A DNA stretch of 64,000 bases, from the NCBI RefSeq assembly GCF_000004075.3, contig NC_026657.2, forward strand, positions 24,460,408-24,524,407. The letters run 5' to 3'. Position 1 is the first letter of the stretch, and each line of letters starts with the position of its first letter. The DNA is from Cucumis sativus. Taxonomy: Eukaryota; Streptophyta; Magnoliopsida; Cucurbitales; Cucurbitaceae. This document shows positions 1-64,000 of this stretch, piece after piece. Under the pieces are notes generated by a model. It searched no databases, had not been told where the DNA came from, and was given only the letters and a program-made list of their open reading frames with translations. Both the position numbers and the translations under genes were made by a program.

Positions 1-1860
1 CATATTTGGGCATCTTGATTAGAAACTACAATGTTGATTTTGGTTTTCTTTGTTTTTGATTAGTTTTGTTTGTTTCAATTAAACTTTTTTACAATTTCTA
101 GCATTCTGAACATTGCATTCTCAGGCATTTTTTTGTAATTGGTGCCTCAAATATGTTGTCATATTTATTTCTTTTGTCATTTGAGTCCTCCATATTTACA
201 GTTCCAATATATTTGCAATTAAGATGTCTACTGAATTTGGTTTGCTGTGAAGTTCGTTCTCTTTATTGGCATGTAACTCTCATCCATCCATAACACTGTA
301 ATGTCTTTGTTCAATCATTTCGTTCTGCCTTGGTTATATGCATTTGTCTATTCATAGCTTTTTTTGTCCTTAATATGGTACGTTTTGACTCTATATCCTC
401 ATCTTTTTGTTCGCATCTGTCATTTGCAGATATTATCTTCTTTTATTTTTTTGATTTTGGTCAATAAAGGCATAATTTATTGACCATCTATCCCTCTATA
501 TATACCTCTTCATTTGCTGTATTTTATTAGGTGTTGTTTTCCTCTTTTTCCATCATGCTTCCTCCTCTGTTCCTTCTTGATTTGGCTAAGTTCATTTTAT
601 TTTCTTCTTTTCAAGGTCTATCCATCCTTGTATGTTCATTGTCCATATCTATGTTAACAATAATGTGTGTGTCTGCCCTTACTTTTCAGTTCTCTATTCT
701 GTCTAAGGCATAGTATGAGCCATGACTTTCTTTATTTATGCAATGATATATCATCTTATACACTGACATTTCATACTATTTATGTTTGCTTTTCATGCCA
801 CCTCATGTTTACTGTCCATATCAATTTTATTGGTTGTTCATGTTGTATGATTGTTTGCATTTTCAACCCCATATATACTTCGCTGCATATCCCATTGATG
901 CATAATTTTTATTAATGTTTCTACTTCTAGATCCAGTTCATTACATCGAACGAATTTAGTTCCTCTGAGGCACAACGTTTTTTTAAATAAAACGGCCACA
1001 TTTTCTCATTCATTTTAACTATTGTTGTTTTTTCATTTGAACATCGACATTCCTCCAAATTTTACGATACGTAATCGTTACACTTCATCCCTTTAGTCTT
1101 TTTACTGCTACTTGTGTTTAGGTCGAGACTGATTTTCTTACTTTCTTTTCAAGATATCTGACTTCATACTTCCATTGGCATTGACACTTTATAGTACCTT
1201 TTTTTCATTTCTTTTCTTAAGATTTTTAGCCGTATAGTTTAATGTATTCAAACATTATTAACCATCTTGGTTCTTAATTAATTATGTGATTTTCGTCTTT
1301 TACTATTCTATGTTTTTTTCCGCTTACAAATTACTTTATTTATACTTTCAATTCTACGACTTCTATATTTCGTTTCCATAGGTTTCATATTTTTTGTTCA
1401 ATTCCGCAAACGTTCAATTTCCAATAAAATGCTCATCGCTAGATTGTAACCATAATGTGCTCGGGTATTTCATAAAACACCTAAAGGCAACTTCATATTT
1501 CATAAAACGTAGGAAGTCACACTATTTTTTTGAATTGAATTACAGCGGACCATTAATTTTGAATAAAATATGAGTTTATGGTTGTCACAAACATTATTAA
1601 CCATTTTTTAGCACATGCATATTGATTTTAAAAAAATGGACAACTGCTTTTTTCCATATTAGCAACGATTTTCAAACTCAACATGAATTTGGAAAAACAT
1701 TTTGGTCACGCACATTACATGGGTATATTAGAAACATTTTGGTCACACATAAGCTCATTTTACTTAACTACATTTTACAAGTAAAAAAAAGGTATTGTGT
1801 TCTAATATCATTGTAGGTGTAATAGCATAGAAAAGTAGATCGTTAGGTTCGTAGTCGCTA
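1..1860. other. Unassigned T-rich flank
   Basis: Strongly T-rich on the + strand. Short open frames such as the one at 531-713 are hydrophobic low-complexity translations with no motif I recognise. I see no exon structure, RNA gene or clear repeat boundary. Part of it may be the outer, decayed end of the adjacent Harbinger element. Confidence 0.5.
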
Positions 1861-1867
1861 ACCTCAA

Positions 1868-3066
1868 ATGGCGTATGAAAACATGCACACTATAATAGTT
1901 GTCTTCACATCCACCCATAATCAGTTAGTACTGCTATTAAAGGCACTAATGAACGACAGTAAGTGGGTGACATCTACAACATACGAAATTAGGCATCAAA
2001 TTAGACAGCTTGCGTACTTCCATATGATCCACTCCTCCAACCTCATTTGTCGTCAAAGTACTAGAATGGACATGTGAACTTTTGCCATTCTATGTCACTT
2101 ACTGAGGACAACTGTTGGTCTGACGTCGACGAAAATCGTCGATGTGAAGAGATGGTCGTAATGTTTCTACATATATTGACGCACAATGTGAATAATAAAG
2201 TCATCCAACGGGACTTCATGTGATCGAGGGAAACTATTTTCCGTCACTTTACCCTCGTGTTGTTGGTTGTGTTACAACTGCACAATGAGTTGTTGAAGAA
2301 ACCACAATCAGTAACTAAAACATGCACCGATACATGATGGAGGTGCTTCGAGGTTCGCATATTCTTCAATTTCGTTACTTATGAATCACGAAGTCCAACT
2401 ATTTGACTGCACTATGTTTCAATATGCTGAACTGCCTTGGAGCACTGGATGGGACGTACATCAAGGTGAATGTGCCACAAGACGATAGGCCTAGATATAG
2501 AACACGTAAGGAGGAAGTTGCCACAAACATCCTTGGTGTGTGTGACACGAAAGGTAACTTCATGTTTGTCTTGGTTGGCTAGGAAGGGTTCGTAGCTGAT
2601 TCGCCCATTCTTAGAGATGCTATTGCACGACCAAACGACCTGTAGATTCCTAAGGGTAATAAAAAATTGTATGCCTCCAACAACTATTACCTACTACGTA
2701 AATCAAATTAGTTAGATCTGACGCATTCATAACAAGTTATTACTATCTATGCCATGCGGGGTATCCCAACATGAAGGAATTTATGTCTCCCTATAGAGAA
2801 CAAACATACCACTTGTAAGAGTGGCAATGAGCGGAAAATGCACCTACCATTGCGAAAGAACACTTCAACACGAAAACATTCCTGAGCACGAAATGTTATT
2901 GAAGGGGCGTTTTGTGTGTTGAAGGGTTGATGGGTAATACTTCACGACAAGTCGTACTACCCCGTGCAAGTTCAATGTCGAACCATTCTAGCATGTTGCC
3001 TACTACACAATCTCATCAATCGCGAGATGATGAATGTCAATTTTGTTGGCGACGTGGATGAGGGAG
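1868..3066 (+). pseudogene. Harbinger transposase remnant (DDE superfamily 4)
   Basis: Translation in pieces recovers the typical plant PIF/Harbinger transposase. There is an N-terminal part with CRQSTRMD at about 2050, then the block LGALDGTYIKV at about 2435-2470 with the first catalytic Asp. After that come RPRYRTRKEEVATNILGVC (2488-2545), GW-EG-AADSPILRDA-like sequence (2575-2625) and YYLCHAGYPNMKEFMSPYR (about 2735-2800). The C-terminal block ending TILACCLLHNLINREMM reaches about 3035. In-frame stops lie near 2075, 2580 and 2643, and several frame changes occur, so it cannot make a functional transposase. It once cut and pasted the element. The piece order and spacing match the family. 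Confidence 0.85.
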
Positions 3067-3396
3067 ACTCCACCTAAGCCACGACCGGAGGTGACGACAT
3101 TCAATTCATTGAGAACTCAAACGAATGGACGCAATAGAGGGATGATTTGGCCGTTGAGATGTTCAATCAATAGCAGTTGCGTAATCAATAGACTATGTAT
3201 CAATTTAGTATTCTTGTATTTTTTTTAAGTTGGTATTAGGTGCGTCTTCTTGTATAGTTTAATGTATGCATGCATGAATAAAATGAATGTAATTGTCTCC
3301 TTTCACGCAATAGACGCTATAAATTGATTAAAATTTTTTTTTTCCTTTGTATGTATTGAAGTTACTGATTTCTATGTCGTCATTTTAATTGTTAGT

Positions 3397-4350
3397 ATGG
3401 CAAGTTCGTCACGTGCACCTAAGCATGTGTGGGTGAAGGAGGAGGAGGAAACCCTCGTGGAGTGTATGGTGGAGTTGATGTCTGCTGGTGGATGGAAGTC
3501 TGACAATGGCACGTTCAGATCGAGCATCTGACATAACTTCTTTGAATGATGGCGGCGAAGTTGCCGAAATTCAATGTTCATGTGATTACAGTTATTGACT
3601 GTCACATAAAGACGTTGAAGCGCTCATACCAGGCAATCGCAGAAATGCGCAGCCCGTCCTGCAGCGGGTTCGGTTGGAATGACGAGGCCAAGTGCATTGC
3701 TGTTGAGAAGAAATTGTTTGACAGCTGGGTCAGGATATGCAAAAAGTATAACTGTACACTGATATAATTTTACTTCAATATGAAACAAGTCTTTTTTTTT
3801 TTACATCATGCAGAGTCATCCTGCAGCCAAGGGCCTGCTGAATAAGTCACTTTCATATCACGACAAATTGTCGTATGTCTTTGAAAAAGATAGGGCAACA
3901 GAAGCTTGTGCGAATACCTTTGCCGACATTGGATCGAACATTCCTAGCGGGTTCGAGGAATTTGCACACGTGGTCTGGATGATATAAAAATTACTATTAT
4001 GTCCAGCCATGAGTTTAACATTTCTCCCGACGACATCATATGACCTAGTTAAGGAAGCGATTGTAGAATGTGTTTAAACAGCTCAAAGCAAAAGCGGGGA
4101 GAGAAGAATTCAGAAACAGTCGATGTTATTAAGGATGCCATGGCTTGCTAGAACAACCAGTTGAGGCTCATTGCAGAGTGATCGTGGTTAGCACTTGGGG
4201 ATGAAAACAATGCCCGTAGGGAGGTCGTTCGAGCATTACGTGTCATACCTGAGCTCACTAGGTTGGAAAGGGCGCAATGCAATTGAATACTGATGAACAA
4301 CTTAGTCGACATGAAAGGCTTTCTCTAATTAGTAGACGACGAGAAGCTTG
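3397..4350 (+). pseudogene. Myb/SANT-like Harbinger partner protein remnant
   Basis: The frame begins at 3397 (MASSSRAPKHVWVKEEEE) and continues with a tryptophan-spaced Myb/SANT-like DNA-binding domain (ETLVECMVELMSAGGWK). This is the second protein of PIF/Harbinger elements, which helps the transposase reach DNA. Stops occur at about 3528 and 3545. The next block, with SYQAIAEMRSPSCSGFGWND, runs 3546-3735. After a probable intron, SHPAAKGLLNKSLSYHDKL resumes near 3815. A weak C-terminal block, with QLRLIAEW-like and NARREVVRALRVIPELTRL sequence, runs about 4150-4270. It is clearly broken. It lies directly downstream of the transposase in the same direction. Confidence 0.75.
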
Positions 4351-4782
4351 ACTATTGCACGGTGATCCTACAAGGTATTAGCTGATTCTTTCTTTTACTT
4401 CCACGGACTACTGCTAATGTTTTTTTTTTAATGATTCTACGTGTTAATTGTTTTTCTTTTATGTTTGTAATGATATTGCATCCATGTTTTTAGTTCTATT
4501 CATATTCGTATTAAATGCAACATAATTTATTTATTTATTTTATATATATTTGCACTCATTTTTCCACTTTTACGTGCTGCATCGCAAAAAATAATTGAAA
4601 CGTAACAACTAATCGACAACATGTTCAATATGGACATTACCAATCCACAAATTAAGTCAATTGCTTCCGGCAATGTTAGACAATTTGGTAAATAAAAATT
4701 TACTTTGACTATTGGATTTTAAATATGAATTTGATAAAAAAAAATTAACTAAAAAAAGATAAATCTATCACATTACTACCAA

Positions 4783-4963
4783 CATAACCCTTCCCCCAAA
4801 CACATCTTATCATAAAACTATCATAACACTACCTAAACAACATTTCCCCCAAACACATCTTATCATAACACTATCATAACCCTACTCATATAACCCTTCC
4901 CTCAAACACCTCTTATCATAAACTAGTTTTATCATAACCCTAACCCTTCCTCCAAACACACTC
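4783..4963. repeat. Subterminal tandem repeats, probable Harbinger end
   Basis: About three and a half imperfect copies of a roughly 50-60 bp unit built from CCCTTCCCCCAAACAC and CTTATCATAACACTATCATAA segments. Repeats of this style with a CCAAACAC edge are common at ends of Tourist/Harbinger-type elements. It could instead be a nested MITE. Confidence 0.5.
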
Positions 4964-4969
4964 TAAAAG

Positions 4970-6270
4970 ATTTGTAGTTCAAATTTTCTATCCAGCTATA
5001 CTAAATAAAATTAACCTTGATTTTCAAGCAGGATTACCATTTGAAATCCATTTCAATAGGAAAAAAGAGTTAATATAGTTTCTATGCTTATTTTAGTCGA
5101 CGTGTTCAATAAATTTTAAATTTAACTTTTATTGCTAGTTTAGTGTTATTTTTTATCCATTAACATTTTTTGCTATAAATTTTAAAAATTATCTTCTCAT
5201 GAGTCATGGTATTATAATAGTAATAATAATAAGGTTAAATTATGAAAATTATTGTTATCGAAAACTTTCAAAAGTTTAAAAAATACCCTACATTCAAGAC
5301 ATTTTAAGAAATTACGCATAACTTAATAAAAGCTCAAAATTATCCGTCACCCTGACATATTTGAAGCATATTGTTAATTCTTGGTGACAAAAACAACTTA
5401 AACCATCAACATGGTGATGGATTTGTTTGAAATTCTTTCTAAAAGATGTTTGAAATTCTTTTAAGTTAAAAAAGAACCAATTTTGAAACAAATTATAGAT
5501 GCTCTCGTATTTCTCTTAATTTTTTAATTCACAAATTATTTTCAACAACCAAAATAAATAGCAAAACATTTAAGTTCTAACATAAAGTTGTACAAAATTC
5601 AAAATCATAATATCTTTTCAAAACATACCAAGATGATAAATAGTTAGATTAAAAAAGTATTTAGTGTTGAATCCAAAATACAATATTTAAAAGAATTTTT
5701 GAACTAAAACTTTAAGACTTGAGAAACATTTTTTAGACAAAGTTCCATAAAGTTCAAAGCCATTTTATAATTTAGTATAATAATAATTATTTAACTAACC
5801 TTGGACTAAATTTAATATTTATTGAAAAAAAAACTCAGTTATACAATTAAAAAAGTATAAGAATAAAAAATAAATAGTACCAGAACAATATTTCTCTTTG
5901 AAAGAAAACAATATTTTAAATGAAAAATTATGGTTGAAAAGAAAGAAAATAAACAATTAAAAAAAGAAAAGGGCAAAAATGAATCCCACGAGAAATAAAA
6001 AAATTAATGAATGAATAAAAAAAAGGTTACATATAATTGGTGTAGGGACGTATTGAAGACTGTGAAGTGCAACAGAGTGGAACGAAAAAGAAGAGGAGAG
6101 TGAAGGAAAAAGAAGAAAGAAATTCCCTTCATTCCACTTCAATTCATACTTGTTGAAACCAAAGTCGTAACACCAATTTTGATTTTGTGTGCACACCTTT
6201 GCTACCTAAAATATACACTTTTTTTTTTTTATTTTTTGTGGTCAAATTTAGTGTTCCTTTAATCCCCTCT
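4970..6270. other. AT-rich intergenic region
   Basis: Very AT-rich, with runs of A and T and no open frame with plausible protein features. The last few hundred bases presumably hold upstream regulatory sequence of the spermine synthase gene. No specific element is recognisable apart from the TATA box given separately. Confidence 0.5.
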
Positions 6271-6280
6271 GCGCATTCTT

Positions 6281-6290
6281 CTATATAAAC
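6281..6290 (+). promoter_or_regulatory. TATA box of spermine synthase gene
   Basis: CTATATAAAC fits the plant TATA consensus well. It lies just upstream of a pyrimidine-rich stretch (6305-6415) that looks like a transcribed leader. Transcription would start about 30 bases downstream, near 6315. This is inference from the motif and spacing. Confidence 0.55.
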
Positions 6291-6415
6291 CAAACGCCAT
6301 TTTTGGGCAAACCAACCTTCACTCCTTTTCTTCTCTCCCATTGACGAACAGGGACAGTAATTTCTCACTATCGACTTTGAGGCTCTCTCATTTTTCCCTC
6401 ACAACCCTTCAATGT

Positions 6416-7869
6416 AATGTTTTAACCCTTTTTCTGTTTTTTTTTCTCCTTGTTCATACGCTCGCCTTTTCTTTCTCTTTTCATGTTTTTTATGAATTTT
6501 CTTGAAATGGGGTTTTGATAACTTTGTTCAGTAATGTTGGAGTTCTGGGTTTTGTTTGTTTTTCAGTTTCCATCAGAAAGATCTCGAAGTGGTCAGTTCA
6601 TAATTTTGACATTTTCTAACCTTGCAGATTTTCAAGAAAACAACAAAATATTAGGAAGTTTGAGCACTTTTTTATAGCTAAAATTATAGATGGAAGGAAA
6701 TATTTGGATTTAGCCTATTTTGTTGGTCGTTTTGTGTAAGATAGAGAGAGATACACGTTTCCTTATTTTGTCTCTTTGTGATTTGGCAAATGGCAGCTTT
6801 CTTTTCTATCTTGCATTGCTTCACTGACTTGTAGACATTAGTTTATGTCTGATACTGTGGTGAAACTGAAAGCAAGTGGGGGTCTGGACCTCCTTTCCTT
6901 TCTTTTTTTTTTTTTTTTTTTTTTCATTTTAAAATGAACTTCTTATTATATTGGACATTAATTCTAGTTGAGCTACATGAGTTTTTTGTTACACAATCCT
7001 GGCTTATAGAAATAGTACTTCTCTGCTTGTATTAAAATATTTGGGTTCCTTTTCTGAGGATTTCTTTTCATCCCAAAGGGTGTGAAACTGTATGATCTGA
7101 TGGATTTCAGTTCAGGCATATCATTTGCTTATTTTTCTTGATCTGGCTTTTTGAAATTTGTTCCTTTGTCATTGTGAATTTCCACCCCCCATCTTTTCAT
7201 ATGAATTGGTGAATGGTCCTAGCATTGAAGCAAACACCAACTTGTTTGTATAGTAAATTCTGAACCTGGAAGAACACCAAAAGTTACTAAGAGATTATTT
7301 CTTTTCTATATTATTGATTTAATATAAATACGATAGTAACCTTCAATTGGATAAATTTTCAGGTTTTTGTGATCAAAAGCCTTGCTTTATACACTACAGA
7401 AGAAGACGTGTGACTGTATTTATTGAGTTATGGTTGCAGTAAATTTGCTTGGTTTTACTGGATAGATGGCAGCTCTTTATGCTGTACTACTTTCTACACA
7501 ACTTGTGCTGTTCCTTCTTTATTTTTTACTGTTAATTTTTTCTTCGAGCTTATTTTATTGGAATTACTTGGTATATAATTTCTATTTTCTTGATGGTGTA
7601 CAAAGGGTATCGGTTGGTTTGATATTGACATGTGTTTGTCCAACAGCCAAGAAACTTGTGACGAAGTTATATGTTCGATAGTTTCATTCGTTCAATGCTG
7701 TTTTTTACTACTTCCTATGGAATCATGAATCTGCAAAAAGTAAAGATGCAAATGCTTTCAAAATTTCTACTCTATAACTGGGTAGAAGAGCACGAGTTTC
7801 TCAAAAATGTTTCTTGTATGCATATTTTCTTTCTCCCATCTTTCTGATGAATTATTCTTGTTTTTCCAG
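6416..7869 (+). other. Probable 5' leader intron of spermine synthase
   Basis: A good acceptor (TTTTTCCAG, ending 7869) lies 31 bases before the start codon. The sequence between the likely leader and this acceptor is T-rich like a plant intron, including a 22-T run at 6903-6924. The donor is uncertain; a GTAATG near 6416 is one candidate. Long first introns in leaders often raise expression of plant housekeeping genes. Confidence 0.45.
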
Positions 7870-7900
7870 AGGCTGGAGACAGAAGAGAAAGAGATAATAC

Positions 7901-10017
<2,117 letters not shown>

Positions 10018-10230
10018 GAAGGCAATGTTTGAAATGGTTATTCCCCAAGTTGGAGATGGACATTTTTCAGTGTATACATAGAAGTATTGGAGTGGTTGAG
10101 ATGTCTCTAGTGTGTGTACTGAGGGCATTGTTAATGGCTACTATTTAGTAATTCAGGGTTATTACTAGGGAAATGTTTGGGCTTTTTTGTTGCTTTTTTC
10201 ATGGGTGATTGGTATGCCAATTAACTGATA

Positions 10231-10236
10231 AATAAA
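10231..10236 (+). terminator. Probable poly(A) signal of spermine synthase
   Basis: AATAAA about 215 bases after the stop codon, followed by an A/T-rich stretch. This fits plant near-upstream polyadenylation elements. Confidence 0.45.
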
Positions 10237-10259
10237 GAAAGATATATGAAATCGTATCC

Positions 10260-11130
10260 CAATTAATAAAAAAAAAATATATGGGAGATTTATATAACAT
10301 TGGGATTTTTGCTACAAAGAATCAATGATTTCGGGTGTTTGGTTCTTATAATAATTGATGTTTGATTTATAGATTCATCCACGACTTGTGAGTAAATGTG
10401 TTTCCAATAAATGGTTCCCACTCTGTCATCTTAATTTTCTTATTAATTAAAATGATTGCACACTTAATAAAGATGATATTAACACAATCCTTCCCATTTC
10501 TACTGATCATTTTTACTGTTTTGGAGTATCAATTATTGATTCTCAACCTCAATTCTCTATTTCAGCAACAAAAATACTTTGTTAACAACAGTGTTTTATA
10601 TCTATTTGGTGCTCTATATAGAATATATATACATAACTTTACCGAATAGTAATTACCAATGATGTCAAGGGACAATAAGCATATAACCCTTTCAATATAT
10701 AAAATATACAGTCATCTACTCGTTTCTTTGGATCATGTTTACTCGTTGAACTAAATATGGTTCCACTTTCTCATCTCCATTCACTCTTTCTTGTTAATTT
10801 AATTTTGACTTCAAATTCATAATCCACATATTCATAATTATGGTTAATGACTTGTTATCTAATATATGCTTGAATATTTTAATTTTATTATTGTTTCTAT
10901 TTATATATTCTAAATACTCGGTCATATTTATATATGTTTGAAATTGAGATATAAGTTTCACATGCTTTATGTATATATATTTGAAATTGAGAAATAAATT
11001 TCGCATACTCTGCCATGTATACATATTAGTTATATAGCTGAAAGTTCAAAAATAAAAAAACTTCTAACGAGGCACTTGTCAAAGGATAATATTTGGCTCC
11101 ATCCGAAGATGTATCTTCTTTATGGGTTAT
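10260..11130. other. AT-rich intergenic region
   Basis: No gene recognised. Short direct repeats around ATATATGTTTGAAATTGAGA occur at about 10930-10995. It separates the spermine synthase gene from the channel cluster, which is read from the other strand. Confidence 0.5.
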
Positions 11131-11159
11131 TTTCTCCTAAGCCAAATAATAATTAAAAT

Positions 11160-11620
11160 ATCTTTTGTTTGAGTGAAGAAAATCTCACATTGGTTAGGAA
11201 AGGAAGTAATCATGGTATATAAGTATGATTAACTATCTTATCAAAAGCAAAGTCATGAAGGTATATATCCAAAATGGATAATATCATACAATTGTGGAGA
11301 TATTTGAAATGTTCGTTATCCTAACAAGTGGTATCAAAGGGTTGGTTTAGGCCCAATTGTGTGCATGAAATCATTGTTTGTGTTCCATCAAGTGTGATTT
11401 GTGCTTATGTTCGACTGAGCAAGTGACCCAATATGAACGAGAGGTACCTTAGCATTTAGAGTACAAGCTCTCATGGTAGGAGTGAAACAAATTTGTACGA
11501 TATAATTTATTCGAGTGGAAGCTTAAAGTGGTAATTTGTTCGAATGGAGGATTGTTAGAAGTGCAAACAAAATCTCACGTAAGTGTGGACAATTATCTCT
11601 ATTGGTATGAAGTCTTTGTC
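11160..11620 (+). mobile_element. TRIM-like small LTR element remnant (copy 1)
   Basis: A small non-coding LTR element fossil. The 5' LTR remnant runs to CTAACA at 11326, followed by a primer-binding-like GTGGTATCAAAGG (about 11328-11340), complementary to initiator Met tRNA. The internal part is about 210 bp and ends in a purine-rich GAATGGAGGAT. The 3' LTR begins TGTTAGAAGTGC at 11553 and is truncated. The LTR identity is supported by copy 2, whose 3' LTR matches the 5' LTR here. Old and broken. The same sequence lies downstream of other truncated channel copies. Confidence 0.6.
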
Positions 11621-13141
11621 TTAAATTAGTTTATAAAATAGGAACGCAAACATAAAGTTCAAGAAAGATTAAACTTTAACTTAACTATTTGTCTCCCACT
11701 TGTATGATATTGTGGATCAATAGCCTTGAGAGCGAAGGCTTCCATTTGGGTTTGTGTCTTGAGAGTACATTGGGACAAAGGAATTTCAGAGATACAGAAA
11801 GATTTTCCATTGCCCAATTCAGTAGTTGCTCTCCAAACAAATCACCTTTTCCAAAAGTGTTAATCGTTGTCCTAGTTCCATTGCTCTCGCTAAATGTCAA
11901 TCCCATACCTTTTTTGAACAATAGCATCTGCTCAATAGGCTCCCCCTCTCGAATAATATACCTTTGCTCTGCGAAAACCATTGGCTTCATATCCTTCATC
12001 ATCTCTTCTATCTTCTCCTCTTCAAATTCTTTAAGCATTGGAATCTGCCAATGAAACATGGATCAAGGTTGTTTGTTTCTATTCTACCAATTTACTTCAC
12101 AAATGTACCAAGCAAAACTCACCCTCCTTAGGATATCCCAGCAAAGTTCTTTCTTTATCTCCTCAATGAATGGAGATGGAAACACGTCCAGCAGTGTTTT
12201 CAAATTGACATCATTTTTCCACTCAAACTTGTCTCTCACAAACTCTTTTGAGTTCCTTCTTCTTCTGGAATTTATAATAATCTATCCAGAAATCTATTTC
12301 AACATCTTTCTTTTGCATCGTCCTCCGTTTCTCTTCTGATCTTAAAGTTGAGGACTGCAGATATACCTGTTTTATGATGCACCCGTTTCCTTGTTACTAA
12401 TTTGGAAAAGGAGAGTTGACATATTGGATGAGAAGATCTTTAACAAACCTGCAAATTGTCGATAAGATAAACAACTAGAAGTATCCCAACAATGGTAATG
12501 AGAGCCGCAAAAATGTTTTCGGATGAATTGCTACTTGGAGTCAGGTTTGACCCAAATGAGCTGCAAATTGCATTTGATCAAACATGAGATCATACTACCA
12601 CATTTCATTATCTTCTAAACTAGGAAGTTATTTGTACCATATGAGAGTTTTGGAAGTTGAGAAGTGATCTCGTAATTTCAACCAACAAGATTTCATTAGA
12701 GTTATCATTTAAAAATGCTATCTTCGAAAGTTACTTCAAACATACTCGAGAATATCATAACCAGCATGGCTTGGCGGTGGTCTCGTGGGGAGGGGGTGAG
12801 GTTCGAAGTTGAGAAAACTTAACATATCAACATAATCTAAAACTTGGATCTTCAAGTCTAATTTTCTTCTCCCCCAATTTGCTCAGACTACGTTTGATGA
12901 AGACCAACACATATAAAGGAAAAAAATGAAATGTGATCATTGAGCTTGTAAACTCAGACGACCATTTGATCTAGTTTTACGTTGAGTTGAAGCCTATTAT
13001 CCTCATATAAATCATAAACTCACACCAATAGTTGTTGACTAAGGTAATAGCCATTTAAAATGAAGAACAAATAGAGATGTGTTGAAAGGAAGAGCTTCAA
13101 ACCTTAATGCACGTAGTCCCCAAGAGAAGCAGTATAATAAC

Positions 13142-13396
13142 TATTGAAAAGAGAGACAACGAGTTCACACCAATGTACGTGGAAACCCGAGTACCGGGAG
13201 AAAAACCACGATTGTTTGTTGTTATTATATTCTAATGAATAAAACAATAGGTACATGGGAGAATAAATAGAGTACACAATGGAATAAAAAAGGAAAAGAT
13301 TTAGGAAAATAAGGAATACATTCCCATAATCTTTCCATAATTATTCTAGGATTCTAACAAGGAAAAAGCCTAGAAAAAAAGGAAAGAATTCCAACA
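13142..13396 (-). repeat. 3' LTR of the young copia element
   Basis: Direct match of 255 bp to 18432-18686. On the - strand it starts TGTTGGAATTC and ends TTTTCAATA. A polypurine tract (AACTTGAGGGGGAG) lies just inside. The flanking host copy of the target duplication is ATAAC at 13137-13141. Confidence 0.93.
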
Positions 13397-16300
13397 CTCC
13401 CCCTCAAGTTGGGACGTAAATATCAATGAGGCCCAACTTGCTAACGCAGAAGTCGAAGTTTGGTCTGAGAAGCCCTTTGGTAAGAACATCAGCAACCTGT
13501 TGACTCGAAGGGATGTACGGAATGCATATGCTCCCACTGTCAAGTTTTTCTTTGATAAAATGTCGATCAATCTCAACATGTTTAGTTCTATCATGTTGAA
13601 CAGGGTTGTTAGCAATACTAATAGCGGCTTTATTATCACAGAAAAGCTTCAATGGTGTCTCACATTCCTGATGAAGATCTGTCAAAACTTTCTGAAGCCA
13701 AATTTCCTCACATATTCCTAAACTCATAGCTCTATATTCAGCCTCAGCGCTGCTCCTGGCCACAACACTTTGCTTCTTACTCCTCCAAGTTACAAGATTG
13801 CCCCAAACAAAGGTACAATAACCAGAGGTAGATTTTCTGTCAACAACAGATCCTGCCCAATCCGAGTCAGTGTATGCCTCAATGGTCTTTCTGTCTGTTT
13901 TTCTAAACATCAGCCCTTTACCAGGTGTTGATTTTAAGTATCTCAAGATTCTGTTGACAGCTTTCATGTGTTCCTCATTAGGGGTCTGCATAAACTGGCT
14001 GACAACACTCACAGCAAAGGAAATATCAGGACGAGTATGAGATAAGTAAATTAATTTACCCACGAGGCGTTGATACTGTTCTTTATCAACTGGAACTTGA
14101 TCATCAGAGTTTCCTAGTTTGCAGTTGAATTCAATAGGAGTGTCAGTGGGACGACATCCTAACATACCTGTCTCGGTTAACAAATCAAGGATGTATTTTC
14201 TTTGAGATACGGAGATACCTTCTTTAGATCTGGCCACCTCCATTCCAAGGAAATATTTCAAATTTCCCAAATCCTTGATTTCAAACTCATCGCCCATTCT
14301 CTGCTTTAGTTGACTGATTTCTGCCTGATCATCTCCAGTCAAAACAATGTCATCCACATAAACTATTAGAACAGCAATCTTTCCTGTTTTGGAAACCTTT
14401 GTAAATAAAGTATGATCAGAGTGTCCCTGCCTGTACCCTTGGGACTTGACAAAGGTAGTGAATCTGTCAAACCATGCTCTGGGAGACTGTTTCAGACCAT
14501 ATATAGATTTCTGGAGTTTACACACATGCTGACCAAACTGGGCTTCAAATCCAGGCGGAGGGCTCATGTAGACTTCCTCTACGAGGTCTCCATTCAAAAA
14601 GGCATTCTTAACATCCAGCTGATATAAAGGCCAATCTTTGTTCACAGCAACAGATAACAGAACTCTAATAGTATTCAACTTAGCAACTGGAGAAAAAGTT
14701 TCTGAATAGTCAATACCATAGGTTTGAGTAAATCCCTTCGCAACTAACCTTGCCTTGTGTCTGTCAAGAGTACCATCAGCTTTGTATTTGAGAGAGAACA
14801 CCCATTTGCATCCCACAGTTTTGTGTCCCTTAGGTAGAGTACAAATGTCCCAAGTACTATTCTTTTCAAGAGCTTTCATCTCTTCCATGACAGCATTCTT
14901 CCATTCAGGATACTTTAAAGCAGTGTAGATATCTTTTGGTATTATGGTAGAGTCAAGGCTTGCTGTAAAAGCTCTGAACTGAGGAGAGAGATTATCGTAG
15001 GAAACATAATTGCAAATGGGGTGTTTAGTACAAGACCTGGTGCCTTTTCTCAGAGCAATGGGAATGTCAAGAGAGGAATCATACTCATCTGATTTTCCTG
15101 TATGACCCTGTTCCGCTTCATTATTACGGGTTTCTATTCTGACCTCAATCTCATCACCACTGTCCTTTTCTTCCACGTTTTCAAGAACAGCAACATTAGA
15201 CCTGTCATTCTCACTTATCATATTCTTAGTACAGGGTTCAGTAGGGTTTTCCATACCTTGATCTCGAGGAGGTTCAGAGTCTTGGACTGGAGCCGGCGGC
15301 TGACTAGTAGGGGAACCGACTTCCTTTTTGTGATTCCTCCTGTAGTACGTTTTCCAGGGGACTTGGTTTGTGGGTAGGACTATGGAATGAGGAATGATGT
15401 TAGACACAACACTAGGAGTGGGTTCGATGAATTCAAAGGTGTTGTTAGACTCTTCACTCACACTCTCCCCCTGAAGATGGCTAACGGGAAAGTAGGGTCG
15501 ATCCTCACAGAAAGTAACATCCATAGTGACAAAGTATTTTCTGGATGGTGGGTGAAAACATTTATAACCACGCTGGTGAGGGGGATACCCAACAAACACA
15601 CATGCCTGAGCCCGAGGGGTAAATTTGGTTTGATTAGGGCCAAAATTATGGACATAAGCGGTACACCCAAACACACGAAGAGGAACCTCAGAAACATGAC
15701 GAGTCGATGGGTAGGACTCCTTAAGACAATCTAAGGGAGTTTGAAGATGAAGAATACGAGAAGGCATTCTATTGATTAAATGAGCTGCTGTAAGAATAGC
15801 ATCTCCCCACAAGTATGAAGGAAGGGAAGTAGAAAGCATAAGGGAACGGGCTACTTCCAGAAGGTGACGGTTTTTTCGCTCGGCCACTCCATTTTGTTGA
15901 GGAGTGTAGGCGCACGAGTTTTGATGAACAATCCCCTTGGAAGCAAGAAATTCACTAAGGTTATGGTTTTGGAATTCCCGACCATTATCACTCCGAAGAA
16001 TAGCAATTTTTTGATGGAATTGTGTTTCAATGGTGTGATAGAAATTTTGAAACATAGAGGAAACCTCAGATTTATCAGTGATAAGGTAGACCCAGGTAAG
16101 ACGGGTATGATCATCAATGAAGGTTACGAACCACCGTTTTCCAGATGAGGTTGTTATCTTGGATGGTCCCCAGACATCACTATGAACAAGAGTGAAGGGT
16201 TGGGTTGGTTTGTATGGTTGTGAGGGAAAAGAGACTCGATGTTGTTTGGCCTGAATACACACATCACAAGATAAGGTAGTCATCTCAACTTTAGAGAAGA

Positions 16301-18431
16301 GATGTGGAAATAAATGTTTCATATATTGAAAATTAGGGTGGCCTAAACGAAAATGCCACAACATACAATCTTGTTCAGAAGTAGTGAAATAGGAAGATAA
16401 GAGACTAGTCCTAGGAATGCTACTAGAAGAGGTATCGTCATCAAGGAGGTAGAGTCCCCTACTATGCCGGGCAGTGCCAATCATCCTCCCCGAGCTCAAG
16501 TCCTGAAAAGAGACAGAATCAGGTAAGAATATTGCTTTGCAGTTTAACTCATGAGTGATCTTGCTTATCGAAAGCAAATTATAAGATAGTTTGGGCACAT
16601 GCAAAACATTATGTAAGGAGAGCTCTGCACAAGGAGAAATCTTCCCCTTTCCAGCAATGGGGACCAAGGAGCCATCTGCAATTCTAATTGTCTCGTTTCC
16701 AGCACAAGGAATGTAAGATACAAAATGTTCAGAGGACCCAGTCAAATGATCTGTGGCACCAGAATCCAGAATCCAGGGGTTCTTCCCATCAATACTAACA
16801 AGACCGAAGGAATGAGGTATACCTGATTGGACAATGGCACCTAAAGTGGCAAGACTGAGATCAGTTTGGTTTTTGTGTGGATCGGATTGTTGAGGAGGTT
16901 CAGCAGACTCACTCACATACGCCCGCCCTGTGTTCTGTTTGTCGTTGGAAGGGCGTTTCTTACTTCCTGGGGGACGACCATGTAACTTCCAACATTGTTC
17001 TTTGGTATGCCATTGTTTTTTGCAATGCTCGCAGACAGGAATTGGTTTTCCATTATGCTTGTCACTGCTACTGTTAGAAGATCTTGCACTAAAAGCAGCA
17101 GAGTCAATAGTAGGGGTTGCGGAAATATTCATAGCACTTGTGCGATCTTCCTCGAGGCGGATTTCAGAGCAAACTTCCATCAGGGAGGGAATCGGTCTTT
17201 GACCTAGTATACGCCCTCGAACTACATCAAACTTAGGATTAAGACCAGCAAGAAAGTCATAAATCCTGTCATTCTCTTCAATTCTCGAGTACTGTACACC
17301 ATCAGTGGGATCACGCCAGACTAGTTCTCTGCATAGGTCCATTTCTTGCCATATAAGAGAAAGCTTATTGAAAAAGGATGTGACATCCATGGTTCCTTGC
17401 TTGCATTCATGAACTTGCTTTCTCAGCGTGTATAGACGAGAGGCATTCTGACGTTTTGAGTAAAGTGTCTGGGCTGTGTCCCAAATATCCTTGGCTGTTG
17501 CAGCAAACAATAACGGCTTGCCAATTTGAGGTTCCATACTATTGATCAATATGGATCGAAGAATAAGAGTCTTCTGCCTTCCAATATCGTTCATGTGGGT
17601 CGCCCGGTAGGGGGCGAGGTATTTCCCCTGTCAGAAAGCTAAATTTTTGTCGTCCTTCGAGGACCATCTTTACTGACTGAGACCATGAGAAATAGTTGTT
17701 GCCATTCAACTTTTCTCCTGAAAGATGATACATGGAAGACTGAGCCACCGTATTAGTCACATAAGGAGAGGATACATTAGGGAACGAGTTTACCGGATTC
17801 TCAGAATACATCGGTAGAGTGGATGTCGTCCCTAAGGTAGCCTCAAGTGCTGCTATCTGTTGTCGAAGCCCTTCCAATTGTTGATGAACTAGTCCCGAGG
17901 AAGCTTGCACGTTACGGTTGGAATATGCCGAAGATTCACCAACCTCAAATGTTGAGTGAATTTGAGAGTTTTTAACATCGGGATGGTAGCTAGGATCATT
18001 GGGTGGCTGGCCATACAGATTTGACGGCAGAAGCGGTGGTAGCCGATTGGAATTAGATGGCAGAACATAAATCGGGGCGTGGGGAGCAATATAGGCCGCA
18101 GACGAAGAAAAGGGCTGGACAGATGGGATGGTCGGCGCCGTCTGAGGAAGAAAACCAGGCGCGTCGTGGTCCGGCGGAGGCGCATGGTGGTATGGTGGCG
18201 GCGCGTGGTGGTCCGGTGACGGCGCAGACGACTGCGGTAATGACAAAAAATTATTTTCGGACGTTTTCTGTAGCCGGCTTAATAATTCGTCCATGGCAGC
18301 ACTCATCCGAGCATCGATGGCAGCAGCTACAGCAGCACTAAAATTGATGGCTGTCCCTTCTGTTTGATTTTCATAAGTGGTTTGGTTTTTTTGGGTTTCT
18401 AGGGTGTTTTCATTGTCCCGCTCTGATATCA

Positions 18432-18686
18432 TATTGAAAAGAGAGACAACGAGTTCACACCAATTTACGTGGAAACCCGAGTACCGGGAGAAAAACCACG
18501 ATTGCTTGTTGTTATTATTTTCTAATGAATAAAACAATAGGTACAGGGGAGAATAAATAGAGTACACAATGGAATAAAAAAGGAAAAGATTTAGGAAAAT
18601 AAGGAATACATCCCCATAATCTTTCCATAATTATTCTAGGATTCTAACAAGGAAAAAGCCTAGAAAAAAAGGAAAGAATTCCAACA
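18432..18686 (-). repeat. 5' LTR of the young copia element
   Basis: The partner of the other LTR at about 98 percent identity by eye. The second copy of the ATAAC target duplication is at 18687-18691. The element's own tRNA primer site begins immediately inside, at about 18431 reading leftward. Confidence 0.93.
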
Positions 18687-20759
18687 ATAACTTTGCAGGA
18701 AAATCATTTACCCTCCTGATACCAGATTGTTGGGCATTAAGAAATAAACCAAAATCGAATTTGGCCAGATTGTCAAGGCAATACTTATCAACAAATCGCT
18801 CATTGCCCGTGATATCCTCACAAGAAAATGAATTCACCCTGCATCCACTATTAAATTTGCAGGCACTTCGCCAACAATTCAGTTATGTTATAACTGAGAA
18901 GCAGTACCAAAATGCTCCAACCACCTTCACAAATGAAAAAAATACAACAGCTTCAAAACCAATACGATCATTCAGAACGTTAAAGCACTAAATCTCAATT
19001 TTTGATAAACGGAAGGTAAAGAAAACATACATGGCTGGCAAGAATGAAGAGGACGAAATTGAATGTGCCTCTGAACTGCCCGGTTTTTGTTATGACATTA
19101 GGAGCAGCACTCCTGGAAAGCTTCTTACATAACAGGTAGATTCGAATGATTCTTGGGACAAATTGGAAGAGAGGCAGAAAAATCAGTCGCCACTTGTTTT
19201 TAAAATATTTGATACCTTTCCTACTTGGAAAGACTCCCACAAGGATAATCTGCACATTTCCTGTTGTCAATGTTAAGAATTGAAGTTTGAAGGTACTTCT
19301 TGTGATCATTTACATAATTTTTCCGCAGTTTAGTTAAGTGTGGCTTGACTTTTGAGCTTTTTTTTGCTGTAAACCTTCTATTTTAACCCATGACTTCATA
19401 TTTATTTCTGGGTAATTGCATGAAAGATAATGATTAAGCATATAGCAACCTTTCTAAAAAAACGCAAATATAACAAAATATATTTCATAGAATTGGATTT
19501 AAATTTTGTCTATTTGAACAGAAGAATGGATGAATATTCCTCTCAAGACCGCATTTTCCCAAAATCAATAGATGTTAGAAATTAGAATCTTAAAAAGATG
19601 CATGCTTCTCTCCTTGCGATTGAAATTTCATGTTATCTAATAGATCCTGAGATTTAAATTGTCTTTCTTCTATATAAATCTTAAAAGACAATGACAAAAC
19701 TGAATGTTCTAGACGAATTAACTAGAGGTGAAGATAAAAAAAAATGTTATGAGTATGCCAATAAAAATGAATTAGCACTGGAGTGTACTCCAAAAGTAGA
19801 TGGGGGATGATCCAAAATAGAGAATGGTATAAGAATCACATAAAGTATTGAAGAAGAACCTGTGGAAGGGGAAGCATTGCCAAAAAATCGACAAGGACAT
19901 CCATCCATGGAACCCTTTTGCTAACATCAGCAAGGCGTCCGAAGAAAGTCAGAGGAGCCGCATTCGTTTTAGAATTGGGACATAAGTCAAGTATTGAACT
20001 TGAGCAGACCTTGTAGGCGACTTCGAGTAGAAGGATGAAGTCCGTCACCGACCTGGCACCAATGGTCGCGTTCTTGACTTTTCTGATAATCTATGTTGTA
20101 GATGTAGAAGAACAAAACATGGAGGAAGACAGCTATCATAGATGAAAGGAGAAACCCAAGTCGTAGAACAAATTTTGTGTGTTGTTGATCTTCGAAGCTT
20201 GTCCTGTATGTAAATCATATAGCTACACGAGTTCATCTCCAACCATGGAGAAAGAAAGGAGTTCAGTTCACAAACTTTCCGAGTTCAATTGAAACGAGTC
20301 CATGTTCAACACATGTCTCTATTTCTTTCTATATTCTAATTGAGGCGTAAGATCGAAATCCTTATCTGTGTAATTGTTAGAAGTCAGAAAACATACTTGT
20401 TAAAGAAAGAAAAAGAAACTCTCTGGTACCAAATAATTTGAACAAGTAAAGGTTTAGAGAAACAAAAATGAAAACAAGAAAACCAACCTGAAAGTAATAT
20501 TGTTTGCATTGGCCATTTAGACTACAACTCTTGAGAACTTCAAGTGTTGGAGACAACTGAAGAGTGAAGATCAATATAGATATGGACATTTAATTTATGT
20601 TTGTTATTTGATTTTATTATTTTTGTTGTAAAAAATTGTTTGAATTGATTTAGGATATGTAAACCGAAAAGGGGAAGAGAACAGTGTTTTGATTTGGTGA
20701 AAAAAGAAGTGTTAGGCTGATCAAATGTCTTTTCTTCTATGGACACACACCTCTCTCTT

Positions 20760-21810
20760 ATAGTTCACCATCAATCATAAATTCTTTTATTATATATCTT
20801 TTTAATTATATTTTTCTAAACGCACTTTTAAAAATTTCATCACAATTTGTTTCCTATAAGTATATGGATTACTTTCTATTTCCATCCAGCCATTAAACTT
20901 TTAAATCATACTTTATTGAAATTAAGATTTTATAATTCAACTCTAATTTTAATCAAAGTAACTAACAACATTTTGACGTTATAATTTATATTGTTCTTCC
21001 AAAATAAAGAAAATATTGCTTAAACAAAAGTTCTTCAAGTTTAGTTCATTTTAATCCGTTTACTTTTAGAAAATGTTAGTTCGTTTTACACATTAAACTT
21101 TTTAAAAACGGTCATTTTTTCTTTCATTCTTATTTTATTTTATTTTTAAAGAGTGAAATCTGACATTTTTCAATGGTATCTCAAATAAAATAAATGAAGC
21201 TAAAAGTTTACGGTACAAAAATAAATATTTTGAAAACACAATAATAAAAAATGAACAAAAATAAAAAATGACGTAGATTGAAGTAATATTTAAACCTAAA
21301 ATTACATGTAAATCTATTCAACATCATTACTCGTTGCTGCATATTGCTACAAACAAACATCTCTATTGCATACACTATATTACTACTATAATACATAGAT
21401 ACATTAAACATGAGAGTAGTGCAATCCCTAATTAATATAATACCATGGACTTATCATTATTCATTCAAATTTTCTTTTCTATGTTAGCAACCATTTAGCA
21501 CAACTCTTTCTCATTTTTTGTTCCAATAACACATAATATGTAGTATATCCAAATATCGTTTGCTTTCTTTAAATATTATAATTTTTTTTAATGTAAACTT
21601 CAAAATACATTTAAAATGTCCTAGTGTGTTTAACAAATTTCCTAAACTTTCCCCTTCTTTTTGTACCTTTGCAAAAAAAAATTTCCTAAACTTTAAGTAT
21701 ATATACTTAAGTATTAGGCACATTTTTTAAGTTTTGTAGATATGTACTTTTCATTCTAGGATGAAGTAGTTCGATGTCGAGAAAGATTAATGTTAAGATA
21801 CAGTGTAATT
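20760..21810. other. AT-rich intergenic region
   Basis: No gene recognised. It lies upstream of CNGC pseudogene 1, whose first coding exon ends at 20516. The region just above that exon would once have held its promoter. Confidence 0.45.
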
Positions 21811-21817
21811 ATATATA

Positions 21818-22820
21818 TTTCTTGAATTCTTATCTAATAACAATATGCAACGTTTGGATCAATAGAAGATTTGTTTAACATTGGAGTATATTAGATATAT
21901 GATTGTTTATGCTGTCATATATTATTGTTCTTAGCTCGTAGAGAAATACAGTCATATATATATATATTACTTATGTGTATTGTAGTAAAAGTACATTTCT
22001 TTCCATATATGAGCTATGTATGTCGATCTTAAATAGGGAAGGGAGAATACATATATGTTAATTTGTATTTTCTTCTCTCAAATGTTCAGGAAATGCGTTG
22101 TGAAGAAATTTCTTTTCCAATCCATGTGGATGACAAAAACATAGGTTGAGCTTGCAGTCACAGTCCCATGGATCAGAACAATCAATACGACTATTGCATG
22201 GAATGTTTACGACATTTCTGGCATTTGCCACGAACATTTCTGAAATATTTCAATTGTTAATTGTCATACGATAAGATAACAATAATTGCGAAAAGAAAAA
22301 AAAATATTTTCTATAAACAATTAAAATAGATTTATATACCTGAGATAATGAAGAACATTAAGAACGAGAGAGCAAGCTTTGTTGAGGACTTCACCATATC
22401 AAATGTCTAGTAGTTAGTATTATATGATTTGGAAGATTTGTACTTGTTTGTGTGCTTTTGAATGAATAATATATCATAATTTATAGTAAATTATATGGGA
22501 TAGTTGCAACAATAACAAAACAAGAATGATTAAAATTTAGTATATGTTTACCATTTTTAGGTTTTAGGTTTTGCAAACTTAGCAAAACCAAAGGGAGTTT
22601 GGCCCAAAACCCAAAATTAAGAAAGTCGTCAAACTAAATGCAACAAAATTTCTTTTGAGCGGACGTACAAGTAGAATTTCTCTTTCAATACACTTTTTAA
22701 TTACTATACTTTTGAAATACAAAAAAAAAAAAAAATCTAAAATAATGAAATGTCCAAAATTTAAAATGTGTGATTGTTGATTGAATGATTGGTATTAGAT
22801 ATATTGTTGATACATTTGAA
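21818..22820. repeat. Direct duplication, copy 1 (secreted peptide gene)
   Basis: About 1 kb repeated at 23967-25025 in the same direction. Both copies start near TATTTCTTGAATTC and end near GATATATTGTT, and include promoter, both exons, intron and 3' flank of the peptide gene. Small indels separate the copies. Confidence 0.8.
22058..22397 (-). CDS. Secreted six-cysteine peptide (NCR/defensin-like), copy 1
   Basis: Two exons: 22340-22397 (signal peptide) and 22058-22239, with a GT-AG intron of 100 bp, giving 79 residues. The first exon codes a hydrophobic leader (MVKSSTKLALSFLMFFIIS) with likely cleavage after the following ANA. The mature part has six cysteines spaced C-x5-C-x5-C-x-C-x4-C-x-C (IPCNSRIDCSDPWDCDCKLN and so on), then a basic tail. 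A leader exon, a phase-1 intron and then a short Cys-rich exon is the layout of late-nodulin/NCR and other defensin-like plant peptides. Such peptides act outside cells, as antimicrobials or signals. The actual role here is unknown. The frame is intact. Confidence 0.75.
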
Positions 22821-23147
22821 ATTAATAGTGTTGATAGATGTTAAATATAATGTTGATACATACGCATTCATGTCTAATTACTTCTAGTATTTACTTATTC
22901 ACTCATGTCTTAAATCTTATATACGAACGATACACTTGAAATATCATGTTCGTAAAAGAAAACATTTATGCTTTCTTTCAAAAGTAAGTTACAGTTGAGT
23001 GAATGTTGATTTGTCGTTTTATATAATGATGGTGGTGATAATAGACATAGACAACATTTAACTTCTTTATTTTGTAGTTCACATTCCTGACTTTAGCATC
23101 AAAGTACTTCTTAGATATCTCATATGAAGTGGTCATAACGATGTAAT

Positions 23148-23834
23148 TGTAGGGGATTTTATATGAGTTTTATCTTAGTCCAACTAGGATTAGGATCTGA
23201 GTTTCATAATCATTCCAGATAAGCTAGGTTACCTCTTAAGCTAAATGGGTAAGGGCACATGTACTTTTGGCATGCCTTTTTCATCAAATTTCGAGGATTG
23301 GCCTCTACCTCATCCTTGGCCAAGATCAAAACCAAAATGGTTGGTTTGGGCTTTTTACTAAAATCATCCTCCTTTCAAGGTCAAAATAGGTTGGAATACA
23401 ATCCAATTCACTAAACAAAGAAGGTTAGTCTGGGTGATCGGATTACTTTGGCTAAAAGCCTAATTAATCCTTTTCCTTATGGCCATTTCATCTTGTCAAC
23501 CTAGTTGCATTTTTATTTACTATTGTTTTCTTGGTTCGATAGTTTGTCCATCTTTGTTTTGTTGCTTATATTCCCTTTAGCCAAAAAACTAAATCACCCA
23601 TAACAAGTTCCTAACATTGTAGAAAGAAAGCATCTATAGCTTTAGTTTCAAACCGTTCTTAGTTGTAAACACTTTTAAGTCAAAGTCTTGTAACTCTAGT
23701 TAAATTGTCTCTTAGTATTATCTAGTTTCAAATTGTAGTTTGGTTGTGAGTAATACAAAGAAACTGTAGGAGAGTATTCTTGTAATTAAAATTAGGGAGA
23801 GAATTATTCCATGTAGTTATAACAATTTCTTACA
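23148..23834 (+). mobile_element. Candidate solo LTR between the peptide genes
   Basis: A 687-bp segment starting TGTAGGGG and ending TTCTTACA, flanked on both sides by TAAT (23144-23147 and 23835-23838). It has no counterpart flanking either peptide gene copy and its base composition differs from its surroundings. TG...CA ends with a short flanking duplication suggest an LTR left by recombination. There is no internal coding part. Orientation is by convention only. Confidence 0.4.
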
Positions 23835-23966
23835 TAATGACCTTCTTTTCCCTGCATCAAATTTCAAGCATTATCTTTCCTTTTGCCAATAAAATGGTTT
23901 AAGCTGAGTTGTTAGATTATATATGGTTTCTTTTTCCTTATTGATTATACATACTTAACAGTAAAT

Positions 23967-25025
23967 ATTTCTTGAATTCATCTAATATAATAACAATACA
24001 CAACCTTTGGATCAATAGAAGATTTATTTACTGTTAGAGTATATAGATATAAGATTGTTTATGTTGTCATATATTATTGTTCTTGTAGAGAATAATAGTC
24101 ATATATATATTACTTATGTGTGTATTGTAGTAAAAGTACATTTCTTTTCATGTATGAGCTATATATGTAGATCTTAAATTGGGAGGGGAGAATACATATA
24201 TGTTAATTTCTAATTTATGTTTTAAGGAGCGGCGTTGTCTTTTCTTCTCTCAAATGTTCAGGAAGGGCATTGTGAAGAAATTTCTTTTCCAATCCATGTG
24301 GATGACAAAAACATAGGTTGAGCTTACAATCACAGTCCCATGGATCAGAACAATCAATACGACTATTGCATGGAATGTTGACGACATTTCTGGCATCTAC
24401 CACGAACGTTTCTGAAATATTTCAATTGTTAATTGTCATAAGATCATAAGATAACAATAATACTGTGAAAAGGAAAAATATATTATCTATAAACAATTGA
24501 AATGGATTTATATATACCTGAGATAATGAAGAACATTAAGAACAAGAGAGCAAACTTTGTTGAGGGCTTCACCATATCAAATGTGTCTAGTGGGTTAGTA
24601 TTATATGATTTGGAAGATTTGTATTTGTTTGTGTGCTTTTGAAGGAATAATATATCATAATTTATAGTAAAACGTTGTAGCTTAAAATGGAAGAAATTAT
24701 ATGGGATAGTTGCAACAATAACAAAACAAGAATGATTAAAATTTAGTATATGTTTTACCAGTTTTAGGTTTTAGGTTTTGCAAACTTAGCAAAACCAAAG
24801 GGAGTCATCAAACTAAATGCAACAAAATTTCTTGTGAGCAGATGTACAAGTAGAATTTATTGTGAGGAGACGTACAAGTAGAATTTCTCTTTCAATACAC
24901 TTTTTGATTTACTATGTACTTTTGAAATACTAAAATAATGAAAGGTCTTAAATTTAAAATGTGTGATTGGAGATATATTAAACGTGGATTGGTATGAGAT
25001 ATATTGTTAGATAAACTTGAAATGT
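23967..25025. repeat. Direct duplication, copy 2 (secreted peptide gene)
   Basis: Partner of 21818-22820. It contains small extra segments, for example about 25 bp near 24670 and a doubled ACGTACAAGTAGAATTT motif near 24845-24885, absent from copy 1. Confidence 0.8.
24215..24575 (-). CDS. Secreted six-cysteine peptide (NCR/defensin-like), copy 2
   Basis: Exons 24518-24575 and 24215-24411, phase-1 GT-AG intron, 84 residues. The leader is MVKPSTKFALLFLMFFIIS, followed by ETFVVDA and then the mature peptide. From RNVVNIPC through KKFLHNA, 42 residues including all six cysteines are identical to copy 1. The leader, pro-region and extreme C-terminus differ. The C-terminus here is longer (EEKTTPLLKT against EENTN). 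Same strand as copy 1, about 2.2 kb away, so a tandem duplicate. Identity of the mature part against a changing leader and tail could mean selection on the peptide, but the sample is one pair. Confidence 0.77.
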
Positions 25026-25029
25026 TAGA

Positions 25030-27354
25030 CATTATACACACTAAACAAAGAAACAAATCCAATTACATAACAAAAAGAGACTCTTCCAAAGCTTGTAAGC
25101 CATTATTTTCACCATTTTCAATTTGTGCTACACAATGGCCATGGAAACCTCTCACTAAAGAACTTAAAAACAAAGAACAATATAATTCAGCAAAGGTTAA
25201 TGTGAAGAGTAAGCAACTACAAAGATTGTACCTTAAATGGAAAATTAATCAAAATGGAAAGTAGATATATATAAAATTTATCCACTTGTGAAGAACAATT
25301 AGACATTTCCCATGAGGAAAAATATGGATTTGCATATATATGGGCAAAGTTGTCACTGATGTGGAGATTGTTACACAGCTAGCTAAGCTGCTACTTTTTT
25401 TGTTCTTGAAATAAGAAAGACATCATTTGCAAAACACAACCCCCATACAAATCGCTCATTAAAAAAAATCCCCCAAACATTCATTGTTATTCACAAAGAA
25501 ACAAAACCAATAACAACCCACGAAGCCAAAACCTCAAAAAGGGTAAGAAAATCAACAGACCCATATACCACCACCAAGAGAGACCCAGATTGAAGCCAGG
25601 AAATAGAAGTTTGAACGACATAGAGACGATGAAGAGAGAACAACGAGACTATTGTTAGTCCTTTAGATTTGAAGATTGAAATAACCCAAATTAGTTTCTA
25701 ATACACCAACTAACAAGAGAGAAAATTTCTGGCCTTGGGCGTGAATGAAATCGAAGAGAAGTTTTGAGATCTACAACGAGATGAAATTGAATAGGCGTGA
25801 ACGAACAAAATCGAAAGTGAATGTAGGGAGAGATCGAATTGAAGAGATGATCGAATTGAGGGTGGAGCATGAATAAATGGAAACGAAATTGAAGAGAGGA
25901 ATTTTGGGTGTGGACGAACAAAAATGAAATTGAGTATTCGGGGAAAGCGTAACACGGGCAATCCCTAAAAAAAGAAATGAAAATTTTCCTGCTTTTAATA
26001 TTTTGCTTTTTCACTTTTTTTTTCTTAGTTTTTATAATGTGTTAATAAAAATGCTATGGTTGGATGGTATTAAAAGGCACATTTGGTGTAGTGATAGTTT
26101 GTTTATGTTATAATTATCATGCAATTACGATACAATTCAAAAGCAACCATAGACAAAAGATTAATAGAAAAATCAAAAGTACTCAAATTCACTTGGGAAA
26201 TGCATAGACAAACAAAAAGACCCTACACATCATCAAAGTTTATAATCTCACATTTCATTTTTCATTCTCTTTTTCTCAAAGCTTCAGCCCATAGCCATGA
26301 AATCTCCCTTGGCCTTGATTTCCTAATTCAAACGAACAAAAATCAATTAAAAATCAACCAAATGCTTCATTGAGGCATTTCATCAAACACATTGTAAGCT
26401 ACCAAAATGCTTCATCACACAACCAACCGTAAAGAAAAAAAATGTAGATTCACATTAGAAAAATGATCGTAAACAACAATATTGAATAGGATGATATACA
26501 AAACAAACTCCTATCTCCTATAAAAGAAAAAACAATGAGGGGGTTTTCATCAAAAGAACCATCCATATATCACATTGTGGGTAAAATGAAGGCATTTGAA
26601 GTTAATACACTGTACAAATACAAACAATAGAAATAATGAAACTTTGATTGGATACCTTTATATTGTGGGTAAAATGTAAGCATTTGAAGAAGAATGAAAA
26701 GAAAATGAGAGTGAAAATGAAAACTCTAGAAATTGAATCTAAACGAAGAATGGAGACAGACCACGATGGGCTTGATCTCCAGCGACCTACCGCACGTTGT
26801 GGCTGAGATTCACCAGCGAGTTCAGCGGTGCAAGGGTGTTGGGTGGTGGCGTCAACTAAAGGAGAGAAATAGGAGGATTTCGGGCGTGTCGTTAACGAAA
26901 AGTCGCGTCGTTCTCGACATGCATGAGAGAGGGAGGGAGATGGTTAGTGGAAGGGAGAAAAAATAGAGAACAAGGGGCGATGCATGGATCTTCCACAAAG
27001 AAGAAGAAAAGAAGAAGAATAGAAGAAGAACAAGAACAAGAGAAGGAGAAGGAGAAGGAGGTAGATAAAGAGTTTTTGAGATATTTTATAAGTTTTATTT
27101 TAATAAAAAAATATTTAATGTTTTTAGAATTAGGGAAAAATTGATTTTAATATACTTTTAATTTTAAATGAATTTTATTTTAATGAATTAAATAAATTAT
27201 TTTTTTGTATCTTTTATGCACCAAATAACCGTCACGAAAAGTGAAATTCAAAAAATTTCTTATTTTCCTACCAAAAACGTGAATTTTTAGCATTCGTAAC
27301 AGATTTTTCTTTTCTCTTTTCAATTTGGGATGTATACAAATGTTATAGTAGGTA
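25030..27354. other. Unassigned region, probably transposon-derived
   Basis: No host gene recognised. Two stretches (about 25540-25960 and 26740-27070) are purine-rich, less AT-rich and contain repeated GAAATTGAAGAGA-like and AAGAAGAAG words. They resemble transcribed leaders or internal parts of non-autonomous DNA transposons. Open frames here read repetitive Arg/Ser/Phe-rich or Lys/Glu-rich protein on both strands, which looks like composition rather than coding. The right side ends at a CACTA-type terminus. Confidence 0.4.
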
Positions 27355-27369
27355 GTTTTTCTAGTAGTG
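27355..27369 (-). mobile_element. CACTA (En/Spm) terminus
   Basis: On the - strand this reads CACTACTAGAAAAAC, matching the conserved CACTA-superfamily terminal inverted repeat. It abuts the internal part of TRIM copy 2 exactly where homology to TRIM copy 1 begins, as expected for an insertion. The other terminus was not found. Confidence 0.5.
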
Positions 27370-27657
27370 TTGTGTTCGACTAAGGAGGAGGTGCCTTGGA
27401 GTTAGAACAAGCTTTTGTGGTGGGAGTGAAACAATTTTGTGCGAACGGACTAATTCGAGTGGAGGCTTAAAGTGGTAATTTGTTCGAAGTGAGGATTATT
27501 AGGAGTGCGAACAAAGTCTCATATAAGTGTGGACAACTATCTCAATCGGTATGGAGCCTTTTGTCATGGTACCAAAAACAAAGTCATGAAAGTGTATATC
27601 CAAAGTCAACAATATTATATCATTATAAAGATATTTGAAGGGCTTCTTGTCCCAACA
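27370..27657 (+). mobile_element. TRIM-like LTR element remnant (copy 2)
   Basis: The internal part (GGGAGTGAAACAATTTTGTG and following) is homologous to 11440-11550. A long 3' LTR from about 27497 ends CCCAACA at 27657 and matches the 5' LTR of copy 1 (AAGTCATGAAAGTGTATATC). The 5' LTR is missing here. An old fossil, co-duplicated with the adjacent channel exons. Confidence 0.6.
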
Positions 27658-27847
27658 TTTTTCAGAAAGAGAATTTGTCAGATGACAAATTATGATTAGA
27701 CAATTTGATAAGATATCCAAAGATAGATGTTGGGTTATTCAAGATTCACATAAATACTTTTCTCGGTCGTTTTAAATTAGTTTATAACATAGGAACACAA
27801 ACATAAAGTTGAAGGGAAATTAAAATTTAAACTTAACCTATACGTAT

Positions 27848-28723
27848 TTATGTCCCACTTGGTATGATATGATATTGTGGATCAATAGCCTTAAGAGTGA
27901 AGGCTTCCATTTGGGTCTGTGTCTTGAGTGTACATTCGAACAAAGGAATTTCAGACACATGAAGATTTTCCACTGCCCAAATCAGTAGCTGCTCCCCAAA
28001 TAAATCACCTTTTCCAAAAGTGCTAATCGTTGTTCTAGCTCCAGTGCTCTTGCTAAATTTCAATCCCATACCTTTCGTGAATAGTAGCATCTGCTCAACA
28101 CGCTCCCCCTCTCGAATAATATAGCTATACTCTGCAAAAACCATTGGCTTCATATCCTTCATCACCTCTTCTAACTTCTCCTCTTCAAATTCTTTAAGCA
28201 TTGGAACCTGCGAATGAAACATTGATCAAGGTCATTTGTTTCTATTCTAACAATTTACTTAACAAATGTACCGAGCAAAACTCACCCTCTTTAGGATGTT
28301 GCATCAAAGTTCTTTCTTTATCTCCTCAACGAATGGAGACGGAAACACGTCGAGCAGTGTTTTCAAATTGACATCATTTTTCCACTCAAACTTGTCTCTC
28401 ACAAACTCCTTGATTTCCTTCTTCTTCTGAAACTCATAATAATCTATCCAGAAATCTATTTCACCATCTTTCTTTTTCATCGTCCTCCGTTTCTCCTCTG
28501 ATCTTAAAGTTGAGGACTGCAGATATACCTGTTTAAAGATGCAGTCATTTCTTTGTTACTGACTTAGAAAAGGAAAGGTTTACATATTGGATGAGAAGAT
28601 CTTTAACAAACCTGCAAGTTGCCGATAAGATAAACAACTAGAAGGATCCCAATAATGGTAATGAGAGCCGCAAAGATGTTTTCAGATGAACTGCTACTTG
28701 TAGTCAGGTTTGACCCAAATGAG
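27848..28723 (-). pseudogene. CNGC-like pseudogene 2 (last three exons only)
   Basis: Carries the S6 exon (28612-28723, filter GSNL), C-linker exon (28286-28528) and nucleotide-binding exon (27848-28207). The C-linker exon has an in-frame TGA at 28304-28306, where the open copy has a Cys codon (KELCWDILKR). Homology to the intron upstream of the S6 exon continues to about 29020 and then stops abruptly, so exons 1-4 are absent. The binding exon itself is open, ends without an IQ motif (MEAFTLKAIDPQYH and so on) and keeps GKGDLFGEQLL. Confidence 0.85.
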
Positions 28724-30725
28724 CTGCAAATTGCATTTGATCACACATGAGATGATACTATCACACTTCATTATCTTCTAAACTTAAGTTATTTGTACTA
28801 GATGAGAGTTTTGGAAGTTGAAAAGTGATCTCCTAATTTCAACAAACAAGTGTTAATTTGAGTTATCATTTAAAAATGTTATCTTTGAAAGTTACTTCAA
28901 ATATATTGGAGAATGTTATAACCAACATGGCTTGGTGGTGGTCTCATGGGGAGGGGGTGAGGTTAGAAGTTAAGAAAACTTAACAGATCATCGGCAAATC
29001 TCAAACTTGGATCTTTTAAGTTTAATGAGGTAGTTATCAAACGGCCCCTTAGGAGTTATCAACCTTTAGTAATATTATTTAATATAATAAAATATAAAAT
29101 GAAGTTTAGTAACGAAAATAGGGAAATAATTATTAACTTATATTGTATAACTTTCCTTTTTTCGTTTTCGAGTAAATCAGTAACCTTTTTCTCAGTCAAT
29201 GATTGAAAAACAGAGCAACAAAGGAAGAATAATTTATCATTACCCAAAAACTTCAATATAAAAATAAAACATTCATGGATTCCTAATAGTATGTACGTAT
29301 ACCCAAAGAAAAACACAACACAACCCAAGTTACAAAATCAGAAATGTTGAAGATGTCCATTGAAAACGAAGCACGGGGTATCAAGGCCGAAGATGAAAAG
29401 ACTTAAAATCAATACCTCTACTGATGGAAGTGACAGAAACAACAGGTATAAGGATAGATGTAATCGAAGGAATAGCAACACCAACCATAAAAATGATGAG
29501 AACAATCCTCTAGATATTCCATCGGCCAAGTTGTACATGTTCTTGAAATTAGATTTTTTGACTGCTTGTTTTGTTTTGTTGGATTTTATGAGGTAGTCTT
29601 TGCATCACCAACTTAACTTAAATTGTTTAGATAACTTTTGATTATTTTGAAGCTTCTATTTTTGTTAAGCACGCATTTGCATCTTGTATTTGAAACTATG
29701 TCATTTTGATGTTAATGTGTTTAATTTTGTAACAATATATATGCTTACACAAATTGGCTTCATACACACATTGATGTCATGAAATTGTGAATGATACTAT
29801 ATCTTGATGACCAAAACTTTTACCTTTTTGTTTTTGTCCCAAGTATGCTGTTTATAACATCATTCATATTACATATACTATGTTTGAAAAATCTTAATTC
29901 TATTGGTTATTATAAGTATAAAGTTTCGTTAGTTAAACAACAATGATTATGATTAAATGACACTATTCAAAAAATCGTTCTTCTTGTTGGTTTTGTAACA
30001 AATCCATCTTAACCTTAAGTTTTTTGGATTGGAAAAGTATATGATTATACGAGTAAATAAATACTAATATTTGAATATGTAATCATGATATAAAACGAGT
30101 ATATAGTTTATCATATTATTTAAAAGAATAAATTAATTGTGTCAGCAACATATGTTATATATTATATCAAATACTGTAGAAATAATCTGAAAAGAATAAT
30201 ATTTGTCAGGTAGTATATATAAATATACCGTAACTCTATAAAATAATCAACACAATCAAATGAGATCAATTTAACGAATAAATCTATTTTGTTAAATTAA
30301 GAAAAAACAAATGGAACAAATTAAATTATTCAAATTTATACTTTTCTTATATTTTTTAAACAAATATTTTCAGGTAGGTTGATGAAATATATTTATTTAC
30401 TAACCATAAAAATATTTTTAAAGAGCTAAACAATATTTTGGATTAAATTGAATTTATTATTTTTTTTGTTAATAAAGAATTAAATTTGGATATTATCTAA
30501 ACAAATTAATACTAATAAAATGTTTTCCTATATCAAACTTTTTCTATTAATTTTTTAAAAATCTACATAATTGCCGCAAAACATAAATTTTTAATAAAAA
30601 TCCACACACAAAAATAGAGAACTTTAAAAAAATAGCAAAAAAAATTATTATGATAATAGAACCCATATCATTAGCATTTTCAAAATTACAAAAAATAGTA
30701 AATTTAAAATCAGATTATTGTCATA

Positions 30726-30811
30726 TTTGTCAAATTTACAATATAAAAAAATATTTGTCAAATTTACAATATGAAATTTTTTTTTGTCAAATTTACAATA
30801 TGAAAAAAAAA
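30726..30811. repeat. Short minisatellite, about 28 bp x 3
   Basis: Three consecutive copies of TTTGTCAAATTTACAATAT followed by an A/T run of varying length. Confidence 0.75.
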
Positions 30812-31374
30812 TGTGTTTATAAACTGTTTATTACTGAATTGTTTTGTCATTTAATGCAATTTCTAAAAACTAAATATGTATAATGGTAAATTTTGTTGAA
30901 ATCAAGGAACCTAGTCTAAAATTCAAATTCAAAATTTATTATATATATATATATATGAATGATGTATTATTGAATAAATTGGTTCAAATATAATATAATT
31001 GGCATTGTTCGGGGGAATGATCTAAAATTTAAATTCAATTTTTTATTAAAAGTATATATGATGTATTATTGTTAATGAATTGTTTAAAATATAAAATATC
31101 CGAAAATCTTATATATATATTTGACCTTATTTTAGGAGAAGTTGATGCGTTAATAACGTTCAACAACAAAGTAGCAGATTTAATTAAGATTTAAATAGTA
31201 GATTTAGGAAATATATATGAATTATTTTATACCCAGATAGATTCGAGTTTAATATAATTAGAAAAATAAAAAAAAAGTAGGTGACGGTTTTGCTATATTT
31301 CTTATTACTTTAAATTTTTGTCATTTTTTAAGTTGCTATTTAAAAATGTGTTATTTCCACGATTATCTCTTAGA

Positions 31375-31630
31375 ATTTTGAGCTTTTGAAATCTTGAAAT
31401 TTACCATGGTTTGGATTGGGTACTACAAGACCAATTGTAATATTTTCATCTTATTGGCTTGAAGCTTTTTTTCTCTACGCAAGAAAGTGAAGATTGTTAA
31501 AGCAATAATGAAATGTGGCAAGTATATCCAAGACCAATTGGAATATGTTCATCTCGATGATTTTGATTGTTTTAGAGGTCATGAATTCGTTAAATGATAT
31601 GATTTCATCAACTATATAAAAAAACTTTTT
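31375..31630. repeat. Dispersed repeat, arm 1
   Basis: Diverged match to 44905-45250. Shared phrases include GAGC-TTTTGAAATCTTGAAATTT, GCAAGAAAGTGAAG and AAATGATATGATTT-ATCAACTATA. Both arms probably derive from one old transposable element. No protein similarity seen. Confidence 0.5.
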
Positions 31631-32049
31631 TATTTACAGGTGATTGAAAGTTGTTGCTTTTTTCCACGATCACTTAAAATAAGATGATTCACTTTGTTAC
31701 ATGTAAAACTTGATCGAAAATCTATAATTATTCAAATTGTAGTGTCTACTATGTCCATGATTTGCAATCTAATCACGTAGTTTGTTTGAATTTTCCTTTT
31801 TAAGTTGCTCATCTTTTTTAAAAAATAAATTAAATTACCATAATGATATAAATAAATAGATAATAGATATGTCTCTCACCATCAATTCTGACTCTTTTTT
31901 AACTTCCCATACTCCCAACGCCAACAAAGTTTGTATGCCTCTTCCGCTTTCTCCTTCGCTTTCCTTACCAAAGAAAACACTCCCAAACCCAAAACCAGAA
32001 TAAGACTCCTTTGTTAGATGAGCCTTGTTTGTATTCTATAGTGTAATAA

Positions 32050-32250
32050 GAACAACTGTGATTTGTGCTTATGTTCCAGTAAGCAAGTAACCCAAGATGA
32101 ACAAGAGGTGCCTTTGGATTTAGAACAAGCTCTCATGGTGGGAGTGAAACAGATTTCTTTGAACGGACTAGTTCGAGTGGAGGCTTAAAGTGGTAATTTG
32201 TTTAGAAGTGCAAACAAAATCCCATATAAGTGTGGACATATGATTGAAAA
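32050..32250 (+). mobile_element. TRIM-like LTR element remnant (copy 3)
   Basis: Internal part (TGTGATTTGTGCTTATGTTC through TTCGAGTGGAGGCTTAAAG) and a short 3' LTR remnant (GAAGTGCAAACAAAATCCCA). It lies about 120 bp beyond the stop codon of the divergent channel gene. Old, partial. Confidence 0.55.
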
Positions 32251-32373
32251 ATTTGATAAGATGTCCAAAGATAGATGTTGGGTTGTCCAAGATGCACATA
32301 ATACTTTTATCGATCCTTTTAAATTTGTTTATAACATAGGAACACAAATATAAAATTCAACGGAGATTAAACT

Positions 32374-35300
32374 TTAACTTAACCTATACGTAATTGTGTC
32401 CCACTTGGTATGGTATTGTGGATCGATAGCCTTAAGAGCGAAAGCTTCCATTTGGGTCTGTGTCTTGAGAGTACATTTGGACAAAGGAATTTCAGATACA
32501 GGAAGACTTCCTGCTGCCCAATTCAATAGTTGCTCCCCAAACAAATCACCTTTTCCTAAAGTGTTAATAGTTGTTCTAGTTCTAGTTCTCTTACTAAATG
32601 TCAGTGCCATACCTTTCGTGAACAATAGCATATGCTCAATAGGTTCCCCTTCTCGAATAATGTAGCTCTGCTCTGCAAAAATTATTGGCTTCATATCCTT
32701 CATCATCTCTTCTAATTTCTCCTCTTCAAATTCTTTAAGCATTGGAACCTGCCAATAAAACATTGTTCAAGGTTTTTTGTTTCTATTCTAATAATTTAAT
32801 TCACAAATGTACCGAGCAAAACTCACCCTCTTTAGGATATCCCAGCAAAGTTCTTTCTTTATCTCCTCAGCGAATGGCGATGGAAACACGTCGAGCAATG
32901 TTATCAAATTTACATCATTTTTCCACTCAAACTTTTCTCTCACAAACTCTTTGATTTCCTTCTTCTTCTGGAATTTATAATAATCTATCCATAAGTCTAT
33001 TTCAGCGTCTTTTTTTTGCATCGTTCTCCGTTTCTCCTCTGATCTTAAAGTTGAGGACTGTAGATATACCTGTTTAATGATGTTGTCGTTCCTTTGTTAC
33101 TAATTTAGAAAAGAAGAAGGTTGACATACTGGATGAAAAAATCTTAACAAACCTGCAAGTTGCCGATAAGATAAACAACTAGAAGTATTCCACTAATGGT
33201 AACGAGAGCCGCGAAGAAGTTTTCCCATACATAGCTACTTGTAGTCAGGTTTGACCCAAATGAGCTGCAAATTACATTTGATCAAACATGAGATGATACT
33301 ATCACGTTTCATTATCTTATAAACTAGGAAGTAATTTGTACCAGATGAGATTCCAAAATGATCTCATAATTTCAATAAACAAGGAGTTAGTTCGAGTTAT
33401 CATTTAAAAATGCTATCTTTGAAAGTTAGTAACTCAAACTGTAAATTAGTTTTTGAGTTGGTCTAGTTAATTCCTAGTTTCTATCAAGTTAATTTTAGTT
33501 GTAATCAAGTCTAAGTTCCTATATTCTTGTGAAGTTAGTAGGATTAGTGTTGCTAACTTTGTGGAATCTATTTTCTAGAATGAAATTGATACTTCCCATC
33601 TTTCTCATTTCCTTCTCATTAATTAGAACAACAGTTACTTCAAACATACTCGAGAACATTATCATTTAACCAGAATGGCTTGGTGGTGAGGTTAGAAGTT
33701 GAAGAAACTTCACAGATCAACACAATCTTAAACTTGGATCTTAAATAATTTTCCCTCTCCCCTTATTTGCTCATACTACGTTTTGATGATGAAGGCCAAC
33801 ACATACAGAGGAAAAAAATGAAACGAGATCATTGAACTTGTAAACTCAAACGACCATTTGATCTAAGTTGAGTTGAAGCCTATTATCCTCATATAAATCA
33901 TAAACTCACACCATAGTTAATGATTAAGGTAATAGCCATTTATCATGAGGAGCAAATGTAAAAGTTTCGAACCTTAATGTACGTAGCCCCCAAGAGAAGC
34001 AGTATAAGAGCTTTTTATTAAAACCATTTATCCTCGAGATACCAGATTGATGGGCGCTAAGGAATAAACCAAAATCGAATATTGCTGGATTAGGTGGATT
34101 GATAGGGCAAAACTTATCAACAAACCAGTCATTGCCCGTGATATCCTCACAAAAAAAGGAATTCACTCTACATCCACTGTCAAATTTGCAGGCATTTTGC
34201 CAGCAATACAGTTCTCTTAGAACTGCGAAGCAGTACCAAAATGCTCCAAGCACCTTCACAAACGAAAAAAATACAACAACTTCAAAACCAATACGATCAT
34301 TCAGAACATTAAAACACTAAATCCCCATTCTTGATAAACGGAAGGTAAAGAAACATACATGACTGGCAAAAATGAAGAGAATGAAATTGAATGTGCCTCT
34401 GAACTGCCCGGTTCCTGTTATGTCATTAGGAGCAGCACTCCTGGAAAGCTTCTTACATAACACATAGATTCGGATGATTCTTGGGACAAATTGGAAGAGA
34501 GGCAGAAAGATGAGTCGCCAACTGTTTTTTAAATATTTGATACTTTTCCTACTTGTAAAGACTACCACAAGGATAATCTGCACATTTCCTGTTGTCAATG
34601 TTAAGAATTGGAGTACTTCTTGTGATCATTTAAAAGAAATATTTAAAGGTAATAGATAAAAGTTCTCCTTTAAGTATTTAAATATTTAAAGAAAATATAA
34701 TAGATAAACAATTCTTCTCATATTTAGGAATCTTTTATCCTTAAAAAAGTTATTCCCTTTTCTCTAAAGAAAAGATCTTCTCGGCACTATAAAAGAACAA
34801 GTCCTCTTCCTTGTTCACTTCTTGCATTTGCTGTTATGTTGCAAAGAACTTGTAATCCGATTACTTCTTTATTTTATTTTTATGAAGAATTTCTGATATA
34901 TTCATTCATTGCTTCCATTGTATCTATCATAAAGAGATATAAGGAAGATTCCAATATTTGATCTCGTGTCACCTAATTCAGGGGAATCTACCAAACATAA
35001 TTAAGGAAAATTAAACCCGATTATTTTTTAGGACTAAAAAGAGTTACTTATATTACAACAAATCTCTTCTACCTATAACTTAACACTCATTTCAACTTTA
35101 ATAATACTCTTATCTGACCTAAAACCATTTACATAACTTCTATTTCATTTTCCTCTCCTCAGCTCTTTTTCTCACCTCATTTCCATCTTCTTCTCCAAAT
35201 AACCACTCTCCACGTGGTTTCCTTTTTCTTCCTCTTGTCTCCATCGTTTTTCCCAAATAACCATTATCTTCCTCTTTCTCTCATCGTCTTCGTTGTCTTC

Positions 35301-36694
35301 TTTTCGTCTCACATCGCCTTTCTCTACACGACGCCTTCCTCTTTAGTAGATTTTGGTTTTTCTTTTCCTTTTTGCGTGAATTGTGTTTTTGTTGTGGGTT
35401 TCACCGAATTTATGGGTTTTTGCTAGATTTTTGTTTTAGCCTTGAGTTTTTGTATTCCTCTTTGCCGTGGGTTTTGATCCTCTTCGTTGTGGGTTTTCGT
35501 CTTCTGCTTGTTGGCTTTGTTCTTCATATCCCATTCTTCATCTAGTTCTCCATAAGATTACAAGAAGACCTTCCTATCTAGGTTTGATAATTTTACTTTT
35601 TATGTTTAATGGAGGATATATTTTTGTTTGATATTTAATTGAATTAAATGTGAATAAAATAAAAAATGAATCTCAAACAAAACGAAGAAACAAGAAACAG
35701 TTATAAAAATAGAAAATTTAAAGACAGATTAGGCAAAAAGATGTGTAATTACATCTAATGAAATTTCCCTAAATTTTATCTGTTTTATATAAGTCTTAAG
35801 AGACAATGACAAAACTAAATGTTGTAGAGGAATTCACAAGAAGTGAAGATCAAAAGTGTTATGAGTATGCCAATGAAAATGAATTAACACTCGAGTTTAC
35901 TCCCAAAAGTAGATGGGGTTTGATCCAAAATAGGCAATGGTATAAGAGGAACATAAAGTATTGAAGAAGAACCTGTGGAAGGGGAAGCAGAGCCAAAAAG
36001 TCGACAATAACACTCATCCATGGTACCCTTTTGCTAACATCAGCAAGGCGTCCGAAGAAAGTCAGAGGAGCCACATTCGTTTTAGAATTGGGACATAATT
36101 CAAGTATTGAACTTGAGTAGACCTTGTAGGCGACTTCGAGTAGAAGGATGAAGTCCGTCACTGTCCTGGCCCCAATGGCTGCGTTCTTTATCTTTTTGTC
36201 CACGGCGAAGCATTTTCTTTGATCGTCTATGTAGTAGATGTAGAAGAACAAAACATCGAGGCAGACAGCTATTATAGATGAAATGAGAAACCCAAATCGT
36301 AGTACAAATTTTGTGTGCTCTTGATCTTCCGAGCTTGTCCTGCATGTAAATCATACAACAATTACACGAGTTCATCTTCAACCAAGGAGAAACAAAGGAG
36401 TTCAGTTCACAAACTTTCGAAGTTCAATTGAAACGAGTTTTACCAAGTTCAACACAAGTCCCTATTTCTTTCTATATTCTGTATGAGGCATGAGATTGAA
36501 ATCCTTATCTAAGTATCTGTGTTCGTACTTGTTAGAACTCAAGAGATATAAGAAAATATTAGTAAGAAAGAAAAGAAAAACTGTAATAATAAATAATGGC
36601 AAAAAGTAAAGGTTGTAACTTCGAAATAGATTTAGAAAAACAAAAATGAAAACAAGAGAACCAACCTGGAAGTAATATTGTTTGCATTGGCCAT
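32374..36694 (-). CDS. Divergent C-terminally truncated CNGC-like channel
   Basis: Seven exons, all GT-AG and in phase: 36666-36694, 35973-36339, 34359-34577, 33973-34253, 33153-33264, 32827-33069, 32374-32748. This gives 541 residues with no internal stop. Plant CNGCs are tetrameric plasma-membrane cation (Ca2+) channels. S1-S4 span exons 2-3, with the Arg-bearing S4 (PRIIRIYVLCKK). S5 follows in exons 3-4, the pore and S6 in exons 4-5, the C-linker in exon 6 and the nucleotide-binding domain in exon 7 (GKGDLFGEQLLNWA). Unusual points: an N-terminus about 50 residues shorter than its canonical neighbours, filter GSNL (residues 302-305) instead of GQxL, and a C-terminus ending soon after MEAFALKA without the IQ calmodulin site. 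Start chosen at MANANNITS, in good context. Function is uncertain; it could be a modified subunit or a dying gene. Confidence 0.75.
33429..33632. mobile_element. Insertion in intron 4 of the divergent channel gene
   Basis: About 200 bp absent from the same intron of pseudogene 1, where AAAGTTACTTC is continuous. Here AGTTA is present on both sides. The insert's end, with TTCTCATTAATTAGAACAAC, resembles the end of a copia-type LTR. Likely an LTR fragment or other small element. Confidence 0.45.
34632..35770. other. Replaced segment of intron 2, divergent channel gene
   Basis: Intron 2 is about 1.4 kb here against about 0.6 kb in pseudogene 1. Homology stops after TTGTGATCATTTA and resumes near AAGTCTTAAGAGACAATGAC. 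The new segment has a TATA-like CACTATAAAAGAAC at about 34785 and a CT-rich stretch (35100-35540) like a transcribed leader, on the + strand, opposite to the host gene. It may be a transposon with its own promoter. No protein recognised. Confidence 0.4.
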
Positions 36695-36749
36695 TTGGAC
36701 TACAACTCTTGAGAACTTCAAGTGTTGGAGGCAACTGAAGAGTCAAGAA

Positions 36750-37320
36750 TATAAATACCCCAATTTGAAATTAGTGAAGGAATATATGTTTTGATAGATA
36801 TACAAACTGCCATTTTGTATATTGAGAAAGTCCATGCTCTAGTCAAAAATGACAACCTTTTAAAAATTGACTTGGTCTTAATGGTAGGTACATCAGCTTG
36901 TCCTTAACCCATGATTATTTTAAATTGTTATATTGGATATAATGGTGGATTTAGGGGGCTTTATATAAAAAGAAATTAAAAAATTTAAGAGGTTATAATT
37001 GGAACTCAAACCATGATTTTGATATTCTGACCATTTGTAATATAATATAAATATTATTTGTTCCTGATTGAATGATAGGTATTGCAAATTTATGTAATTT
37101 TTTATTTTGACTAACAATGTTACAAATCTTCTAAACCTATGAGAAAATACTAATTGGTGTCTCTCTTCATTCAATAAGTTAATTTAATTTTGGTGTGTTA
37201 CACTTACATGTCCAACTGGTTTGGGTCTTTAAGTTTAATTTTGATTTTTTTGGATCTCTTTTTTAAAAAAGGAATAGGTCAATTTTGGCTCCTAAGTTTT
37301 ATTTGGACTCTTTTTGGGTC
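36750..37320. other. Intergenic spacer upstream of the divergent channel gene
   Basis: AT-rich, no coding sequence recognised. It presumably holds the promoter of the divergent channel gene (first coding exon ends at 36694). The left arm of the next repeat unit begins at about 37325. Confidence 0.4.
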
Positions 37321-37324
37321 TTTT

Positions 37325-37800
37325 TAAATAAGATAGATGTTGGGTACTTGTCCAAGATGCACATGATACTTTTCTTGGTAGTTTTAAATTAGTTTATAAC
37401 ATAGGAACACAAACATAAAATTGATGGGAGATTAAATTTGAACTTAACTTATACGTATTTGTGTTCCACTTGATATGATATCGTGGATTGATAGCCATAA
37501 GAGGAAAGGCTTCCATTTGGGTATGTGTCGTGAGAGTACATTTGGAAAAAGGAATTTCAGATACATAAAGATTTACGGCTGCCCAATCCAGTAGTTGCTC
37601 CCCAACCAAATCACCTTATCCTAAAGCGTGTTAATAGTTGTTCTAGTTGCAGTGCTCTTCCTAAATGTCAATGGCATACCCTTTCGTGAACAATAGCATC
37701 TGCTCAACAAGCTCCCCCCTCTCCAATAATATAGGTCTGCTCTGCAAAAACCTCCTTCATATCCTTCATCATCTCTTTTAACTTCTCTCCACTTCCACTT
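37325..37800 (-). pseudogene. CNGC-like pseudogene 3 (binding-domain exon fragment)
   Basis: Only the 3' flank and the last exon of the divergent channel type are present. The frame is changed between GMPLTFRKSTATRTTINTL (about 37625-37685) and VGEQLLDWAAVNLYVSEIPF (about 37550-37609), and the start is replaced by a CCACTT simple repeat at about 37793. No other exon lies upstream before the next unit. Clearly dead. Confidence 0.8.
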
Positions 37801-38104
37801 CCACTTCAATGAACATTTTTTCAGAAAAATAAAAAAGTAAAATTATTACTAATGTATATATATATAAAATATTCACTTTGAAGAAATTATCTTTTTTTTT
37901 TTTATTTTATATTTTTATTGTCAAATGGATAGTTTGAAAGAATATCTTCCAGTATCTTCCTTCATCTTAGGAAGATCTATACCATGCTTAGTTTTAGTCT
38001 TAGGATAAGATTCACAACAAAATCACCCGATCTATCTTCACATCTCTCTTATAAATAAGTAAGGATGGATCAAAGAAAGCAAATAAGAAAGAAAAAAAAA
38101 TCGC

Positions 38105-38366
38105 CCATCAGTCCTCTTGTGGTGGGAGCTGTGAAACAGTTTTGTGTGAACCGACTACTTTGAGTGAAGGCTTAAAGTGGTAATTTGTTCGAAGTGGAGA
38201 TTATTAGGAGTACCAAAAAAGTTCCATATTAGTGTGGACAGCTATCTCAATCAGTATGGAGCCTTTTGTCATGGTACTGAAAACAAAGTCATGAAAGTGT
38301 ATATTCAAAGTCAACAATATCATATCATTGTAAAAATATTTGAAGGGCTTCTTGTCCCAACATTTT
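38105..38366 (+). mobile_element. TRIM-like LTR element remnant (copy 4)
   Basis: Internal part (GGTGGGAGCTGTGAAACAG and following) plus a 3' LTR ending CCCAACA at about 38366. Very similar to copy 2 over the LTR. Again located about 200 bp beyond the last exon of a truncated channel copy. Confidence 0.6.
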
Positions 38367-38554
38367 TCAAAAACAGAATTTGTAAGATGACAAATTATGA
38401 TTAGACAACTTGATAAGATATCCAAATTAGATAGATGTTGGGTTATCCAAGTTTCACATAAATACTTTTCTCGCTCGTTTTAAATTAGTCTATAACATAG
38501 GAACACAAATATAAAATTCAAGAGAAATTAAACTTTAAACTTAACCTATATGTA

Positions 38555-40543
38555 TTTGTGTCCCACTTGATATGATATTGTGGATCAATAGCTATAAGAG
38601 CGAAAGCTTCCATTTGGGTCTGTGTCTTGAGTGTACATTCGAACAAAGGAATTTCAGACACATGAAGAATTTTCACTGCCCAATCAGTAGCTGCTCCCCA
38701 AACAAATCACCTTTTCCAAACGTGCTAATCGTTGTTCTAGCTCCAATGCTCTTGCTAAATTTCAATCCCATACCTTTCGTGAATAATAGCATCTGCTCAA
38801 CAAGCTCCCCCTCTTGAATAATATAGTTATGCTCTGCAAAAATCATTAGCTTCATATCCTTCATCATCTCTTCTAACTTCTCCTCTTCAAATTCTTTAAG
38901 CATTGGAACCTGCCAATGAAACATTGATCAAGGTCATTTGTTTCTATTCGAACAATTTACTTAACAAATGTACCAAGCAAAACTCACCCTCTTTAGGATA
39001 TTGCAGCAAAGTTCTTTCTTTATCTCCTCAACGAATGGAGACGAAAACACGTCGAGCAGTGTTTTTAAATTGACATCATTTTTCCACCCAAACTTGTCTC
39101 TCACAAACTCCTTGATTTCCTTCTTCTTCTGAAATTTATAATAATCTATCCAAAAATCTATTTCACCATCTTTCTTTTGCATCGTCCTCCTTTTCTCCTC
39201 TAATCTTAAAGTCGAGGATCGCAGATATACTTGTTTAATGATGCACCCATTTCTTTGTTACTCATTTAGAAAAGGAGAGGTTTACATATTCGATGAGAAG
39301 ATCTTTAACAAACCTGCAAGTTGCCGATAAGATAAACAACTAGAAGTATCCCAGCAATGCTAACGAGAGCCGCAAAGATGTTTTCGCATGCATAGCTACT
39401 TGTAGTCAGGTTGGACCCAAATGAGCTGCAAATTGAATTCGACCAAACATGAGATGATACTATCACATTTCAATCTCTTCTAAACAAGGAAATTATTTGT
39501 ACCAGATGAGAGTTCTGGAAGTTGAAAAGTGATCTCATAATTTCAACAAAGAAGAGTTACTTCGAGTTATCGTTTAAAAATTATATATTCGAAAGGTACT
39601 CATACTCGAGAACATTATCATTTAACCAGCATGGATTGGTGGTGGTCTAACAGATCTAACATAATCTCAAACTTGGAATGCTTTAAGTCTAATTTTTCTC
39701 TCCCCGTATTTGCTCAGACTACGTTTTGATGATGAAGACCAACACATACAGAGGAAAAAAATATAATGAGATTATTGAACTTGTAAACTCAGACGACCAT
39801 TTGATCTAGTTCTAAGTTGAGTTGTAGATTATTGTCCTCGTAAAAAACATATACTCAAACCAATAGTCGATGCTTAAGGTAATAGCCATTTAAAATGAAG
39901 AAGAAACAGAGATGTGTTGAGAAGGAAAAGTTTCAAACCTTAATGCACGTAGTCCCCAAAAGAAGCAGCATAATAACTTTACGGGAAAATCATTTACCCT
40001 CGTGACACCAGATTGATGGGCGTTAAGAAATAAACCAAAATCGAATATTGCTGGATTAGGTGGATTGATAGGGCAAAAATTATCAACAAACCGTTCATTG
40101 CTTGTGATATCCTCACAAGAAAATGAATTCACCTTGCATCCACTGTTAAATTTGCATGCACTTTGCCAGCAATACAGTTCTCTTAGAACTGAGAAGCAGT
40201 ACCAAAATGCTCCAACCACCTTCACAAACGAAAAAAATACAACAGCTTCAAAACAAATACGATCATTCAGAACATTAAAACACTAAATCTCCATTTTTTA
40301 TAAACGGAAGGTAAAGAAACATACATGACTGGCAAGAATGAAGAGAAGGAAATTGAATGTGCCTCTGAACTTCCCGGTTACTGTTATGTCATTAGGAGCA
40401 GCACTCCTGGAAAGCTTCTTACATAACACATAGATTCGGATGATTCTTGGGACAAATTGGAAGAGGGGCAGATAGATCAGTCGCCACTTGTTTTCGAAAT
40501 ATTTGATACCTTTCTTACTTGTAAAGACTACTACAAGGATAAT
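38555..40543 (-). pseudogene. CNGC-like pseudogene 4 (exons 3-7)
   Basis: Exons: 40325-40543, 39939-40219, 39314-39425, 38988 to about 39230, and 38555-38909. The S4/S5, pore and S6 exons are open (filter GSNL). Three defects are visible. The C-linker exon's acceptor reads CAA-G instead of the CAG-G of its relatives. The binding exon lacks one T near 38690, so it ends at LLIGQ. Exons 1-2 are missing: homology to intron 2 of pseudogene 1 ends at about 41050. A 5'-truncated tandem copy. Confidence 0.83.
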
Positions 40544-41149
40544 CTGCACATTTCATGTTGTCAATGTTAAGAATTGAAGTTTGAAGGTACTTCTTGATGA
40601 TCATTTGTATCATTTTTGCCGCAGATTAGTTGGGTGTGGCTTGACTTTTGAGTTTTTTTGCTGTAAACCTTCTATTTGAACCCATGCCTTTATTTTTATG
40701 TCTGTTTGGTAATTTCATGAAAGATAATAATTAAGCTATGTCGACCTTCCAAAAAATGCAAATATATTAAAATGTATTAATGACAAACTCGTTGATAGAC
40801 TCTTATTGCGATTTGGTTGTCATGAACAGACCCAAAGAATTGGATTATATTTTATGTCCATTGAACAGAAGATTCGAGAAATGAATATTTCTTCTCACGA
40901 CCCATATTCCAAATCTCAATAGATGTTAGAAATTAGAATCTGAAAAAGATGCATACTTCTCTCCTTGCGCTAAATCAAGCATTGAGATGAAATTTCATGT
41001 TCTCTAATAGATCCTAAGATTTAAATTGTATCTCTTCTGTATAAATCTTAAAATATTTAAGTGTTAAAACTGCTTTAAAATATGAAAAATGGTATAGGAT
41101 AACATTTTGAGAATATGATATAACAATTATAGCACATTGTTTTAAGATT

Positions 41150-42530
41150 TTGTAAATATGGCAAAATTCTTACTTCTTTACCTTAAATTTGTTATTATTC
41201 CTAAAATATCATTCAATAACTTATTTTTCTTTCTCTTTTTAATGCCCCACTCGTTATTTATTTATTCTCTCACTTTTTAAGGTCCTAATTATTTGTTTAT
41301 TCTTATACTATAAAAATTATTTATTATTTCTATCTTAATCTTAATTTTAGAATATCAATAGTACAATAATTGTAATATAAAATATAATGGTTGTTGATCG
41401 GAGTAATTTAACTCCATTTGTATTTTTTCTTTTTTACTTTCTTCGATGTGTATTTTGAGTTAAATCTGATTCTAAATTATTTTGTTTTATTTTTTTACAT
41501 TAATTTTGTTTTGGTTTTACTTTGTCTCAGTTTTGTATATCAGTTTTCTGATATACTTATATTATATGTATTTGTTGGTTAGTATACTTACTACGTGATT
41601 TTTCGTTTTTTCAAAATTTATACAGTTCATTAGAGTATTATTAAGTATATGAATGATGTAACTCAGTGTATCATTATCAAGTATATCAACAATATATTGT
41701 TAAAGCATATCAGTAAAGTGAATCATTATCAAGTATATGAACCAAGCTTACAAGTGTATATTAATAGTATATGAAATATATAAGTAGGACTTCAAGTATA
41801 TCAAGTGCATTTAATCAATCAATTGTACAAGTGAATAATACTAAATGTATATGCAGTGCATCAGGTGTATCAAACATAATGTTTCAGGTGTCTATCAAAA
41901 TGTATCAAATGTATAAAAAAGTATCAGTTGCATCAAGTGTATCAATTAAATGTATCGAGTGTATCAAGAAGTATCAGGTGTATCAAAAGGTATTAGGTGT
42001 ATCAGTATAAGGTGTATCAAACGTATATTAGTAACAAAGTAATTTGTGACATTTTACCTCTTAATGTGTGGGTTGGGCTTCGTTTTTGTCATTTTTGTAA
42101 ATAATAAAGCGTATGTGCTATAGACTTAATTATTATAACTTATTTTATATTTTTGCAAGTGCCCCTTTAATAAATGTATCGACAATACAACAAAAGTACT
42201 ATACTTAGTGCATCAATGTATTTAATTAATTGAGTGTATTTGAAAATTTTAATAAATGTATCAACAACATATCAAGTGTATCAAACCAATTATATGTATG
42301 AAGTGTTATTTAATTCATCGAGTGTATCAACAAGTATATCAAAAACACATCAAGTGTATCAATAACATATCAAATGATGCGTGAAAATGTTTATAATTCT
42401 AGAGGGTAGGTTTGTAATTTTGTATTTTTCAAATGTGGGTTGAACTTGAATTTTGTCTTTTTTGCAAATTCAAAAGAAGTGTGCCATGGATCTAATTTCT
42501 AAAACTAATTTTGGTATATTTGCTAGAGTC
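41150..42530. mobile_element. Possible MULE-like non-autonomous element
   Basis: TGTAAATATGGCAAAATTCT at the left and TTGGTATATTTGCTA at the right are imperfect inverted matches. Between them are two blocks of minisatellite each followed by a similar roughly 130-bp spacer. Terminal phrases with (T/C)AAATATGGCAAAA are frequent on non-autonomous Mutator-like elements of plants. Boundaries are uncertain. Confidence 0.3.
41636..42372. repeat. AAGTGTATCAA minisatellite, two blocks
   Basis: Dozens of imperfect 9-12 bp units around AAGTGTATCA at 41640-42020 and again at 42165-42375. They are separated by a spacer at about 42045-42160 that recurs in diverged form at about 42405-42530, giving a higher-order structure of roughly 400-500 bp. 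Confidence 0.75.
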
Positions 42531-42539
42531 CTTTAAAAT

Positions 42540-43790
42540 ATTTATAAAATAGGAGTCTATCTATAGTTTGATAATAGTATGAAATATTGATGTTTTAATT
42601 TTATGAAAAGGTTGACAGGGATGGAAATTTAAAAAACAAAAAATGGTGGAAGTTAGATTAATGAATGAAATTTTCATTCTAACTTAATTATACTATGATT
42701 ATCATTTAATCACATGTACCACAATATTTAGATAGTCTATTGTAAATGAATATTACAAAAAAAGTTTGAATTATGTTAAAAGTAAATATGTTTTTTTTTT
42801 GTGTGGTTTTTTTTGCAAAATAAATAACTTGATGTTTTGGGTAAAAAATAAAGGTAAAAGTTGAGAAAAATAATACATAAAACTGAATCTTTTGTAAAAA
42901 TGATATCTAATATGTAATCCGAACATCTAGAACTATAAAGTTTTTTAAAAAAAATTGATATGGACTGAATGATAAACAAGCGTGACAACGAAAGTAGAAT
43001 TGAAAGGAACGCACTAATTTCATCTAATTAACATGAAACTGTAATTAAAATATGAATTTAAAAAATAATATTCTTTAAATTCTTTCATCATTTTCATTGA
43101 TTTCAAGCGGTAAACGATTATAACAATCTTCTCTGCTATTTTCTCGTTTTAGAATACGGTTGTGGAATCGAATTGGTGACCGAATTTTGTGTTTTGAGAG
43201 AAAAAAAGAAAAAAAGAAAAAAGAACTCACTCCAAATTTCTTATCCAATTTTCAATAAACCTCCTCGGATTGCTCAATCAATATTGAGGAATATATATTT
43301 AATTCTTATGCAAATCCAATTTGCATTTAAATGATATTTAATTAGAGAGAAAACAAGGTGGATTTGGTGTTCAATTAGGTTACATGCATGAAGTTGAATC
43401 ACCTTTTCATTTTGCATGTTTAATTTTATTCAACTAAAATTCAAATGAAAATTGAATTTCATTCAATTCAATTTTCAAATCATTTGATTTTTTAAATTTA
43501 TGATTCTTTTATTATTTTATTTTAATTACCATCAATCTAATTCATCCCATTCGAATCTATATCCAATTTTTTCCATATTTAAATCTTATTTAAATATCAC
43601 TTATTTCTCAAAAACTTGTTAATTAAAACAAATATTATTAACAAAACTAATTCAAACTATTTTGAATTTTTTATATTTAAATTATATTTAAATATCAATT
43701 GTTTCTCAAAACTCGTTAATAATATGCTACATTTTTAACAAAATTAATTTGAATTATTTTGAATTTTTAATCACTCTCTATTATAAATTT
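42540..43790. other. AT-rich region without genes
   Basis: Nothing coding recognised. A purine-rich run (GAAAAAAAG repeats) lies at about 43200-43225. The right part may belong to the LTR-like repeat that follows. Confidence 0.4.
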
Positions 43791-43799
43791 CATTACCAT

Positions 43800-44680
43800 A
43801 GTGAGCTAATAGAGGGACTTAGTGCACTTATAGATCATGAGCTCTAACGATTTGAGATTAACTAACTAAACTCGTTTGGATCAAACTAATCAACATTTGT
43901 TAACTAACGGGTCATTTCATTGAAGTTCCGTAGTTGCATTTCCCTTTCTATAGATATACTTATGTCCACTATATATAACTATGTTAGTAAGTTAACCCTT
44001 CACAGTTTGTTTGTAATTTCAGTTGGGTTAAAATATCATTTTAACCCCAAGACTACACATTTGCTCTTTAAGTCCCACGAATCCACTATTAAACAATTGG
44101 TTTAAGGTTCAACCTATAAATCAAATCTCTCTCGGGTCAATGAGAGGGTGGGGCCCCTTGTTCAAGACTTAGTTTCAATCCTTAAGGGAATAACTTATCT
44201 ACTAACCCTAAAGTTGGTCGATGTGAATTTCATCATGCATCCTATGTCCTCAACTATTAACCAAGTCTTACCCCTGAAATGTGAGGCATATAGGGTCGAC
44301 GTTGATGAACTGTCCTTACCTATGCAGATCTAAGGATAATCACGTGTAAATAGGAGTTCATAGTTAGCTTATGATTAAAGTTAAGTCATCCGATAAAAAG
44401 AAATAGTCAATTTTAAAACACCAAAGTGTTATAATGTGAAAGTGAATATTCAATAGTCCGATCTTATGCAAACTATTTACATTGGAAGCCTTCACTTTCA
44501 CGTCTCTACATGAAGTAGGCCACATTCATAGTATTACCAGAATAAGACGTCCAACCTTATTCATATACTATAGACCATTTAAGCTGTGAACTCTACATAA
44601 CTCATATTTATGTGTCTACATAAAGTTCAAGTCCACAAAATAGTCTCGAGATCTTAATTTATTTGATTCAAAATTATAGT
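43800..44680. mobile_element. LTR-like repeat fragment
   Basis: Contains long, less AT-rich phrases such as AGAGGGTGGGGCCCCTTGTT and TATGCAGATCTAAGGATAAT. I associate these with long terminal repeats that are abundant in cucurbit genomes. That is memory, not a search. No coding domains are attached, so it would be a solo or partial LTR. Ends not defined. Old. Confidence 0.4.
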
Positions 44681-44904
44681 GTCCTATTTCACTAATAAAT
44701 CATTTAATAACCCGATTATTGAATGTAATTTACAAACTACGAGTTTTAAAACATAAATTTCAATAAAACTAATATAGTTAATTACAAAAGATTCTTGACA
44801 TGTAGAAATAATTTCGTTGAAACGGACAGAAATATAATATCTCATAATATTCTCAAAATTTTTAAATTTTGTCAAAATTGGAGGAAGAAAAAAATTCCAA
44901 ACAA

Positions 44905-45250
44905 AAATTTGAGCCTTTTGAAATCTTGAAATTTTGAGATTTTGATAAAAAATTTACACTATAATTTTGATTAGATACTAAAAGATCAATTGAGATATGT
45001 TCATCTAAGTGACATCCAACTTTTTTGTTGATGCAAGAAAGTGAAGGTTTTTAAAGGAGACGTGTTCATCTAAGTTTCATGAAACTTTTTTGTGAATGCA
45101 AGAAAGTAAAGATTTTTGAAGCAATGACAACATGGTCTAAGTTGGTGAGTACTTTTTCTTCTAATATCTCAAATGTGGAGGCTGATTTTGATTGATTTGG
45201 AGATGGTAAATTTGCTAAATGATATGATTTTATCAACTATACAAAAATCT
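44905..45250. repeat. Dispersed repeat, arm 2
   Basis: Diverged partner of 31375-31630. It contains an internal partial duplication (GTGTTCATCTAAGT and GAATGCAAGAAAGT phrases). Confidence 0.5.
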
Positions 45251-45254
45251 TTAT

Positions 45255-46990
45255 CTTCAAACTCGTTTTGATGAGCCCATGATTTGAGATTTAGTTTGTT
45301 TGCATTGTACTTTGTTAGCTTCCAAGTTAAATTTGATTATAATTGTTGGTTGAGTAAAATTTGAAAATTTAGATGATTGTTAGTTGAATGTAAACATTTT
45401 ACCATTTTCCACCTATACTGTTACAATATTTTATTCTCTTATGAAACAATATTATTAAATTACCAACCCTTCCTATTATCTACGAATTCAGGTAAGTTTG
45501 TTTCCTTCTTATATAAAAAAGTTGTCTGCATAAAAGATGTTAGGAGAATTTATATATGTGATTTTTGACGGGTATGTAGACTAATGAAGAAATTGATAAT
45601 TAGAAGATCCGAACAAGCTCGTCAAGTTAAGCTGGTCAAGATGAACGTTTAATGGATATATTATATTTAGCTTGATATTGAAGGCTTCTCATTGTGATGT
45701 GAACTTCTCATTGTGATGTGAACTTTGAGAAGATAAAAAATATACACGAAGAGCATTGAATTGAAAGATCAATTCACGAAGTTAGGAGGAGCCTAGACTA
45801 GTCTTAAAAGAGATTCTGATTATCTTCATGGGAGCTTGAGTTTACTTTTAGTTATGGTTATAACTATTTTATGTAACTATTGAAACGCTCCCCAAATGTA
45901 TGTGGTATTTGTTAAAATGGGTTATCAAAGTGCACAGTGTTATTTATCTTATGTGTGCTTTAGTTAATCTTGTAGTTAAATACTTGTGATATAGCTAAAA
46001 AATATTTAACCTTCTCACTTTTCATATATGCCGTAATCGAATCAACAAACTTAAAACATACTTTGCATTTTTCTTTTAATTTTAGGAGTGAAACATAAAC
46101 AAAATCAATAAATAAGGTATGTCAAAACAATTATTCAAGTTTGAGGTTAAAATTAGGACCATTGTTCAAGTTTTAGTTTAAAATTTGGTATTTTCTTCTC
46201 TTCTTTTTGATAGCATCTCATTTGATTTTCTTTTGTCATTAACAAAATGGATTACAACCTAAGGGATGATATTGGATAAAATGTTTTTCAAAAATCATTT
46301 TCATTTTGTCCATATTTTCTAAAAATTACTTTTTATACACAAGTGTGTCCAAGAAATATAGGAAAAGTTGCTGTTGGAAGAAGAAAACCCTTGATATTTA
46401 TTTTTTATTTTATTATAACCAATAGGTAAGGGTCCGTCATTTTTGAAAAATAAATAAGGAAAGGAAGGTAATACAGAAGAAAGTATTTGTTGTGATGGAT
46501 AATTTATAACTTAAACAAAGTATTTATTCGATCATTAATTTATAACTTTTATTGTGTTGATGAGGGAAGTTCAAGGTATTTGTTGGTGACTGTTCTGCCT
46601 TGTCATATTTGATTCTTCTCTAACACAATTTGCTAGATACTTAAAAGAGTTTATTAATGTTGAGTTATGAAGTTGCCAACGGGTAGAGTCATTGAAAACA
46701 CTGCAGGGAGAGAGTCAACCAACTGAACTTCATCCACATTTCAATTGGATAGACCAAATATTAATATTTGAAGTTGGTTAGGCAACACAGTTCTCAGGTT
46801 TTTAAAATGTAATATTTTTAGTCGTTAAGTTTAAAAGGGTACTGAAGAGTTGATTAATTTTGGTGGGGATATGAAAAGTAATGAAGGATTGCAGCCATAT
46901 ATCTTCATGGTAGATTGTCCACACCCAAGTAATGAAGATATGGTCACATACATACGTATCCATGAACTTTGAATTCGGGATTTAAGACTT
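45255..46990. other. AT-rich intergenic region
   Basis: No gene recognised. A doubled GAACTTCTCATTGTGATGT is at about 45685-45725. The right end (about 46700-47015) should include the 3' untranslated region of the channel gene that follows on the - strand. Confidence 0.45.
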
Positions 46991-47015
46991 CAACAAAATT
47001 GAACTTCAATCACTT

Positions 47016-50000
47016 TCAGAGAACATGTGGAGACTCCGGAGGAAAGGGTGTTTCATTGCTCTGTTCTTGCAAGCCATTGCTGTTGCTAGGTCCAGCTTCG
47101 TCATTGCTTCCAATCCCTTTTTTTCTTCTATGATTTAAAGCACGTACTATGCGAGCAATAAATCTAGAGGCATGAAGGCTTGTGGTGGTGGCTGCAGGTT
47201 GTGGATTCCCAATTTCAACCACTACGCTTTGCTCACATTTCTCTCTTTCACGCTTATTCTTGAAGTAACGACGCCACGCAGCTTGCAAGACGACAGCAGC
47301 CCATGCAGCCCATCGTTCTTTTAAGTTTGGATCATTTCTAAGCTCTCGACTGATGAGCCACCAGAATTTGGAGACCACATTCTTCAAATCATTTGCAGTT
47401 AAAACAAATGCTTCCACTTTGGTGTGTGTAGACACAGTTTTTGTGGACATGGGAACAGTGGTTAAGAGTGGATCTTTCAATACCCATTTCAAGAGATCTT
47501 CTCCAAAGAAATCACCTTTTGTAAGGCTCTCAGAAGAACCTGATATTTCATCACTCCTACTGGAATTGGAATAGATCCATAATTTTCCATGGATTATGAA
47601 GATCATCTCGTCTAGCGGTTCTCCTTCACGAACGATGAAGTTACGTTCAATATATAGCCTTGGCTTCAGATAACTACAGACGGCATCCAAGAATTTCTCG
47701 TCCGTGTTTTGAAACATTGAAACCTTTACCACATATTACAACAATACCATGGAAGTCAGACACAACATCATGAATGGAAACAGAAAGGAGAGCGAGAAAC
47801 TTACACTTTTGATTGCACGTAAGCAAAGATGTCTTGTTGTGTCCCTTCTAAGGTCTTTAGGAAGATTATTGAGAATGTTAGCAACATCAACACCTCTAGT
47901 CTTCCGCCATTTATACTTCTCGTATTGTTTGATCCGATTCCTTAGATCACGCGGGAGAGAATGGTAGGCCATCCACAGTTCAATATCTTGCCCCTTCAAT
48001 CTCATTTCCTCCAGTCTAGCAATTGTTGCCTGAAGATATGTCTGTTTTGCAATCAAATTGCCATGTCAGGGTGTTACTGGTGTTGCCTTTAAACCTTGTA
48101 ACAGCAATGCTAGTAGAATAGATATGGGAATATTAGTGGGTATTAAAGGTATACTAGTAATTAGTTTGGGAATTCGTTACGCCTGTTGGTTAGAAAAATA
48201 GAAAGGGCGGGGAATCAAGAAGATATCCATTATTTTGGTGAGTGACTTAAGGCGTGAGAGAGATTGCAAGAGAATGGTCCAAATACCCTGAACACTTGGT
48301 TTCTCATGCGTTTGATTATCTTCTACCTTTCAATAAATTTGGGTTCTATCACCATGTTACCATGTACTGAAACATTTATTTCTAGATCATGAAATCATAG
48401 ATGAATCTTAAATTGACACTGACCTGCAAATTTCCTATTAGAAGTGCAAACAATACCAGGCCCGCAATCGTTATGGAGATGGCAAAGTAAATTTCCCATA
48501 TATCCTTGCTAGTTTTGAGGCCTTGACCCAAAGAACTGAGAAAAGTAGGAAGTGATCAAATATGTAAACGTAGAGTAGGGATGGAGAACAAATACATAAG
48601 ACATAGGCTTTTGAATACAGACCTTAGATTCTGCAGACCCCACCAACAACAATAAGAGAACTTCCATATGAAATCAGTCGAAGAGACAACGCCAGAATTC
48701 AGGGCATCATCAAATATTCCGTAGTCTAAAGCTGTTGTGACATTTGATGCTGTTCCAGAGCAAACATCATTTATGCATGATCTCTCAAAAGAGCTGTTGT
48801 TATTCATCCGAGAGCAATATGGATGACTATTACACCTTATTTGCACGCAGGATGCTTTACGCTCAACAGAAAACAAGTACCAAAAGGCTCCAAAGGCCTG
48901 GAAGGAACAGATAGATACTGAGTTAATGCTAAGATATGGGCAAATGTACAGAAGTACAGAAGACTGATGGCATGTTTGAAATACCGAGAACATGTTTGGA
49001 ATGATTTTCTAATTACTTAAAAAATGTGTTTTTAGCCGGAATCAGCACAACCAATGATTTTACAATTTCGAACAGAAATCCACACTACTTTCACTGAACA
49101 ACCAAGTTGATAAGATAAGATGGAAAAGCACAAGGACACGTTATTTCCAACGCCAAAGAAACCCATAATACCTAACAGGTTATTTTGTAGTCTTCATAAA
49201 TATCCTCTGATTTGAGAAAAAGAAACAAACAGTTAATGAGACATAATGAGCTCTTGTTCAAGAAGAGTTTAAGACCGACTACACTATATCACTCAATGCA
49301 AAACTTTCCTAATTAGCTCTTAACTAACCTAAGAAAAAGTATCCACTTATACGATCAATGCTTTCCAAATTTTTTGAGTTTTGAATAATGCCAGTCTCAC
49401 TCTGAAAGCCTCTCAACTTAAGCTGTTTTTTTACTGAATACAGATGAGATGAATCCTTAAAGATAAGTAGCAATTAATTAATGGTATGCAAGAAAATAAC
49501 AAGATAAAGATTGGCGGTGAACGTACATGACTTGCAAGCATATACAGGAAGAGATTGAATAAAGCTTTGACTCCAGCAGAGTCGGGCAAAATTCCAGAAC
49601 TCCATCTAACTTTCTTTAAGAATAAGTAAACTCGAGACACCCTTGGAAAATACTGAAATATAAGGATAAATTTCAATGACCTTAGAGCGGTTAAATGAGA
49701 AGCTTTTGTTCCTTGAGTGACTATTAGAATCACCACCTGCACACATGTTTTCTCACATGTCACTGGATAACATATATAACTTTAATGTTCCGAATACTAT
49801 ACTTAGGCAGAATAATAGTCCAAACCTGTGGGAGAGGAAGAACAGCAAGAACGTCAACGGTAAAGTAAGATAAAAGATATCTTGTAGCTAATGTGCAAAG
49901 TCTTCCACTACTTGCATCATTCGGGGCAGTATAACCAATGCGAAAATGAAAAACAATGAGAAGTATGTAGCCAAAATCAACAAGCGAACGTAAAACTACA

Positions 50001-50652
50001 ACCGTGACCATTAACTTATTGTCAAACTCTATACAGCTTTTCTCTTCATCAACTAATAGGATGTAACAGAACAGAGGGTCCAGTAAGGTCGCAATTACAC
50101 ACATCAACACAAGCACATCGTTCCACAGATGAAGAAATAGCAAATTTCCTTCAATAGATCTTTTTATGGAGCTCAATCCTTTACTCTTGACTTCTTCATC
50201 AAAATGAATGTTTCCAAAACTGGTTAGTTTATCAGTAGGAGACTCAAGTCTTGTTGGCACTGATCCCACGGAATTCGTCGAGTGAATGTCTACATGGGAA
50301 GAAAGATTCTCAGACTGATGTTCATGAGAGAAAGACCGAATCCTAAAAAAAAAGAAAAAAACACAAGTAAAATAATAATTTATAAATGATCTGCCTATGA
50401 AACACACGAACAAACATAAAACAAACTTAGCAGTATTATTTAATGAACTCAATTAACCAAATTTGAATCTTTACTTCCTCCCTTTCAGATTCTAAAGAAA
50501 AAAACTAGAACCCTTTTTTCAGAAACTGTAATGGAGTAACTTGTCTCCCTCTCTCCCAAAAGCAGAAATCACAAAACCAGGCCAGAGCCAGAAAATGGTC
50601 GAAAGATAAGTATGGTAAGAACAAACCGTATGGCATCATCTTCTACATTCAT
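47016..50652 (-). CDS. Cyclic nucleotide-gated ion channel (CNGC), canonical copy A
   Basis: Seven exons, all GT-AG and in phase: 50627-50652, 49826-50342, 49527-49736, 48623-48897, 48424-48535, 47805-48041, 47016-47723. This gives 694 residues, the usual plant CNGC size. Expected as a plasma-membrane Ca2+-permeable channel subunit in signalling. It has an N-terminal cytosolic part, S1 (LHLWNDVLVLMCVIATLLD), S2-S3, S4 in exon 3 (PRVSRVYLFLKKV) and a Cys-rich S5-pore loop with CCWWGLQNL. The filter is GQGL (residues 346-349), followed by S6 and the C-linker (GVDV...DLRRD). The nucleotide-binding domain has the plant hallmark LTKGDFFGEDLLKW, and the IQ motif is VVLQAAWRRYFK (about 602-616). Start MNVEDDAIR is in exon 1; an ATG four bases further downstream runs straight into a stop. 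Intact. Resembles group I CNGCs; the exact orthologue is not assigned. Confidence 0.9.
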
Positions 50653-50659
50653 AGCGAGG

Positions 50660-52640
50660 TGAGGACTTTGTTGGTGGATATAGGATGATGAATATCGTTA
50701 TTGCATTGACGAGTAAACAAGCTGGGTGAAGCAAATACACGGCTTCGTCGGCCATTAAAAGTAGTCTTCCTTTCTAGTGGCTGTTGTTGAATATTGTTAT
50801 TTTTCTACAATAAATTTTATTTAGTTTCTTTTTAAAATAACTATTTTTCAATAATATAAACATCCAATTTTGTTGACGCCCTTCTTATTCTCATAAAAGA
50901 GTTTTTTGAGGAAGATATTTTAATTTCTTTGTATTCTCGACATCTTTGAAGACCAAATTTAAAAATTCCTTTTGATATCCTGATATTTCTTTTTCAGAAA
51001 ATAAAAGAAAACTTAAATAATTGGATGTTTCAATTTAAATCAACAGAATTTTTATTTGCATTTAAAAGCTCTACGGTAGTTCAATGTTTTTATTTATTGT
51101 TCTTTTAGTTAACAATCTAAAATTTAACTGAAGTAACAACCTAAGGGTAAAATAATTTATTTTTTTGAATTGTTATCAAAGCGGGTTGAGTGTAGTTTAT
51201 TGAGTTTTGAATGGAGTGGATGAGGAAAGGTGAATCAGAAAAGGGATTATTGATGTTGAAAAACTGGAATGATGGATTATGAATTGATGGTCTCCTACTC
51301 AAGTTTGGAGTGATAGGTCCAAAACTAGAAAATGATTGGAGGGTACATGTCTTGATGGTGCTGAGCTTGTGTTCTGCCAAAACATGAGTTTGTAATGTGG
51401 TTGTTTATTTCATTTTTATTAGTAGGCAATAGATATTTAAAAAATAGATATGTTGAAGGTAGTAAAATAAACAAAATATGAAGTGGACAGAAGATGTTTA
51501 AGTAAGTTTGAAGTGGTATTATATTCAACTTATCCATCGCCCAGTGGCCTCTCTTTCTCTTCCTTAACCATTGGCGAAGTAGGTGATTCTTGTCGAATAT
51601 CATCACTGCATTGTTCAATATGAGAAAGTTTGAGAGGTTTTGACTCAAAGAAATTTCGTTGGGTTTCATGATTTCTTGTCGGAGCTCATTGAACCATGAC
51701 TCTCTTCCGTATTTTTTTTTTTTTCAAAATAAAACTCATAATTTGTTATTTTTATTAACATCTCATTTATTAATGGGTAGGAAAAAGGAAAATTAGCATA
51801 AGCTTTTCAATTTTAAGCCCAAATCCTTATTTTCGCCCAAAGATTTATTTAGGTGTCTTTTTTCTTTTCATTTTATTATCATACTTTTTGGCCATAATTT
51901 CCACCGAAATTCAGTTATGGTTTTTTCAAGATTTGAAAAATTATGGCTTCTGCATAAGATTTAATTTGATGTATTAATATGGTTTATTATTTTATTTGAT
52001 AGTTTTTTAGTTTTTTTTAGGAATTGTAAGTGTTTATTAAGATTAACTTAAAACTTTTTAAGTATTTAAACAAATGTTTATAAGTTCAAAAAAGAAAAAA
52101 GGAAAAAGAGTGTTTAGCCAATTGAAATGACCAAATTATTCACTTCATGCTCTACTACAATACTTGGTAGCAAAAATAAACAAACAGTAAATTATTCAAA
52201 ATAAATAAACATAAATATAACGTTTTTTCAATTGATTCATTAGTGGATCTAAATATTAAATTTCTTATAATTTTATTATATTTGAGGTTCTTTTGAGTTA
52301 GAACGGATGAACACAGCCCGTCCAATAGTTGGACTTTTGTTCCCAATAATTGGATGTTTGTTATTCAACATTTAATGCTTCTTTATTATTTTGAAGGGGA
52401 CAAAATTAGTTCTCTCTCTTTTACAATATTGATAATGATTGACAACAAGCATTCATACTCAATACTGAGTTTTAACAAAAACTCAACTCAATCCAAATAG
52501 TATAAAATTAATTGAAAAAAAAAGATTGGATTACATCAATTATCAATGGAAGAAATCAATTCAGATCAGTTCGAGTGTTTAACACAGTCCATACCCTAAA
52601 GCAGATTTGCAGTCAAGTAACTTTTTCAGAGAAAATAGAG
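50660..52640. other. Upstream region of CNGC canonical copy A
   Basis: Contains the promoter side of the channel gene. Two - strand open frames (51325-51669 and 51141-51380) read unremarkable protein without motifs. They might be part of a small gene, but I see no leader, domain or repeat to support it. AT-rich elsewhere. Confidence 0.4.
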
Positions 52641-52649
52641 CTTGACATC

Positions 52650-53108
52650 CATTCAAGAAGCCAACCACATGTATGTACATAAAGAGAACACCTCTTTGTA
52701 TGTAACAATAGGTTAACTCTCTACTATTTTTTCATTTTTCTTTCTTTTCACTTTGCATGTAAATGTAGATTACAGAAGATTAAAGAAACCTCTCCAAGGC
52801 TTTCTTGTTCTTTCTTTCTTTTCTCTGCTTTTTTGGGTTTTACGAATGACTTTAATTTGTAGAAGATGGTGAGATGATGAAGATGAAGAGAGGAAGAAGG
52901 ACAAGATGAACACTTGGGACTTTAAAGTGGTTCGGCAAATATACCTACATCCACTATGCTTTTGGGAGCAAGATGGTATGTATAGATCTTCCCTAAGACT
53001 AGTTAAATCTCTAGTTAAAGAAGAAGTTAAAAGAAAATGTTCTAACTAAGTTTTAACTATATTTCTTTTGCAAAAGGATAACTAATTTGTAAAGATTTCT
53101 ATAAATCT
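52650..53108 (-). repeat. 3' LTR of the old copia element
   Basis: Matches 56990-57445, with phrases such as GTAGATTACAGAAGATTAAA and GAGAGGAAGAAGGA in both. Ends estimated by eye. Confidence 0.7.
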
Positions 53109-56100
53109 CCACCATAAAAAATATAGTGTGAAAATTTGTGTATGTCTTGACTCCCAAAGCTTTTGATGCAGTCACTTCTTCTCGGGTTTTAGGAACCCAA
53201 TTGTTTGAAGACATTTGAGGAACTTCATTCGAGTGATTACCTTCGTCAACATATCAACTGTGTTTTCACTAATATAAACTTTGAGCACTTTCACTTCCTG
53301 TTTTTCGATTTGTTCTCTGATGAAGGGAAATTTAATATCTATGTGCTTAGTTTCTACTGTGATACTGTTGGTTTTAGATAAATGAATAGTGTTTTGGTTA
53401 ACACATTAGATCTTTACAGATTTTTGTGATAAGCCAAAGTCCTTCAGTGGTCCCTTTAGCCAAATAACTTCCTTAATAGCTTCTAAAAGAGTTATATATT
53501 AGCTTCAGTAGATGATAGGACCACTAGAGGTTGTAGTGAAACTTTCCAGCTTAGTAGGTTGCCTCCAATTAAGAAACAATATCCTGTTAGTGACCTTCTC
53601 TTGTCCAAATCCCCTGCATAGTCAGAATCTACAAAACCATAAAGCTCTTTAAGGCATATTTTATAGATTAATTGAGCATTCATAGATCCCTTTAGGTACC
53701 TAAGGACCCATTTGGTTGCTTCCCAATGCCTTTTTCCTAGATTAGTCATGTACCTACTAATTAAACTAGAAGAGTAAGATAGATCAGGCCTAGTATAAAT
53801 CATTAAGTATATTATACTCCCTATCACTTGTGAGTAGGGGATGTTAGTCATGTACTTAACATAGTTGAGGTCTTCTGGGTTTGGACAGTTAGCAGATGAT
53901 AGTTTGAAGTGTTGTACAAGAGAAATTACAACTTGCCTAGCATCTAACATATTAAACCTTTTAAGTACCTTACAGCAGTAGTTACTTTGGTCAATTGTTA
54001 GAAACCTCTTTGTTTTTTCTCTTGTGATGTTGATGGCTAGAATTCTCTTAGATTCTCCAAGTTCCTTCATATCAAATTTTTCCTTCAAGGCCGTCTCTAC
54101 TCTTTTAATCAAATTTTGATTTTTCTGCAAATAGCATATCATCTACATACAAAAGTAAGTAAACCTTAGAAGAATAGGAATTTGGATTTATAAACGCACA
54201 ACTATCATAGGAACTTTTATTAAAACCAAGTTTAAAGATGAAATCATCAAACCTTTTGTACCAACACCTTGGTGATTGTTTTAGACCATAGATGGATTTT
54301 TTAAGATAACATACATGATAATCTTCTTTACCTTTTTCAATGTATCCTTGTTGTTGGTTCATGTATGTTTTTAGTCAAATAACCATGTAAGAATGTTGTT
54401 TTAACACCAAGTTCAAGTTATTTGTTTTACAATCGATGAGAATATTTCATTGTAGTTAATTCCCTCCCTTTGTGTAAAGCCTTTGGCTATAAGCCTAGCT
54501 TTATATCTAGGAGGTTGAAGACCGAGAACTTCTTCTATAAGTTTATAAATCCATTTGCAAGATATGGTCTTACAATTTCTAGGTAGCGTTACCAAAGTCC
54601 ATGTATTATTGATAGTAAGAGATTTCATTTCATCATTCATGGAATTTATCCAATATCTAGAATTAGGACAACTCATTGTCTCATCAAATGTTGACGGTTC
54701 ATCACCATTTAGATAATTCATATCATTTATGGCAAACTTCACAAAATCTGCTTCACTGTATCTAGAAGGAGGAACAATAGTCCTTTTTTGTCTATCAATA
54801 GCCAAAGAATAGTTTGATAAATCTTCTTCTTCTTGAGTAACATCTTCTAGAGTAGGTGGCAGAGTGATCCTTATTTCTGTTTCTTCCTCAACGCTACTAG
54901 GAAGTTTATTTAATTCATTGTTGGTGGGTGCTCCACTTCAATCTCATTTGGCTTATAATTTGAATCAAGTGTTTCATTAGGTTTATCAAGCATAAACATA
55001 GTATCTTTCTTAAAACTCACACCTCTACAAGTTATACACATTTTTTCTATAGGATGCCACATTCTAAATCCTTTAACTCCCTATGTAAAACCTAAGAACA
55101 TACATTTTATAGCTCTAGGTTTTAATTTCCCTCGAATTTGATGGAAAATCGTATACAACCAAATATTCTAAAGTTTTGTAAATTAGGAGGATGTTTAGAC
55201 CATTTTTCTTCAAGTGTTGGAAAGTTTGTAGAGTGATGAGGGCACTTATTAAGGGTGTAAACAATATAGAAAACAACTTCTGCCCAAAAGTTTTTTAGAA
55301 TTAAACTATTAGACATTTGACATCTAACCCTAACCCTATCCATTATGGTTCTATTTAACCTTTCAGCAACACAATTTTAGTGAGGGGTATATCTTACAAT
55401 TCTATGCCTTATTATTCCATGTTCTTTACAAAAGTTATTGAATTTCTCACTACAAAATTATAAACCATTATCAGTTCTCAGTCATTTAACTTGTTTAGAA
55501 GTTTGTTTTTCTACCATGGTTTTCCATTCTTTAAATTTTCCTAGAGTTTGGTCTTTAGACTTTAAGAAATAAACCCAACTATCTTTATAGTAATCATCAG
55601 TAACGGTTAGAAAATACATGGAATTATTTAAAGATGGTGTTTGTGAGGGTCCCCATAGGTCGCAATGAATGTAGTCTAGGATACCTTTGGTGTTGTGATC
55701 AGCCTTTTGGAAACTTTGTCTTGTAGACTTGCCAACTACATAATGCTCACAAAAAGAAAGCTTTTCAGTCACTCCTTTAAAAAGAATTCCCTGTTCTACA
55801 ACATTTTCAACCTCTTTCCACTTATATGGGAAAGTCTTCTATGCCACAAATCTCCTTCAGTTAGCTTATCATAAAAAACAATTAGGGTAGCATGATTTTT
55901 GAACTTAAGTGTAACAGATCCAATGCCTACAATCTTGCAAGCATTGTCATTTTCCATGTATACTAGGCCTTCATCCCACACTTTGTATGTTGTAAACCAT
56001 CTCTTTAATGGTGTTATATGGAATGAACACCCTGAATCAAATACCCAATCATGAGTATTTTTATTACCTTATGTTTGAATTGAATTTTATAAGATAGGTA

Positions 56101-56989
56101 AGGCATCTGAATACACCAACGAGGCTTGTTCTACTACTATGCTTCTGTCTTAGGTTCTTAGTTCTTGTTGTTTTTCTTTTTGTTTCTTTAGATTTTGCTT
56201 TTTCTTTAGAAAAAAACAATCTTGTATGAGGTGTCATTTTTTATGGCAAAATGTGCATTCTATTATTTATTTATTTTTCTCATTCTTGTATTCTTTTAAA
56301 TTGCTTTTGCTCTTCCCTTTTCAGAACAAACCTTCACCATTTGTTGAATCTCTTTTCCGTAAATTAAGCTACAATTCTTTGGTTTTTATTGCTGAAATAA
56401 CATCATTTGTGGTGAATTTTTGCATTCTATATTTGAGATCATTTTTACTTCTTTATATGCTTCTGGAAGTGAATTAAGTAAAATGAAGGATTCATTTTCA
56501 TCACCAATCTTGTCTCCCAATTCTTTGAAATTTGAAGATAGTTTCTTGAATTTCCAAGATTTTCTGTCAAAGATTTGTTACCATTCATCTTGAAGGTAAA
56601 GAACCCCTCCCTTATGTATGCACGATTAGGTAGATCTTTGGACTTATATATTTCATCCAATTTTGTCCACATTTCATAAGATGTTTCTTCACCAATGACT
56701 TCCCTAAGAACATTGTCACTTAGGTTTAAAACTATGGCACCATAGGCTTCATTTTCCATAGTTTCTTTGTCTTCTTGAGTCACTAGGTAGCTTTTCTGGA
56801 TCTGTGAGGGCTTTCAATGTCTTTTGCTGGCCAAAAATGACTTTGATCTTAGCTTTTCATAAGATAAAATCTCCCTTACCATTGAATTTCTCAATATCAT
56901 ACCTTGCTACTGGCATCTTGAGTTTCTTGAAATCAACAATGTGATTCTTGGAGCTTTCTTGAATCTTTCCGCAGGCTTTGATACCAAAT

Positions 56990-57445
56990 TGAAGGAGCAC
57001 ATCCACGTGTATGGATACAAAGAGAAGATTACACTTTTCATTATTCCATGTTCTCTATTGTCTTTTCCTTTCCCCTTCTTTTCACTTTGTGTGTAAATGT
57101 AGATTACAGAAGATTAAAGAAACATCTTCAAGCTTTCTTGTTCTTTCTTTCTTTTTTCTGTTTTTCTGATTTTACGGATGACTTAATTTGTAGAAGATGG
57201 TTAGATGATGAAGATGAAGAGAGGAAGAAGGAGAAGATGAAGACTCAAGATTTTTAAAGTGGTTCGACAAATATTCCTACGTCCACCGTGCTTTTGGGAG
57301 CAAGATGTTATTTTCAGTTATGTGTGTAATTTCAAATAATACAAGGTATCTAGTTAAATCTCTGGTTAAAAAAGAAGTTCAAACTAACTTTTAACTATAT
57401 TTATCTTACAAAATGATAACTAATTTGTTAAGATTTCTACGGATA
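56990..57445 (-). repeat. 5' LTR of the old copia element
   Basis: Partner LTR. On the - strand it runs into the initiator-Met-type primer site. The inner edge near 56990 is better defined than the outer edge. Confidence 0.7.
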
Positions 57446-57797
57446 CTCTGGATTATTGGGAGTTTGCAAGCATGAGTACACTATTGTATTGAATTATTTG
57501 GGTGTAAACAGGTCGGTATATAGACATTTATTGTATTTTTACTTGATGCTAATTAGCTAATACATAAAAAGGTTACTCGTCCTAGTTTTTATAAGATTCG
57601 GGTATAAAACGACATTTCAACTACAAGATTTGAGTAAACTTTAGGCGGAAGGTTTAGAAGTAAAAACATAGAGAGACCAATATTGGCAGTTAAAACCTGG
57701 AAACGGTGAAACAGTCATGATGAGAAGCTAAAGAGTGGAATGAATATACAGAGGAAGCAATCCACAATTAAATAAGAAGCACACAATACATTATTAC

Positions 57798-60700
57798 TCA
57801 GACTCTGCTGGATTCAGCTGCTTGTGCTTTTTTGGCCTTTAGCTTAAGAACACGAAGGACTCGAGCCAAGTTAGAGTTAAGAAGTCGGGTACTTGAATGC
57901 GGAACAACATTCCTTCTCTCAATAGCCAGCTGAGACTTACACTCATCCTTCTCATTCTTGCTTTTTAGGTATCTCCGCCATGCTAACTGCAAAGCTAAAG
58001 CCGCCCACGGTGCCCATATTGCTTTCAAACTAGGAGAGTTTCTGCTGAAAAGCCACCAGAATTTCGAGACCACAGTTTTTAAATCATTTGCCATGAGGAC
58101 GAACGCCTCAACTTTCGTGTGCGCACGGATGGTTTTGGTCGATATGGGGACAGTGGTTGAAGCAGGATTTCGCAGTGCCCAATCTAGAAGATCCTCTCCA
58201 TAAAAGTCACCTTTTGTAAGCCATCTTGACTCTGAGGAATTATCTACAGCTTCACTGTCTCTTTTTGAGTAGATCATTACTTTGCCTTGAATTATGAACA
58301 CCATTTCATCCAGTGGCTCTCCTTCTTGAACAATGACGCTTCGCTCAATGTACAGCATTGGCTTTAGATAATCACATATGGCATCCAGAAGCTTATCGTC
58401 CACGTTTTGAAGCTTTGAAACCTTTTTAACATATTATCAACCAGAAGAATGTGGCAACTAATTAATGCCATATACAAGGCCATTATCATTAAACGTAGGT
58501 GGTTTTGGACTTGTGCATTTTTTTAAAACAGCATGCTCAATGTTGAAACCTGAATGAGACAACAAACTTACACTTAAGAGTGGAGTCAAGCATAGATGTC
58601 GTTTGGTGTCTCTTCTTAGATCTCTTGGAAGATTACGAAGAACCTGCTCCACGTCAACGCCTTTGGTTTCTCGCCACTTGTACCGTTCATACTTTTTAAT
58701 CTTTTTCTTCAACTTGGGTGGGAGGGAATGGTAAGACATCCACAACTCGATATCTTGCCCCTTCAATCTCATTTCCTCCAATCTTGCTATGGTTGATTGC
58801 AGATATGTCTATTAAATATTACACAAGAAAAAAAGAATAACTCGTCAGATCAGATACTGTCGAGGGATTATGTGTAAACTAAAACTTTTAACCATCAAAA
58901 TAACTAATTACTGTATGCTATTCTACTTGCCAAAGCAAAACTGGGCCTAACGCGCCTAGTTGACGAGTTTGAAGTAGGCTTACTGACCTGCAAATTTCCA
59001 ACAAGAAGAGCAAATAATACCAAGCCAGAAATGGTAATGGTGACTGCAAAGTAGATTTCCCACAAATGGTTACTAGTTTTGAGATCTTGACCCAAGGAAC
59101 TGCAACACATTACAATTGAGGCATGTCAGAAGAAAAATCTTGTAAAGTGAGTTTCCAATTAGGTGAGTTGCCAAGTTCTAACTTGTAAAGCCCTTTCATT
59201 TTCGGACAAGAATCTTGTATCTATGATAAATCAATAAACTTCATCTGTCTTTTCTCTTGCAGAAGCACAAAAACTACTCTTAAAGAAAAATGTCAAGCGA
59301 GAACAAGGCATAAATGTGGAATGATACCTTAACTCAGTCAAACAATGTCTTTATCTTGCTCAAAAAATATGCATTACTAGGTAAGTACTTTCTAGTTTCT
59401 CACATAACAAGAATGCCAAAGAAGCACAAGTACAATGAGCTATTGACTGGTAAAAGTAAATCCAAAAAAATGTATCAGAGAGTAGAGAATCTTTTGAAGG
59501 AAAACCTCAATTTCTGCAGACCCCACCAAAAACAGAGAGAAAATTTCTTCACGATCTCTCTTGATCCCACAATAGGAAGAGCGTCTTTGAATATTCCAAA
59601 ATTAAAAGAATTGGAATCATTTTCAGCTTTCGGAGAGCAAATGGTGTCGACACTCAAGTTGCCTACGTAATTGCAGTTTAGAGACCAATTTGTGTAGTTT
59701 TCTTCCCAGCAAGTTGTTTTTCTCTCTATAGTGAACAAGTACCAAAACGCTCCAATAACCTAAAAGAGCAATATTATTAAAAGCTTGCTAGAAGAAAGCA
59801 CACGAGAGTAACTGTTGGTATCAATTATCTACTTCTACAGAATACGCTTCTGCATGTTCTTCACCAAAACAAACTAATAGTTTGACCTATATTGATAATC
59901 AAGAAACCACGTACTAACTCTTTAAAACGAACAAAAATGAAGGTTGATAAATGAGCCTACATCCTGGTATTCTCTTGCAAATGCACTGTGAAATATAATA
60001 CTATTGAATAAGCATGGTTATGACATTATGTATTGTCACAGCTTGAAGCATTCATGTCACAGATTGCTTTTTGAAACCAGAAGACAGATCAATTTTATGC
60101 TTTTTCATGTTTATCACATTTTGTATCTTCTTTCCTTTTCTCTTCCAAAATTTTAACTGAATCAATCTTTGAGTGTAGTGTAATCCATCGAAAAAAAGAT
60201 GAAAAAACTAAAACAAGCACAAAAGTGGCGGTTAACGTACATGGCTTGCAAGCATATAAAGGAAGAGATTGAATACAGCTTTAGCCCCGGCACTTTCTGG
60301 GAGAATGCTCGAAGTCCATCTAACTTTCTTTAAGAATGAGTAGATTCGAAAGACCCTTGGCAAATATTGAACGATGAGAATATATTTCAATGACCTCACT
60401 GCGTATATAAATCCATTTCCTCTTAAGCTTGGAATGAGAATTAAAACCACCACCTGCACACGAGTATCTTTCACATGCATCAGAATAATATCATCACCCT
60501 AAATAAATAAAAGGCCAGGATCGTCTTGGGGGTCTACATATAATCAAATCCTTCAAGGAAATACAAGGATTAGAAAATTGGAGGAAAACTAGAGATTGAT
60601 AGAATCTAAGCCTGCAGAGGCTGATGTTTCAAACCTGGGGGAGTGGAAGAACTGAAAGAACGTCAACTGTGAAGTAAGAGAAAAAGAATCTCCAAGCTCT

Positions 60701-61780
60701 TGTCCAAACACCATCATCGGCTTCATCAGGATTTGCATTATAAAATGTGGAATATCCAAAATGAAAATGACAGACAATGAGAATTATGTAGAGGAAGTCT
60801 ATGATTGAGCGAAGAATTACAACTACTTTTCTCATTTTGTCGTCAAATCTAACACATCCTTTGCCTTCATCAACCAACAGGGTGTAACAGAACAAAGGAT
60901 CCAATGAGGTAGCAATCACACACAACATGACAAGTATTTCATTCCACAAATGAAGAAATACTGGGTTTTTATCAACCAGAGATTTAAGATATCCCAAACC
61001 TTTACTCCTAACTTCTCGGTCAAATCTTATGTTTCCAAAACTCGTAAGCCTATCAAAACTAGCAGTAAAGCTTGTTGAAATTGATCTCAATGCTTTCACT
61101 GAATTCCTTGAGCGCGTTTCTACGATAGACGAAAGTTTACTTTCACTGTGTTGTAGATGAAAACTTTCTGGACTCCTGAACAGGGGACAAAGCAAGTGGA
61201 ACATAGGTCAATAAAACTATCTTCAAAGGAGTCATAACTCAACCAAAATGGCAGTATATTTTCTATAAACCCAACTTCTTTTCACTTTTGAAATATTCAA
61301 TTTGTCTTAGTTCCTACATACAAAAAGGTCTCAAACTCATGAAATGGATAGAATTACACGGCTACAGGTTATAGTATTTTTGTGAATCTAAAGCAATTAT
61401 GAAGCATAACCAAGTAGAAAACACAAACACGTTATGAAACTTCTAACAGTCAGAAAAACTTTGAAAGTTAGTAGTGCAGAGAAAGAAAGTGAGAAGTTAG
61501 TTCTGCCTTAAAAAAATCCCTTTTGCTCCTTCCCGACTTCCCCAGATGCAGTTGAACCCCTTGAAAATGACCATAACTAACTCAACGTGCAGTAATAAAT
61601 TAAATTGAGAGAACATATGGCAAGTGGGTTCCATTTCTTTTACCACAGAAAACTATAATACAAGTTCTTTCACTACTTAAAACCCAAAATTCCACAACCA
61701 CAGTTATGCAACAAGAAGAACAAGAAGTAGAGGAGAACTTCAATTCCAAAAGGGAACTTAACTTACCTCCGTTCTTCCAT
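57798..61780 (-). CDS. Cyclic nucleotide-gated ion channel (CNGC), canonical copy B
   Basis: Seven exons, all GT-AG and in phase: 61767-61780, 60635-61175, 60241-60453, 59506-59759, 58988-59099, 58572-58808, 57798-58421. This gives 664 residues. S1 (LHLWNEILVMLCVIATSLD) is at about 80-98, S2 at 122-145, S3 near 166-185, S4 in exon 3 (PRVFRIYSFLKKV), the pore with CFWWGLQKL, and filter GQDL (344-347). S6 is at about 356-378, then the C-linker (GVDVEQVLRNLPRDLRRD). The binding-domain hallmark LTKGDFYGEDLLDW is at about 525-538 and the IQ motif ALQLAWRRYLK at about 600-610. Role as for the other canonical copy: cation influx gated or modulated by cyclic nucleotide and calmodulin. Exon phases and lengths match copy A, so they are tandem paralogues; the filter residue (D against G) differs. 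The 14-base first coding exon (MEERR) makes the start less certain than the rest. Confidence 0.9.
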
Positions 61781-61789
61781 GGCTGAATT

Positions 61790-63322
61790 GAGTGAGCTAG
61801 AAATTAGAAAACACAAAGAATGAAGCTGATTTTGAGGTGCATCCGGAAGGCAATTTAAAGGTTTGGGCAGTAGCTATGTAACAAATTTCCAAAGCGAGCC
61901 GCCATAATCGACTAAAAAAAGAAATCAAAATGAATCAGTAATCAAAGTAATATTCAGTATATCTGAAGAAACAAACATGGTTGTCTGACAGGACCAATTA
62001 TCAAGTATCAATGGGACCATTCTCTCACCTCTTTTCACTTGACTTTAATGCAAAATATCCCCCAAGAAAGGGAGAATTGAAAGATTAAAGATTCCACTCA
62101 TTCCAGTTTGCGTTGCATGAACAAACATAAAGTAGGGAAGGAAAGATTTTTGGGTTGGTGAAATTATTTACTTGCCTAAATTATAAATTTGATTTTAAAA
62201 TTTAGAATATACTCCTTTTCATAAAATTTATTTATAATCTATTTAAATAAATTCTTTTTTTGGTAGACATTTTTAAATATATCAAAATCAACTGCCCTCT
62301 TGTCATTTACCACCATTCAAACAACTATACATTTTTTTAAAATTATTAATTTCTTACAAAATTATTCATTAACATTTTTTCTAAAAAAAGACTTTGGGAG
62401 TATTTTAGTCCTTTATAGTTTGAAATTTTGGTTTATTTGGTCTAAGCCATCAATTTCATTACTGCTGTATATAAGTTTAATTTTTTAAAAAGAAATATTT
62501 ACCAAAACTCATTTGATAACCTAAAGTTTTGATTTTTTCATTTTTGAAAAGTAAGCTTATAAAATACTTTAAAGTATTCTAAAATTTTGTAGTGCTTAGT
62601 TAGCAATTGTAGAGAAGTAGTGGGAAAATCCACTAAAATAAATTTACAACAAATCGTAAAATGAGTCCCAAATATTTATTAGAATAAACTTTTTATTTAT
62701 CCCCATAAATAAATTGTAAAAAAAATATATTGGTTGAACTCAATGATAAAATTGAAGAAAATATTTTAAAATGTAGCAACATTTTAGATTCTTTTGATGA
62801 TAGACACTGATAAATTTTTATTAATGATTTCTAAAGATGGGCATGATAGACCAAAAAAATCGTACCAACCGACCAAAACTGAACAAAAGGTGTTTGGTCG
62901 AACAATCGATGTCAGGTTTAGAAAAGCGATGTGAGTTTAGAAAAAGTCCAAACCAACAACATTGTTAAGAAAACTCCAAAAGCTTAAAGCCAATCTCAAT
63001 AAATCGACCAACGATCGGTTTGTACTCCTTTCATAGTTTATGTCACTTTTTAACATCAACAAAATTGACCATAATCAGTTGGATGGCGTAAAATTTTGCT
63101 ATATTTTATAAGTATTTTGATTCATTTTGGTTAGAAATATCATAAACGGTAGGGATTGAAATAATATATTTAATAACAATAATATATTTTATATCTATTA
63201 TTTTAAAAATTCTATCAATATCAGTAATTATGACCGAAGACAAAAGTATATGAATGTGTATTTGTAATAGATATAAAATTTTTCAATGTTTTACAAATAT
63301 TTTGATTAAAATTTTAAAATGG

Positions 63323-63354
<32 letters not shown>

Positions 63355-64000
63355 TAAAGATAACACATCGTTATATGTATTATTGTCATCAGTTTACTTT
63401 GTTTATTTTTCGTGAAACTTTGTCCTATCACTTTTTACTTTGACAACAACAACAAAAAAGAGTTTGTAAATAAATTGCTTTTTTAATTGATAACTTTAAG
63501 TAAATGGTATCAATTTCAAGCCATCTATTATATTCAATTCTAATCCAAAAAAGGAAAAGAAAAGAAAAGATATAAAGTAGTTTCTAAATAAATATGAGAA
63601 ATTTTGAAAATGGGCTTTTGATAGTTTCTGTCCCAACTTAATTAGTCTTTATTACTCATAACTTTTTTTTTAATATTTAATATTCATAACTTGTATCATG
63701 TGAACTATTACAATAATATTTGTGTCTTTAGTGTCTTGGCTTTTTCTTATTTGTAAAATTATAGAATTTTTTTTCCTTTTTATTTTTTAAATTTTAGCTT
63801 TAGAGTTTGAAATCAATCAATGTAATAAATCGTGGTTGTTAGAACTTGGGATAATCAATCAAATCGGAAAAAATTGTAGTCAAGTCAATTTTCAATTAAA
63901 TGGTTTACTTTTTAATATTATAAATATTTTTTAATAAGCAGGATAAAATTTTCTCATTGATCTTTGTGAGCGTATTCATATATATACATATATGTGTATA
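61790..64000. other. Upstream flank of canonical copy B, AT-rich
   Basis: The first few hundred bases should hold the leader and promoter of the channel gene. Beyond that I see only AT-rich sequence, with the TA microsatellite listed separately. No other gene recognised to the end of the window. Confidence 0.5.
63323..63350. repeat. (TA)14 microsatellite
   Basis: Uninterrupted TA dinucleotide repeat, likely length-polymorphic. Confidence 0.95.

Follow-up and report, generated by a model that had tools for sequence, protein, structure and literature searches.

In the 64-kb stretch of DNA analysed here (the window), a divergent member of a tandem set of plant CNGC genes, which we call D, has a selectivity filter that reads SFGSNL in an open gene model and has no IQ region. 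Our reading, to which we give a probability of about 0.6, is that D, an intact tandem paralogue, has diverged rapidly from an AtCNGC1-like CNGC (which we take to mean a Group I CNGC) and is plausibly a modulatory subunit with changed permeation, its filter having arisen somewhat more likely by in-frame changes than by a shift of register.

The CNGC genes of the window are all on the minus strand, and six pore exons, each of 112 bp, were detected among them. Two genes are canonical CNGCs with an IQ region, A (57798..61174) and B (47016..50342), and each was modelled with six exons, all open, in a model without the upstream start exon. D occupies 32374-36694. There are four decayed relatives of D, which are truncated, frameshifted or split: P4 (40.5-38.5 kb), P3, a lone CNBD exon from the D lineage with a frameshift (37441..37787), P2 (28.7-27.8 kb), and P1 (20.5-11.7 kb), which is split by a Copia element. 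This Copia-type retroelement (13404-18630, minus strand), identified by eye, contains an open frame of 1408 residues with another frame upstream of it, and it parts the exon 4 pieces of P1, which end near 18700 and 13145. We also noted, by eye only, open frames between A and B (53492-54937, minus strand) that resemble fragments of a second Copia-like polyprotein, and an open frame at 9419-9784 on the plus strand that resembles part of a spermidine synthase-type enzyme. Searches of IMG/VR gave 37 pattern matches with the pore/C-linker query of B and 31 with the D query, and a search of GTDB genomes with the alignment A1 gave 68; none of these matches was confirmed as a relative.

The manual splice model of D has seven exons on the minus strand, 541 codons, no stop and GT-AG borders. 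Exon 1 (36666..36694) has the modelled start ATG, and by alignment to CNGCs exon 2 (35973..36339) encodes the first transmembrane segments and ends in LPLPQ, exon 3 (34359..34577) is the region before the S5-turret exon, and exon 4 (33973..34253) encodes the turret, with five cysteines that are also in AtCNGC1, and the pore helix. The selectivity filter and S6 are in exon 5 (33153..33264), which is 112 bp long with AG/GT borders. Exon 6 (32827..33069) encodes the C-linker with a 4-residue insertion and includes a lysine-rich stretch, and exon 7 (32374..32748) encodes the cyclic-nucleotide-binding domain, with the stop before any IQ region. The one Pfam match in D, PF00027 (CNBD), is barely over the cutoff (28.1 vs 27.5 bits), with the C-terminal end of the domain cut short, and Ion_trans had no match at E up to 0.01, though the alignment to AtCNGC1 spans that region; both results count against our reading of D.

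The D filter codons are TCA TTT GGG TCA AAC CTG (S-F-G-S-N-L; 33246..33263, minus strand), in an exon with ttgcag before it and gtttgt after it that opens with a C completing a split Ser codon. The corresponding codons are TCC TTG GGT CAA GAT CTC in A (pore exon 58988..59099, SLGQDL) and TCT TTG GGT CAA GGC CTC in B (48424..48535, SLGQGL). The pore exons of P1 (12449..12560) and P2 (28612..28723), also on the minus strand, have the same filter codons as D, and that of P4 (39314..39425, minus strand) also reads SFGSNL, its second Ser being TCC instead of TCA, the sole filter-codon difference among the four copies. The filter Gln found in A, B, AtCNGC1, AtCNGC5 and CNGC15b is Ser in D, P1, P2 and P4, which supports a D-lineage filter that differs in kind from that of the neighbouring A and B. 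The window has five exact copies of the word TTGGGTCAA, each of them inside a pore exon (A, B, D, P1 and P2), and the sixth pore exon, that of P4, has TTGGGTCCA in its place. In D, where the word is at 33251..33259 on the minus strand, and likewise in P1 and P2, it begins one base further along the reading frame than it does in A and B.

The changed filter and the displaced word had been described in an earlier, sequence-only reading of the window, and we found its coordinates, length and codons for the D exon to be exact. The codons it gave for the canonical neighbours are also right, with the labels exchanged (its A, the copy with GGC, is our B), which leaves the facts unaffected, and the displaced word is there as described, as is the same filter in pseudogenes 1, 2 and 4, with GGGTCC in the last. 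That reading had further claimed that the filter change is older than the amplification, and we agree, barring gene conversion: since SFGSNL is common to D, P1, P2 and P4, it predates their separation unless gene conversion spread it. When tblastn was run with three IQ queries, matches with E <0.5 were found only in A and B and none near the five D-lineage CNBD exons (32374-32748, 27830-28207, 38538-38909, 37441-37787 and 11676-12043), so the IQ loss probably predates the amplification too.

From the displaced word the sequence-only reading concluded that a base had been inserted ahead of it and another deleted behind it. We asked how often such a match arises by chance. We scanned protein-guided codon alignments (A-D, 1515 nt, 49% identity; B-D, 1536 nt, 50% identity) for words that match when displaced by 1-2 bases. 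In both A-D and B-D the filter gives the sole 9/9 match, and A-B has none. As a null we held the residues of D and redrew synonymous codons, a procedure whose scope is codon choice and not the residue changes themselves. A 9/9 out-of-register match appeared somewhere in 83/2000 redraws against A and 49/2000 against B (41/1000 and 33/1000 in a second run), and at the filter itself in 27/2000. Given the residues F-G-S, the product of codon frequencies puts the chance of TTT-GGG-TCA by codon choice at 0.016. Depending on the measure, the chance of an out-of-register match is therefore 1.4-4.2%, and at about 1.6% given the residues, coincidence of codon choice alone is an unlikely source of the match at the filter. 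Looser words are common, with 8/9 matches in 542 of 1000 redraws (A) and 526 of 1000 (B), and there is another out-of-register word, of 10/11 bases, in the C-linker exon in B-D (D 32827-33069) that is absent from A. One or more 10/11 words turned up in 72/1000 redraws vs B and in 60/1000 vs A, and this second word is probably due to chance. Because of the common 8/9 words and the 10/11 word in the C-linker, we regard the register match at the filter as suggestive but not strong.

If the match does record a compensated frameshift, a T would have been gained before TTGGGTCAA and an A lost after it, for example from TTG GGT CAA AAC, leaving F-G-S-N in frame. Both changes may have come about in a single complex event, or in a duplicate that was for a short time free of constraint. 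The codons of this ancestor are assumed, with Gln-Asn as in AtCNGC1. In favour of such a shift are the low chance of the match given the residues, the absence of any second 9/9 out-of-register word from either A-D or B-D, the position of both supposed indels in short runs (TT and AAAA), the fact that the AAC ancestor requires no further core change, and a blastn alignment of D exon 5 with A that begins at TTGGGTCAA and has one gap. The same bases can be reached from TTG GGT CAA AAC either by +T/-A or by four in-frame substitutions (TTG>TTT, GGT>GGG, CAA>TCA). The substitution route has costs of its own, as it makes the register match at the filter a 1-2% coincidence and needs two changes for CAA>TCA, via Pro or stop unless a longer route was taken.

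A codon fit outside the filter gave an omega of 0.18 and a dS of ~4 for D vs A, and an omega of 0.07 and a dS of ~10 for D vs B, with pairwise codon times to D of 4.3 (A) and 8.3 (B). With synonymous sites between D and A or B saturated, the survival of a 9-mer is poor evidence that its bases are homologous in register, nine unchanged bases on a long branch are costly for the shift, and there was ample time for the in-frame route. We compared the two routes in a codon model with ancestors of our own choosing and the event placed at mid-branch. For the AAC ancestor, the probability of the exact indel pair at which both routes break even is just 3e-6 to 2e-5 when the branch is short (codon time 0.75), 9e-5 to 4e-4 at codon time 1.5 and 1.5e-3 to 7e-3 at codon time 2.5, so that on the longer branches the pair needs about 9e-5 to 7e-3 for parity. 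For two ancestors without AAC, whose fifth codon was treated roughly, the break-even value ranges from 3e-7 to 0.13. Our own estimate of the indel-pair probability, which takes in published indel rates, roughly two substitutions at each neutral site and the T and A runs, is ~1e-2 if the lineage was free of constraint; for a functioning gene it is lower by many orders of magnitude. The rates are 0.020u for +1 and 0.042u for -1, and compensated pairs are rare in working genes, with 0.002-0.003 expected in each gene across an entire vertebrate or insect tree (PMC8935012, in part).

Set beside the estimated rates, the break-even values make the answer turn on whether the lineage had a constraint-free phase; in the codon model the indel pair comes out close to parity with substitution or short of it. 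Based on these figures, we consider in-frame substitutions on a long branch somewhat likelier than a +1/-1 pair or a single complex event, which we rate at perhaps half the weight of the substitution route. The fuller proposal, that a selectively kept channel lineage gained its filter by a nine-base compensated frameshift spanning that filter, which turned Leu-Gly-Gln codons into Phe-Gly-Ser, and was kept as a modulatory CNGC subunit without an IQ-type calmodulin site, seems to us unlikely. The earlier interpretation is partly supported: the register match is suggestive (~1.6% by codon choice), and the gain and loss of one base would, given the synonymous saturation, be one candidate origin. 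If the frame-restored shift is true, it would be a rare compensated frameshift inside the most constrained segment of the channel.

The filter might also be older than the array, an inherited type belonging to a separate CNGC clade and not newly made here. D matches AtCNGC1 (PDB 9j34), its best solved relative, at E 8.9e-111 over D residues 27-529, followed by AtCNGC5 (3.8e-77) and CNGC15b (2.1e-74), and the similarity runs through S1-S6, the pore and the CNBD, as expected of a plant CNGC. The filters of D and AtCNGC1 align without gaps (SSFGSNL vs SSLGQNL) and are distinguished by two changes, Leu>Phe and Gln>Ser. An old clade would fit the very long branch of D, 1.62 changes per column, and among six proteins, without CNGC2/4/19/20, a grouping of D with AtCNGC1 apart from A and B was not rejected (p-AU 0.078), but the best six-protein tree puts D with A and B (90/90).

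Filters known from other plants also weigh against an old type. The Arabidopsis triplets listed in part of PMC7830781 are AGN, AND, GNL, GQG, GQN and GQS, and the luffa consensus motif includes SSLGQNLE (PMC11508470, Table 2, in part). GSN is absent from the Arabidopsis and soybean triplet lists and the luffa motif compared, which come from portions of their sources. In the literature searched, itself part of the whole, we found no text match for SSFGSN or similar strings and no paper on a CNGC pore with GSN; the portions of PMC9593079 and PMC9400807 covered hold no information on filters. An old, inherited SFGSNL is in our judgement improbable. The sequence-only reading had called a whole lineage with a frame-rewritten filter unusual, and GSN is indeed outside the lists compared, but GQx is not universal in Arabidopsis, which has AND, AGN and GNL as well (PMC7830781, in part), and departure from the filter Gln as such is already known.

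Selection speaks to whether the D lineage was functional at all. Pairwise dN/dS is 0.24-0.39 between D and P1, P2 or P4. It is 0.69 between D and the P3 fragment, a value that counts against our reading of D, and 0.69-0.83 between P3 and the other four. We counted D-specific changes in exons 5-7 at sites where P1, P2 and P4 agree and where the codon is ungapped in all four, a count that leaves out P3, other site patterns, and exon 7 after D position 345. The 34 D-specific sites fall 5/6/23 on codon positions 1/2/3, with 13 nonsynonymous and 21 synonymous changes against a neutral nonsynonymous share of 0.776 (P 9e-7), the pattern of purifying selection; the open D gene under selection is a firmer result than the origin of its filter. 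Selection constrained the branch that separates D from the copies, so the rewritten filter sat in a gene under selection there, however it was made. These changes span the D branch and the stem of the copies, so D itself could have died recently. Constraint also seems to mark the changes specific to P1 (11 N, 10 S, P 0.009), while those specific to P2 (7 N, 5 S, P 0.11) and P4 (11 N, 6 S, P 0.16) show no departure from neutrality. That the whole D lineage is non-functional and its filter drifted in pseudogenes would suit the broken state of P1-P4, the dN/dS of P3, the neutral-like changes in P2 and P4, and a D that is short and without an IQ region, but the 541-codon frame of D is unbroken and its splice borders are good, third positions hold 23 of the 34 D-specific changes, and P1 too looks constrained. 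From the substitution pattern we judge plain pseudogene drift unlikely.

Returning to D as an intact paralogue, we propose that its lineage swapped the canonical S-L-G-Q for S-F-G-S, with Asn-Leu after the filter as in AtCNGC1, and that this lineage, which has no IQ region at the C-terminus, multiplied locally, with D now its one open gene and P1-P4 its four decayed copies or fragments. It counts against this account that gene conversion, too, could have kept the copies uniform at the filter. D would make a channel subunit whose filter ring has no Gln side chains where it is narrowest, and it should consequently change Ca2+/Na+ permeation. In MtCNGC15b the filter is Ser344-Gln347, the side chains of the pore-lining Gln347 restrict the path, and Q347E abolishes the Ca2+ current (PMC12284214, in part); D has Ser at the position of Gln347. 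D is possibly a modulatory subunit, by analogy with animal CNGB, and most plausibly it would, within tetramers that also contain canonical CNGCs, widen or neutralise the filter ring and would escape IQ-based calmodulin control. If this is true, a selectively kept paralogue with Ser and no IQ would be a natural test of the role of the filter Gln, and also of whether plants use CNGB-like modulatory subunits.

Several known systems invite comparison with D. The compensatory frameshift pairs of PMC8935012 (in part) resemble the case proposed for the D filter in having a short shifted segment with the frame restored, but those pairs were placed on species trees, whereas the D case is drawn from the copies within the window. 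Like D, the Arabidopsis filters AND, GNL and AGN are without the canonical Gln (PMC7830781, in part). Their residues differ from those of D, which has Ser and then Asn-Leu. We take these three filters to be those of Arabidopsis CNGC2/4/19/20.

In animal CNGB, Gly replaces the filter Glu and mixed channels show weaker Ca2+ block (PMC10761061, in part), so in both cases a paralogue has a small residue, Gly in CNGB and Ser in D, where the filter of the main subunit has a polar or charged one. The two are not orthologous, and heteromer formation by D is a prediction. CNGB carries calmodulin sites of its own. D differs from AtCNGC1 in having no IQ, or calmodulin-binding, region after the CNBD, S-F-G-S and not S-L-G-Q, a 4-residue insertion in the C-linker and a short modelled N-terminus, but it keeps the Asn-Leu after the filter, the five turret cysteines and the cysteine of the S1-S2 loop.
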